DNA of 64,000 nt from Xiphydria camelus (Eukaryota > Arthropoda > Insecta > Hymenoptera > Xiphydriidae). The notes beneath the pieces are model-generated. The model was not told where the DNA came from. It saw nothing but the letters and a program-made list of their open reading frames with translations, and searched no databases. Positions 1 through 64,000 of this stretch are shown piece after piece. The stretch covers positions 20,698,674 through 20,762,673 of the forward strand of contig OY783192.1 of the NCBI GenBank assembly GCA_963678675.1, written 5' to 3'. The translations under genes and the position numbers were made by a program. Numbering within the stretch: the stretch's first letter is position 1; each line of letters opens with the position of its first letter.

Positions 1-2
1 GA

Positions 3-149
3 GTGGATTACACGTACTGGAACGATCCCAACGAACTCGTGGATCGCCTTCGTCTGCTGCTAGCGTCTCAGGCTGCCGGTAACTCGGGTCACTCCAACAA
101 GATCATATCCATCATCGAGGAATTGCGTGAAGCCGGCATCATTTATTAG
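3..149 (+). CDS. 3' end of a Polinton-associated ORF (partial at window edge)
   Basis: An open frame enters from the window edge and stops at TAG 147-149, leaving 48 residues. The tail contains W-N-D-P-N-E-L-V-D-R-L-R-L-L-L and ends E-E-L-R-E-A-G-I-I-Y, a leucine-rich helical segment. I recall similar tails next to the integrase and polymerase B of insect Maverick/Polinton copies, but I cannot name the protein. Role unknown. A plausible product start lies upstream of the window. The next ORF begins 22 bases downstream on the same strand, so the two look like consecutive genes of one element. Confidence 0.55.
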   Translation: MDYTYWNDPNELVDRLRLLLASQAAGNSGHSNKIISIIEELREAGIIY

Positions 150-171
150 TACCTTCTTCATCAGTACCATC

Positions 172-588
172 ATGAGCATCGACGTGTTCGGACGACAGTT
201 GAACGGTAGAAGTGAACGTGGCCCTCCGGGACCTGCCGGCGAGGGATTCAAATTCACCGACGATGGACAGTACGATGTGGGGAACAAGAGACTGTGCAAT
301 ATCGCCCATCCCACACGGTCGCGCGATGCAGTTACATTGAGTGCCGCGCAGAGTCTGATACGGCAGGAAATTCAAACCACGAATGCAATGATCCGAAATA
401 TCCAACTGTCTGCTGCAGAGTCCCTGAGCGATGCAAATCAAATGATTCGAGACTTGCAAGAGAGTCTGAGGAAGCAGCACATGAATAGAGAAACGACTCA
501 TAATTTGACGCTGGAGCGTTCCGAGCTCATTAATCGGTTGGATGCCCGATTGGGAGCACTGGAGGACAAATGGGCGAAGAGAAGTTAG
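172..588 (+). CDS. Polinton collagen-like / fibre-like coiled-coil protein
   Basis: Starting at ATG 172 (an in-frame GTG at 127 is less likely), this frame encodes about 138 residues. Near residues 15-25 is a short collagen-type Gly-X-Y run (GPPGPAG). It is followed by a segment reading D-G-Q-Y-D-V-G-N-K-R-L-C-N-I-A-H-P, which resembles the repeats that join shaft and head in phage and viral fibre proteins. The C-terminal 80 residues are heptad-like and probably a trimeric coiled coil, ending in L-D-A-R-L-G-A-L-E-D-K. Polintons encode virion-type proteins, so a surface or fibre role is an inference. The end overlaps the start of the integrase ORF (ATG 570) by 19 bases in another frame. Confidence 0.5.
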   Translation: MSIDVFGRQLNGRSERGPPGPAGEGFKFTDDGQYDVGNKRLCNIAHPTRSRDAVTLSAAQSLIRQEIQTTNAMIRNIQLSAAESLSDANQMIRDLQESLRKQHMNRETTHNLTLERSELINRLDARLGALEDKWAKRS

Positions 589-1493
589 CTGTGGTGCTGG
601 AACTTCATAAGCCAGCAAGAAGAAACTTCCCGCGTCGGTGTGTTGACGTTCGCGGTCTGGATGAGACCTGGCAGGCGGATCTCGTCGACATGTCGGCTTA
701 CGCGAGAGCTAACGGTGGACACCACTTTCTGCTGACGGTAATCGATGTATTTTCGAAACTCGCCTGGGCCGTGCCATCCAAGAGCAAGAATGCCAATGAT
801 GTTACGATCGCCATGAAGACTGTTCTCGAGCAAGGCCGTACACCGAAGAATCTGCAAGTCGACTCTGGCAAGGAATTCTACAACGCCAAGTTCAAGACTC
901 ATGCAGCGACACGGCATCAACCTGTACTCGACCTTCAGCAACCTGAAAGCATCCATCTGCGAGCGTTTCAATCGCACCCTGAAGAGGAAAATGTGGATGC
1001 ACAATTCAGTCTACGCGGAAATTATAAGTAGACGGACATTTTGCCCGACTTGGTGTCCACCTACAATGACAGCAAACATCGAACCATCGGGATGAAACCG
1101 CGTGAGGTCACCGCTCAAAACACCCAACAGCTGTTGCGACGCGTGTACAAGAATCATAACGCAGGGACGTGGAAGAAGAAGAAGCCAAAGTTCCGATTCG
1201 GCGACAAAGTACGTGTCAGCAAGTTCAAGCATGTCTTCGAGAAGGGTTACACACCCAACTGGAATACGGAGATATTCACCATTGCTGGGGTAAAAAACAC
1301 CGATCCAGTGACGTACCGACTAAAGGATTATCAAGATCAACCCATAGAAGGTGCTCTCTATGAGGAGGAGCTCGCCGCAGTCAAACATCCCGACGTATAC
1401 CTCGTGGAGCGGGTGCTCAAGAGACGCGGAAATAGATTATTTGTAAAGTGGTTGGGTTTCAATGATTCACACAACAGTTGGATAAATAAATGA
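570..1493 (+). pseudogene. Polinton/Maverick retroviral-type integrase with C-terminal chromodomain, frameshifted
   Basis: This is a DDE integrase of the kind carried by Polintons (related to the C. elegans F54H12.3-type proteins), which would insert element DNA into the chromosome. Three frames cover it: 570-~905, ~901-1025 and ~1026-1493. The first holds the core motif T-W-Q-A-D-L-V-D-M and the second Asp in L-Q-V-D-S-G-K-E-F. The second holds the Glu region C-E-R-F-N-R-T-L-K. The third holds the C-terminal part with F-R-F-G-D-K-V-R-V-S and a chromodomain (Y-L-V-E-R-V-L-K-R-R then V-K-W-L-G-F) cut off at TGA 1491. Small frameshifts near 905 and 1020 mean no single product. It converges on the polymerase gene across a CA-rich spacer. 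The family call is firm and activity is unlikely. Confidence 0.85.
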
Positions 1494-1774
1494 TTCATTT
1501 ATTCCTCCAAATCCACGTTTATATTCATTTATAGGGATATATCTGTGGTGAGAGGCGATACGCTTCGCTCTCCAGGTAAATATGAGGAGAACCTTCGGAT
1601 GGAGCAGAGCAATCGATTGGAAGTCTTTAGTGCTGCGGTACTTGAGGGCTCTCTCTCTCTCGTAGTGCCGCTTAGTTTTACTTAAGTATATCCACACCTA
1701 TATTTATATCCACAGATGCACGCACACCTATATTTACATTTGTAATCCTACCTATATTTACAATCGTAATCCTA

Positions 1775-1813
<39 letters not shown>

Positions 1814-1877
1814 TATTTACATTTGTAATTCTACCTATATTTACAGTCGTAACCCTATTCCATACACACACACTCAT
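1494..1877. repeat. Spacer with (CA)n microsatellite and CTATATTTACA repeats between integrase and polymerase
   Basis: A roughly 36-base pure CA run sits at about 1776-1810. It is embedded in several copies of an AT-rich unit reading CTATATTTACATTTGTAAT or close variants, at 1700-1865. No ORF is credible here. The spacer lies between the convergent stop codons of the integrase and the polymerase, so it may carry both 3' ends. Confidence 0.8.
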
Positions 1878-4800
1878 TTACTCATCCACATCCACATACA
1901 TATTTACATCTGTTATTCTGCAGTGCCCCCAGGGCAGAGTGTCCGTAGTGTCGGGTTGCAGGCACCTCTTGTCGTCGTGCGGACTGAGCGCGAGTTTGGT
2001 CTGCTGCACAGTCTGCACTTCGTGCAATTTCGATCGAAAGAGATACTGTGAGCGATACCGTGTCGTATTTTTCCTCAAGCAGGTGACGTAGTCCTCGAAA
2101 TCGATGGTTCTCGCGAGCACCGATGACTTGACGCCCTTGGCCTTCTTCATGCGGTCCTCGCCGTTGACCCGTACGCTGTACATTTTGCTGCGAAGTCCGA
2201 CGAATTCCGTCATGATCTGACCGTTGCACTCGTCCTTCATGAGGCCGACCACCTTCTTGTTCACCAGTGGCATCTGGAAGGCGTTTTCGGCAGGGTAGTC
2301 GGACGTGTCGAAGCGCCCAATGCGACGCTTCATCACGTCGTAGACGTCCCCGCCTCGCACTTCGTAGATGAGGCTGTCGGTGTCCGTGTAGAGCAGCTTG
2401 CAATTTCTCTCGAAGGTCGGCATCATGAAGTCATAGTGAAACTCGTAAACACAAGTTTTCGACAAGTCGAGTACGCAGAACCCCACGTAGATCGGCTTAT
2501 TCAGCAAAACCTCGATCTTGCTGAGCTGCACGGCTACGAGGTTTTCTGCGAAAACGGCTCGGTTGTGGAAGTTGGGCTTGGCGATGAGTGCTTCAGCACC
2601 GTATCTGCCCTTCCACTTGGTTACGAGTTTGACGTCAATACGTTTGCGCACGTTCTCCATCGTCTTACCGAACACCGCGTTTTTCATGAGTTTGAACAAG
2701 TTCTTCTCAAACTCATTGCGGGCTCGTTTCCTCATACCGCTGTTCAAGTCTATGTAGCTCTTGAGCCACGGTGACTGCTCGAACTTCAGGGCTCTGTGGA
2801 TTTTGGTGAGCCAAAGACCGTGCTCAAGAGCTTGCCTGAGGTTGCGGTAGTGGATAATGTAACGTGATTTCGAGTACAGCGTCGTCAGGAGCTTGGGCTC
2901 TTCCGAGCCCGGTGGCTTCATCTGCTCGGGACACAGCGGCAGGTCTCGGTGGACGTCGTGAATGGCTTCCGGATAGTCCAAGTCCACCTCGAGTATGTAC
3001 CGATGGGTGAGTCGTCGGGCACATTCCACTGGAAGTCACCGTCGAGGTTCTCCACCCACTCGAAGCCACCGTACGGGAGATGTTGCGTCATCGCCCAGCC
3101 GTACAAGTTGTTCACGTCATAGTACATGAGGTACTTCGTCTCCTCCTCGGGATTATAGTCCCTCATGTACACGTTGTTGGCTCGAGCATAACGGTTGCTG
3201 CACTGGCTGACACCGCCTCGGATGCCCCGCTCGACGAACATGAGCATGTCGATGTCGGTGAGCAGTTGCAGCTCGATCGCGGTGTACTTCAGCATGGCGT
3301 CCCACGTGAGGCCGGGTGTGGTGTAGTAATGGGCTGGATCCAGACCGTACGCTTCGAGGCAGTTGTCACGAAATTTTCGAAAACGTCGGCCAGCAGCAGG
3401 ACTTCGGTCTTCAGGTAGAGGTCTGCGTACTCGCCCAGAGTTCCCACGTTGAACTCACGCCAGACCCTGTGGGCGTGTTCGTAGTCCTCGTCGGAGATGC
3501 CGCAGCCATTGAGACGGCTGTGAAATTGTTGCTGGGTCGGCAACTCCGTGACGTCCAGCTTGGCCCACGCGTCGAGAAACTCGCAGGGAAAGACCCCTTT
3601 CCGCCTCAGCAATTCGAACTGGTCGTTCTGGATCTGCGGGAACTGGCTCTTGGTGAGCGGCGCCTCCGTGAGGTAAGACGCCAACTTCTCCAGCGAGGAT
3701 GCCATGAAGCAGAAAGAGTCGGTAAATCGAAGAGCGATGTCGCTGCCCTTCAAATGTTTCGTGAACGAGACGTATCGCTCCATGTTCAAAGGTAAAAGGT
3801 CGATCCGGCCGTAGAAGCAGGTGGATATCTCCTTGATGATGAGGTAGCTGTCGTAGCCGCTGAGATTGTGGAAGACTACGGGAATGGTGCGCGAATCCTG
3901 ATAATTTAGGTTACAGTCCTCGTGCGCTGCACCCCTGTATCTGCCGGTGAGATGGCAGTGGTCCCGAACTCTCCTCACATCCAGCAGCGGCTTCTCACAA
4001 ATGTGACACTTCTCGGCGATGCGGAAAGCCCTCTCCTGTTCCTCCGTGAGCGGTTGCATGGGTATGGTGTTCTTGAGGACTCCTTCGACCTGCTCGACCA
4101 GCTCAGAAAGTTCGCGCGCGAACCATTCAGCGGATTTCGGGCCGCGAAAGCTGTTGTAGTGGGACGGCGTGTCGTCGTAGCTGCACCTCACGTAGTAACC
4201 CACGCTGAACGGTTCGTGCACTTGACAAACTCTCGTCTTGCTCATCTGCTGCAGGTCGACGTTCTTCAGGAGATACTCGAAGTATGCGTAGACGACAAAC
4301 GGCACCCTTTCCTTGAAGTTGAAGTTCTTAAACTTCAAGGTGCTGTGCATCGGTACAGGCATCTTGACCTTGCACCGATTCACCTGGACGCAGTCGACTT
4401 CGTGGGCTTCCAGCTTTTCAGTACTCCGGAAGTAGTGCAGGCAGCGATCACAGATATACTTCTTCACCCTCGTTCTTGATAGTTGTGCGCTGACCAGCCG
4501 AGAGAGGTCCTTTATCCACACGTGGTGGTAGTTGGTGTGAGTTTCATCATCCTCGTTCACCTCCTCCTCATTCGATTCCTCGTCGAGACGTATCGATCTT
4601 GAATCATGAGGAGATTCACATGTTTGGTCTTCTTGTGCGAGGTGACATGGATGGGTGCGACCGCAAATTTTTCTTTGCGCTTCAGCAGAACGTAGATGTT
4701 GATTGAGAGCTTGTTCTGCTTCTCAAACTTCGGGACCTCTCTCGGCGTCACTGGGAAGTCTATGCTCGTTAAGTTCAACTCGTTTTCATATGGCTTGTAC

Positions 4801-5627
4801 ACTGATACACGGTTGGGATTACGATCATCGGGATGCAGTGCAGAAAGGAGCGCCCACTTAAAACACTGGTCGTCGGTGTTTTACACGTTGACACAGGCTT
4901 TCTTTATCCTGACAAACTCTGGAAGTTCCAGGTAGGAGCTACTTCTCATCGGATTGTACCGGTTCACGTTGACGGTCAAGTTGATGACGACTCGCAACGT
5001 CCAACCCGAGTCCCGCTCCTGGAATTCCTCCATTTGCCGGAGAATGGGGTCTCGCACATTGTCGACGAACCAGTGTCTCAAATCGGTGGTCTGCAGCATT
5101 GGAATGTTCTTCGTGGCGAAGGTCTTCAGCTCGATGATCTCCTCGTCATTCTTGAAGATACTGTACTCGCCCTCCAGTACAGTATTCACCTTCAAGCGGA
5201 GTATTCTCCCTCTTCAGCGCGTTCTTGATGCGCGGTGTGAAGAGGGCTTGGGCGTCCTGCAGGAAGGTGGCGGGGTCCAGGTTTCGTAGGTTTACGATTA
5301 CCCCGGTGCGGATGCGCCCGTTGAATGCCGACTGGAGATCCTCCCATGAGACGCGTCTTTGTTCGCGTTGACCCAGCCGCCCACCTCTCACAAACAAGCT
5401 TTTGAGTTTCCGATTATAACTCTTAACTTGTCTAATGGTGGCCAGGTATCGTTGTTTGTCAGACACCGATGTCCCCTCTCGGCGCATCAATCGTCCGAGC
5501 AGGCGCAAATTTTCAGTTCCATGTCGAATCCATTGCGTGATCTCGGTGGGGTCAACTCTCTTCGATTCATGAGCTTGAAAGCTTGGCGATGGATGTTTAC
5601 AATACTCTTACATTGATTGGAAGACAT
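1878..5627 (-). pseudogene. Polinton/Maverick family-B DNA polymerase (protein-primed type), frameshifted
   Basis: This is a family-B DNA polymerase with a 3'-5' exonuclease region, expected to replicate the Polinton. The likely start is ATG 5627 (minus), with a TATA-like TTTAAATA about 55 bases upstream. It is broken into at least six frames: 5627-~5540, 5508-5146, 5195-4881, 4802-4557, 4560-3289 and 3295-1878 with a further shift near 3020. Visible motifs include an exonuclease-like H-N-L-S-G-Y-D near 3855-3875, the zinc/HNH-like C-H-L-T-G-R-Y-R-G-A-A-H near 3930, polymerase motif A D-V-N-N-L-Y-G-W-A-M (3089-3118), motif B K-L-M-K-N-A-V-F-G-K and motif C Y-T-D-T-D-S (2373-2390). The Exo I acidic position is replaced by Tyr (4282-4284). 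The frameshifts make a functional product improbable. Confidence 0.88.
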
Positions 5628-6100
5628 GTTGTCGTTTTCGAGAGCGAGGTGTGACTAATGGTATGAGCGCGGTGACGCGTGGTATTTAAGCAAAGACGTT
5701 GTGGTGGTGGCGGAGTGTGAAGAGGTTCTTCGTCGGAATATCCGAGCCAGCTCGCGCGAACTTGAATCCTCGTGCAGCGGAGTGCGCGTTGATGGTACAC
5801 ATTGCAGCGAACCGCGCAAGTCTGCATGTGCAAGTCAGCGAAATTTGATAGCAAGATTGCTCGGAGCTGGCGACATCCCAGGAATCGGACGTGCGCAGTA
5901 GTGTTGCCACATGCAAGCTGGAATCTGTTCTGTCTGGATGGCACACGCGAGAGTCAGCGAAATTTGATAGCCGGAGACACAACAATTCCGGGGATCGGAC
6001 GTGCGCAGTAGCGTTGGAATTTGATGCACGTGCAAGCAAGACCGAGCCTGCATACGCGAGTCAGCGAAATTTGATAGCAGGACGTGCGCAGTAGCGTTAC
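5628..6100. repeat. Degenerate ~110-bp tandem repeats (GTCAGCGAAATTTGATAGC)
   Basis: The core GTCAGCGAAATTTGATAGC recurs at about 5835, 5954 and 6061. Each copy is followed by variants of GGACGTGCGCAGTAGCGTT and a CACGTGCAAG motif. The spacing shrinks from 119 to 107 bases. No coding gene is supported. The repeats lie just upstream of the polymerase start, so they may be a terminal or regulatory part of the Polinton, but no inverted partner is visible in the window. Confidence 0.7.
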
Positions 6101-6604
6101 CACGTGCAAGTTGGAACCAAAGTGGGGGAGGTCATCGAGATGGCACTGCGAGCGAAGTGGGGGTCCGCCAGATGGCGTTGCGAGCGATGTCGAGATGGCG
6201 CTGCGAGTGAGGTGGAGGTCTGCCAGATGGTGTTACGAGCGAGACCTGGGGAGTGGGGGTTCGACCAATGGCGGAGCTCTTTTGGGGTGAAATTCAAAAT
6301 GGCTGCCACCGACGGTGGCGACACCTGGCGGGGGTTGGGGAGTATGGGTTCGACCAATGGGTGGAGCTCCGTGGGTGGGGGTTCAACCAATGGTGGAACT
6401 CCGTGGGTGGGGGTTCGACCAATGGCGGAGCTCTGTTGGGGTAAAATTCAAAATGGTTGCCACCGACGGTGGCGACACCTGGTGGGGCTTGGGGAGTGGG
6501 GGCTCGACCAATGGCAGAGCTCCGTTGGGTCACGTGGTGCGCGAATTCATATTTCTCGCCATCTTGCCCCTGAAAGTAGGCAACCCGTTCGGATTGATGT
6601 GCTA
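6101..6604. repeat. G-rich tandem repeats (GGGTTCGACCAATGGCGGAGCTC family)
   Basis: The motif TTCGACCAATGGCGGAGCTC or close variants occurs five times (about 6260, 6350, 6382, 6414, 6505). It alternates with two copies of a longer unit beginning AAATTCAAAATGG at about 6291 and 6444 (153 bases apart). Runs of four or more G on the + strand are frequent. An initial block (6135-6245) repeats AGATGGCG.TGCGAG. The ORFs through it are low complexity and differ between frames, so I do not call a gene. Confidence 0.75.
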
Positions 6605-8249
6605 GAACCCGCCTAGCTTATCTACTGTCATCGTGTCAGGCGATGTATTAACTCTATTGCAAACCTTAATTGTCCAGCATTTAAAGATCGCAATAGGGTA
6701 CAAAAATCTGCATGAGATAACATATTTTCCACGGGTCGAACTGTACTGTAGCGTTGTATGGTATCTATATCCCTGTTTTTCCACTTTCATTCAACTGATC
6801 CTGCATTCGTTGCAAATATGGCACTTCAACGTTCGTAACGCTGGACCAACTGGACTATTGTTATTATTTACCTCTTCATTTAATGCAGCATGTCATGTTT
6901 CGTCAATAATACGTACCACATTCTCGATAGACAATCCACTTTTATACTCTTTCCTTTTAGTCAACAGTACGTCGGTATGTATCTCATAAATACGCATGTA
7001 CTCATCTCGATCGAGCAATTCAAATTATTCGCTTCGAAAAGGCCAAAATAATGTTACTACTTCTCGCATATAATTCATAGGATCATTGCTTAATTTATAT
7101 GTTTTCCATCGTAACACCTTTACTTTGGTTCGTTTTCTGTATTGTACACTATCATTAACGTCGCGATCAACATGATTGCTATCACTATCATCGTCACTTT
7201 CGACGCGGTGTTGGTCGAGACTACCATTAACCATCTGATTTGTTTGTCGAGTACGGTTACGATCATACCAGGCGACGAAATCTGCTAAACACACGTTAGT
7301 CAAATCAGAAGGTCTCCTCTCATAATATTGTATTATATTGCAATACCAAACATCAGTTGAATCCGCTATTCAATTTTCATTATCCATTTGTACTTTCGGC
7401 TTTTTCGCAAAAAATCATTTTGTCGGATGTTGAGTAGGTATAAACGCAACTTGTCTCGATGCCTCTGACATCGGCAATCGTAATAAAAACCAAGTTGCTT
7501 CCTGCTTACACATTTCGACATTACTTAATACACGTTTCCCTAATTGTTTCAAACATGCATCGTAATCCATATCAGGATACTCATCTCTCAACTTTACCAA
7601 TTCACGATGCAATGAACTGAATCCGCGTTCAGATTTATTTACGTAATCTGCCACATACGCTGCGCACGAGTACTCATCTAATATAAATTGAATATCCATA
7701 TTAGATTATAATACAGAAGATATTGCAGGGTTAAATGGACTAGTCCAAATGTTATCGATATCTCGTTTTAAAAACACCATATAGGGCGGTGCATACCATG
7801 TCATATAATAAGCAAATATTCATCCAACGTCTCGATTAGATTCATTGTAAGAAATTGATGAACGTCAGCGTAATGATTATTTTCTAAGTTTTCGTGCAAA
7901 CTTTTGTAGTGTTGAAACCACGCTTCGTCTCGATCCGCAGTAAGTACCGGCATTAAAATTCTAGTTTCATTCATCGGCCAAAAAGGAGCCCCGAATCTAC
8001 ATTTTCTTGCATTCTTCTTATAACACGTGTGCGTATGGTGATGAGTCTGCAACTGTCTCCCACCCACTAATAACGATTGATCAACAGTACTTAAAGAATC
8101 TAACAATTCAATTACCTCGGGCACATCTACACCTTCAATCAATCTCCTCTCTGTATCGGATGGTGCGTTTTCTAACCATAGTAACATGTGACAATGAGGG
8201 CTACCTCGATGTTGGAATTCGAGACGTCGAAAGAAATCTATAATACGAT
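6605..8249 (-). pseudogene. Helitron Rep/helicase, 3' part (Rep HUH and tyrosines; helicase truncated)
   Basis: This is the third and last segment of a split Helitron ORF. On the minus strand it starts at the LTR junction and reads directly into F-Q-H-R-G-S-P-H-C-H-M-L, the HUH metal-binding motif of rolling-circle Rep (about 8185-8215). The catalytic-tyrosine motif Y-V-A-D-Y-V-N-K-S follows at about 7635-7665, then S-R-Q-V-A-F-I-P-T. Short frames continue through 7303-7025 and about 7010-6790 to R-S-L-N-A-G-Q-L-R-F near 6700, which precedes the helicase in intact Helitrons. No Walker A motif appears before the G-rich repeats, so the helicase is lost. Frameshifts separate the pieces. Confidence 0.85.
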
Positions 8250-8521
8250 TGTAGGGCCCGAGAACGTTGGCGCGTAGCCGGGTGAGCGCGCGCGGGATGC
8301 GGACGAGAAAGTGCGGGAGAGCGAGCGACGGAAATCGGCAACAGCGCGCGAGTCGCGGCGAGGTAGTCGCGGTAGTGGGAGTGATCGAGAGAGTCGACGC
8401 GAGGCGTGAGATCGAGGCGGAGGTATCCGCCAAAGCTGCGACGACGCGAGTTTTCATGCGATCGAAATAGATACGTTTTCCATATCAATCTTGTGTCTCT
8501 CTTCATCTGTCCCATCCTACA
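8250..8521 (+). repeat. 5' LTR (272 bp)
   Basis: Begins TGTAGGGCCCGAG and ends CCCATCCTACA. It matches the right LTR except for about 57 bases (roughly 8303-8360) that are absent from the right copy and a few substitutions. The primer site begins 5 bases beyond its end. Confidence 0.93.
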
Positions 8522-8526
8522 AACTT

Positions 8527-8544
8527 TGGGGGCTCGTCCGGGAT
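8527..8544 (+). promoter_or_regulatory. Primer-binding site, tRNA-Pro
   Basis: TGGGGGCTCGTCCGGGAT is the exact 18-base complement of a tRNA-Pro 3' end. It is the same sequence that primes murine leukaemia-type retroviruses. It lies just downstream of the 5' LTR and gives the direction of reverse transcription. Confidence 0.9.
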
Positions 8545-8688
8545 GGGATACTGAGAGACCGCGAGTGCTGTGCGAAGTGAAAAGGACGAAATACGGGCAA
8601 ACGAAGAACATGGCGGCTAGACGAACCGCGTGTTGACTTCGTGCGCGAACGACGCCAACGACGAACGACGCCAACGACGAACAACCCG

Positions 8689-9960
8689 ATGAAAATAATA
8701 AAGATTTCGGAGAGTGACGTGTACGCCATGACGGTGATGCAGTTGAGGGACATTTTGAAGATGAACGGACTCAGTCTGTCCGGAAACAAAGCCGAGCTGA
8801 TCGAACGAATTGTGACCGCGGATCCAGCTATCGAGTGGTGCGGTGAAGCTGGCAGAGAGGATAACGCGTGCAGCGGAGGAACTTTAGACGAAAGTGGCGC
8901 CGCTATGGCGGTGTCCGGTGAACGCGAGATCGCGTTGTACAAACGTGAGAAAGAATTAGCCGAGCGGGAATTCGAGTTGGCACGTCGCGAGATCGAGATA
9001 CTTCGTAGAGCGCAGCGGTAGACCGACAGCAGCTCCCGGCCGCCTGATGGCAACAGTGACGACGACGTTACCGACAGAGAAGACGAGAACCGACGCCGTG
9101 CACGTAACGAACGAGCAGACGCACGCGGCGCGATCGGCGGCGCGTCCGTAACGACGAAAATAAACATTTCAACGATCGCAGATCTTCTCAGCCATTTCGA
9201 CGGAAATTCCGAAGTATTCGAGACGTGGGAACGACAGGTGATGTTTCTGAGAGACGCGTACCTACTCGACAACGACACGACGAAGATTTTAATTGGGATG
9301 CGACTCAAGGGGAAGGCAAAAGAATGGTTCCATTCCAAACCGGAATACATCGCAATGTCCCCCAACGACGTTTTGGCCGAGCTACGGAATATGTTTTACC
9401 ATCGACCAAATAAAATCACAATGCGACGACGATTCGAGGAGCGTGTTTGGAAGAGGGCGGAGACTTTTCACGACTACATCCATGACAAAAGGATTCTCGC
9501 GAATCACCTCATAATGGACGACGACGAAGTGCTAAGCTACATCATCGACGGTATTCCAGACAATCAGCTGCGCGACGTGGCACGCCTGCAGGGCTTCAGA
9601 TCGTGCCAATCTCTTCTACAGGCGTTCGAAGAAATTTCGCTGCGCGACCGAAATTACACGACGAATTCCAGTACGGAAACGGACGAGAAGACCGGTGGTG
9701 CTAAGTATAAGAGCGATAAGATTGCGAGCGCGAAAAGTGAGTCCGCTGAAAAAAGCGTTTCGGACGAAAAGGGCGTGTCGGGCGAGAAAAAAGATAGCGT
9801 AACGAAGCGATGTTTTAATTGTGGCCACCGTGATCATATCAGCGCGAATTGTCCGACGAAAGATCAGGGTACGAAGTGTTTCGGGTGCGGCGAACACGGG
9901 CATATCGCCGCGAAATGTCAGAAAAAGAAAGACGCGACGAAAAATAGCTGCGCGCGATAA
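8689..9960 (+). pseudogene. gag: gag polyprotein with N-terminal SAP motif, one internal stop
   Basis: ATG 8689 opens a frame whose residues about 12-42 match a SAP nucleic-acid-binding helix pair (M-T-V-M-Q-L-R-D-I-L-K then L-S-G-N-K-A-E-L-I-E-R-I). A charged coiled coil follows up to a TAG at 9019-9021. The same frame then continues without a shift through a capsid-like region (I-A-D-L-L-S-H-F-D-G to 9700) to two CCHC zinc knuckles, from Cys codons at 9811 and 9877, and stops at 9960. The TAG is therefore a single nonsense change in an otherwise continuous gag. A SAP motif at the gag N-terminus is unusual and could aid binding to nucleic acid or chromatin. Confidence 0.85.
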
Positions 9961-12187
9961 CTCAGACGAAAGAAAAGAAGTACGACAAAGAAGTTTTAAT
10001 AGACGGGTTTCCGATCGTGGCGATGCTCGACAACGGCAGCGACATAACAATTATGCGCGCGGACGAATACGTGAAGATAGGGTCACCGCGATTCGAGAGT
10101 AAGACGATTCCGTTTCGAGGCGTAGGGACGGAAACGAACGAGACGCTGGGAGAGTTTCGAGCGAATTTGACGATAGATGGGCACTCTTACCCGATTCTCA
10201 TTCGAGTTGTATCTGACGACGTGTTGCGACACAAATTGTTGATCGGTCGAGATTTCATTCACACGATAGATTTGAGCGTGAAACGCGGTAAGGCTACGGT
10301 TAGCCCTTCGAGCGAGACTTCATCCGCGAACGATAACGAGATGCCAGATATATTTCAAATCAATCTGATTGAATATCACGACGTAAATGTAGTAGATCTG
10401 TCCGACGTCCAAACCCAGCAGCACAAGGGGATTATACAAGATCTTGTCGGTAGTTACTGCCCTGTAAAGACGCGCGAAGTAGGTGTGAGAATGAGGCTTG
10501 TGCTGAAAGACGAAGAGCCAGTGTACCAGAGAGCGAGACGATTGGCTCCACACGAGCGAGAGCAAGTCAATGCACAGATTAGCGAGTGGCTCGATGACGA
10601 TATTGTTCGACAATCCGTGTCCGACTAAGCGAGTCCTGTTGTCTTGGTAGCGAAAAAAAAAACGGTAGCAAGAGGCTCTGCGTAGATTATCGACTCCTCA
10701 ACAAGAAAATAATTAACGATCGCTACCCTTTGCCTCTGATAGAAGACCAGCTGGACAGGTTGCAAGACGCGAGAGTGTTCAGCACACTTGATTTAAAGAA
10801 TGGATTTCTCCATGTGCCAGTAGATGAGTCGAGTCAGAAGTATACGGCCTTTATAGTACCTGACGGCCATTTTGAGTTTTTAAGAGTACCTTTCGGTCTG
10901 TGCAACTCGCCAGCTGTCTTTCAAAAATTTATAAACGCCGCATTTAAAGATTTGATTCGCGAAGGGGTCATGTTGACGTATATGGACGACCTAATTATAC
11001 CGTCGAACGATTACGAGATTGGGTTGGCGAACTAAAGCTAGTATTGAGCGCTGCGAGCGAGACCGGTCTGATAGTGAATTGGGAAAAATGCGCTTTGCTA
11101 CAGACCAGAATCGAGTTCTTGGGTCATGTCATTGAAAATGGGCGTGTCCATCCGAGCGATAGAAAGATCGAAGCAGTCATGATGTTCCCAAAGCCGACGA
11201 ATGTACGACAGATTCAGGGATTTCTCGGTTTGACCGGGTATTTCCGCAAATTCGTCCATGGGTATTCTTTTATTGCGCGACCGTTGACGAGCCTGTTAAA
11301 AGCGAACGTAAAATTCGAGTTTGGCGATACGGAGAACGACGCGTTTGTACGATTGAAAACAATACTGATAATAGTCAGCCGGTGTTGAATTTGTATCGCG
11401 TAGGCGCAAAAACCGAACTGCACACCGATGCATCAAAACACGGCTACGGTGCAATTCTGCTGCAGCGAAATAGCGAAGACAAGGCGTTGCATCCAGTGTA
11501 TTACGCGAGTGGCAAGACCACGCCCGCCGAAGGAAAGTATCCAAGCTACGAGTTCGAGGTACTCGCGATTGTAAAGGCGCTTAAAAAGTTCCGTATTTAT
11601 TTGCTAGCGATTCCGTTTAAGATTGTCACTGACTGCCGCGCGTTTATGCAGACGATGAGTAAGAAAGACCTATGCGTGCGTGTCGCGAGGTAGGCACTGC
11701 ATCTGGAAGATTTCAGGTACACCATCGAGCACCGCCCAGGCAAGAGCATGATGCACGTGGACGCGCTCAGCCGCAACCCGTTGCTGATGTGCATGCTCAT
11801 TGACGAAGCCAGCGAAGGATTGATGCCACGACTGAAGAAAGCGCAGGAAGACGACCCAGAGATGTATCGAGTAATGGAGTTAGCAAAACGGGATGAAGCC
11901 CGCGGGTATATCATTCGTGGAGGTCTGCTGTTTCGAGAGGTCGACGATGATGTCCGGCTTGTGGTTCCAAAAGGAATGCAAACTCAAATAATCAAACAGG
12001 CACATGAGAGGGGTCATTTTTCCGTGAGCAAAACCGAAGCTCTCGTGAAGAGAGACTATTGGCTACAAAACCTACGAACGATGTGGAGAAAGTTGTCCGA
12101 AATTGCGTTGTTTGTATTTTGGCGGAAAAAAAGCAGGGTCGGCAAGAGGGATTCCTGAATCCAATTGACAAAGGGGAAGTGCCTCTA

Positions 12188-12612
12188 CCGCATGTCCGAG
12201 CCCAAACCGCTCAAGCGCCGATACCTATGGCCGATAACTTGAAATTTGTCTTCGGAAGTGTTTGCCGACGGTTGAAAATTTGATAGTTAGAGATGGCTTG
12301 AGAAGAGTGCGCTGTGTTTACTGCGTGAGAGCGAATAGTGTCAAACGTCTGATTTCCCGATAGCTGTCAATTCGGGAGATCGAAGTGTTTCGTCTATTAT
12401 TCAATACTTCGATCTCTCGAATTGACAGCTATCGAGAAATCAGACGTTTACACTTTTCGCTCTCACGCAGTACACACAGCGCACTCTTCTCAAGCCATCT
12501 CAGTTAGAGATAGTTATCAAATTTTCAACCGTCGGCAAACACTGCCGAAAACAAATTTCAAGTTATCGGCCATAGGTATCGGCGCTTGAGCGGTTTGGGC
12601 TCGGACATGCGG
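12188..12612. mobile_element. TA-flanked foldback MITE (family A, copy 1) inside the integrase
   Basis: The 425-bp segment is almost entirely one inverted repeat. It begins CCGCATGTCCGAGCCC and ends with the complement, with arms of about 200 bases that meet around 12393. It is flanked by TA on both sides (12186-12187, 12613-12614), and excising it with one TA rejoins the integrase frame. TA duplication suggests mobilisation by a Tc1/mariner-type transposase (inference). A related copy is at 25628-26441. Confidence 0.88.
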
Positions 12613-13510
12613 TAGATACGTTCCATATCGATCATTTCGGTCCTCTAGCAACGGCGAAGAAAAGATACAAACATATTTTTGTTGTCGTTGACAGCTTTTC
12701 GAAGTTCACGTGGCTGTATGTGACTAAATCGACGATGACAGCTGAGGTGTTAGATCGACTGAAGAAACAAGCTGTAACGTTCGGAAATCCCAGAAGAATC
12801 ATCTCCGATCGAGGTACGGCATTCACGTCACAGGACTTCAGAAATTCTTGTGAACACGAGAAGATTCAGCACGTACTGACGACGAAGGGCATTTCAAGGT
12901 CAAACGGGCAGGTGGAGCGCGTAAATCGCACGCTCATTCCACTATTAACAAAGTTGTTAGCACCGAAGCCAGAAGAGTGGTTTAAATATTTGAACATGGC
13001 CCAGCTGTATTTGAATACCACGCCCCATCGAAGTATTAAGATGACGCCATTTCGATTGTTGTTCGGATTGGATGCACGCATCCGCGAAGGTCCGCATATT
13101 CGTGATCTCATCGAGAGTGAGTGGGTCACTTCCTTTGAAGAAAAACGCGACGAACTACGCCTCCAAGCAAAGGAGAGTATCACGAAGATTCAGAAAGAAA
13201 ACCACAACGAGGCTATAACAAGAAGAGGAAGGAAGCGAAACATTACCGCGAAGGAGACTTGGTTGCGATCCGACGAAGTTAGCAAGGACCTGGGTTAAAA
13301 TTCGCAGCAAAGTTCCTCGGACCTTACGAAGTATCGAGGGTCTTGCGCAATGATTGGTACGCGGTTCGCAAAGTCGGGGAGTACGAAGGACCATCACAAG
13401 CTTCAACAGCCGCAGATCACATGAAGTTTTGGGTTCGAGATGAAGAGACCGACGACTCTGAAGATGACGCAGATAGCGAGGAACAAGGACATTCGGGGTC
13501 GAATGTCGTT

Positions 13511-13528
13511 GCGGGGGGGGGGGGGGGA
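13511..13528 (+). promoter_or_regulatory. Polypurine tract
   Basis: A G-run of about 16 bases ending GGGA lies immediately upstream of the right LTR, in the position where second-strand priming occurs. Confidence 0.85.
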
Positions 13529-13746
13529 TGTAGGGCCCGAGAACGTTGGCGCGTTGCCGGGTGAGCGCGCGCGAGATGCGGCGAGGTAGGCGCGGTAGTG
13601 GGAGTGATCGAGAGAGTCGACGCGAGGCGTGAGATCGAGGCGGAGGTGTCCGCCAAAGCTGCGACGACGCGAGTTTTCATGCGATCGAAAGACATAGATA
13701 CGTTCCACATCAATCTTGTGTCTCTCTTCACCTGTCCCATCCTACA
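13529..13746 (+). repeat. 3' LTR (218 bp, internally deleted)
   Basis: Same ends as the left LTR (TGTAGG...CCTACA) but lacking about 57 internal bases after GATGCGG. It is followed by the CGAT target duplication. Confidence 0.92.
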
Positions 13747-13750
13747 CGAT

Positions 13751-15595
13751 ATTTTCCGAATGGCCCTGTTGTTCGTTTCAAAGCATTAATTATTGTATCA
13801 ACCAATTTATCGAAATACAAACAACAGACTATCACTATTAACCAACTCTGCTCTTATAGTTGCATCCATACCGTCAAATATTTCGTCTGGAATGTCTTGA
13901 TCAGCTGGTAAATTGTTTTGAAATCTGTAGATATATTGTAACAATGGCAACCAATAAGTTTCCGATGCGCTTAAGTTAAGAAACACTGTCGGCTTACCTA
14001 ATTGTCTCATCATACCAAATAAGTCTCGTTTACGAGTATACCCGTACTGAACAGAATTGGGAATATGGCGCATAAACGATTCATTTCGTTCCATAGTTTC
14101 TTTAATGAACTGTCGGTTTTCGATATCACTTCTAGTAATATTATGTGAACGTTAGAATTATTTGCTCGGAACATTACATTTAGACTATCTATAACACGGA
14201 ATCCCATTATCTTTGCGGTCATGTACAAAGTATGATTAGACTTAGCTCCACGTCGATCCCGTCTTCTTATCTCACTTGTAGCCATCGAATAAGCAGTAGC
14301 TCGCACCGTAAACTCTCGTGGTTGACCGAAATAAATCATGGGAAAAGACAATTCCTCAGCGTTCGCATCGAATGATAAGGCGAATGCCTGTCCCGGATGC
14401 TGTCCCGGTGCCATATCAAGAATCACATCTTCTCCCCAAAACAATGTTTCCTGCATCCTCGATAAGATTTCTTCTGATGTCATGCAACGTTCATCATGTT
14501 TAGTAACTTGTTCAATAGTTCGCCGAATATTAATATCGATATTGCGATGGCTGTTTGCAAGGAGATGGGTGTAACGCAAGGTACCATCATCCTCTTCGTC
14601 ATCAGAACAGTTATTGCGGAAAAATCATGTATCACGATATTGTATTTTCGGTACAATGGTGTTTTTACTAATTCTTTGAGTCACATTTTTATATTTGTTT
14701 TAGAAATACACCCCGCCATATACGAACTTTTATGGAGTAATTTTCGTTTGAGGCACACGTTAAAAGTGAAATCATCTTCCAAACGCCGCGGTAATGCCAT
14801 AACCATATTATTGATATCTACAGGCACATTTGCAACTTGACCGATTAAACGCTGAGAACCAGCAAATTATCTAATATGACGAATTGCATAAAAGGTATGC
14901 GAGGCGAAATAAGACGCTCAGATAATGGACATAAATCGGGCAAATATTTAGGAATTTCAGGATAAAAGTACCCATTAAAGGTTGCCAAAAGGAAGGAATT
15001 TTCTTACGCCGTAGAAATGTACAACAATTAGAACACACCATGAACGGCTCTTGCATGTCATTGTAACTTAATGATTTCACGAAATCGTATATGGTCGTAT
15101 CAATTCGAAGGTGTGTTAATCTGCTCGCCCCCCCCCCCCCCCCCCCCCACCAAATGCGATCACACACGCGACAATAATCGTCCAATTTATCCGAAAAAAA
15201 AATGTTTATCCATATACTCTTTAAAGTATACTTCAACATTAAATCATTTTCTTTGTGGCTGCCCCACATTTTCGCGTACGCGCTAAAAATTAGTACAAAT
15301 ATCTAATGAGGAAGGAACCTCTACCTGTACCACTTCACTGTCATTTTTTCCCTGTACCACTTTACTGTAATTATTTACACGTTGAGAAGTGTTATTCTCA
15401 CTATTATTATAAACAATATCTGGGTGAACACCAGAACTTTCAAGTTTGCGTATCTTGATACGCTCACGGTACCGCCTATTTCGTTCACTTTTTGTTAACG
15501 GCGTTCTCGCACTCAACTCATTAGAACCAACCTCGCGTAAATGTTTGCGCTCTCGATATCGCTTACACTTTTCGCTATTTCTCAAACTTTTAGAA
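13751..15595 (-). pseudogene. Helitron Rep/helicase, N-terminal part (split by insertions)
   Basis: This is the middle segment of the split Helitron ORF. The N-terminal basic stretch (R-N-S-E-K-C-K-R-Y-R-E-R-K-H) lies at about 15550-15585 and a second similar basic motif at 15480. A cysteine region C-R-V-C-D-R-I-W-W and C-S-N-C-C follows. Then comes the Helitron_like_N type segment, including D-M-A-P-G-Q-H-P-G-Q and E-E-L-S-F-P-M-I-Y-F-G (about 14325-14420), and a region ending ...L-F-V-F near 13807. Breaks lie near 15275, 14870-14580 and 14050, and a 21-base C run (15128-15148) disrupts the cysteine region. The right junction is the gypsy insertion at codons 2-3. The left junction is the tRNA-Pro LTR element. 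Confidence 0.82.
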
Positions 15596-16336
15596 TGTCA
15601 CGTCATGGACAACTAGATTTACTACTAACTATCAATTCGGGGAAAACAATAGGGATCATCGATACACTCAGGACATTTTATATCGCAAAAGAATATTCTG
15701 TTCCTACTAACCTTTCTTTGTCCTTCGATCTCTCTCTCTCTTCCTCCTCCTGTCGGCCGTGGGATCCTTGCTCCGAGGGGTGGATCGAAAGGGGTGCGCT
15801 CTCTCCTTGATCACTCACTTTAGGTAGCACGACAGGGATAGAAATTGAGGTTTCCACAAATCACAGTCTCGGAACTTCTTTATTTAGTACAGAACACGCG
15901 TTACTCGAGGAAAAAGACAAAAGACCAAAAGCTAAAAGGCAAAAGGCAAAAGCTCTGCCGGTGTCCAGGATTCTCCTTATATATGCCGTTAGACTTCGTC
16001 CCGGGTGGGGATCCTTCCTGATGTTGAAAAGGGGAAGGAGAAGGAATGCGTTGAATCATGGAGCTTCTTCCTGTCAGCGGCTCACCGATGATCTCTTGGC
16101 GTCTTGTTTTTCGCTGGTGCATTTCCTTTAATGCTACGCAGGTGGCACGTGTAGGTTTTCGCGCCTTCGCCTTGTGCGAGGGTTCGTGTTACTCGCGGTG
16201 CAGTTTTGGCTCGGTGCGGAGTCGGCATTCCGGTCTTCGTAGCGGGCTTGCTCGTCGCTATTTGATTCCTCTTATTCTATCGCTTTACTCGCCGCTGCGT
16301 TTTATTCCATGAAAACGGCTACGTTAGGACGTTACA
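15596..16336 (-). repeat. 3' LTR of the gypsy element (741 bp)
   Basis: Matches 24088-24830 almost base for base. Differences seen are one fewer TC in a CT run near 15740, a C/A change near 15968 and a G/A change near 16060. Confidence 0.95.
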
Positions 16337-16347
16337 CCTCCCCCCTT
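16337..16347 (-). promoter_or_regulatory. Polypurine tract of the gypsy element
   Basis: On the minus strand AAGGGGGGAGG abuts the LTR start TGTAACG, which fixes the 3' LTR boundary. Confidence 0.88.
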
Positions 16348-16793
16348 AAGTCTGAACGTTAGGTGAGCCTAACGTGAAGGTTGGGGTTCATATCCCTCTT
16401 TCGGAAAAAATTTAGTTAGTTAGAGCGCATATTATTATTGTAGCCGTGTTCGTAGATTATTTCCTTAAAATTATATCTTGAGTATTTGAAGAAGTTGACA
16501 AAAATTGCATATATCTATTTGTGAGTTTTAAATCGGATTACTAAATTATAGGTGATTTTACAAAAGTAAATGATTGTATTAAAAATGAAATTAAGTGTAT
16601 TAAATCAGTCATTAAATATATAACGGATTAGCGTAATTAACGAAGAAAAGTGTGCAAAACGAGTTATTAAGGGAAGTAATTTGTGGAAGGAATTTACTTG
16701 TAGAAAGGAGAAAATAGGAAAGAAAAATTGTAGATCAGATAAATAGGATTACAGATCTTCCTCTTCACACGTTCAGTCCCAGGCCAATTCGTC

Positions 16794-17489
16794 TCACTCT
16801 GGGAACTCCCAATCTTCCTCTTCATTCGCGCTGTCCCAGTCTTCTGGGAAGCGCTGCCAGTAGATGGGCTTCTGTACTCGATCCTCGTACGTCCTAAGAT
16901 CCGCCAGCTCCTGAGGCCAATTTAAGTGCTGCCATTCCTCTGGGGTGTAGGTGGCTACGTCCAGACGCTCGAGGTAGGAGCGATCTGATGGAGGTGGCTC
17001 GATGCGGTTCCTCCATTCATGTTCCTCTTCTCTCTGGGCTTGCTGGTACTCGTATTCTTCGAGGGCTTGCTGGTACTTGTATTCTTCGAGGGCTTCATTG
17101 TATTCACCCCATATTACCTCCTGGAATCCCTCCATGACGAACTCAGGTTCGTCCCAAGCTTCGTCATCCGGGTATTCCTGGGTGAATAGTTCTTGGAGAT
17201 GGAAGACGTTCTCTTCGAAGTTCCATGTCCATTCCAGATATTGTTGTATGATGTGCTGGTGTACTCTTGTCTGGACGTTGGTTCGTATGGTAATTCCATT
17301 TCGGTTCCTTGCTGTCTGATTGATTTCTTCAGAAGCGTTTTGGTTTTGTGACTGGCTTTCTTGCGCACTTCGTGAGGTTGTATACCTGGACGGGATTTGG
17401 AATTTGAATTCGGATTTTGGAAGTCTGCTGATTTTGATTTGGAATTTGGATTCTGACTTTTGAAGGATTTATTTAGGATCGGTTCGTTG
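16794..17489 (-). CDS. Third ORF of the gypsy element, Glu/Tyr/Trp-rich, unrecognised
   Basis: Between pol and the 3' LTR the minus strand is open for about 230 codons from a TAA near 17489 to the stop at 16794. The first in-frame Met is only at 17135, which would leave 113 residues. The region upstream of that Met is Ser/Gln/Asn-rich, then W-T-W-N-F-E-E-N. Downstream are repeats of E-E-Y-x-Y-Q-Q-A and an acidic, Trp-rich C-terminus ending D-W-E-F-P-E. It sits where env lies in errantiviruses, but no signal peptide, furin site or membrane segment is visible, so I do not call it env. The missing start suggests expression from a spliced mRNA, or a remnant. AT-rich noncoding sequence flanks it on both sides (16348-16793, 17490-17872). 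Confidence 0.5.
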
Positions 17490-17872
17490 ATGCTTGTTAG
17501 TACTTATTGTATAGCGTACATATTACTTTCTATTTGAAGTATAATGTGATATCGTGCGTAACGCATATCCGTGTACGATATTATCCGTTACTAATTTTAT
17601 TATTCTAAGTATAAATATAATTCGTTAGAATCCTGCACTGGCTGTATTGAATGTTAAGAAATTAGACCACATTTTATTCCACGTATTTTCAGCTATTTTA
17701 TGAATTGTATTTTCGTCTAATAAATCTATGTTTTGATACATCTTTTTTTTTCTGTAATGTCTCTACCGGTCATGCTTCTTGCAATGTTATTAATAATTGT
17801 TGGTTTGTCTGCGGGGAACATAATGTGATCTCTTAGGTTTTGTAATCTATCTTTATTCTGATTTCTAATTTC

Positions 17873-20800
17873 TTATGAAATGTTGTAATTGTTTTCTGGG
17901 GTTATGTGCGATATTCTTAATCTATTGACATGGACTATTTTTGTATTTTTCTTAATTCTAATTTTTACATTTGTTTTATTTATAATTTCCAAGACTTCAT
18001 GTGGTCCTGTATGTTGATCACCAAATTTTCCTGATTTAATTCCTTTTAATAAGAATACATAATCGCCTACTTTGAATGTTTGAGGAATGATTTTCTTATC
18101 GTAATATTTCTTTGATTTGAATTTTGAACTTATGAGTTTTTCTTTTGCTACTTCTTGGATGTCATGTAATCTTGTTACTAAGTCAATTAAATATCCGTCG
18201 TAGGTTTCTATTTGTTCATTGTCGCAGATAGGATCATTAGATAGCAATCTTGCTAACTGTCCAAAAACTAGTTCAAACGGTGTATGATCGGTCCCTTCAT
18301 GTATGCTTGTGTTGTAGGCAAAAGTCGCGAGTTCCAGCCAATCATCCCATTCTGCGTCTTTATTAACGAAGTGTTTAAGATATTCTACTAAAACGTGGTG
18401 TGATCTTTCGAGTGATCCGTTTGATTGAGGATGGAATGCGGTGGTTTTAAATTGTTTAATTCGAAATCGCTTCGCTAATCTTTTTAACATTCCACTCAAG
18501 AAATGTGTACCTTGATCTGTTAGAACTGCTTTTGGAGCACCAAATGTACATATAAATCGTTTTACAAAGGCATCTGCTATTATAGGCGCTGTTGCGTTTG
18601 GTAATGGTATGGCAATACAATATTTCGTTAAATTATCTTGAATTGTTAGAATGTATTCATTACAATTTTTTGATTTTGGCATAGGGCCAACGATATCCAT
18701 AGAAATTTTGTCAAAAGCTCGACCTGGTGTATCAGAAATAATCATGGGATTTTTCGTTTTAACTCTTCTTAATTTTTTTAATTGGCAACTTAAACATTGT
18801 TGAATGAATTTTTGAATATCTACTTTAAGGTTTTCCCAATAGTACCTTTGTCTAATTCTTTTGTACGTTTTCGTAACACCTTTATGACCTCCTATTGCTG
18901 AGGCGTGGCCTTCTTCTATAATATTTTTCCTGTCTTTAAATGGTGGATTTTTAATTATTCCGTGACAAATTATTATCTTTGTTTGTGATCCTTGAAAAGC
19001 AATTTTGAATTGTGTTTTAATATCTACCCATGGAATTTTAAGGATTTCTTTTGTCTTTGCAATGCTTATTGATCGTAATTTTAATTGATCGGCTTTTTCA
19101 CGTAAACTTTGAATTACATTGGTAATATTATTAAAAGTGGTTGTTAATGATTGCTTTTCGGTTCCTTCTATTGGTAAAGCAATGTGAAAACAATGTCCTT
19201 TTTGTATTGAATTAGCAGATCCGACTTGAAGATTTTTAAATTTAGGTAACTGATTCTTTTCTGCGAATGATCTCGAGCCTTCGTCTCGTGGATCACCGTT
19301 GCTTGTTGTAAAGTATGCATAATTATCTTTTCTCATCCAAATTTGATCTTTATTTTCTGCAATATTTGAGTTTAATTCATTTTCTTTTTCAACTTGGTGT
19401 AATTCTTTTGTATCGTCATTTTTATTTTCAGTTGTATCTTCGTCATTTGAAATCAATGAGTCTAAGCTATCTCCCGATGTGATTGATTCGTTATCAGAAA
19501 TTATATTACCGTCCTCGTCTATGGGTTGTATAAGGTCTAAGTCGTCGTCAGTCGTTTTTTGTATATTGTCGGGTTCATATTTTGGAATAATTTCTTTTAT
19601 TCTTTGACTCTTTCTGGGTTTTACCGTAATGGAATCTGTTTGTATATTAGATGATGTTTTTGCTTTAACTTGATTCTGAATTCTTTTGCTTCTTCTAGGG
19701 GTTGAATCTTTTTGAATTATATTAACATGTTTGGATTCAATAGGATTGGTATGGATTTGAGCTTCTACTGTAAATGTTTCCGATGGAGATTCTAATAATT
19801 CTTCTTCTGTGAAGGGTATACTATCTCTATTTGTTCTTTCTAAATTTTCTTTGTTAATTGAATTTTTCCGATTTATAGTTAAAATGGGATTTCTGGATAG
19901 AGCATCTGCGTTAACGTTTGTTTTTCCTGCTTTATGTACTACATCAAATTCATATTCAGCAAGTTTAACTCTCCAGTTAGAAACACGAGAGCAAGGGTCT
20001 TTGGATTTTTGAAACCAGACTAATGGTTTATGATCTGTGACTAATGTGAATTTTCGTCCGTATAAGTATGGTCGAAAGTGAGTGACGCTATAGATTATCG
20101 CAAGAGCCTCTTTTTCGTAGGTATCATATCTTTTCTCGCAATCTGTCAATACCCTTGAGGTGTACGCGATAGGTCGATCTTTTCCTATCTGTCCCTGCGA
20201 TAAAATTCCGCCTATTGCATACCCTGAAGCGTCCGTTGTAACTATAAATGGTTTCGTAAAGTCAGGATATTGTAATACCGGTGCTTCACATAATTTATTT
20301 TTTAAAATATCAAATGCTATTTGTTGTTCGTTTGTCCATTCAAAATTTCCTTCTTTCTTTAAGAGATTAGATAAAGGTTTGGCAATTTTAGAAAAGTTTT
20401 CAATAAATCTTCTGTAATAACCGGCTAATCCTAAAAATTGTCTAACGTTTTTCTGGTTTTTAGGAATCGGAAATTTTTCAACTGCTTCTATTTTCTTTGG
20501 GTCTGGCTTTACTCCGTTTTCACTTATTATGTGGCCAAGATATGCAACTTCTTTTCGTAGAAATTCACATTTATCCGGTTGTAAACTTAATTTTGCTGTT
20601 CGCAGTCGTTCTATGAGTTTAATAAATTTTTCCCGATGTTCTTCTAAGGAATTTGCATAAATTACGATGTCGTCAAGGTATACGAATAATTCAATTCCCT
20701 GTAAACCTGTTAGTACGCGATCCATTAGTCTTTGAAACGTTGCTGGAGCATTTTTTAGTCCGAAAGGCATGCGATTAAATTCGTAATGGCCATATGGTGT

Positions 20801-22456
20801 GGAAAATGCGGTTTTATGGCGATCTTTTTCGCTCATTTTTATTTGATGAAAGCCTGAGGCTAAGTCGAATACTGAGAAATATTTCGCTCTACCTAACTGA
20901 TCTAATATATCTACTATATTAAGCAGTGGATAAGAGTCTCCTATTGTTTTTTCATTTAACGATCTGAAATCTAATACCAGTCGGTAACGTGGTTCATCTG
21001 ACTCAGCTTTTTTCTTTTTAGGGACTATCCAAAGTGGTGTATTATAAGGTGATTGAGAAGGTCTAACTATTCCTGCTTCTAATAGTTCTTTAACTTGTTT
21101 ATTGATTTCCTGTTTGTGAATTGGAGGAAATCTATATTGACGTTTATTAATTGGTAACTCATCTAATGTTGGAATTTCATGTTCTAATACGTTTGTTGCT
21201 TCTAAATAATCGTTTTGTACATGAAATCTATCCTCACTTAATTTGATCAAATATTCGACTTCTTTTCTTTCTTCTTCATTTAAATGATTTAGACGTAGTA
21301 ATTCTTTTATTTGTTTTATTCTTTCTGTGTTTTTGTTACGGTTTGAATTATTAATAACATTTTCTGTTATTTTATTTACTTCTTCTATTCTATTAAGGTC
21401 TTTTAACGCGATACTATGATCTGTCCGTTTATTTGCCCTAGAATAGGTTTTTATTTCGTTATTTATTTCTTCTATTCTATTAAGGTCTTCTAACGCGATA
21501 CTGTGATCTGTCCATTTATTTGCCCTAGAATAGGTTTTTATTTCGTTATTTATTTCTTCTATTCTATTAAGGTCTTCTAACGCGATACTGTGATCTGTCC
21601 GTTTATTTGCCCTAGAATAGGTTTTTATTTCGTTATTTATTTCTTCTATTCTATTAAGGTCTTCTAACGCGATACTGTGATCTGTCCGTTTATTTGCCCT
21701 AGAATAGGTTTTTATTTCATTATAATCTAATTCATTTGATTTAATGTCTTTGACTTTATTATTTAATTTTTCCTCGTACGCGTATAGTTCTAACGTTGGG
21801 ATTAGTACTTCAATTTCTTCTTCAGTAGTATTGAATATTTTTAAATATGCTTTGCCGTTATTATTTGATACTAGTGTTTCTCCGAGGTATATTCCGTCGA
21901 TTATTTTTAATCGCGGTATGTATCCTTCTTTTAAGTTCGTTGGTTTTAATCGAATGTAAATTGTTGAGATTGCCCTTGCCGGTACAACAATAGTTTCTCC
22001 AGTCTCGAAAGGGACATTGTGTCCTTTGATTTCCAAACAATTCCCTGCGTAGTTAATCTTAGCATCGTTATCTATAAAGAAATCTGAGCCTAGTATACCG
22101 TCTTGTTCGATCGGGAAATCATCCGGTACTAAATGAAAGAAGGTATTGCAACCTAAAACATTTATCGAAATTCGGCCTAAGGTCGTCACCTTATGGGCCG
22201 TAATCCCGCTTAACTGGACGATCTCACTATGATCTACTAAATTTGAGGCACTATTAACTCTTTTCTTTAAAAGATTTGGACCGGCTCCTGTGTCAAGCAT
22301 TAGGGTTACCGGGATACATAGATTAGCAGGGGCCACGCGAACTGTTGGAACTCTACTTTCTTGACTTAGATTTACTGTTGATGATCGGATATTTGGCTTT
22401 GATTTTGTTGGATTGTGTGTATGGGACGCGTTTGAGTATTTGAGTTCGTTCCCCAT
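17873..22456 (-). CDS. pol: Ty3/gypsy pol polyprotein (intact, 1527 aa)
   Basis: A single uninterrupted ORF encodes the replication enzymes of the element. An aspartic protease (L-D-T-G-A-G, Asp near residue 55) comes first. Next are four tandem 29-residue repeats (21374-21721). The reverse transcriptase includes V-P-K-K-K, F-D-L-A-S-G-F-H-Q-I and the catalytic Y-L-D-D-I. RNase H includes T-T-D-A-S-G-Y-A-I-G-G. A Lys/Asp-rich linker leads to the integrase, with an H-H-C-C finger (G-G-H-K-G-V-T-K then C-L-S-C-Q-L-K) and core residues in M-D-I-V-G-P-M, T-D-Q-G-T-H-F and N-G-S-L-E-R-S. The C-terminus resembles the usual GPY/F-type module (H-T-G-P-H-E-V-L-E). It overlaps the gag end by 85 bases in another frame, so expression probably needs a ribosomal frameshift. 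Coding capacity looks complete. Confidence 0.95.
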   Translation of the reverse strand: MGNELKYSNASHTHNPTKSKPNIRSSTVNLSQESRVPTVRVAPANLCIPVTLMLDTGAGPNLLKKRVNSASNLVDHSEIVQLSGITAHKVTTLGRISINVLGCNTFFHLVPDDFPIEQDGILGSDFFIDNDAKINYAGNCLEIKGHNVPFETGETIVVPARAISTIYIRLKPTNLKEGYIPRLKIIDGIYLGETLVSNNNGKAYLKIFNTTEEEIEVLIPTLELYAYEEKLNNKVKDIKSNELDYNEIKTYSRANKRTDHSIALEDLNRIEEINNEIKTYSRANKRTDHSIALEDLNRIEEINNEIKTYSRANKWTDHSIALEDLNRIEEINNEIKTYSRANKRTDHSIALKDLNRIEEVNKITENVINNSNRNKNTERIKQIKELLRLNHLNEEERKEVEYLIKLSEDRFHVQNDYLEATNVLEHEIPTLDELPINKRQYRFPPIHKQEINKQVKELLEAGIVRPSQSPYNTPLWIVPKKKKAESDEPRYRLVLDFRSLNEKTIGDSYPLLNIVDILDQLGRAKYFSVFDLASGFHQIKMSEKDRHKTAFSTPYGHYEFNRMPFGLKNAPATFQRLMDRVLTGLQGIELFVYLDDIVIYANSLEEHREKFIKLIERLRTAKLSLQPDKCEFLRKEVAYLGHIISENGVKPDPKKIEAVEKFPIPKNQKNVRQFLGLAGYYRRFIENFSKIAKPLSNLLKKEGNFEWTNEQQIAFDILKNKLCEAPVLQYPDFTKPFIVTTDASGYAIGGILSQGQIGKDRPIAYTSRVLTDCEKRYDTYEKEALAIIYSVTHFRPYLYGRKFTLVTDHKPLVWFQKSKDPCSRVSNWRVKLAEYEFDVVHKAGKTNVNADALSRNPILTINRKNSINKENLERTNRDSIPFTEEELLESPSETFTVEAQIHTNPIESKHVNIIQKDSTPRRSKRIQNQVKAKTSSNIQTDSITVKPRKSQRIKEIIPKYEPDNIQKTTDDDLDLIQPIDEDGNIISDNESITSGDSLDSLISNDEDTTENKNDDTKELHQVEKENELNSNIAENKDQIWMRKDNYAYFTTSNGDPRDEGSRSFAEKNQLPKFKNLQVGSANSIQKGHCFHIALPIEGTEKQSLTTTFNNITNVIQSLREKADQLKLRSISIAKTKEILKIPWVDIKTQFKIAFQGSQTKIIICHGIIKNPPFKDRKNIIEEGHASAIGGHKGVTKTYKRIRQRYYWENLKVDIQKFIQQCLSCQLKKLRRVKTKNPMIISDTPGRAFDKISMDIVGPMPKSKNCNEYILTIQDNLTKYCIAIPLPNATAPIIADAFVKRFICTFGAPKAVLTDQGTHFLSGMLKRLAKRFRIKQFKTTAFHPQSNGSLERSHHVLVEYLKHFVNKDAEWDDWLELATFAYNTSIHEGTDHTPFELVFGQLARLLSNDPICDNEQIETYDGYLIDLVTRLHDIQEVAKEKLISSKFKSKKYYDKKIIPQTFKVGDYVFLLKGIKSGKFGDQHTGPHEVLEIINKTNVKIRIKKNTKIVHVNRLRISHITPENNYNIS
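21374..21721 (-). repeat. Four tandem 87-bp (29-aa) repeats inside pol
   Basis: Four consecutive in-frame units each read N-E-I-K-T-Y-S-R-A-N-K-x-T-D-H-S-I-A-L plus ten more residues. They differ by one to three changes (for example Arg to Trp in unit 3). They lie between protease and RT, where such repeats are not usual. Confidence 0.95.
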
Positions 22457-23815
22457 GCAGCGCCCTGTGATGGGGAACTGTAGGAGTTTCCCGTTTGAAA
22501 TTGTTGCATATTATTTCTTTGTTTTTGAAAGCATTTTTCTGTCGTGTGATTAAATTTTCCGCAATAATCACATTTTATTTGAGGTCTATTCCCGTTATTA
22601 AAATTTCGATTTGAATGTTTGTTATTTATTATATTCCTGCAAACGGTTGCTTTATGGCCTGGTTTTCCGCAAAATTGACATATATCTACATTTGTGAAAT
22701 TTTTAAAGCGTTGACGACAGTTATCTGTCGTATGATTATTTCTTTTACATATTTGACAAGACATTTGCGGATTGATGTTTTTGGATAGTAATCGACAATT
22801 GTTTGCTGTATGACCTTTTCGTTTACATATTTGACAAGTTGGAATTTCGGTTTGAACGATATTTATTTTCTGTGGTCGCGATCTACAAACGTCCGCGGTG
22901 TGATTATTTTTATTACATATTTGACATATTGTTCCTATTTTTCTGAAATTGTCTCTATTATTAATCGGGCATTGATTTGCTGTGTGACCTTCTATATTAC
23001 AGATTTGACATTTAATAATTTGGCTGTTTGTTGTAGGAGTTAATTGGTCGTTAGAATTTTGTGGTCCTCTACCTCGCATTTGTTCCACGCGTGTTAACGT
23101 TCGTTCGAGTTCTACTGCTTTAATTCGTGCGCTTTTGAGATTATCTACTTTTCCCATATTGCATCTTATATCTGGATTTAAACCTCGAATAAAATATTTT
23201 AGTAAATCTTTCTTTACTTCTTCTCCGAAATTTTCGTCGGATACGTCTTATACGATTTTCTATTCTGTGACCGTCGGTAATTCTTTTAGCTAATTCTCTA
23301 GCTCGATTTAAGTATATTATGACGTTTTCGTTGTGATACTGGCAAATGTCGCTCAATTCTCCGTAGTATTGATGAATAGTTTTTTCAGGGGCGTATATTT
23401 CTTCTAAATATGTTGTTAATTGATCTACTGATGTTAATGTTTGCCCTACACTACAGCGTTTCGCTTCGCCGATTAATTTTGTGAGAATTAATTTAACTAA
23501 GTCGGATTCCGATTCGCGTGGTAGCATATTTTTCGCTTCCTCGCATGCTTCGAGAAAATCGCCTAAAAGTATATTTTGGCCATTAAAACGCGGTACAATT
23601 TCTATTGCTGTTTTAAGAGAAATCTTTTGATTGTTTGCCATGGTTGTATTCGAGTTATTTGAATTGTCGATACTTGGGCGACCTATGGTTGTTAGGGAGG
23701 TTTCTAGAAAACTGTCGCTAAAATCTGTGGAAGTTCGTGTAGGAGTTTGTGGTAATTGTATTACTGGAATTTTCCTTCTAGTTTGCTTTGTGGGGTTATT
23801 CTCAGAATCTGACAT
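22372..23815 (-). pseudogene. gag: Ty3/gypsy gag with six CCHC zinc knuckles, one frameshift
   Basis: ATG 23815 opens the frame (M-S-D-S-E-N-N-P-T-K), with a capsid-like region in 23650-23250. A one-base frameshift near 23235-23245 moves the product to the second frame, which continues to the stop at 22372. The C-terminal part carries six Cys-His zinc knuckles. Five follow the CxxCxxxxHxxxxC pattern closely (C-Q-I-C-N-I-E-G-H-T onward) and the sixth is C-D-Y-C-G-K-F-N-H-T. Two knuckles are the common number, so six is unusual. The region should package the element RNA. The frameshift may be a recent mutation or a sequence error, given the intact pol. Confidence 0.88.
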
Positions 23816-24060
23816 ATTATTTATGTAGGTAATTAATATCGATCATTTTATATAATTTTGCTATAATTTGTAATGATTTTTGTTTGTCTCTTTTTTTTCA
23901 AATAAGGCAATTAATAATTAGTGGTATATAGATTCTGCTGGTCAGTTCGGATAGAACCAAGCTAAATTTTAGGAATCGAACCTAATATCCAACACTCTAC
24001 GCGAGCAAACGATCGGAACCTTCCGTATAGCGGGAGTCGAACCCGCGATCTTTCTGACCA

Positions 24061-24078
24061 GACTCGGCCGATGCACCA
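24061..24078 (-). promoter_or_regulatory. Candidate primer-binding site of the gypsy element
   Basis: Nine bases inside the 5' LTR the minus strand reads TGGTGCATCGGCCGAGTC, which starts with TGG as a primer site must. I cannot assign the tRNA. The adjoining minus-strand sequence down to about 24022 contains GGTTCGACTCC, a perfect Pol III box B, so a tRNA-like remnant overlaps the leader. Confidence 0.5.
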
Positions 24079-24087
24079 AAAAGGCGT

Positions 24088-24830
24088 TGTCACGTCATGG
24101 ACAACTAGATTTACTACTAACTATCAATTCGGGGAAAACAATAGGGATCATCGATACACTCAGGACATTTTATATCGCAAAAGAATATTCTGTTCCTACT
24201 AACCTTTCTTTGTCCTTCGATCTCTCTCTCTCTCTTCCTCCTCCTGTCGGCCGTGGGATCCTTGCTCCGAGGGGTGGATCGAAAGGGGTGCGCTCTCTCC
24301 TTGATCACTCACTTTAGGTAGCACGACAGGGATAGAAATTGAGGTTTCCACAAATCACAGTCTCGGAACTTCTTTATTTAGTACAGAACACGCGTTACTC
24401 GAGGAAAAAGACAAAAGACCAAAAGCTAAAAGGCAAAAGGCAAAAGCTCTGCCGGTGTCAAGGATTCTCCTTATATATGCCGTTAGACTTCGTCCCGGGT
24501 GGGGATCCTTCCTGATGTTGAAAAGGGGAAGGAGAAGGAATGCGTTGAATCATGGAACTTCTTCCTGTCAGCGGCTCACCGATGATCTCTTGGCGTCTTG
24601 TTTTTCGCTGGTGCATTTCCTTTAATGCTACGCAGGTGGCACGTGTAGGTTTTCGCGCCTTCGCCTTGTGCGAGGGTTCGTGTTACTCGCGGTGCAGTTT
24701 TGGCTCGGTGCGGAGTCGGCATTCCGGTCTTCGTAGCGGGCTTGCTCGTCGCTATTTGATTCCTCTTATTCTATCGCTTTACTCGCCGCTGCGTTTTATT
24801 CCATGAAAACGGCTACGTTAGGACGTTACA
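24088..24830 (-). repeat. 5' LTR of the gypsy element (743 bp)
   Basis: Near-identical to 15596-16336. Transcription would start here and run leftward. The right edge abuts GAATCCAT, which contains the Helitron start codon on the minus strand. Confidence 0.95.
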
Positions 24831-24838
24831 GAATCCAT
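24831..24838 (-). pseudogene. Start codon of the split Helitron ORF
   Basis: The minus-strand ATG at 24838 followed by GATTC reads in frame, across the removed gypsy element, into the basic N-terminus at 15595. Upstream in the same frame a TGA lies about 13 codons away, which supports this Met as the start. Confidence 0.7.
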
Positions 24839-25627
24839 AGCTACAAAATAAACGCACCTATCGTCCCATCAAATGATGCGCTACTGTACTAAGCAATTCG
24901 GTGCTAGGTACGATTTTCAACTCCTCCGCGAAATAATCGAACGTCTCGCCGCGACGCGTCGTCATGACAACGGACATCGTCGATGAACTTTCGATTCCTG
25001 GCATCGATTGGAAATTTTACGCATTATGTAAACTTGGCTTGGGATCGCACGCGCGGAAGAAAGTACACTCCAAAAGAGCTCACCTCTCCGACTAGAATGC
25101 TCCGACTTCTCGCATGCTCTGAGACGTTCCGCGAGACTCCCCCGGAACCGGTGTTTCGGACTGCACCTCCCAATGAATCGAATTATCCCACGAACTTCGT
25201 CGCGTACGAAAGAACCGATGTGTCCGGCGTGCTTCCGGATAAATTGATATAGTTTCTCTCGAAGCGATTTGAAATCGATTTTAATCGTCGACCGATTGCG
25301 TGCGCGCACGACCGTTCACCAGTGTAAGTAAGTACGGTATTATAACAGTTGAACACACTCCTCACCTGTTTTCATGGCCACACGAGATTGCGTCACACGA
25401 GATCGCGACACCGCCGTCTTTTGGCCTTGAACGAAAACTCATAACTTGACATATACGAACATAAACATTTCCAAAATATTAAAAATTAATTCAGTTTTCT
25501 CGAAAAGTGTTAATTTTAGTCCCGGGCTCCCCTAGTCCGGAAACTCTGAGGTCCAAAGTGACCCTCTTCGAGACCCAATTATGGAGCCTCTCGCACATTT
25601 GCACTCTTAAAGGATTATATGATTATA
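24839..25627. other. Helitron 5' flank or host sequence, no recognised gene
   Basis: Two overlapping ORFs (24983-25252 +, 24962-25309 -) lie here, but neither resembles a family I know. GTAAGTAAGT at about 25325 could be a splice donor. If the Helitron continues, its 5' TC end should lie in this stretch. I cannot place it. Confidence 0.4.
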
Positions 25628-26441
25628 CCGCATGTCCTATGGCCAACCGCGCAGGTGAGCTGCGACCTGAATTCTTGACTTCGGCAGTATTTATGGTACA
25701 GTTAGAGTGGGCTTCAGACGAGTGCACTGCATAAGAACGAAAAGTGTCGACTGCTCTTCTAATAGCTGTCAATTCGGGAGATCGAAGCGTTTCGTGTAAC
25801 CTCAAAATCGTAAAGTTTTGAATTAGTAGTGAATAATTTGTAGAAGTGATGAGAAATAATCATAAATAATCTTCCGAATTGACAGCCATCGGGAAATCAG
25901 ACGACGCTTTTCGCTCTTACGCTGCGTTCTTACGAAAAGTGTGAAACGTCTGATCTTCCGATGGCTATCAATTCGGGAGATCGAAGTATAAGCTCGAAAT
26001 CGTGAATCTTTGAATAAATGGTAAGTAATGTTCAGAAGTGAGAGTTAACAATCATTCGGGTTTTTTCGATGTCCAACCGAATTACACGCCTCATGCCTAT
26101 TTGTTTTAGAAATTATTTCCGCACTAGCACCGCGCGTGTCTAGGAAGTAGTTTTACGAAGTGGCGTGAGCGATACCTAAGGTGTCACAATTCGGAAGATT
26201 ATTTATGATTATTTCTCATCACTTCTACAAATTATTCACTACTAATTCAAAACTTTACGATTTTGAGGTTACACGAAACGCTTCGATCTCCCGAATTGAC
26301 AGCTATTAGAAGAGCAGTCGACACTTTTCGTTCTTATGCAGCGCACTCGTCTGAAAGCCCACTCTAACTGTACCATAAATACTGCCGAAGTCAAGAATTC
26401 AGGTCGGAGCTCACCTGCGCGGTTAGCCATAGGACATGCGG
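25628..26441. mobile_element. TA-flanked foldback MITE (family A, copy 2)
   Basis: TIRs begin CCGCATGTCCTATGGC and extend about 250 bases on each side (25628-25880 and 26196-26441). They are flanked by TA (25626-25627, 26442-26443). The middle contains a second smaller inverted repeat (about 25878-25985) built from the same TAGCTGTCAATTCGGGAGATCGAAG module, so one foldback seems nested in another. It shares its termini and that module with the MITE at 12188. Confidence 0.85.
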
Positions 26442-26450
26442 TATACCTAA

Positions 26451-27131
26451 AACAAGGATAAGCAGAGTGAATTATGATTATTTATTTTTGGTGAAAACAT
26501 TTTTGTCCGAGAAAAAATCATACACTTCTTAAACTATATATTGTTATCTAACATTTTTGTAAGTTTCATTTAAAAATATATAAATCAAATTGAGAATACG
26601 ACAGTCATGTATATACGTAAGGCAGTCTTGTTACAAACAGTGCCCCATATATCTCATAATCAGTAATTAATGGATCGAATTTGCTAAAATTTTGTACAGA
26701 TTCTCGATAGAATTATTTAGTCCTTATCGTGGGATTTTTATAATATGCGTCATAGTTAATTTTTTTATACATTACAACCGAACGATTTATGAAGTCAAAA
26801 TTACACGTCTCTATTAAAATAATGGCCATTATGCGAGAAGTCAATATTACTAAAATCGACTACGTCAAGGACAGGTTTTTTTATCTACTTCAGAACAACA
26901 TTTTTTTTAAGATTAATATCGATGTAGATATTCGGGGCACCGCGAGAACTGTTTTCAACTAGACCGCCTTACGTATATGACCGTCATATCCTCAATTTGA
27001 CTTATTTTTAAATGAAACTTACAGAACTGTTACATAAAAGTATAATATTTAAGATGTGTATAATGATCTTTTCCTACAAAAATGTTTCCACCAGAAACAA
27101 ATAGTTATAATTCACCCTGCTTTTCGTTGTT
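26451..27131. mobile_element. Foldback MITE (family B), ~170-bp inverted arms
   Basis: The left arm (26451-26635, starting AACAAGGATAAGCAGAGTGAA) pairs with the right arm (about 26967-27131). The centre of about 330 bases is AT-rich with no ORF. Arms have diverged by small indels. It directly follows the previous MITE. Confidence 0.78.
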
Positions 27132-27613
27132 CCAGGCGCGTGAAAGCATTATTTTGTCAATAGCTCTCTCCCGTGAAATTGTGATATCAAGGACGCATGC
27201 ATATTTTAGGGTCGAAAGCGGCAACAAGTTCCTTCGGTCGCGCTTGAAAAAGGAACGTTTCCGTTGAAGGTACCGAAGGTGAGCGAAGTACGTAATACGT
27301 ACGGGGTGGCGCAGAGATTTTTCAGCTGGTAACGGTCGCAGACTCGCGCGCGCTCCTTTGCCCGATGAACATTACGTTATATGTACCTACTATATACTAT
27401 AAACAGACGGTAATGGTAAAAGCGTGTCGCCCTGGGGTAGTATGGCACACACGCGCAGAGGCATACCCATAACGGTGCGCACGGTGTCTAAACGTGCCCC
27501 GATGGTACACATCTGGACGTACCTACAGCCTCGAAGCTGGAAGAGCGATGTTCGTCCCTCTTTCGCGCACGCGGTCGTTTAATGGTGGAACCGTGTCTAT
27601 TCACGCTTTCCTA
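27132..27613. other. Unique sequence left of the large inverted-repeat element
   Basis: About 480 bases of mixed composition with no supported ORF, RNA gene or repeat. It is the left flank of the 18.7-kb element and does not match the right flank beyond the TA. Confidence 0.5.
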
Positions 27614-29650
27614 GTCCAGTAAAATTTCCGTTTAAATCGAAAATTGACACATACGGGCGAAAACTTGGGAAAAGGTGTCTTTTGATGTTATTAATCGAGG
27701 GAACATATTAAAAGAAAAATCACCAACCGGGTACGGCTGTAAAAAATTATTTATTGTTGAAAAAATCGACTCTTCGCTAATATTTTGAAAACTACGTGAC
27801 ATATTGAAAAATAGTTAAGACAAAAGTTGTAGATAATAAAATTATCTACAAAAAAGCTATTACACTTTTTACCCTATCTTCAACGCCTAAGAAGCTAGGA
27901 CCTCCAGATGAGTTGAAATGTTCAAATATTCATAACAAATCCAAAAATTAAGATTTTTGCAATTTTTTTTTTGTAACCCGTTTAGAAGAATCTCATCATT
28001 TTTCCTAGCGAAACCAAATTTTGATTTTCATTGTTGTTTACACATGATTGATTTTTAAAGTTTTAAATACTTGAATTTACATAGAAATTTGCAATTAAAA
28101 AATTTTTTAATTATACCATCGTTTATTTTGGATTATTTCTTAAGAAAAAGCTAAATAGCAATTCAACGCATCTCACCTTGTTTGCAAGATATGCTAAATT
28201 GAAAAGGAAGGAGATTTATGCGATGATCACCACTGACTACGCAAACTGTGGCAAACATATATAGTGTCGCACCGCTCTCACTCACGTCGCCCTGACGTTT
28301 GTGTGCGCGCGCTGCTGCAGTTGGCTGCGAGTGTCAGTGAGACTGAGGGATGCTCTCGGCCTTCCCGACCTTGCAGGAGTTTCGTAGCATCCCGACCATG
28401 AATACCTCGCCAACCTAGTAGCCCCCAAGTAGTATGCATTATCTTATTTCCATTAGCGTATTTCCAGCGCCTCCTAGGTAAACGGTTCTACTTTTGGTTG
28501 ATCAACGAAATTGATTCAATTTCATTGAACAGTGCTTTCAGATACAAATTTTTGAAAATCGTGTCGCGCGCGCGTTCCAAGTGTCTGGAATTGGCGTACA
28601 TTGTATCACCAACGCTTCGATAGCGCAACGGTCAAATTGCCGGGCTGGGAGTTTCGATGTCGTGGGTTCAAATCTTGTTGTTTTTTTTCTTTTTTTCTTT
28701 ATCAACTCTTTTTTTCATTTCATTGCAATCACTTCTTGTTCTTAAAAAGTGGTTTACATTATCGAATAAAATAATAGTTTCAATGTTTTTCATAGTTTTA
28801 CATTATTTTCTTCCTTATTGAGGTGAACCAATATTATTTGTAAGAACAGTTGGAAACATCGTTGCATTTTTTTTACTCTTACATTTCGTCATTGGATTTT
28901 TTGGCTGCCGAAGATTTTGTTCATAATTTTGGATGATAATTGTCGAAAAAACATTTGAAGCACACTGTATTTTAACACCATGAGCATTTATTTTGACGAA
29001 TGGAACTTTGCCTCACGCACATTTACACTTTAAAAGCGTTATGGAAAAGCAAATTTCTTTGTTTCATTCAGTGTTTCAAATGTTTTTTGCCAACAATTCC
29101 CATAAAGAAATGTAAGAGCAAAAAAAATGCCAAATTTCGTAGGGGTTTCGTAGCATCGCGACCACGAATACCTCGCCAACCTAGTAGCCGAGGCAGTATG
29201 CATTATCTTATTTCCATTAATTTCTTACCAGCGCGTCCTAGATAAAAGGTAAGTAGGTATTATGAAAATTGTAGAGAGGATACAAGTTTTGTTTAAAACA
29301 TTTTTTTTTGGAAACAAATAATTGCAGGGTTGCGCTTCTGTAAACTGGAGCGCTTTTCTTACGCGTATAGGTACCCTTTTCACTCTCAACGTTGCTAATT
29401 ACTGATTCATTACCAGAAGTTATGTGTTTTTACCTGAAGCATAGAGAAATCAACAATTCGACAGCGTTAAATGTAGGAATATTATATTTATGGTAATTAG
29501 GAACAGAAGAAGAAAAGAAATTTTACATTCGGAAACAAACCACCAATGTCATTGGTAGTATAACGCTCCAGCTTGTTTTCTTATGGAAATATTTGAGATG
29601 AAGAATAAAAAATTATTTGGGCCTTTCCAATCGAAGTGGATCGCCTCCTA
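27614..29650 (+). repeat. Left terminal inverted repeat (~2.04 kb)
   Basis: It matches the reverse complement of 44085-46327. A 246-base block (29000-29245) is identical to 44694-44939. Within the arm, a module containing ATACCTCGCCAACCTAGTAG and TGCATTATCTTATTTCCATT occurs twice, about 765 bases apart (around 28400 and 29165). A third related module, CTCCTAGGTAAA..GGTTCTACTTTTGG, recurs at 28470 and 29650. Confidence 0.88.
28614..28690 (+). ncRNA. tRNA-like Pol III promoter unit in the left TIR
   Basis: TAGCGCAACGGT (28621-28632) resembles box A and GGGTTCAAATC (28664-28674) is a good box B, about 42 bases apart as in a tRNA gene. A T-run of nine or more (terminator) follows at 28680. The anticodon-loop position reads CTGGGAG, but the acceptor stem does not pair, so it is tRNA-derived and not a working tRNA. 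A copy is in the other TIR. Confidence 0.55.
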
Positions 29651-30561
29651 GGTAAAACTAGGTTCCGTAGGTTCTACTTTTGGATGATCAACGAAATTGA
29701 TTCAATTGCATTGAACAGTGCTTCCCCGTGAGGATAAACGTTCGCGTTGACTTGTGCATTCAATTCTATGTTCAGTTGCATAGATTCAATGTTGTTGATC
29801 AATGAATTTGACTAATGAGATTGACTAATTGTCCCACGGTAAACGGAACTCGGAAGACCGTTTCGTACCGCTTAAGTTTCTAAATCATAAATACCTCGCC
29901 ATCGGCGAATCCGCACGTTTCGGAAAAACGTGGACTGCGAATGCATCGAAGGGTTGATTAGTCGAACGCACAGCGTGACGTTTTTCGGCAAGGCGCGAGG
30001 TATGTTCCGACAGCGGTGCGATTACGCTCGGCGTACCGGGGAAGGGATTAGCCGGGGAAATCCGTCCACACCCAGTAAACAGAAATATTGTCTACCCGTC
30101 CAAAGACAAGGGGTTAATAAAGGAGCTTCTACCCTGATACGGCACATTAACGCATTAGGGAGAGGGGGCATGCAGCTGCGTGCGGGGTTTTGCCCGAAAC
30201 GGAGGTATTTCGTCGACTTCGTTCTCTGTGTCGAGAGGACGAAGCGGGATCCGGATTACGGGCATCTCCGGTCAATCCCTTGGTACCCAGGCGATTATAA
30301 CCGGTCCGATTGGGACGTACGAAGTCGATCCAACCGAGGGCTTGTTTACGACTCTGTTGATCGGCTATGTCGACTCAGTGGGGGTACGGCTTGATGGGGA
30401 CCGTCATAACGCCAAATTCTTCGCGAACCCGTTGATCTCATCGCCAGGCAAATCGACACGTTTCGGCGAAACATGGGCCGCGAATGCACTCGCGGTCCCG
30501 TACCTTCCCGATAATTACCGGACGATCAGAGCAAACCGTTTTCGGCGGTGCCTCACTGTAA
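29651..30561. other. Interior segment with a GC-rich unique island
   Basis: About 29890-30560 is markedly GC-richer than its surroundings. It contains two imperfect copies of an ATCG..GCACGTTTCGG.(A)AACATGG..GCGAATGCA motif, near 29905 and 30440. ORFs on + (29930-30394, 30180-30602) are not recognisable. It could be a captured host promoter or exon fragment, but this is speculation. Confidence 0.4.
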
Positions 30562-31314
30562 GGCCGGCATTATACTATAAAAGATCATTATTATATTTAT
30601 AAAATATATATTTTGACTAAAAATTTGACTGTGTAATGTAAAATGTAAAGTTCTTTTAGTAAAAGTAATAGGAAATTGCGACATTTTACAAAACTGCGAA
30701 ACAAGACGGGGCTGCGAGCTTATTAACAGCCTACATTCGCCGAACATACCGCTCGCCTCGCCATTGCGACCGATTGCGGGATTAACTCTAAATTTAATTA
30801 GCGCTTCGCTTAGATCGCGATGATTATGAACGGTAAAAACCAATATAGACGTCCGCTTAAGGTGCGATGGAACACTGCTATTATAAAAATTGAAAAATGT
30901 ACTTGTACTATTACATCGATACGTATGGGAATAACGTTCAACTATAACTGAAGAAGTAATGTGTTAACGCTGCATCCGAAGTATTCCTTCAGGATGCACT
31001 CTCGACTTTTGCAAATAATTCCGATGCATTTTAAGAACATTGAAGAAGTTTGCACTTATTTATTTGCCAAAGAAAAATCCACAGCAAATAAACTGCGTTT
31101 TAAGTTAATTACCCGTAATATCGGTTTCAATTTCAATGTATCCAAGGTTATTTGCACTTCGGACGCATCCATTTTTACTGATAATAGTGGTCAAACATTT
31201 GAAACAGTGGAATATATGTACTCAACTTCTTTAAAATAAATGTTATGAAATAAATTTTGTAAAAGATATGACAAAAGATCTTCGTCAAAGATCTTTTATA
31301 GTGCAATGCCGGCC
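30562..31314. mobile_element. MITE with GGCCGGCAT termini, TAA-flanked
   Basis: Left end GGCCGGCATTATACTATAAAAGATC pairs with right end GATCTTTTATAGTGCAATGCCGGCC. TAA lies on both sides (30559-30561, 31315-31317), a duplication typical of PIF/Harbinger-type elements. An internal ORF of 92 codons (30961-31239) is not recognised. Confidence 0.75.
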
Positions 31315-31343
31315 TAAAGCTCGCAACAGACTATGCATGTATT

Positions 31344-31753
31344 CGACGATTGACCGTCTCAAATTTTAATAATAATTTTTTTTAAATAACTACATTCACA
31401 GGCGTGTAGACAGGATTTCATCTAATTTAATTTCTTTTAAATCAACGGCTCGACATTTTTCAATGAAACGAAACATACAGTGTCGAAAAAGTATCAATGA
31501 ACACAGCAAAAAAATTAAATTAATTTTCCCTTTGGTTATCGAGAAATAATTAGTTAACATTATCGAGAGATAATTAATTCCATTTTTTGCTGTATTCATT
31601 GATACTTTCTCCACACTATCTTTTATTTCATTGAAAAATGTCGAGCCCTTGATTTCAAGGAAAATTAGAATACATGAAATCCTGTCTGAACACATGTACA
31701 TTTAATTATTTTAAAAAATTTATAATTATACTTTCAGACGGTCAATCGTCGTC
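31344..31753. mobile_element. Foldback MITE, CGACGATTGACCGTCT termini
   Basis: A near-complete palindrome of about 410 bases. The arms carry CAGGATTTCATCTAATT / GAAATCCTGTCT and a central TATCGAGARATAATTA pair. No ORF is supported. It lies 27 bases after the previous MITE. Confidence 0.75.
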
Positions 31754-31856
31754 GGGTTGTGCTTATTTCGTAGTTACTTTTTTGAACTATCTACCATATA
31801 CATTTAAAAAAATGTCGAAATGACCAGTTACACGACGACAACCTCAATAGCACATA

Positions 31857-32729
31857 CACGGAGAAAAAAAAAGTGAAAAATTCCCCTTTTTTATGGGTAA
31901 CGCTGCACCATTGTGATAATCAATCAGAAATTACCGTGAGATAGGTAAGAAATTATCAAAGGGCTGGAAAATTATTATTCTGAAAAAAGGGAATTATCGG
32001 TGAATTTTCAAACTCCCAGCAAAATAAAATAAAAACTACGCAGCAGTATAATAGTAGCTCTACTGTTTATGGTGAACATACATTCTTCTGCACTGGATTT
32101 TTTCCCTTTTTAGTGGAGAAAATCTTCACCGTCAAGTGTGCTAATGTTACATTGGGTCTTATAGACCAATCAGGATCAAGTATACCGTTGTCCGTAACCC
32201 CATCACAACGGAATCTTAAACAAGATTTGTCGCTAAGGGATTAAACAAGATACTAAAAAGAAGACGTTGCTAAGAGATGTAAACACGGGGAGAGGAGTAT
32301 GGGACATTATTTTTCGTGTGAGAAAATTCATTTCGTCGACGAGATCTATCTTGGAAGGGATTTTCGAATCGTTAACGAAAGTGATAGAGGAAGCTACATC
32401 TGTTAACGAATTACTTTCCGTCCACGAAAAACATTTCTCACGCGTCGAGAATATAGCCTCCCTGACCAATTTGAATCCTTATTGATATTCTTTTTATTGA
32501 GAAATAAATAAATTTATGATTTGTCGTTTTTAGCAAGAAAAATTTACATTTACATGGGTTAAATTTTACTAGTTTATTCATCAAAAATTACTTTTCGATT
32601 TTGATGAAAAAATCTCATTCCAAAAGGGGACAAATTCTACCGTTTGTCCATTCGGTGCATAGTTAGTCAGAAAAATGACACTTTTTCCTCACCTTCTAGG
32701 TTAGAAGTTCTCTTTTTTTTCTCTCCGTG
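31857..32729. mobile_element. TA-flanked MITE with CACGGAGAAAAAA termini (family C, copy 1)
   Basis: TIRs CACGGAGAAAAAAA / TTTTTTTCTCTCCGTG are flanked by TA on both sides (31855-31856, 32730-32731). The interior has overlapping short ORFs on both strands (32233-32485) without recognisable motifs. It shares terminal design with 61718-63658. Confidence 0.72.
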
Positions 32730-33139
32730 TACCCGATTGTTCTGCAATGATATTGAATATCTATGGGCAGCCAACAATATATTGTACAATCATTTTTGCG
32801 CAATAATATTGCACGTCTATTTACCGCTTTAAGGCCGAGACAGACATGGCCGCACCGCGCCCGCAGCGACTGTTGGCCGTGTGTCGGTCAACTGTCGGTG
32901 ACGGCGACGCGAAAAGCCGGTGCCCACATAGCCGCGCCGCGCCCGCACCGTGTTTTTGGCCGTGTATTGGAGGTGCGTCGTACGTACACAACGAAACAGA
33001 ACCGACTAGTCCCTACCTAACCACGCCGACAGCACCGCACCGAGCCCGCACCGTGCCTGACTAGTTTCGTTTACTTTTTGACGGGCGCGGTGCGGTCTCG
33101 AGAGTTAACTTTCGAGTGCAAAGGGTTAATAAAATAATT

Positions 33140-33765
33140 AAATCTATATTTTTATTTTTATAAATGAAATAATCAATTAATTACACTTTTTACATACATA
33201 TATGACTGGTTTCTCTTTCATGCATTTTCCGCAGACAAATTTTTTACAAATTATGCAAGTTTGAGTGGTTTTATTATCCGTGTACCTACAATCTTATTTG
33301 GCATTTCCTTCGTGATTGGGAATTATTGCTTGGGCTGCTTGATGTTCCTTCTTGTAGGTTTTCCTTTTCTTCTTCAAGGAATTCGTAATACTGTGACGAG
33401 TTCATCTGCAATTATCTGCACTTCAATTATTAAAATATTTACACAGTTTTCTAAATTTATTCCTGGAATTTTTTAATTCAAGTTAACTTTAAAACCAATT
33501 ATTTCAGACTTACCAAAAATTCACTTAAACCCTTTTACTTCCAGGCCCCTCAATTGTAACGGGAAACGCTGTCTTGGTATCTTTATTCCAGTTGTTGCCT
33601 GATGGAGTATCCATGCATTGATTTCAGCGAAATCCAGGTTATTGAAAAATACGTGTACAGGCCATCTATTGCATTTTGATTTCACGCTATATTTTCGCGC
33701 CATTTGGTGAACCATATCGACGCGAAATTTAGTCTTATTATAATAACTAATTGTTTCGGGTATTA
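33140..33765 (-). pseudogene. piggyBac transposase C-terminal fragment (left arm)
   Basis: The minus strand encodes the conserved piggyBac block D-M-V-H-Q-M-A-R-K-Y then R-W-P-V-H-V-F-F-N-N-L-D and A-E-I-N-A-W-I-L-H, at about 33715-33600. Downstream comes a Cys-rich tail (T-C-I-I-C-K / C-G-K-C) near 33260-33190, the usual RING-like end. Frameshifts and missing N-terminal catalytic parts make it inactive. Confidence 0.78.
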
Positions 33766-34543
33766 GCTTTCTATTATTTTTGGTTTTTATGCATTTATGT
33801 TTTTAAAACTCAGTATCGTAACTTTTTTTGTGAACTGTAAATAAAATGAGATCATTTATTTTATGGCATTATATTATACATACGTTAAATTGTACATACT
33901 TACTTAGATCCGGGAAAGTTCCTCATTGTCACGGGGTCGAGGAGCGACCAGTACGTTCGAAAACCTCCGAGCGACCGGAACAGCTCGCAAATAAAGTTAA
34001 TGCATTGTTTGTTTTCCCTTACAAATTGGTGAAATTGTATTCATTCTAAACCCACCACACAAGATTAATTTGGCGCGTATAGTCCGTCGCGCAAAGACGG
34101 AACATTGTTTATTAGAATAGGTATTGCGGGAAACGGCTTATTTCGATCCGTCCGTTAATTAATTATTTCCGGAAAAGGGGTACGACGGAACATAGACTCT
34201 AGTCTTTATGACCGTCCCGTCGTTTGACAGAAAGGATCGGAAGCGACGAACCCCGTCCGCGACGGCCCCTGCTACATATGGTCCCTGCCGGGCCGTATCT
34301 TGCCGGGCCGTAGTACAGTTGTTTGAGTGTGTGTATGTACTAGCTATGCTCCCCAAACCCCGGGGGGGTAAGTACCTGGCTCCGCGCATCGGGTCCCAAG
34401 ATCGCCGGGGGTCTTGGCGACACGGTTTTGTCCACGCATTTATGAAAACATTATTTTATATAATACAATATAATATATAGTAATAAAAAGGAGAAGGAAA
34501 GGATTTGATCCAGTCAGTATTTTGACGGGCCGAGCTATAACAC

Positions 34544-35122
34544 CCGAAACAATTAGTTATTATAATAAGACTAAATTTGGCGTCGATATGGTTCACCAAA
34601 TGGCGCGAAAATATAGCGTGAAATCAAAATGCAATAGATGGCCTGTACACGTATTTTTCAATATCCTGGATTTCGCTGAAATCAATGCATAGATACTCCA
34701 TCAGGCAACAACTGGAATAAAGATACCAAGGCAGCGTTTCCTGTTACAATTGAGGGGCCTGGAAGTAAAAGGGTTTAAGTGCATTTTTGGTCGGTCTGAA
34801 ATAATTGACTGTAAAGTTAACTTGAATTAAAAATTCCGCAATAAGTTTAGAAAATTGTGTAAATATTTTAATAATTGAAGTGTAGATAATTGCAGATGGA
34901 CTCGTCACAGAGTATTACGAATTCCTTGAAGAAGAAAAAGAAAACCTTCAACAAGGAACATCAAGCAGCCCAAGCAATAATTCCCAATCACGAAGAAAAT
35001 GCTAAATAAGATTGTAGATATACGGATAATAAAACCACTAAAACTTGCATAATTTGTAAAAAATTTGTCTGCGGAAAATGCATGAAAGAGAAACCAGTCA
35101 TAATATGTAAAAATTGTAATTA
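34544..35122 (+). pseudogene. piggyBac transposase C-terminal fragment (right arm)
   Basis: Mirror copy of the left-arm fragment. Y-N-K-T-K-F-G-V-D-M-V-H leads into R-W-P-V-H-V-F-F, with TAG at an expected Trp in N-A-W (about 34690). The Cys-rich tail ends at the TAA near 35122. It has diverged slightly from the left arm. No catalytic Asp region is present. Confidence 0.78.
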
Positions 35123-35598
35123 ATTGATTATTTAATTTATAAACATAAAAATATGTTTGATTATTTTATTAGAAATAAGAAATTATATTGAGAATTATTT
35201 CCTTTAATGAATTAAGAATTTTTTTCTAAAAATCAACATTTATTTCATAAGAATATGTATGGAAGCTCTTATAGGAAGAACAGATTGAAACTTCGTAGAG
35301 CCGACCGTGCCCGTCAAAAAGTAAAACGGCGCGGTGCGGGCTCGGTGCGGTGGTGTCGGCGCGGTGTCGTTGCGGTTAAGTGGGGACTAGGCGGTTCTAT
35401 TCCGTTCTGTAACTTTCTCACCGTGTGATGGCCAACACTCGGTGCGGGCGCGGCGCGGGTGCGGTGCGGCTATGTCTGTCTAGGCCTTTACCAAAGTTCC
35501 CAGCGTTACCTTCTCCTCCGTCGACGTTCCTTCCCCTCCCACAATCAGGGTGCACCCACGCTATCCCCTCCGTCGACTAAATGCCGCGAAATTTTCGG

Positions 35599-35856
35599 TA
35601 TATAAGGTGAAACCAAGCACTTTGTCGACAATGCACTGTCAAACTTGTCATGTACAAAACTGCGACTCTGCAACTTCGACCGTATTGCTACTAGTCTTGT
35701 GAGTGAAGTGTACAGTTCATTTCAACAACTCGTGGCCGATAGCTTCAAATCTACCTTGTGGAGGACCCCGAGGAGATCCTACAAACTTGATCGCGCGGCG
35801 CCCGATCAATTTACATACATCATTTACATCCATCATCAATAGCATTCATTGTTAAG
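35599..35856 (+). promoter_or_regulatory. Possible TATA promoter and 5'-UTR exon of the PIN/CXC gene
   Basis: TATATAAGG at 35599 is a good TATA box. It is followed by about 220 bases lacking a proper ATG ORF and then AAG|GTAAGT, a consensus splice donor at 35857. The matching acceptor would be TTTCAG at 39032-39037, fifteen bases before the gene's ATG. If so the leader intron is about 3.2 kb and holds several MITEs. Entirely inferred from signals. Confidence 0.35.
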
Positions 35857-37010
35857 GTAAGTGTAATTGCAGTACTGTCTTTTAATGTTAAGATTGTCAT
35901 GTAAATGTCTCAGAATTTTCTGTTTCGTTGTTTATAACATTCGGTAAATGCATGAATGCTAATTCAAAGAATAAGCGGGTTCGAATATCGGAGACTTTAA
36001 AGTTATCGTTCTTTACTTTTGAAAGTTTTTGTTATTTCATAGCTGATATATTATATATTATAAAAATGTTGTAAATGAACACATAACTAAGTCTATAACA
36101 AAATCACCCGGGGGTGAGATGCCGCAGGACGGACACTCCGCTCTATAGAATCACAAACTACAAAAGACGTGATTTCTAGCGCAATCCACAGATAACCTCA
36201 TTTCATATGATTATTTCGATTCAATAGACCGTATAACGGAAAGAATTCAGATATATTTTGAGTCTATACATAAGTAAGCTCTTAGTATATTTTTAAATTG
36301 AAATATTGATTTAAACAAAATTTCTCGTAAAAAAACCTCAAACTAAAATATTGTTTACTGATTAGTAAGGAGAAAACAATTTAGTACATGTGTAATATAT
36401 GTACATATAATTCGAAATTACATCCATTTGAAGGTATTATTTCATGAAGTGACGTAGAAAGTTCGTTTTAATACTTATCGCTCTCGTGATTTATTGCGGG
36501 TTGAATATTTCCTTTTTCCAACAGTTTCCTTAATGTTTATGCAGGTTTAATGAGCTTTGTTTCATATCGCGCTCTCTAACTCTAGACGCGTTTCATATAG
36601 CGTGTCATAACTCTAGACGAGCTGTACTTAGATCGCGATGATAATAATAAACGATAAGAACCGTTACAGACGTCCGCTTAACGTACGACGGAACATTACC
36701 TGACTGAATTTATCATTGGTTTTAACACTTCCGTGTGTCGATACAATGCGAGTCGATATAAATGTAACAGTAGGGCAGAGTGTTATTCAGATGAAGATTA
36801 TTCTTCTTCGCAATTTGCTACATGCTCTACATTGCAAATAAATTTTTTATTGGTCAAGGAAACATCGTCAAGATTTTTTATTGGTCAAGGAACAGTCATA
36901 GAACTAAAGTTGTTCAGTTTTGTACGACGAATATGAATCATTAAAAAAATGGGGGTTCCTATTTAAAAAATCCGTCCCGTTCTCGTATGGCGCTGAAAAC
37001 AAAAATAAAT
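35857..37010. other. AT-rich interior sequence, no gene seen
   Basis: No recognisable ORF. A segment at 36610-36710 (TTAGATCGCGATGAT...CAGACGTCCGCTTAA) is a diverged copy of 30800-30865, so a dispersed repeat is present. Confidence 0.5.
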
Positions 37011-37406
37011 ACGTGTGTGTATAATAACATATAATATAAAACAGTTTTTATAGAAAAATTGTTAGATGTGAAACATCGAAATTCTTCTTTGTAGAAAGTA
37101 TGCGATAGGGAGGAACACGTACGCCAGTGCGCATTTGTATTTATGACTGTGATACTATTAAACAGTACCGATGGTAGAGTTAAGAGAGAGTAAACTAAAT
37201 GCGCTTTTTGAATTAGACACAACGGTTCGTACCGTTTAATAGTCACAGTCATAAATACAAATGCGCTCTGGCGCACGTGTTCTTTCGACGGACGCGTGGT
37301 CCATCCTTCCTATCGCATACTTTCTACAAAGAAGAATTTCGATGTTTCACATCTAACAATTTTTCTATAAAAACTGTTTTATATTATATGTTATTATACA
37401 CACACG
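37011..37406. mobile_element. TA-flanked foldback MITE (family D, copy 1)
   Basis: A 396-bp palindrome beginning CGTGTGTGTATAATAACA and ending with its complement, flanked by TA (37009-37010, 37407-37408). Arms of about 190 bases include CATTTGTATTTATGACTGTGA. Confidence 0.83.
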
Positions 37407-37753
37407 TATTTTGATCTACAACAAAGTATCTTACATCGATGTGGGCCTAAACTTCATAGATAATAAGATAATGGCGATTAAATTTCCTTTCCTGGTGAAT
37501 AAGTTTAGCCTCATATGTTTCTTTGACTTATCAAATATCTATTTATAATCGTGATGTATTATAGATTGTACACACATACGTACCATATGAGGCTAAACTT
37601 ACTTGCCAGTTTTAAACGAGAGTATTCTCGAATCAAGAATATATATTCTTCGACTAAGAATTTCTATTCTGTTTTTCTCAACCGAGATTCTAGACTAACT
37701 CTCGCTAGATTGTTCTCAATGCTGTGTCCACTTGAGTAAATCTAGCTGAAAAC

Positions 37754-37980
37754 GAAAGAACACGTTCGCCAGTGCGCATTTGTATTTATAATTGTGATAC
37801 TATTAAACGGTACAAACCGTTGTGTCTAATTCAAAAAGCGCATTTAGTTTACTCTTTCTTAACTCTGCCATCAGTCGCTGCTCCGTCTCGCGATAAACGG
37901 AATTCGACACAACGGTTCGTACTGTTTAATGGTATCACAGTCATAAATACAAATGTGCACTGGGGCGCACGTATTCTTTC
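37754..37980. mobile_element. Foldback MITE (family D, copy 2, core only)
   Basis: Inverted arms GAAAGAACACGTTCGCC..CGCATTTGTATTTATAATTGTGA and the complement match the inner half of the 37011-37406 element. The outer terminal part is missing. Confidence 0.72.
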
Positions 37981-38495
37981 AACGGATGCGTGGTCCATCC
38001 TTCCTTCTTTTTCTTTCTTTCAAATGCTTATTTTTCAAAATATTGACGTTTATCAATTTAAATGATTCACCCTGTACATATGTCATATCTTCCTGAGAAA
38101 CGAATCTTTATTGCTACTTACTATGAAATATTCCGATAGTACATACATATAAGATCAAAGAATATGAATGATAAAATAGAGTACATAGATATTTACTTAC
38201 TTTATAGGCGAAGTTTCTCTCTCTAACGGCATATATCGAACTTTCAATACATAACCATACGAAACCATAACATCATATTTTAATTATTGTTACAAATATT
38301 AGAAATATAAAATCAGTTCGGGTCCAAGTGGATCGGAAAGACATGAATGTTAAACATTAGACTGATTTAAAAATAAGCTTTTTCCATTACATCTTTGGGC
38401 GGGCATTTTCAACGTTAGTATTTAATGTAACAATGAATATGTCGCCGGGTGCATATTCTCAGTCAATATTTATGGGTGTCTCAATCGCTTTGTTA

Positions 38496-38865
38496 GATTT
38501 CCATTTGAATAATACGGTGAGATTGTTAAATCATTGGTTTAGTGCTAATTCCTTCTACGGTAAAAAAATGTCCCCGTGAAAAATTAGAGAAATGGAGAGT
38601 TGTAGGTGTCATTGACGTAAAGAAATATTATTTTTAATTATTAAATAAAATTAAATGATAAGCACAGGGGAATCAATTGCACAATTTATTCCCCCATCAT
38701 TATCATTTCATTTCATTAAATAATGAAAAATAATAAATCTTTACGTCAATTACACGTAAAACTCTCAATTTTTCTAATCTTTCACGGGGACATTTCTTTA
38801 CCGTAGAAGGAAGTAGCACTACACCAACGATTCAACAATTTCACCGTGTTATTCAAATGGAAATC
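38496..38865. mobile_element. Foldback MITE (family E)
   Basis: A 370-bp palindrome. GATTTCCATTTGAATAA at the left pairs with the complement at 38849-38865, and the arms include CTTCTACGGTAAA and GTCCCCGTGAAA. Centre near 38680. No ORF. Confidence 0.8.
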
Positions 38866-39051
38866 ATACATACATATTTTTGGTTCGACATCGTAAATAC
38901 GTTGAATAAAAAAAATTAGTGATTTTTGGGGTTCCTCCAGTTTGCTTCGCTCAGGCATTTTGCCCCATACTCCAAAGAAAAGCCACATTAACAACGAACT
39001 AACGATTTCATAAGTTTTGTTTCAAATTTGGTTTCAGTTTGGTAGCACAAA

Positions 39052-42000
39052 ATGGAGGTAGATAAGCTATGTACAATTTGTGGCAAACGTTTCGAAATTG
39101 AATCAAACGTAACTTGCGTGCAAATGAAAGGATTGCAATCATTAATAAAAAAAAGTAAGGAAAATGAAGATGGGAAGTGGACGTTGTGGGAAGACAAATC
39201 TTCGATTAAATTTCACATGAACTGTAGAAAGCATTACGCAAAAGCAAAAGTTATTTGCAAAGTATCAACAGACGTTACATCAGAGTTCACCGAGGAGTCA
39301 CCAGCGCAATCGAGTTCAAGCGGCAGTGATTTTAATTTTAAAGATTTGTGTTTCTTCTGCGGCAGTGCATTAGATCGTATGCATAAACGAGTGTGCTTAG
39401 TTACGAATAATGACAGTCAAATTAACATTATTGATACTGCAAGCAGACGAGATGACGATCTAGGAAAGACAGTAATGACTCGGCTATCTGGAGTTTCACT
39501 TGCCGCTGTAAAAGCCTCGTAAAAAAGTGCAGGACTTCTTTCATGCTCTTTTACGAACCCGAAACGCGTATAACTGATGAATTCGCAGACGAATGTTTCA
39601 AAAATATAACGCAGTACATTACAGAAAGTGGAGAATTTAAATTTGCCATGTCTGAAATACGAAACATTATCAGCGCAGACATACTTAGTGATCATGTATT
39701 ATTCAAAAAGTTGAAGGAGAAGTTCGGTGAAGATGTTATTATTGAACGAAATCGTGGTAAAGAGACAATTATTTATTATAAAGTTTTCGATTTATTACCA
39801 ACTCTCAGTGATTGGTATTGCAATCCTAACTCCTTGGATAACCATGTGAAAAAGACATTAGTGACTGTCGCAGCAGAGATTCTTCGAGCCGAAATTGTGA
39901 ACTCTACCTATAGTACTGAAGAATATCCATCACCGAATCAGTTTGTCGATAATGTTGCGTCCGATATTCCAGATTTATTGAGGAGCTTTCTTAATGATTT
40001 GTTGCTCGGGAAAAACGGAAAGGAAGAAGTTCATTCAAAGCGGGACCTTATCGCGCATCTCATTATTTCTATACTACAACCGCATGGCTTCATCTCCACA
40101 TTATTGCTGGCAACTGGTGTTTATATATACAGAAAATCTGGGTCGCGTTTGATTATCGATATTTTATCACAATTGGGCGCATGTGCAAGTTATTATCAAA
40201 TTAAACTGTATGAGGCGTCGGTAATCATGCATCCTCCGACAACGAAGATTGTTGAGGCTTTCGTTCAATACGTATTTGACAACACAGACCACAATGTCAA
40301 CACTTTAGATGGCAAGGAAACATTTCATTGTTTAGGCGGTATAGCTGTTCATACTCCAGACTATGCAGTTTCAAGTGAAGGTGGATCTATGAAGTTAAAG
40401 AGAATGCCATCTGCGTCACAGATTGCAGCTCAAAGAAGAATATCAACAATACCTTGCGGAAAAATGGATCTTGACGTTATGAAAAATGTTGAGTTTATTT
40501 CGACAAAAAAAATGAAGCTCGGAAAGCCACCAGTAGCACCAACAGCGTATATGACATACTTATTAGCAAAAGACTTGGAAATTTGTAACGTTCCATCGTG
40601 GAAAGGTTTCATGGAGATGTTAACAAGTAATGACCTCGATTACTCTGTATCAAATATCACCTGCTTACCCTTCATTAATGAGCCACCCTCAAGCTTATCA
40701 GCGCTTAATACCGCTGTACGATACGCTGCTGATGAAACTCGAAAACTGGAGCAAAAAACTTGTTTCCTTACGTACGATCAGCCTCTCTATTGGAAAACTC
40801 GTTCACTAATTGAATACTCCATTGCTACCGATGGTGACTTGAATAATGTTGTAGTGCTGCTAGGAATTTTTCACGCTCTGATGTCGTATGTGGGTAGTAT
40901 GTGTTATACAATGGCGGATTCTGGGTTGGAAGATCTTTGGTCAGTAGTGTATGCTCCAGACTCTGTTAAAAAGATGTTCACCGGTCACGCGTTCTCGAGA
41001 AACATACGAGCAAATATGTTAACGTATACTTCGCTTGGAATAATGATTTTGAGAACTATGGACATACCTAACGAAGTGAAAGAATGTATCCAAAAATTGT
41101 TCGAAGATCAAGCTTCAGAGATTCCTTCATTAGGAGATTGTAATATTACTGTAATGAAAGAGATAGCTGCTGCATTTGAACAGAAGCTTACCGAGCTAGA
41201 GAATGTTGGTCCGACTGCAAAACTATGGGTACAGTACTTTCGATGCATCACAGTTGTTTTACAAGTTATACAAGCAGAGCGCCTAGGAGATTGGCCACTT
41301 CATCTCCAAAGTATTCAACAAATGCTGCCACTGTTCCATGCAGCCGGTCACTATGCTTACGCAAAGAGTGCCCAAGTTTACCTGCAAGACATGGTCAATT
41401 TAGAGATGACAATGGACGAGGAGGAGTATAAGAAGTTCACAAAAGAAGGATTTTTTACAATTCGCAGATCGGACAAAGCGTGGAGTGGTATTTGGCGTGA
41501 CATGGTTATAGAACAAACGTTAAACCGTTTCTTTGGGACTGATTTAAAGCACGGTAGAGGGGTTACTCCTAGTGTTGTCTCACGGTACTTGCTGTCGATG
41601 CCTTCAGTGTTCAAGGTTATGGAGCGTTTGGAAGATTATATTGGCGTAACATCTGCTACCAGTGAGCAACATGTTGATTGCTCAAAAAGTCGAATACATA
41701 GAGACGATGAAGATGTAAAAAAAATGTTGTTTTGGTTCTCTCAGCATAATCCATTTCAACCTCGGAGTTCGTTGGTTTCTCTCTCAACAGGGATAATTGG
41801 AGGACCACGAATTAATTGTCATCAAGCTATTGAGATCGGACTGCGAGCCATGGAAGCAATGGTAGGCAAAAATGTCGCCAATACTTCACTGTCTGCAATT
41901 CATAAAGTAAAAACTTTAGCGACTGCGAAGAGTGGATTACACGTCAACGACGATGAATTTGTCACGTTAGACACTTATCTCTTATTTCAAAGAATTGCAG

Positions 42001-43611
42001 TTCTTTTTAATGGCAACACTGATTTAACGCGTCGTGCTTTATCGTACGAACTCTCACCTTTTCCCTTAAGTTTGTTCGACGAAAAAGGCTTGATGAGGAA
42101 ATCTGCTAAGTCGGAATTGTATAAAGGATTTAAGTCCTTCCTACACAGTGAATCGCTCTTACGCAGCTTCGTGTACGTTATCGATGGGGGGTGGCTACTT
42201 CATCAGATCAATTGGCCTCACGGAAAAAGTTATGGGGAAATCTTCGAAATATATCGTTCATTTATTGTTAAACGTTTCGGACCAAATGCGTTCGTAGTGT
42301 TCGATGGATACAGTAATGAGATCATTGGCGTTAAATCGTATGAAAGGTACCGTAGACAAGAGAGATGTGTTGCAGCGGATGTTGATATCGCCGAAGACAT
42401 GATGCTGAATGTGACTCAAACCAAATTCCTTTCAAATGTTGCGAATAAGTTCAAGTTCGTTCAACTACTATCCAATTACTTACAACGAAATGGGATTAGA
42501 AGCAAAATTGCACAGGAAGATGCTGACTCGCTAATAGCGTTCAGACAGCAATAGAACTGAAGATTAACACACGAGCATCCATCGCAGTGGCTGGAAATGA
42601 TGTTGATTTATTCATCTTGCTCATTGGATTGATCCCTGATGGAGAGGAAATTTTCTTCTTAAAAATTGCACCCGGGAAGAGGTCGGATGTTTTGTACTCT
42701 ACAACATCTCATACCGCACTGAAGCCTTTTATTTTATTCGCACACGCGTTTGCCGGCTGTGACTCAACCAGTGCGATTTATAGGAAAGGAAAGAAAAGTA
42801 TTTTCAAAATACTAGAGAAGAATCCAGCTCTGCAGAAATCTGTATCTATTTTTTATCATCCCAATCAAAGAATAGATGATTTATATCCCATTGCTGAGGA
42901 AATTATCCAGCACTTGTATTCAACAAATGATCGCGACAAGGAACCTATTAATGAAATGCGATACAAGCTTTTTGTATCACTTGTTACCACCGCCAAGAAG
43001 GAAATGTCACTGGCTTCATTACCACCAACTCCATCTGCACTTCGTGAACATACCAAGAGGGTGTATTACCAAGTGCAAACATGGCAAGGACAAGCTTTGA
43101 ACGCTGAGGATTGGGGATGGAGGAGAACGAACATAATGCTCCTTCCAGTGATGCAACGCGCAGAATTAGCTCCGAAAGAGTTGCTCGAAAAGGTAATTAA
43201 TTTGTATGGCTCCTACAAAGAAATGAATAATTTTTTTGCCTTCATTTATCTTCATGTCATCAAAGAGAAATAGTTCAACACATATACTATCCAATAATTT
43301 CCCACCGTTTTTCATGAAAATTGTATAATCGAATGTTTTCTTATTTTCAGATCTTCTGTGGTTGTAAAGGTGACTGTGCCACAAGTAGATGTTGTTGCAA
43401 AAGAAGTGGCCTTAATTGCACTGAAGTGTGTAAGAATTGCAACGGTCAAACGTGCAAAAATTCAACGCTGGATAATCCTGAAGACACAGATTCAGAAGAT
43501 GAAGAAATGCAACCGAATGTTGAAGAAGATGTAGAAATGTTTGCGGAAACTGGTGGAAATGGAAGTGATAACGATGTTGATTTTATGGCAGTCGATGGTG
43601 AGTATTACTAA
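39052..43611 (+). pseudogene. PIN-nuclease-like plus CXC-domain protein gene of the 18.7-kb element
   Basis: ATG 39052 follows a splice-acceptor-like TTTCAG. Frame 1 (to 39522) has zinc-ligand pairs C-T-I-C-G-K-R-F and H-M-N-C-R-K-H-Y, then F-C-G-S. A small indel near 39521-39529 moves to the long frame 39543-42554 (1003 aa), mostly unrecognised. Its end shows I-D-G-G-W-L-L-H, V-V-F-D-G-Y-S and D-A-D-S-L-I. A second indel near 42535-42542 leads to G-N-D-V-D-L-F-I-L-L and A-F-A-G-C-D-S-T. Together these resemble the acidic motifs of FEN/XPG-type PIN nucleases. A GT..AG intron (43195-43350) joins in phase to a tesmin/TSO1-like cluster C-G-C-K-G-D-C...C-C-C-K-R-S-G-L-N-C. The two frameshifts may mean decay or sequence error. 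Nuclease or transposase activity is an inference. Confidence 0.75.
43195..43350 (+). other. Predicted phase-0 intron before the CXC exon
   Basis: AAG|GTAATT at 43195 and TTATTTTCAG at 43350 splice L-L-E-K directly to I-F-C-G-C-K. Without splicing, the frame stops at 43271 before the cysteine cluster. Upstream pyrimidines support the acceptor. Confidence 0.7.
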
Positions 43612-43629
43612 TGTTATGTATGAAACAAA

Positions 43630-44010
43630 AATTAATATTCCAGTACTTCTTCCACATGTCGGATGAGTAATCCGGGAAAAGGTAGGATGTTTTATACTAT
43701 ACATCATCTGAAGCCATTTATTTTATTCGCGCACGTGTTTGCCGGATGTGACTCAATCAGTGCGATTTATAGAAAAAGGGAGGAAAAGTGTTTTCAGAGT
43801 ACTAGAGAAGAATCCAGCTCTGCAGAAATATGTATCTATTTCTAATCATCCCAATCAAACAATTGATGGTTTATATGTCCCATTAATGAGGAAATTATCC
43901 AGCACTTGTATTCAAGAAATGAAGATGTAGAAATGATGTTTGCGGAAACTGGTGGAAATGGAAGTGATGACGATGTTGATTTTATGGAAGTCTATTGTGA
44001 GTAGGTATTT
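43630..44010 (+). pseudogene. Partial tandem duplicate of the PIN/CXC gene 3' part
   Basis: This stretch repeats, in order but shortened, 42695-42930 (K-P-F-I-L-F-A-H-V-F-A-G-C-D-S-I) and then 43525-43600 (A-E-T-G-G-N-G-S-D-D-D-V-D-F-M). The intervening region and CXC cluster are deleted, and frames are broken. Confidence 0.85.
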
Positions 44011-44084
44011 CTAATGTTATATATCTAAAGACAAGTAATATTCCAGTAATTCTTCCAGAAATATTCCGATGTCGGATGAGTAAT

Positions 44085-46327
44085 CCATGTCGATCAACTT
44101 CGATTGGAGACGATCAAATTTTTCATTTTTAACATTAAATATTTCCATTGAAGAACAAGCTGAAGCGTTATACTACCAATGAAATTGGTGGTTTTCTTCC
44201 GATTGTAAAATTCCTTTTTTTTGTTCCTAATTACCATAAATATAATATTGCAACATTTAACACTGTCGAATTGTCGATTTCTCTATGCTTTAGTTAAAAA
44301 TACATAATTTCTGCTTCAAATATCTCATTTTCAAATTTCACGCTTTGCAACTATTTCATTTAGAATTAAAATCGAACAAAACAATACGAACTAATTTGGA
44401 AAATTGCACACTAGAACGTCAGTTGTGGAATAGGCCTACTGGGGAAACCACAATAAAAAAAACGCGCCGTTTACTCTACCTCGTGGTGGTGTGGAAACGA
44501 GTACCTACAATATTGATGATGACAACATAATGAATCAGTAATTAGCAACGTTGAGAGTGAAAAGGGTACCTATACGCGTAAGAAAAGCGCTCCAGTTTAC
44601 TGAAGCGCAACCCTGCAATTATTTGTTTCAGAAAAAAATGTTTTAAACAAAACTTGTATCCTCTCTACAATTTTCATAATACCTACTTACCTTTTACCTA
44701 GGACGCGCTGGTAAGAAATTAATGGAAATAAGATAATGCATACTGCCTCGGCTACTAGGTTGGCGAGGTATTCGTGGTCGCGATGCTACGAAACCCCTAC
44801 GAAATTTGGCATTTTTTTTACTCTTACATTTCTTTATGGGAATTGTTGGCAAAAAACATTTGAAACACTGAATGAAACAAAGAAATTTGCTTTTCCATAA
44901 CGCTTTTAAAGTGTAAATGTGCGTGAGGCAAAGTTCCATTCGTCAAAATAAATGCTCATGGTGTTAAAATACAGTGTGCTTCAAATGTTTTTTCGACAAT
45001 TATCATCCAAAATTATGAACAAAATCTTCGGCAGTCAAAAAATCCAATGACGAAATGTAAGAGTAAAAAAAATGCAACGATGTTTCCAACTGTTCTTACA
45101 AATAATATTGGTTCACCTCAATAAGGAAGAAAATAATGTAAAACTATGAAAAACATTGAAACTATTATTTTATTCGGTAATGTAAACCACTTTTTAATAA
45201 CAAGAAGTGATTGCAATGAAATGAAAAAAAGAGTTGATAAAGAAAAAAAGAAAAAAAAACAACAAGATTTGAACCCACGACATCGAGACTCCCAGCCCGG
45301 CAACTTGACCGTTGCGCTATCGAAGCGTTAGTGATACAATGTACGCCAATTCCAGACACTTGGAACGCGCGCGCGACACGATTTTCAAAAATTTGTTTCT
45401 GAAAGCACTGTTCAATGAAATTGAATCAATTTCGTTGATCAACCAAAAGTAGAACCGTTTACCTAGGAGGCGCTGGAAATACGCTAATGGAAATAAGATA
45501 ATGCATACTGCTTGGGGGCTACTAGGTTGGCGAGGTATTCATGGTCGGGATGCTACGAAACCCCTGCAAGGTCGGGAAGGCCGAGAGCATCCCTCAGTCT
45601 CACTGACACTCGCAGCCAACTGCAGCAGCGCGCGCACACAAATGTCAGGGCGACGTGAGTGAGAGCGGTGCGACACTATATATGTTTGCCACAGTTTGCG
45701 TAGTCAGTGGTGATCATCGCATAAATCTCCTTCCTTTTCAATTTAGCATATCTTGCAAACCAGGTGAGATGCGTTGAATTGCTATTTAGCTTTTTCTTAA
45801 GAAATAATCCAAAATAAACGATGGTATAATTAAAAAATTGTTTAATTGCAAATTTCTATGTAAATTCAAGTATTTAAAACTTTAAAAATCAATCATGTGT
45901 AAACAACAATGAAAATCAAAATTTGGTTTCGCTAGGAAAAATGATGAGATTCTTCTAAACGGGTTACAAAAAAAAAAATTGCAAAAATCTTAATTTTTGG
46001 ATTTGTTATGAGTATTTGAACATTTCAACTCATCTGGAGGTCCTAGCTTCTTAGGCGTTGAAGATAGGGTAAAAAGTGTAATAGCTTTTTTGTAGATAAT
46101 TTTATTATCTACAACTTTTGTTTTAACTATTTTTCAATATGTCACGTAGTTTTCAAAATATTAGCGAAGAATCGATTTTTTCAACAATAAATAATTTTTT
46201 ACAGCCGTACCCGGTTGGTGATTTTTCTTTTAATATGTTCCCTCGATTAATAACATCAAAACACACCTTTTCCCAAGTTTTCGCCCGTATGTGTCAATTT
46301 TCGATTTAAACGGAAATTTTACTGGAC
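44085..46327 (-). repeat. Right terminal inverted repeat (~2.24 kb)
   Basis: Reverse complement of the left TIR. An extra 200 bases or so (about 44310-44530) interrupt the match near its inner end. It carries its own copy of the tRNA-like unit (about 45255-45325, minus strand) and of the subterminal direct repeats. Confidence 0.88.
45250..45325 (-). ncRNA. tRNA-like Pol III promoter unit in the right TIR
   Basis: Mirror of the left-arm unit, with box A-like TAGCGCAACGGT and box B GGGTTCAAATC on the minus strand followed by a long T-run. It differs by a few bases from the left copy (for example CAAGTT versus CAAATT). Confidence 0.55.
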
Positions 46328-46329
46328 TA

Positions 46330-46846
46330 CTTCGCCGGTCCGCCAGGCACAGTCATGGATACGGAACTATGTGGAAATGACCGGGTAGGAGCCTCGTCCG
46401 TGCAGCTTCGGCACGATTTAGTCTGCGGCGTGGAAAGAGAGAGGGGGGGGGGGGACTCGGTTCAATCGGTACACACATATTGGAATTCTGTTAACCGGAT
46501 TACGAACGGTAATTGGTCGGTTCAGCGCAATATTGCCTCGTCGTCGAGGACCATCAAGCACCGAATTAGGTGGACACTGCGTCGCTCTCGTGGACAATGA
46601 CGTATAACTGTGGTCCGCGGTATAGTAGGTGTGTATTGCCGTCCAGGATTTACAGCTCTCGGGCGCGCTAAAGTACCCGTGTGTAATGGGGGAGTACACT
46701 GGATTTCGCGTGCGACGTACTTTTTTTGAAGTGAAACTTCTTTACGCTCGGTGGAGTAAGTTGCTCTCTTGGCGAATTCGGCTATTAACGAAAACGTGAA
46801 ACGGAGGGGAACAGCCTCAGATAACGGACAGAGGAGAAAGGGAACA
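46330..46846. other. Right flank of the large element, no gene recognised
   Basis: An 81-codon ORF (46355-46600 +) is present, interrupted in composition by a G10 run, and I do not recognise it. No RNA or repeat signal is seen. Confidence 0.4.
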
Positions 46847-47200
46847 TCGATGCCTCACTCCTTACCCATGCTCTCTCTCTCTCTCTCTCTGGCAAGCGTT
46901 AGTAAAGCGAGACTATACCGTTTCATTTCTCCTGCACCCGCCCCACTCTTTAGCCACGCTCTCTCTCTCTCTCTCTCTGGCAAACGTTAAGGTAAGTCTA
47001 TACCGGGATACAAAAATATTGGCAACAAGTTGGCAACACGATAATCCAGTGTTGTCAACATGTATCCCGTCGACTAGCAACACGCCGACGGATACTCGGC
47101 AACAGCCAGTATCCCGAATGTAGGTACAAACCGGGGTACAAAATGTTGGCAACATGTTGGCAACACGAGTATCCCGTCGACTAGCGACAATTTAATTGCT
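46847..47200. repeat. CT-rich and TTGGCAACATG minisatellite block, left
   Basis: Two copies of CTCTCTCTCTCTCTCTGGCAARCGTTA lie near 46868 and 46958. From 46999 come TATACCGGGATACAAAA and several TTGGCAACA(TG)TTGGCAACAC units with the variant GTATCCCG. An inverted counterpart lies at about 55090-55244, on the far side of the LINE. Confidence 0.7.
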
Positions 47201-47552
47201 ACTCGTAAAATGCGAGCGGCATGACATCAAAAAAGCTGTTGCCTGTTGCTTGTATCCGAGTTTCCCATTAGAAATGGGAAACATCGGAAATATCGCTCTG
47301 TCTGGACGGTGCCGTCGACGAAAGACATTGAATGAGACTAGTGACGTTTCCTTTTGCTGATTTATTTACCTACCTACACCCTGCGACTCGGATTCTGTCA
47401 CTGATGACTTTTTTAAATATTATTTTTAAACGTACTAACCAATGATTAATCTATCATCATGCTTTCTTTAACGAGAGTAGACACCACCGTAGCTAATGAG
47501 GGCATAAGCATTAATTGTTCATTGATTAGTACATTTAAAAATAACATTTAAA
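47201..47552. other. Sequence between the minisatellite and the LINE, no gene seen
   Basis: Mixed composition with no supported ORF. A loose inverted pair (TTTTTAAATATTATTTTTAAACGTACTAA and TTAGTACATTTAAAAATAACATTTAA, about 47410-47550) suggests another small foldback. Confidence 0.45.
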
Positions 47553-47593
47553 CCTACCTACCTACCTACCTACCTTTTTTTTTTTTTTTTTTA

Positions 47594-48207
47594 AGGAGGA
47601 CAAAATGCTTTTTACGCACACCCGGGCCGGCTGAGCCCAGGTAGTGTGGGACTCGAGAACCCCCGCCGCAGTGTGTTTTGCCTGCGGTGCAATGCGGGGG
47701 ACCCCCTACCCACTAAAACCCCCATCCTGCCTCTCCCATATCAGGGGGAGCTCACGGTACTATTCACCACTTAGGCTAAATACTTCATGACCTCCCCCCT
47801 GGGTTGGGCTATTCACCCTCTCTCTCCAAGCCACTATCTCCCGATCTTCAGGTGCATTTCGATGAATAGGTAAATAAATAAATAAATATGTAAATAGATC
47901 GACACTTAGTATAAATGATGTGTAAATAGATCGACAAATAAATAAGTAATTGAATAAATAAGTATATAAATTAATAATAGTTTGACTAGTTTGACTAGAA
48001 GTTCTGCACCTGGTCTGCAGTCTTGTACTGCCACTCTCTCCACCCCTTTGGTACCTGGGCACGACCCTATCGTCGCGCCCCGGGGTGTCCTATGGCCCTA
48101 TTTAACGGGCAATGGGGGGGCAAGGCAAGCCGAAGGCTCGCCAGGCCCCCCTCCTCCTCTCCTCTCTCTCCCTTTTCCATGGTGGGAGGGGCCGCGGGGA
48201 TGGGGCC
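47594..48207 (-). other. 3' UTR of the LINE
   Basis: About 600 bases downstream of the relict ORF2 end. It includes an AT-rich block of (AATA)n with GTAAATAGATCGACA repeats (47875-47985) and ends at the poly(A). No ORF is supported. Confidence 0.75.
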
Positions 48208-51200
48208 TACCGCCATCCACCACGCCCCGCAGCCTCCCTCTCCCTTTCCGCCACCTCTTTCCTGGTCAGGACCCTGGTGGCGAACAGCGCCACCGCATTC
48301 CAGACCTCATCTCTCCCGAGCATGAGAGGCATGAGCGCCTCCCACGTCAGGTCTTGTCCAGCCTCCCTCATGAGGTCAGCCCTTTCCCCATCTCAGGCGG
48401 GGCACTCCCTCATGGTGTGCTCCGTTGTGTCCATCTCCTCGTTGCAGTGATGGCACCCCGGGGTCTCCTCTTTCCTGATCTTGTGCAGGAATTCCCCAAA
48501 GCACCCATGCCCGCTCAGCAGCTGGGTCATGTGGTAGCTCAGTTGGCCCCTCTTCCGGCTCATCCATTCATCGAATACGAGTAGTACGGCACTCCTGACC
48601 CTCTGTCCCGGAAGTCCATCCGCCCGCAACGAGATTCTCCACTGTTCCATGGCCATCCTTTTGGAACTCATCCAGACCTCGCGCAGGTTGTCCGGATTGT
48701 CCTCTCCCCGCTCCCGGAGGAACTTGACGCGCTCGTATATGCGCCGGAACCTCTCGGCCAAAACGTGTACCGGGATGATCCTCGCCAACACGAGCGCAGC
48801 CTCCAACGAGATCGTCCTGTATCCGCGAATTGTGCGGATGGCCATTCTTCTCTGTATCGCCAGCAAGGGCCCTCGGTAGCTTTTGAGGGCCAGACGGTGA
48901 CTCCAAACCGGGGCTCCGTAGAGCATCACCGCGTTGACCATCGCCGCATATAGCCGGCGCTTGGCTTCTCCCGGTCCCTTCATATTGGGCAGTATCCGCC
49001 ATAGCGCGCGGACCACCGCCGCGGTCTTTTCCTCCGTCGCCGCGAAGTGGTTCCAGAAGGAAAGCGCATAGTCAAACACAACTCCCAGGTATTTGAGAAT
49101 CGGTCGAACCTCCACCGCCTCCCCCCCCACCAGAACCACCCACCCTCAATCAGGTTCTTTCTACCGAAGGCCATCGCTGACGTCTTGCTGGCAGACACCT
49201 CCAATCCGAGCTCTCGTATCCTGAACATCACCGCCCCCACCTGCTCCGTTGCCAGTGCTGTGGCGCGCCTGATGCTCCTTCCCTTGCAGAGGACCACCGT
49301 GTCATCCGCGTATGCAATGACATCGCAGCCCGGTCTCACCCCCACTCCTAGGACATAGTCGAAGGCTACGTTCCAGAGCAGGGGGCCCAGGACCGACCCC
49401 TGCGGTACCCCCGCCCTAACTTCTTTGTGGTAGACCTTTCCGTCCTCACCCCGGAACCTTACCCTCCTGTCTCGCAGGTAGTCCTCCACTAAGGAGACCA
49501 AGTACTGCGGGACTGCCTTCCTTCGCAACTGCGCCAGGATCCCATCCCAAGGTATCGAGTTGAACGCGTTTGTGATGTCCACACTAGTGGCCACCACAAC
49601 GCATCCCTCGTCCCCGGCAGTCTCCACAAACTCCCTCACCCGCATCATTGCGTCTATGGTGGACCTCTTCGCCCGGAAGCCGTACTGCGCATCCGCCAGC
49701 CCGCCCCCAGGGTTCCGGCCCATTGCCTCCGTGAGTCGGTCCACCATCACGCGCTCCAGTCCCTTGCCCACATCATCGATGAGGCATATGGGGCGGAATT
49801 TCTTCTCCGCTCCAGGTTCTGGCTGTTCCGTTCCTTTCGGGATGAGCACCAGGTTCGCCAGCTTCCAGATGTCCGGGAACCGGCCCCTCGTCAGGCAGTC
49901 CTCATAGAGGGCGGCCAGGTACTCCCAGACCTCGTCAGTCACGGCACTCCACCAACGGGCACGGATGCCATCCGGCCCAGGCGCAGTGCGTCCCTTCTTC
50001 CTCTGCTCCATACGGACCTTAGCCTCCACAGGCAACACCTGTCTCTCCCCAGGCACTTCCGGCAACGGGGCCGGGGTACCCGCGCTGATCCTCGCCGATA
50101 TCGGGCGTCCCTGCGGGAAAAGTCTGCTGAGGACCTCCCAAATCTCAGCCAATGGGGTCGTCTCCGTAGCAGAGGGCGACGATCCCCGAAGCCTACGGAG
50201 TGCCACCAGGTATGCCCTGCCCCAGGGGTCCCTTTCCAACTCATTAACTATTTCTTCCCATGCGAGCGCCCGGGCCCGGCGTATCTCCGCCCGGAGACAG
50301 CCGCGAGCCTCTCTTAGGTTCTGGACCAGTCCTGTCATCACCTCTGCCTCTCCGTTCGCCCTGCGCCTGTATCTGGTGACCCTTCTCCTGGCTGCGATGC
50401 AGCCCCGCCGTAGGTCCGCCAGCCGTTGGTTCCACCAGTACGTCCTCTTTCTTCCGCAGTCTCCCACCCGGGACGCCGCCACATCACAGGCCTCCGTGAC
50501 AGCCCTGACCAATTTTTTGGCCCTGGCGTTCACCTCCTCAGCTCTGTCTATCCCCTCGTCAAGCCATCGGGCCCCCCAAGCCCTCACTGTCAGGGCCGCC
50601 CGGAACCTTTCCCCACTGAAGGACACCCTGGACCATCTGGGCCCGAGGCTTTCCTTCGGGACTCTGCCGGCCACTGGGGCGCCTCCCTCATACCTTGCCG
50701 GCTCGACCGTGAAGGCAATATACCTGTGGTCGGACAGCGATTCCAACATTCCCTCCCCCATTACTCTCCAGTCCTCCACGCTCCCGGCGAGCCCCGGGGT
50801 GGCCCATGTCAGGTCCACGACCGACGTGCCCGCCGGTCTTACGCAGGTCGGCACGTTCCCGCTGTTCAGCAGCCGCAGGTCCAGCTCCTCCATCAGGTCC
50901 GCCAGATGCTCCCCACGAGAGTTCGTGTCGGAGCATCCCCAGCTTCGCGAGCGGCCGTTGAAATCCCCGGCCACAATCACGGGTAATCCGTCCAGCTGGC
51001 GGAGGGCGTCCCTCAGCTCGTCCAGCGCCCGCACGTAATCTCCCATCGCTATGTTGGGGGAGAGGTAACATGACACTATGCTAATCCCTCCCCTTTTCGC
51101 GATCACGAACCCGCGCCCGCGGCGGTGCAGGACCACCGGAAGGTCCGAGGCCCGGTTCCACGCGATCGCTGCCAGCCCCGTGCGGTCTCCGAGCCACACA

Positions 51201-51328
51201 GGAGACTGAGGGATCCCATGCGGCTCGGAGATAATCACCACGTCCATGCCCCACTCTACCATGTACTGGGTGCACAAGTCCTGCGCACCCGAGCTGCGGT
51301 TCAGGTTTACCTGTAGGAACTTAGCCAT
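48208..51328 (-). pseudogene. LINE ORF2: endonuclease-reverse transcriptase (frameshift and premature stop)
   Basis: ATG 51328 overlaps the ORF1 stop as ATGGCTAA. The N-terminal 220 residues form an APE-like endonuclease (F-L-Q-V-N-L-N-R, I-I-S-E-P-H-G, V-A-G-D-F-N-G-R-S, L-S-D-H-R-Y-I-A-F). RT follows with G-P-D-G-I-R-A, I-P-K-G-T-E, S-V-D-I-T-N-A-F-N, G-V-P-Q-G-S-V-L-G-P and catalytic Y-A-D-D-T-V-V-L. Near 49122-49130 a C run shifts the frame. The other frame continues to C-H-H-C-N-E-E-M...H-T-M-R-E-C, a CCHC end motif. TGA 48393-48395 sits at an expected Trp and the frame stays open to 48208. Expected role: cutting the target and target-primed reverse transcription. Confidence 0.9.
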
Positions 51329-53998
51329 TATTGGCCTCACCCGCTACAGGCCTCCGACCCTGGTTCCCCTTTGGGGGGACCGCCCCACACGAAACTCCTC
51401 CCATTCGGTGGTTGAACCCCCTCCCGGCGCTCTGGCAGAGTACGCACTTGGGCCTCGCCTCACAGTCCCTGGTGGCATGTCCAGCCTCCCCGCACCCGAA
51501 GCAGGCCCCCGACCTGTCCACGCCACTGTTGCACTTCCGCCGGGCATGTCCGAACTCCCAGCATCGGTAACACTGGAGCGGCCTCTCCTCTAGCAGCTCA
51601 ACCCTGACCAGTTTCCACCCGATTCTCACGGTCTTGGCCGCGCTAACTCTGACCGCCGCCTCGAGGGGCATCCTTGCCCAGACCGAGCGCATACCTCTCT
51701 TCATTTCCCTGATCCGACCCACGCTTACCTCCTCTTGTCCACATTCCCCGACCGTTGCCAGTGCGGTGGCCACCTCATTCGCCGATGTGGAGGCGTCCAG
51801 GCCGAACAGGCGCACCTCCCCCGTCTTGGTCGGGGTTGAGACCTTTGCTCTGTCTTGTAGTACCTCCTGCATCTTTCCTGCCAGTATTTTGGCTTTCTCT
51901 CTAGCAGGTGCTAGAGGTTCCCCAGGGATCTTGAGCAGCATTGCCCCAGTGACCGTTTCAACCATTCTCGGGTCGCTTATCCCGAGCTCTTCAAGCGAGA
52001 TCTTCCCCTTCAGCTCTTTAAGGATGACATCCTTCTGTGGCCCCCCCTGGGCCACAGAGATTGTCACTGCCGCCGTCCTGGGTATCTTCCTTCTCCTTTC
52101 CGGGGGGGGAGCAGCCGTTACCTGTCCCTGTCCCCGCACAGGCCGCACGGCCTCCGTCGCCGTCGGCTCTCCCGCCTTACTTTTCTTTTTCCTTTTCTTC
52201 TTTCTTCCGCGGGGAGGTCCCACAACCTGCCAGGCGCCGTTTCCATTTTCTGGGGGAACCCGAGGTTCCTGGCGCCGCAGCGGGGGGAACTCCGCCTCCC
52301 GTCCCTTGAGCTGGAAAGGATTCTCGAGTATCCTGTCCTCCACCACACGCGGGCGCGACGGTCCCGCCACCATTACCGCCCCGACAGAAGGCCGGCTGGC
52401 CCCCGCAGCAGCCCCCCCCCCCGCTAGGGGGTCCATGCCGCTATTGGCTTTTTGCACCAACGCCCTCCGTTTCTCGGAGAGTTCCTCCATTTGCCTGCTG
52501 ATGGCATCTATGCTCTCCCTCTCCTCCGCCCCCTTCGGCGGTCGCGGAGGGAGAGAGGGCCGCAGGGAGTCGCCAACCCCACGGCCACGGTCACGCCCTC
52601 CAAGGGGGGGCCGACTCGCCTCCGGGAGCGGGGTAGGTAGGAGCAACCCCCCTCCCCCCTCCGGGGTTCCGAACCTGAAACGCGCCCGCACCCCGGGCGA
52701 GAAAACTGGGCCAGGGCTACTATCGCCCACTCGCCCCACCTTCCCGGTTGTTGTCCCGGCTTCTACCTTCTTATCGAAGAGGGGCAGGAAGGTTCCGCCC
52801 TCCCCCTCCGCTCCGGCCTCCGCCACTGTTGTCAATCTTCTCTGCTTGCTCGGCGGCAGCGTTATCTTCCTTGATGGCCCCCCGGTGCTTTGGGTGTTTC
52901 TACCCACTTCCTCCCGAAGGCGGCCTATCTCCTCATCCTTCTCCTTGGCCAACCGGGTCAGCTCCGCGATCCTCATTCTGAGATATCCCGGATCCCCCCC
53001 GCCGGCCGCCTTCCTCACGAGGAGTCTGGCCCCCTCCAGGAGCAGGTTCAGCCTGCTCCTCATTACTCCACTGAAGCGGCCACTGAGATTCGTGCTGCGG
53101 AAACGGCAGTCTTCAACCTCCTCGAGCCATACTTCCATCGTTTCGCCGATGGCTGTCGCCTCCATACGCTCAAGGCTCTCGAGCTCGGCATGGTCGAAGC
53201 CCCGCGCCTCTTTGCCCGCAAGCCCCAAGGCTTTACCCCCTCTGACGGATGTTCTCTCCGTCCCACGCTTGGGCCCCAGTACCTCTACCGGGCGCCCCTT
53301 TCCCTTGGCCGCCGCCTTGGCCCCTCTGGTCTTGACTACTCCCTCTGCAGCCGCGCCACCCTCGTCGGAATCCTCCTCCGTCGTTGAGGGGATTTTCCGG
53401 GCCGCGATTTTCCTCTTCAGGGTCCCCCGGGCAGGCTTAACCGGCTCATAGTCCGCGGAGTCAGAGGAGCACTCGTCCCTCCCATCGTGTATCAGATGGA
53501 GACCTCCCAGGTCGGGGGTGATCTCCATATGGACCGACCCCCCATCACTATCTCCAATTTCGGGATCCACCCGACCGCGGACAGGGATCACTGGCCCGTC
53601 CAGCAATACCTCACCACTCACCGTCCGCCCCTCAGCGGGTTCCACCCTTATTTCGGGAGGAGGAGTCCGGTTGGTCTCTCCTTCCTCCATCCCCCCCAGC
53701 GGCGAGCTACGAGCTCCCGCCTCGTTCCACGGGGCCAACACGGTCTCCTGGGAGGCCATGGACCGCGCTTCCGACCCCAGATGGGCGGGGACCGGATTCC
53801 CTCCTCGCAACGCGGCCCCCGTCCTGACCTTTCCTCCGTGTCCACCACAAGGCCCGCGTCCTCCTCAACGGTGACGCGACCATCCTCCGTATCCTGGGTT
53901 TTACTCCCAGCTTCCACCTCCTTCACCTTTTCCGCCCTCTCATCACCCACCACTTCTTCCTCCTTCACTTTACACCGTGTTTTGTTATTTGCTTCCAT
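51321..53998 (-). pseudogene. LINE ORF1: gag-like protein with CCHC knuckles, one frameshift
   Basis: ATG 53998 (M-E-A-N-N-K-T-R-C) starts the product. A frameshift near 53800-53830 moves it to the long frame that runs to TAA 51321. The N-terminal half is acidic, Gly/Pro-rich and low complexity. A segment near 53170-52880 looks coiled-coil. A conserved gag-like region (about 52020-51640) precedes three zinc-knuckle-like motifs, C-Y-R-C-W-E-F-G-H-A, C-F-G-C-G-E-A-G-H-A and C-V-L-C-Q, at about 51575-51440. It should bind the element RNA and escort it to the target. GC content is far above the flanks, and long antisense ORFs here are artefacts of that. Confidence 0.87.
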
Positions 53999-54372
53999 AC
54001 TATTCCCACGAGATCCTCGGAACTAAAGGTCCGCGCTGGCAGAGCCGGGTTACCAGCGTAAGGTCTTCATACGACTGGGTTCGACCTGGTGTCCAGAAGG
54101 TACCGTTTGTGACACCACACCCCTGGTCCCACGCAGCCGTTCGGCACGGTTACCCACACCTTTGGCTTGGGCCCCCCGTAAGGTCGGGAGGACACCAGTA
54201 GCACTTAACCCCGCCACAACGGGTGATCCCCAGCAGGGATCAGTCGGCTCTTAGTTAACCGGCCGCCGCAGCCCCCGACGTTAACTCCCGCCCAACCGGC
54301 ACCGTCGGGTACCACGACCTCCGGTCGTCAGCCCCCCCACCACGACAAGGTGGCCGACCACGGGGGAGACCT
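53999..54372 (-). other. 5' UTR / internal promoter region of the LINE
   Basis: GC-rich sequence from the CCTA array to the ORF1 ATG with no credible ORF. R1-type LINEs carry their promoter here. No specific element is visible to me. Confidence 0.55.
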
Positions 54373-54425
54373 ACCTACCTACCTACCTACCTACCTACCT
54401 ACCTAGCTGCCTGCCTGCCTACCTG
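54370..54425. repeat. (CCTA)n / (TAGG)n microsatellite, 5' side of the LINE
   Basis: About ten CCTA units grade into CCTG units. The same repeat is on the other side at 47553-47574. The unit is four bases, not the five-base TTAGG insect telomere repeat. Confidence 0.92.
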
Positions 54426-55018
54426 TTCTGTCGCACGAGGGACAGAATTTCAGAAAGTCGATTCAAACCTCTTAATAGTATCGATCATAAATAACTCACC
54501 GAATATGATTAATCGCGTCAACGGCGAAGTGCTTTGTGGGGATCGTGTAGGGATCCCACACGCTGGAGAAACGGAGGAAGGAAAGAACACATGATTCGAA
54601 GAAAGATTTTAAGCGGTAATGTTAATGTAGATTTAAAAGGGAAGATTAAATATGAAAGTACGTTACACGAATTTATGATGATACTTAGAAAAACGTTCTA
54701 TGATTGATTTATTTCTAAACGGTGCACACTACTCTCTATATTTCTTCCATAAATTTTGCATTGAATGCCACGTTATACGGGCCGCACAGTGTTCACATGG
54801 CAGATCGGACGGCGTATTGCATTTCTCAGTTTACAAAACAGTACTCTCTCATCACATGTGTATATTCTTTCTAGATTGAAAAGAAAGGCAGCGAAAAATT
54901 GACGGCAGTCGTGCATAAGTAGGCATTTTTTACTGAATTCGTCGGATCAATTATTTATAGTTTTGCGTCGCAGTATTTATATGGTGGTTCAGGCTGTATT
55001 GAAAAATATAGAAAAACT
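54426..55018. other. Right flank of the LINE, no gene seen
   Basis: Mixed sequence without a supported ORF, RNA gene or clear repeat. Confidence 0.5.
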
Positions 55019-55423
55019 TTGTTGACGGTTTCATTTTTAAATGTCAACACTTTATTTCGTTTGGACGCTCAACTGGTTCTGACCGTATGTATCCGGATAC
55101 AAGTCGATGTATGCAACAGTATGTTGCCAACAGCGACATCGTGTTGGCAACACTCAATGTGGATGTTGCAAACAGCGATGTTGATGTTGCCAACAGCCAT
55201 AAACGTGTTGCCAACATGTTGCCAACATTTTGTATCCCGGTATAAACGTACCTTTAGTACAGCGAGACTACACCGTTTCATTTTTCCTGCCCCCGTCCCA
55301 CACTTTATGGCTCCTCTACACGTTGGCCAATGCGTTCGCCAATGCGTTGGCCAGCGTGCTTGCTAACGCACTGGCAAGGACATTGGAAACTCCTCTCCAC
55401 GCCTTCCAATGCATTCGCCAATG
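55019..55423. repeat. TTGGCAACATG minisatellite block, right
   Basis: Units of GTTGCCAACA(TG/GC) at 55118-55232 end in TTTTGTATCCCGGTATA (55228-55244), the inverse of 46999-47018. They are followed by GCGAGACTACACCGTTTCATTTTTCC, which repeats 46907-46932 in direct orientation, and by CGTTGGCCAATGCGTTCGCC repeats. This may be the other end of an older element split by the LINE. Confidence 0.65.
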
Positions 55424-56039
55424 CAAAAATTGATACGTAAAATACTCTCCAAAAAAGATTTGAAATCAATTAAGATCGCCATGCTCAAGAGTTATATATA
55501 AAAAGTAAAAGGCATCATTTGAAAGGGAAATTATTGTAAATCAAGTGACTACAAAATTCGACTAAAAAATTTATTAAAAAATTTTAATAAAAAAGAACTT
55601 GCCGCGTTTTTTTCCTTCAAAATAAAAAATTCAGACAGATTTATACTCGATGTTTATGCACTTATGAGATTTTAAATAAATTCATACACTTATATGATAC
55701 CACCAGTATACCGAATGTCGCACGAGAAACCGATCAGGCGGGGGCCTTCTGAATTTCTCTGAATTTGACTTCGGCAGTGCAATTTATGAATCACTCTAGC
55801 ACCGTCCAAGCACTACCAATTATTCGGTATAGTGGACAAAATATGAAAACTTAAACGCGGCAAGTTCTTTTTTATTAAAATTTGTGTAGAAATTTTTTTA
55901 GTCGAATTTTGTAGTCACTTGATTTACAATAATTTCCCTTTCAAATGATGCCTTTTACTTTTTATATATAACTCTTGAACATGGCGATCTTAATTGATTT
56001 CAAATCTTTTTTGGAGAGTGTTTTACGTATCAATTTTTG
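55424..56039. mobile_element. Foldback MITE (family F), ~170-bp arms
   Basis: The left arm from CAAAAATTGATACGTAAAA pairs with the right arm ending at 56039. It includes AAGGCATCATTTGAAAGGGAAA and CAAGTGACTACAAAATTCGACTAAA. The middle (55620-55850) contains TTGACTTCGGCAGTGCAATTTATG, related to the arms of the MITE at 25628. Confidence 0.83.
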
Positions 56040-56814
56040 TTGGCACTGAATGAACATGCCGCCTTTTTTTACAGAGAATCTGTTTTTGTGGGGGTATATT
56101 ATACTCCCGCGACCGGCATGCTCAAGTGGCCGATACTCGCGTCGCCGAGACTGTTCCGTCGCACAATTATATTTTCTTTCATTTTAAAACGATTTATTTT
56201 GTTGTTTGGCAATATGTTTATATGCACTCGAAAGAGCTCTTTCTGCTCTACAGAACTGTTATAATTGTTATTTCGAATAATTAAATTTTTGAAGTGAAAC
56301 TTCTTTGCAGAGGGTACTAAAAGCGCGCTCTATATGCAACGAAAAAACCGTAACGAAACCCACACACTCCAGCGCTAGCATACGTGACTTACTCATACAG
56401 CAATTTCGACCCTGCGCCATTACACCGCTCTCGGCTCGGCCCCATCCCACCGCTCTCCACCCTTCCCCATAACACCGCTCACGACCGAGCGTTGACTAAA
56501 GCCATGTGTCGACTTTGCGCGGCAGCCTCGCGAGCCAGCCTCGCAAAATATGTATTCCCCGTCGCAAAGGGGACTTCTATGTCATTTCTTACCGATCACT
56601 ATTATCGCAACCTAAGTAACGCGTTAATCTAGATCTAATCTGTACATTGGTCGTAACGGCGAGGCGGGCGGTATGGCTTGGTGAATGTAGGTTGCGAATG
56701 CGTTCGCAGTCCCTCACATTTCCCTTAAAACAATCTCGCAGTGTATCTAATTGTAAACCACGGCTACATCACGGAATTACTGCATCTCTTTGAATCCAAT
56801 ATAATCACCAGTAA
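56040..56814. other. Sequence between MITEs, no gene recognised
   Basis: ORFs of 60-82 codons on both strands have no recognisable features. A repeated CACCGCTC motif lies at 56420-56480. Confidence 0.4.
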
Positions 56815-56965
56815 CCCAGATAGAAAAGTGCCTCCAGAATTGCGGTACAATGCCACGGTAGAAATATCAGGTTCTACCGACACGACGTGCTTCGACAAGG
56901 TCTGCATCAACTTTGGCGGTATATTGGCGGCACTGCACTAATCCTGTGGCACTTTTCTATCTGGG
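56815..56965. mobile_element. 151-bp MITE with CCCAGATAGAAAAGTGCC termini
   Basis: Perfect 18-base inverted ends (CCCAGATAGAAAAGTGCC and its complement) enclose about 115 bases. The target duplication is not clear (GTAA left, AATA right). Too small to code. Confidence 0.78.
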
Positions 56966-57376
56966 AATATTGTGAGTGCAGTGTTAAATCATTTCAACTA
57001 ACCCGATACGGTTTAAATCCACTTCTCCACGTTTTCGGTCACTAGTCGTGTCACGCAGTAGTGTCTTCCAGATTTACGACCCCGAAGAGATCTACTCTTC
57101 ATCGCAACTGTTATAGTTATTAACTTGAAACCGAAGAATAAATTAAGCAAACATAAATCTAGCGTTTAGAATCCTTTCTTTGGCGTATCCGTAAGATGAT
57201 ATGAGAAGCCAGACTAGAGGGCGCAGAGTTAGTTGTGAGTTGTTTGTATTTCGTTTGTCGCATTTTTAGTTTTCCGGATTTTACCGCGTCGAGTGGCCGG
57301 CCATACGGAGCTCGTGTAGTCTGCGTTCGGAGTAGCGACCTTTTTGAGTAACCACCGTGCATTACTGTGCATTATT

Positions 57377-57473
57377 GTGTGTGTGTGCGTGTGCGTGCGC
57401 GTGCGTGTGTGCGTGTGTGCGTGCGTGTACGTGCGTATGCGTGCGTGTGTGTGTGTGTATGCGTGTGTGTGTA
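57377..57473. repeat. (GT)n/(GTGC)n microsatellite
   Basis: An imperfect GT array with interspersed CG steps and GTGCGTGT units. The Cys/Val ORF through it is a by-product. Confidence 0.9.
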
Positions 57474-57484
57474 ATAAAATTATT

Positions 57485-57625
57485 ATGGCAAAAACAGGAA
57501 AACAACGGGCAAAAGAGTTTCGTGACAGGCAACGTGTAAAGAAAGCGATAACGAAAGCGATGACGAAGGCAATAGCTAAACTGGTACAGAACGAAGTCGA
57601 GAATGGAGAGAGGGATTTAAATTAA
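57485..57625 (+). CDS. Small basic ORF, possible first exon, unrecognised
   Basis: ATG 57485 just after the GT repeat encodes 46 residues, [16 protein letters not shown] then K-K-A-I-T-K-A repeats. The [10 protein letters not shown] basic pattern resembles the N-terminal basic motif seen in transposon proteins such as the Helitron ORF here. No continuation was found, so it may be a fragment or not a gene. Confidence 0.3.
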
Positions 57626-58450
57626 CACAATCAAATAGTGATGTATCTGATAAAAAAATTCACAGATTTCGCAATCCTTGCAACTATCGGGGACATTGAA
57701 AATGATACGAAAAATATATAAATGATATTGTTATTAACTATTGCTATTGTTATGTACATGTATTACAATGCACAAAAGATATATAATCATATATAATAGC
57801 ATATTGTATATTTACCGCGATATTGTAAAGTAATTTTTTTTTATTTTACGAATAGGTACAATGAACAGAAAATATATAAACTATTACAATATCCTACATT
57901 GGGGTGGCACATCAGATTATATTAGTTTATCATGTTTTAAGAATCATCACCAAAGATCAGCACGATACAAATTTTTCTAATGGTCGCTCACGAATTTTGA
58001 AAATTTCAAAAACAGTGAAAAATCGATTTTTTAAAAATTAATTTTATTTTCCTTTCTACTTCGTATACAACATACATCCCTAATACTAATCGGATATAAA
58101 ATTACTCTGTTTCGTAACCTTTATTTTCCATATAATCCTCAAACTCAATATCCTCGTCGCTATCGTAAATCATGTCATCATTTTCAGCTCCGAATTATCC
58201 TCCTCCTCCGGAGGAGGAGTGGGGAGGAAAGATGAAGGAGGGGCAAGAAAGAGGAAGGAGGTGAAGGAGGAAAGGGTGATAAAATAGGGCGGGGAGGAAG
58301 GGGAATGGGGAGGGCAGCGGCGGTGGCGCAATGACCGGTAGGTGGGGGACGGAGTTTTGAGTCGATCGTCGATCCGAGAAACTATTTTAGATACATAATA
58401 AAGAGATTTTTGTTACCAGTAGAGGTACCGTTTTCGAGTTTGCTAGTGTG
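57626..58450. other. AT-rich stretch followed by a purine-rich tract
   Basis: 57626-58190 is AT-rich with no ORF of note. At 58198-58320 is a GGAGGA/GGGAGG purine tract preceded by CCTCCTCCTCCGGAGGAGGAG, a perfect short palindrome. No gene is supported. Confidence 0.5.
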
Positions 58451-59470
58451 AAATCAGAAAAACGACTGAAGCTTCTTTGAATTTATCATTTCGAAGTTCA
58501 TTCGAAAAGTCAATTGGTGTAGTTTGTTTTGGGCCAGAGAGATGACGTACTCGTAATCAGTTTCGAAACCTCGCAACGAACATTCGCTTGAGATTTCTTC
58601 AATAAGTCTATCAGTTTCGGAATCAGCGTGAAAAAATACATAAGATAGGGTGGTGGAGAGATCGATTCTAGAGATTTCGATTTTTCGAATAAATCGCATT
58701 TTTCTGCAATGGTTCTCCATTACAGAAATGTTCAATTTTTCGAAAAATGAAAATCTTCGGAATTGGAATCTCGACCACCCTATCCGATGTATTGTTTTAC
58801 GCTGATTCCGAAAAGCACGGTTATTAGGTCGAAATCTCAAAGGAAATATAAAATAACGCTGATTTTCCGAAAATCATCGATATCTCGGTGTTCGCTTGAG
58901 ATTTCCTCAATAAGTATCAGTTTCGGAATCAGCGCAAAAAAATACATAAGATAGGGTGGTGGAGAGATCGATTCTAGAGATTTCGATTCTTCGCAAAAAT
59001 CGTATTTTTCTGTAATGGTCCCCCATTACAGAAATGTGCAACTTTTTCGAAGAATGAATATCTTCGGAATTGGAATCTCGATCACCCTATCCGATGTATT
59101 TTTTTACGCTGATTCCGAAAAGCACGGTTATTAGGTCGATATCTCAAAGGAAATATAAAATAACGCTGATTTTCGGAAAATCATCGATATCTCGGTGTTC
59201 GCTTGAGATTTCCTCAATAAACCTACCAGTTTCAGAATCAGCACGAAAAATACATAAGATAGGGTGGTGGAGAGATCAATTCTAGAGATTTCGATTCTTC
59301 GAAAAATCGCATTTTTCTGTAATGGGCCCCCATTACAGAAATTTGCAACTTTTTCGAAGAATGATAATCTTCGGAATTGGAATCTCGACCACCCTATCCG
59401 ATGTATTTTTTTACACTGATTCCGAAAAGCACGGTTATTAGGTCGAAATCTCAAACATTGGATATAAATA
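58451..59470. repeat. ~307-bp satellite, three units with an internal dyad
   Basis: TTCGCTTGAGATTTC(T/C)TCAATAA recurs at about 58583, 58891 and 59198 (period about 307). Each unit contains an imperfect palindrome: AATACATAAGATAGGGTGGT on one side and CACCCTATCCGATGTATT on the other, centred on TGTAATGG.(C)CCATTACAG. Antisense ORFs in the repeat are not genes. Confidence 0.88.
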
Positions 59471-60245
59471 TGTCTTACATTGCCCGTCCATTTTCTTCTA
59501 TATTTAAAAGGAAATAAATCACGGGTTCCGATGCACGACGACCTGTTTTAATATGAAATACAAAATTTTCCTTAATTTCCACACTATTCCAATATATTCA
59601 CAGAAAATGTGAGTATGTATGGGAAAGTCTATTAATTAAGCCTCACATGCCATACAATTCTTTAGCCAGATTTCAACCGCACTTCTGCCGGACAACTTTT
59701 TTTTATTCGGGTAGTTCTATAATAGTAACAAGTGATAGAGTCACAACTGGAATTAGAAGCGAGATTGTTCATTTTATACGAAGCTATAGAAATAATTATG
59801 CGTGATATTTAAAATTCCCTAAAATTGGAAAATAAGAAAATAACTCCTTCTCGACCTCTGCGAACGACTACGATTAGTCTCCACGTGGAAATTGATCAGC
59901 GAGCTATCGTTTGTGTGTTCAGTGGCCTGCACAGTCAATAGACTAAATACAGGCGATAATTTTGCATTCAGTTGATTTCGTGGGGGCCTACTTGTTTCGT
60001 CTCAGAGCTGAGCTACTCTCTTTGTGAGACAAGTCTGAGCGCATTGCCATCTCGCAGGCTACCGTGCAGGTAAAATTTTACATCTGCCCTGTAATTAAAA
60101 CATAGGGATTTTATTTATGAAACTGTTATCAGGCACTAAAAGTTGTTAGAACCGATCGTATCGCAGCCCCGGGTCGACAACCAATAATGTGTAATTTAGA
60201 GTATACTAGGGCATATCGCCTATGTCAAGCTTTCTCGAATGCACA
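59471..60245. other. No gene recognised
   Basis: AT-rich sequence with only short ORFs. No repeat or RNA signal that I can support. Confidence 0.45.
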
Positions 60246-60464
60246 CTGTACGGGATCCGGACTTGGATCTGCAAAATAGCAATCGTGCGAGTGCGAGAGA
60301 GAACATGTGGCGAGTGCATAAGAACCTCTCTGCCGCACAAACTCTAACTAGACAAATCTAGAGAAATGTGCGATAATGAGGTTCTTATGTACTCGCCACG
60401 TGTTCTCTCTCGCACTCGCACGATTGCTATGTTGCAGATTTAGGTCCGGACCCTGTATACCTAC
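60246..60464. mobile_element. 219-bp foldback repeat
   Basis: CTGTACGGGATCCGGAC...AGCAATCGTGCGAGTGCGAG pairs with the complementary sequence ending ...GTCCGGACCCTGTATA. The arms are about 88 bases and the spacer about 45. Likely a MITE or hairpin. The termini have no clear duplication. Confidence 0.72.
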
Positions 60465-61717
60465 CATTGCCATGAGTCTCAACAAAGTATCGTTTCCTTC
60501 CCGATCGTTGCTTCACGAAAAAGAAAGAAACGCGCACCTCGCAATGTTTTCTCCGACTCATCGACTGATATCTCCCGCAGTATATTCGTTGTGCGAAGCA
60601 AACACTACTCGAAATTCTCGTGAATCGAAGAAAAAGAGGTAGAGTCCTGCTAGGTGTTCATCGTTGAAAAAGTCCTCGGAACCGTCCTGAGAAAAGTTGC
60701 GGTGATGCTAATAGATGTGGGGCCGTTCCCCCTCTCGACTCCCAATACCGTTCTTTTTCCCATTCTCTGTCCTCTCACGCAGTTTCGACCTCTCCTTCGC
60801 CGCCTCGCTCCACGCTTCTCTTCCCGCAGTTTGCTCACCCAATCGCTCTGCGGGAAGATTTTCATTTCAGATCTGGCTCCGCGCTCTCTCTCCCGTCCTG
60901 CCGCGCGAGAAGGATATAAGGAGCGGCAGCGAGGCGGAAGAAGAAGATGAAGAAGTTGCTTGCCTCATTCGTTGATTTCAATCTGCTTGACGGCCTTGTT
61001 CTCCGCTCGCTCGCGAAAACTTAGACGACCACGACGACGGCGACTACATCGACGACCGACGGAGACATCTGTTATCGGGGCCCGGCATCGGCCGCGAGTA
61101 TTCGACGTCCTCCTTTTCGCGTCATTTTCGGACCCTCGCTTCCGCGTGAGTAGCGACCGCCTCTCGGGAACTATTCTGCCTTGCGCAATAAAAGAAGGGG
61201 GAGGAGGGGGCGTCGATTCACCAATACGTCACATTTCTTTGGCTCAACTCGTGTAGATACGTACACACACATCGACGTATTGTATAGAAATAAAAATATA
61301 ACTTTTCCTTTTGATTTGAAAATATCGTATGTGTGTTTGCTACGAATCATAATAAACATCAAAATTCTCTGCTGTCACAAATAGACTTATGATATTTCGT
61401 ATTTGCATAGTTAAGGGATACGATGTTTTTTAAACGGAAAGGCAAAATTACATCATCATTTCTAGGATACGGTGTGGACGGCGTAAAATCTCGATTCAGC
61501 GGTATATTTAACACTTCGCATTTTCAGATTTTACGATACTGATTTGACACGTAAATTTTCCTTCAATTTCACCCACGGAAATCACTCGGCGTAGAAAATA
61601 AAAAGTGACCTTGGTGGTCAGCTAAATCGCTAACAACATTGTCCTTTAATATACCTAATATCTAAATATACATAACTTTTTGTATGGAATAAATATTGCG
61701 CGCGAGGGAGATCGGTA
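60465..61717. other. Mixed region with a possible TATA promoter
   Basis: 60720-60910 is CT-rich. ATATAAGG at about 60914 has TATA-box form and is followed by GGCAGCGAGGCGGAAGAAG. Short ORFs downstream (60960-61256 and others) are not recognised. It could be the 5' end of a host gene running right, but no coding exon is identifiable. Confidence 0.35.
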
Positions 61718-61740
61718 CACTGAGAAAAAAAATTCTTTTC

Positions 61741-61980
61741 TCGGCGTAACAGAATATTTTTTACTAACTGAGATATCTATATTTGCCTCGAAAAAAGTTG
61801 TATTCAAGACAATTACTCGCGTCTTTCGCGGCAAGAAATAGGTCATGTAGTCAAAGAAATATGTCTTCGGCGTAACAGAATATTTCTTCCTAACTGAGAT
61901 ATCTATATTTGCCTCGAAAAAAGTTGTATTCAAGACAATTACTCGCGTCTTTCGCGGCAAGAAATAGGTCATCTAGTCAA
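61741..61980. repeat. Two tandem ~124-bp units
   Basis: CGGCGTAACAGAATATTT through GGTCATSTAGTCAAAGA occurs twice in direct orientation with very few differences. Confidence 0.9.
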
Positions 61981-62699
61981 AGACATAATAATTTAAAGTA
62001 AAGAAATATTTCTTCTAGATGAAAATATAATATTCTTTGGTCCAAGTAAAATTGCCTCTGATCAGATGAACGCCGTATTTTGAAGAGAGAGCTAGATATT
62101 TCACTGGAAGTAAAACGCAACTGATCCATGCATGTGCAGATTGTTAAAAGCGCCGCTTGCCAATGGTTTGTGACTGCTGTGCGAAGAAAACTAATATTTA
62201 CAAGAGACTAATGGTCCGGTCCTGGAAGCACTGTAGTACCAAGACAACCAGCGGCAAGGCTGGAGCGAGTTCGCGACACCTCACCCACTTCCAAAAAGCA
62301 GTTGATCTAAGCCCCAATTGATCCATAAAGCAACAACCATTACACTTTTCAACGTTGCTCTTATAAATACTAAAACCTAAATTTGCATCCGAGAATATTC
62401 GCCACATAGCGGGCAAACGGGATATTAGCACAACGATTTTATCTTTACCGACAGCGACCGATTTTACCCTCGGTGACGCGCGGTGTCCTAGTCCCTCTGA
62501 CTTGCAATTATTCTGGGTCCTTTATATCCATTTTTAGCTTAGATTTAATTTCTAGTAATTCCTTCAGTCAAGCCTCTTACACTCGCTGAAGGAATTTTAT
62601 AAGTATTGATCATAGAGTTCGAGTTTTCACGTTTTGATCTCACGCTTTGCCAGTAGCGATCAGTACCTAGGTAGTTAGGTTCGTGTTCACTTTCCCTCA

Positions 62700-63605
62700 A
62701 TGTTACGTGTTAATTCATGTGTTGATTTAGAGAAACGATTTATTTCAAAGAAATACGTAATTCATAATGACTATACTATATTTCTTTTAGTTAAAGAAAA
62801 ACTGCGTTATCAAAAAGACGTTAGAGTTATTGACGGAAAGACGTTTCTTGTTGATTTGAAAGAATACCTATTTCTTTCGGGGAAAGACAAATATTCAATG
62901 AAGTCATTTCTTTCAAGTGAAAAATGCAGTCTTTTCAGATAAATAGTAAAATCATTGACTTGAAAGACGCGTTCTTCAAGTGGAATGAAGCAAATTATTA
63001 AAACGATTATTCTGCGTTCATTGGTTCTAACAATTGATGTGTTGATTTAAAGAAACAATTTGTTTCAAAGAAATACGTAATTCACAATGACTATACTATA
63101 CTTCTTTCAGTTAAAGAAAAACTGCGTTAGCATTAAAGACGTCAAAGTTATTGACGGAAAGATGTTTCTTGTTGATTTGAAAGAATATTTCTTTCGGGGA
63201 AATACAAATATTCGATGAAGTCATTTCTTTCACGTGAAAAATCTAGTGTTCCAGATAAATAGTAGAATCATTGACTTAAAGACGCGTTCTTCAAGTGGAA
63301 TGAAGCAAATTATTACAACGATTATTCTGCGTTCTTTGGTTCTAACAATTCATATATTGATTTAAAGAAACAATTTGTTTCAAAGAAATACGTAATTCAC
63401 AATGTGACTATACTATACTTCTTTCAGTTAAAGAAAAACTGCGTTAGCATATTGATGGAAAGATGGTTCTTGTTGATTTGAAAGAATATTTCTTTCGGGG
63501 AAAGAAAAAAATTCGATAAAGTCATTTCTTTCAAATGAAAAATGCAGTCTTTTCAAATAAATACTAATATCACTGACTTAAAGACGCGTTCTTTAAGTGG
63601 AAGAA
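62700..63605. repeat. Three tandem ~315-320-bp units
   Basis: Units start near AATTCATGTGTTGATTTA (62713), 63033 and 63348, with periods 320 and 315. Each includes GTTTCAAAGAAATACGTAATTCA, ACTGCGTTA and TGACTTRAAGACGCGTTCTT. The 80-codon ORF in unit 1 is not conserved in units 2 and 3, so it is not a gene. Confidence 0.9.
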
Positions 63606-63660
63606 TTGAAAACCAAAGAATTCGATTTCTTTGATCCAAAGAATTTTTTTTCTCTGTGTA

Positions 63661-64000
63661 TCTCCCTCATTGAATAAACTATTTAACGCGCGAAGCCTAA
63701 TACAAATTCCATAGCCATTCTCCTGCAAACGTAAAAGAAAATACTAATTCAGGATCATCGATACTATGTATCACATATTCAGAATAACTGGTCGATCTAT
63801 GAGCGAGAGATCTAATTATGACCGTTGTTTAGAGGTATTCAATCGCGCCACCGGTAAATACATTCTCCCTCCGGTTTGATAAGTGAATACAACCCAACAT
63901 GCACGTCGATCAATGTCGATATTCCATCCCCGTGAGTTTCTTCGTCAGCTACAACGAAGAACCGCGTTCGTGGGTGGTGCTCATGAAAATATTAGTCTGG
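63661..64000. other. Window end, no feature seen
   Basis: 340 bases of unremarkable sequence with no ORF or repeat I can support. Confidence 0.5.

Follow-up and report, generated by a model that had tools for sequence, protein, structure and literature searches.

A probable AcademX-type transposon family with long inverted repeats, a DDE transposase and a FEN-like nuclease in Xiphydria camelus

We examined a 64,000-nucleotide stretch of the genome of the hymenopteran Xiphydria camelus (hereafter the window) and find that an 18.7-kb element within it is a mobile, multicopy DNA transposon with long terminal inverted repeats (TIRs). With a probability of roughly 0.87 it is a cut-and-paste transposon of AcademX type (Academ), matched to AcademX by its published description and not by reference proteins; its novelty lies at the level of the family rather than of the transposon type. 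A first-pass annotation had held that the element matches no superfamily, being driven by a nuclease, devoid of DDE hallmarks and flanked by a TA duplication. That view is not supported, since a DDE transposase is present and TA is not duplicated, and with these two points corrected the element fits the description of AcademX in the available text of PMC10045372.

Table 1. Features of the window copy (window coordinates).
Feature	Coordinates	Strand	Remarks
Whole transposon	27612..46329	.	18,718 bp, terminal TA of both TIRs included; limits from the inverted repeats
Left TIR	27612..29643	+	tip TAGTCCAGTAAAATTTCC; 1,799 bp at 98.7% and 230 bp at 83.9% to right TIR
Right TIR	44091..46329	-	same tip, inverted
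N-terminal transposase part	39052..39522	+	zinc-ligand motifs; matches Harmonia protein P0003, residues 1-167
Main open frame, 1,032 aa	39456..42554	+	DDE transposase domain and nuclease start; P0003 164-1179 at 54%
Proposed catalytic D1 (VFDNTDHN)	40278..40280	+	Asp in 32/32 non-gap rows of alignment A1; first core strand of model
Proposed catalytic D2 (TYDQPLY)	40776..40778	+	Asp in 35/35 rows of A1; directly after model strand 207-211
Proposed catalytic E (DMVIEQTLNR)	41511..41513	+	Glu in 32/32 non-gap rows of A1; model helix 452-464
EXO1/FEN1/XPG-like nuclease domain	42102..43192	+	divided between two frames
Probable intron, 158 bp, GT-AG	43193..43350	+	ends read; homology gap 43195-43357 against P0003 1398-1400
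CXC zinc-cluster exon	43351..43611	+	aligns to P0003 1400-1454
Partial second nuclease-region copy	43669..43947	+	tblastn matches to P0003 1224-1318 and P0009 1165-1252

Inverted repeats and genome-wide occurrence of the tip

The inverted repeats match 27612-29614 to 44117-46329, and some 210 bp separating the two matched blocks of the right TIR have no partner in the left TIR. The TIRs with identical tips described at first pass were thus recovered, and the proposal of a mobile transposon with long TIRs is borne out by the many places at which the tip occurs. The 18-mer TAGTCCAGTAAAATTTCC is matched exactly 228 times in the 357-Mb genome (38 contigs) and its reversed control never, so the inverted repeats are not a product of chance. 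Shortened by its TA, the tip has 239 exact places genome-wide, and 95% of exact tips carry the TA.

Further inverted repeats were noted in the window. One set is nested inside the transposon at 33201-35102 (296 bp at 96%, 195 bp at 95% and 82 bp at 90%) and is possibly a second, palindromic insertion. Another, compact one (25624-26445; 169 bp at 99% and 91 bp at 98%) lies some 1.2 kb beyond the left end.

Gene of the window copy

The TIRs enclose one gene, as had been proposed, but it is not in one piece: it is divided into four, namely three frames joined by two frame changes and, beyond an intron, the CXC exon. Homology begins in frame 1 (39052-39522), continues in frame 3 (to 42536) and then in frame 2 (42539-43195) in an ungapped protein alignment, from which we deduce the two frame changes. 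The N-terminal frame holds two CxxC and one HxxC where the homologue consensus has two CxxC...HxxC sets, and in the CXC cluster eight cysteines are invariant in all 10 rows of alignment A3. FEN/XPG-like motifs and a CXC cluster are therefore encoded, in agreement with the first-pass annotation. The full domain set is present, but because of the two frame changes this copy has probably lost the ability to make its own transposase and is probably inactive, assembly errors aside.

Scoring of 7,997 candidates gave 42 homologues of the main frame at E≤0.001. The named ones are insect proteins, except for one hagfish protein; the names listed read "uncharacterized protein", most rows are without a name, and no name listed says transposon.

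The DDE transposase domain

The annotated lack of DDE hallmarks is contradicted by a conserved DDE triad (Table 1), which the predicted structure places in an RNase-H fold whose best structural matches are DDE transposases. The alignments are with the P element, hAT (Hermes), Transib and RAG1 transposases, at 6-10% identity, and a helical segment is inserted between D2 and E of the predicted domain; the model thus suggests that it belongs to the P/hAT/RAG/Transib structural class. A Foldseek search with the DDE domain alone returned no significant match, sequence comparison of the main frame to solved structures gave no useful one, and none of the Pfam transposase models matched the window protein.

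Matches to DUF6589 (PF20231), a Pfam family without an assigned function, were weak. Its score for the window protein is far below cut-off (E 0.12; 11.4 bits against a cut-off of 27), 7 of the 35 members of A1 match it weakly at E≤0.1 (best 1.6e-4), and precomputed annotation assigns it to the relatives P0043, P0046 and P0054. Neither DUF6589 nor PF20231 was named in the papers covered by our literature search. PIN_4 matched one member (E 9.3e-4), and helicase models were absent both from the Pfam matches of the window frames and from those of the 35 A1 proteins at E≤0.1. One A1 member matches a glycoprotein domain, PF24664, at E 1.5e-187. In P0019 of Trichogramma kaykai, a 1,597-aa NCBI protein model, the transposase is joined to this Monjiviricetes fusion glycoprotein domain (precomputed), which represents either two genes fused in the model or a viral gene that has been captured.

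Target duplication and the terminal TA

For the target-duplication analysis, visual inspection of the first 100 listed tips gave 28 inverted pairs with a spacing of 2-18.7 kb. Two of these, L016 and L025, were left out of the count: an outer flank common to copies of another repeat shows that at least one tip of each pair belongs to that repeat. The 26 pairs kept comprise the window copy, 21 whole copies and four long ones represented by two overlapping pieces each. TA was required in the tips of this set, and pairs with one TA-less tip (four visible among the 239 tips, of which L051 was read) stand outside it.

Matching bases lie directly outside the TA in 21 of the 26 pairs, over 3 bp in 10 and 4 bp in 11, whereas 5,000 re-pairings of the flanks gave 1.9 matching pairs on average and never more than 8. 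Duplication directly outside the TA was not found at the window copy (TCC/CTT), L011, L020, L033/L034 or L035/L036. For L013 and L022, the flanks when joined match paralogous unfilled sites in which precisely one copy of the 3 or 4 bp is absent, and for L015 this is nearly so; at L039 matches spanning an unfilled site were found, with a junction too diverged to read. L049 holds at about 3467-8976 a sister element with perfect 83-bp outer TIRs (tip TAGTCCAGTAAACGAAGG), inserted in a repeat and enclosing a 2.2-kb palindrome in which both strands carry CXC-like pieces. Elsewhere, at nine places (ten loci, of which L001 and L040 are the same place), the host repeat carries TTG once and lacks TA; at the filled site TTG flanks the element on either side, beyond TA...TA. 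L051 has CA in place of TA at its right tip and still shows a TTAT duplication outside.

Duplications outside the TA, unfilled sites, L049 and L051 together establish that the TA belongs to the TIR. The earlier reading of TA as the target duplication must accordingly be given up: the family duplicates 3-4 bp beyond it, and the window copy shows no duplication at all. Tc1/mariner and other TA-duplicating elements are ruled out by the 3-4-bp gaps at unfilled sites outside the TA.

Further gene copies in the genome

A six-frame search of the genome, with 44 of 1,273 candidates scored, identified at least 45 gene matches including that of the window, at 44 places (two rows fall in one frame on contig C10). 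Those besides the window show 32-65% identity, and 19 of the 45 have an open frame of at least 1,100 aa and no stop inside the match (the short row at C10:18106485 not counted). The expectation that each copy of the gene would lie between GTCCAG tips fails as worded: on C1, C6 and C10, the contigs with a complete list of exact GTCCAG tips, the 17 other gene places all lie outside tip pairs. Where ends are visible, gene and TIRs do occur together, but the tip is a different one. At L053 an uninterrupted frame of 1,498 aa is enclosed by 597-bp TIRs at 99% with the tip TGATAACGGAAG; the flanks of this element gave no clear target duplication. This second tip occurs 51 times, and three of the 10 inverted pairs visible among these places enclose gene matches (one on C21, and two on C28 including L053). 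At L054 no TIR was found within 8 kb.

Classification and alternative explanations

The AcademX nuclease is of the XPG type. P and hAT elements duplicate 8 bp, and Transib 5 bp, whereas the duplications seen here (21 of 26 pairs, and the unfilled sites) are of 3-4 bp; we know of no FEN-like nuclease in P element, hAT, Transib or RAG1, whose likeness to our element lies in the predicted DDE fold, helical insertion included. KDZ elements (Zisupton, Dileera, Kyakuja), some with CxC clusters, are likewise DNA transposons with a DDE-type transposase. According to the available text of PMC12730594 they differ in duplicating 8 bp (Zisupton-1_PGr, a Dileera) or 7 bp (Kyakuja), against 3-4 bp here. Academ is listed among the DDD/E superfamilies in the portion of PMC9587614 at hand, and the accessible part of PMC10045372 gives target duplications of 3 or 4 bp for AcademX and 9 or 10 bp for AcademH, linking them to an encoded nuclease and helicase respectively. 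Three AcademX features recur here, namely DDE transposase, nuclease and, for the family though not for the window copy itself, the 3-4-bp duplication. The window copy differs in size, having 18.7 kb and ~2-kb TIRs against a mean of 5,565 bp for curated bivalve Academ elements in the available text of PMC10294476. AcademH, although of the same superfamily, has a helicase and 9-10-bp duplications where our element has no helicase match and duplications of 3-4 bp (PMC10045372, as available).

Against this assignment we weighed several alternatives. That the two inverted repeats flank a gene by accident, through a local segmental inversion, would agree with the lack of a target duplication at the window copy; it has a negligible probability and we consider it ruled out by the 239 tips genome-wide, by 26 inverted pairs at different places, 21 of them with duplications, and by the paralogous unfilled sites. 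A new superfamily in which a FEN/XPG-like nuclease drives transposition in place of a DDE transposase, with TA duplicated, draws on a nuclease domain that is real and on a window protein that matches no Pfam transposase, yet it is highly improbable given the conserved DDE triad, the predicted RNase-H fold with DDE transposases as its best structural matches, and a TA inside the TIR with 3-4 bp duplicated beyond it.

It is less easy to dismiss, though still unlikely, that the combination of DDE transposase, FEN-like nuclease and CXC cluster forms a superfamily of its own that resembles AcademX only in build and duplication length. Our comparison with AcademX is by description and not with a reference Academ sequence, the relatives P0043, P0046 and P0054 carry a domain unnamed in the literature covered, and no listed homologue name says transposon (most rows being nameless); on the other hand, nuclease and 3-4-bp duplication agree with the AcademX description as far as the available text of PMC10045372 goes. 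A broader version, to which we give equally little credence, would join such a lineage of superfamily rank beside AcademX to a flap nuclease acting in a recurrent fold-back step that makes giant palindromic non-autonomous elements from right-half copies; the fold-back part refers to seven copies in which the nuclease/CXC gene end is present in mirror image.

Possible mechanism and significance

We return to the AcademX-type reading. Homology and structure prediction point to a domain order of N-terminal zinc-ligand motifs, DDE transposase, EXO1/FEN1/XPG-like nuclease and CXC cluster, and the TIR tips of the family read 5'-TAGTCCAG. The zinc-ligand and CXC parts may bind the TIRs, while the DDE centre would cut outside the terminal TA and insert the element with a 3-4-bp stagger. 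The nuclease might trim flaps, or open branched or hairpin ends arising from excision and insertion.

These results remove a false new superfamily and offer a worked example of an Academ-type lineage, one present in many insects yet listed as "uncharacterized protein" or nameless among the matches seen. With at least 45 gene matches, 19 of them with open frames of at least 1,100 aa, this genome would be a convenient one for study of the role of a flap nuclease in transposition, and membership of the transposase in the P/hAT/RAG/Transib class is a testable suggestion from the model.

Non-autonomous and palindromic derivatives

Eighteen paired copies were aligned to the window element and share its ends at 77-98% identity. 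By tblastn with two full-length homologues, the DDE part occurs among the 26 pairs only in the window copy, and the other 25 have no gene match or pieces of the nuclease/CXC end; as judged from their sequences, these 25 are non-autonomous. Seven of them (L011, L018, L020, L021, L027, L033/L034 and L038) have the nuclease/CXC end twice, in mirror image, as seen by tblastn on both strands, and L019, L022 and L024 are 91-94% palindromic. A recurrent fold-back origin of the palindromic and mirror-image derivatives is possible.

The tip GTCCAGTAAAATTTCC was also seen at a fixed place in another repeat, at L001, L002, L008, L016, L025, L040 and L042-L048, with the outer flank GCGTCCACTCCTAATA (one base off in L047). 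On account of this shared flank we regard a number of the unpaired tips as copies of that repeat rather than as independent insertions.
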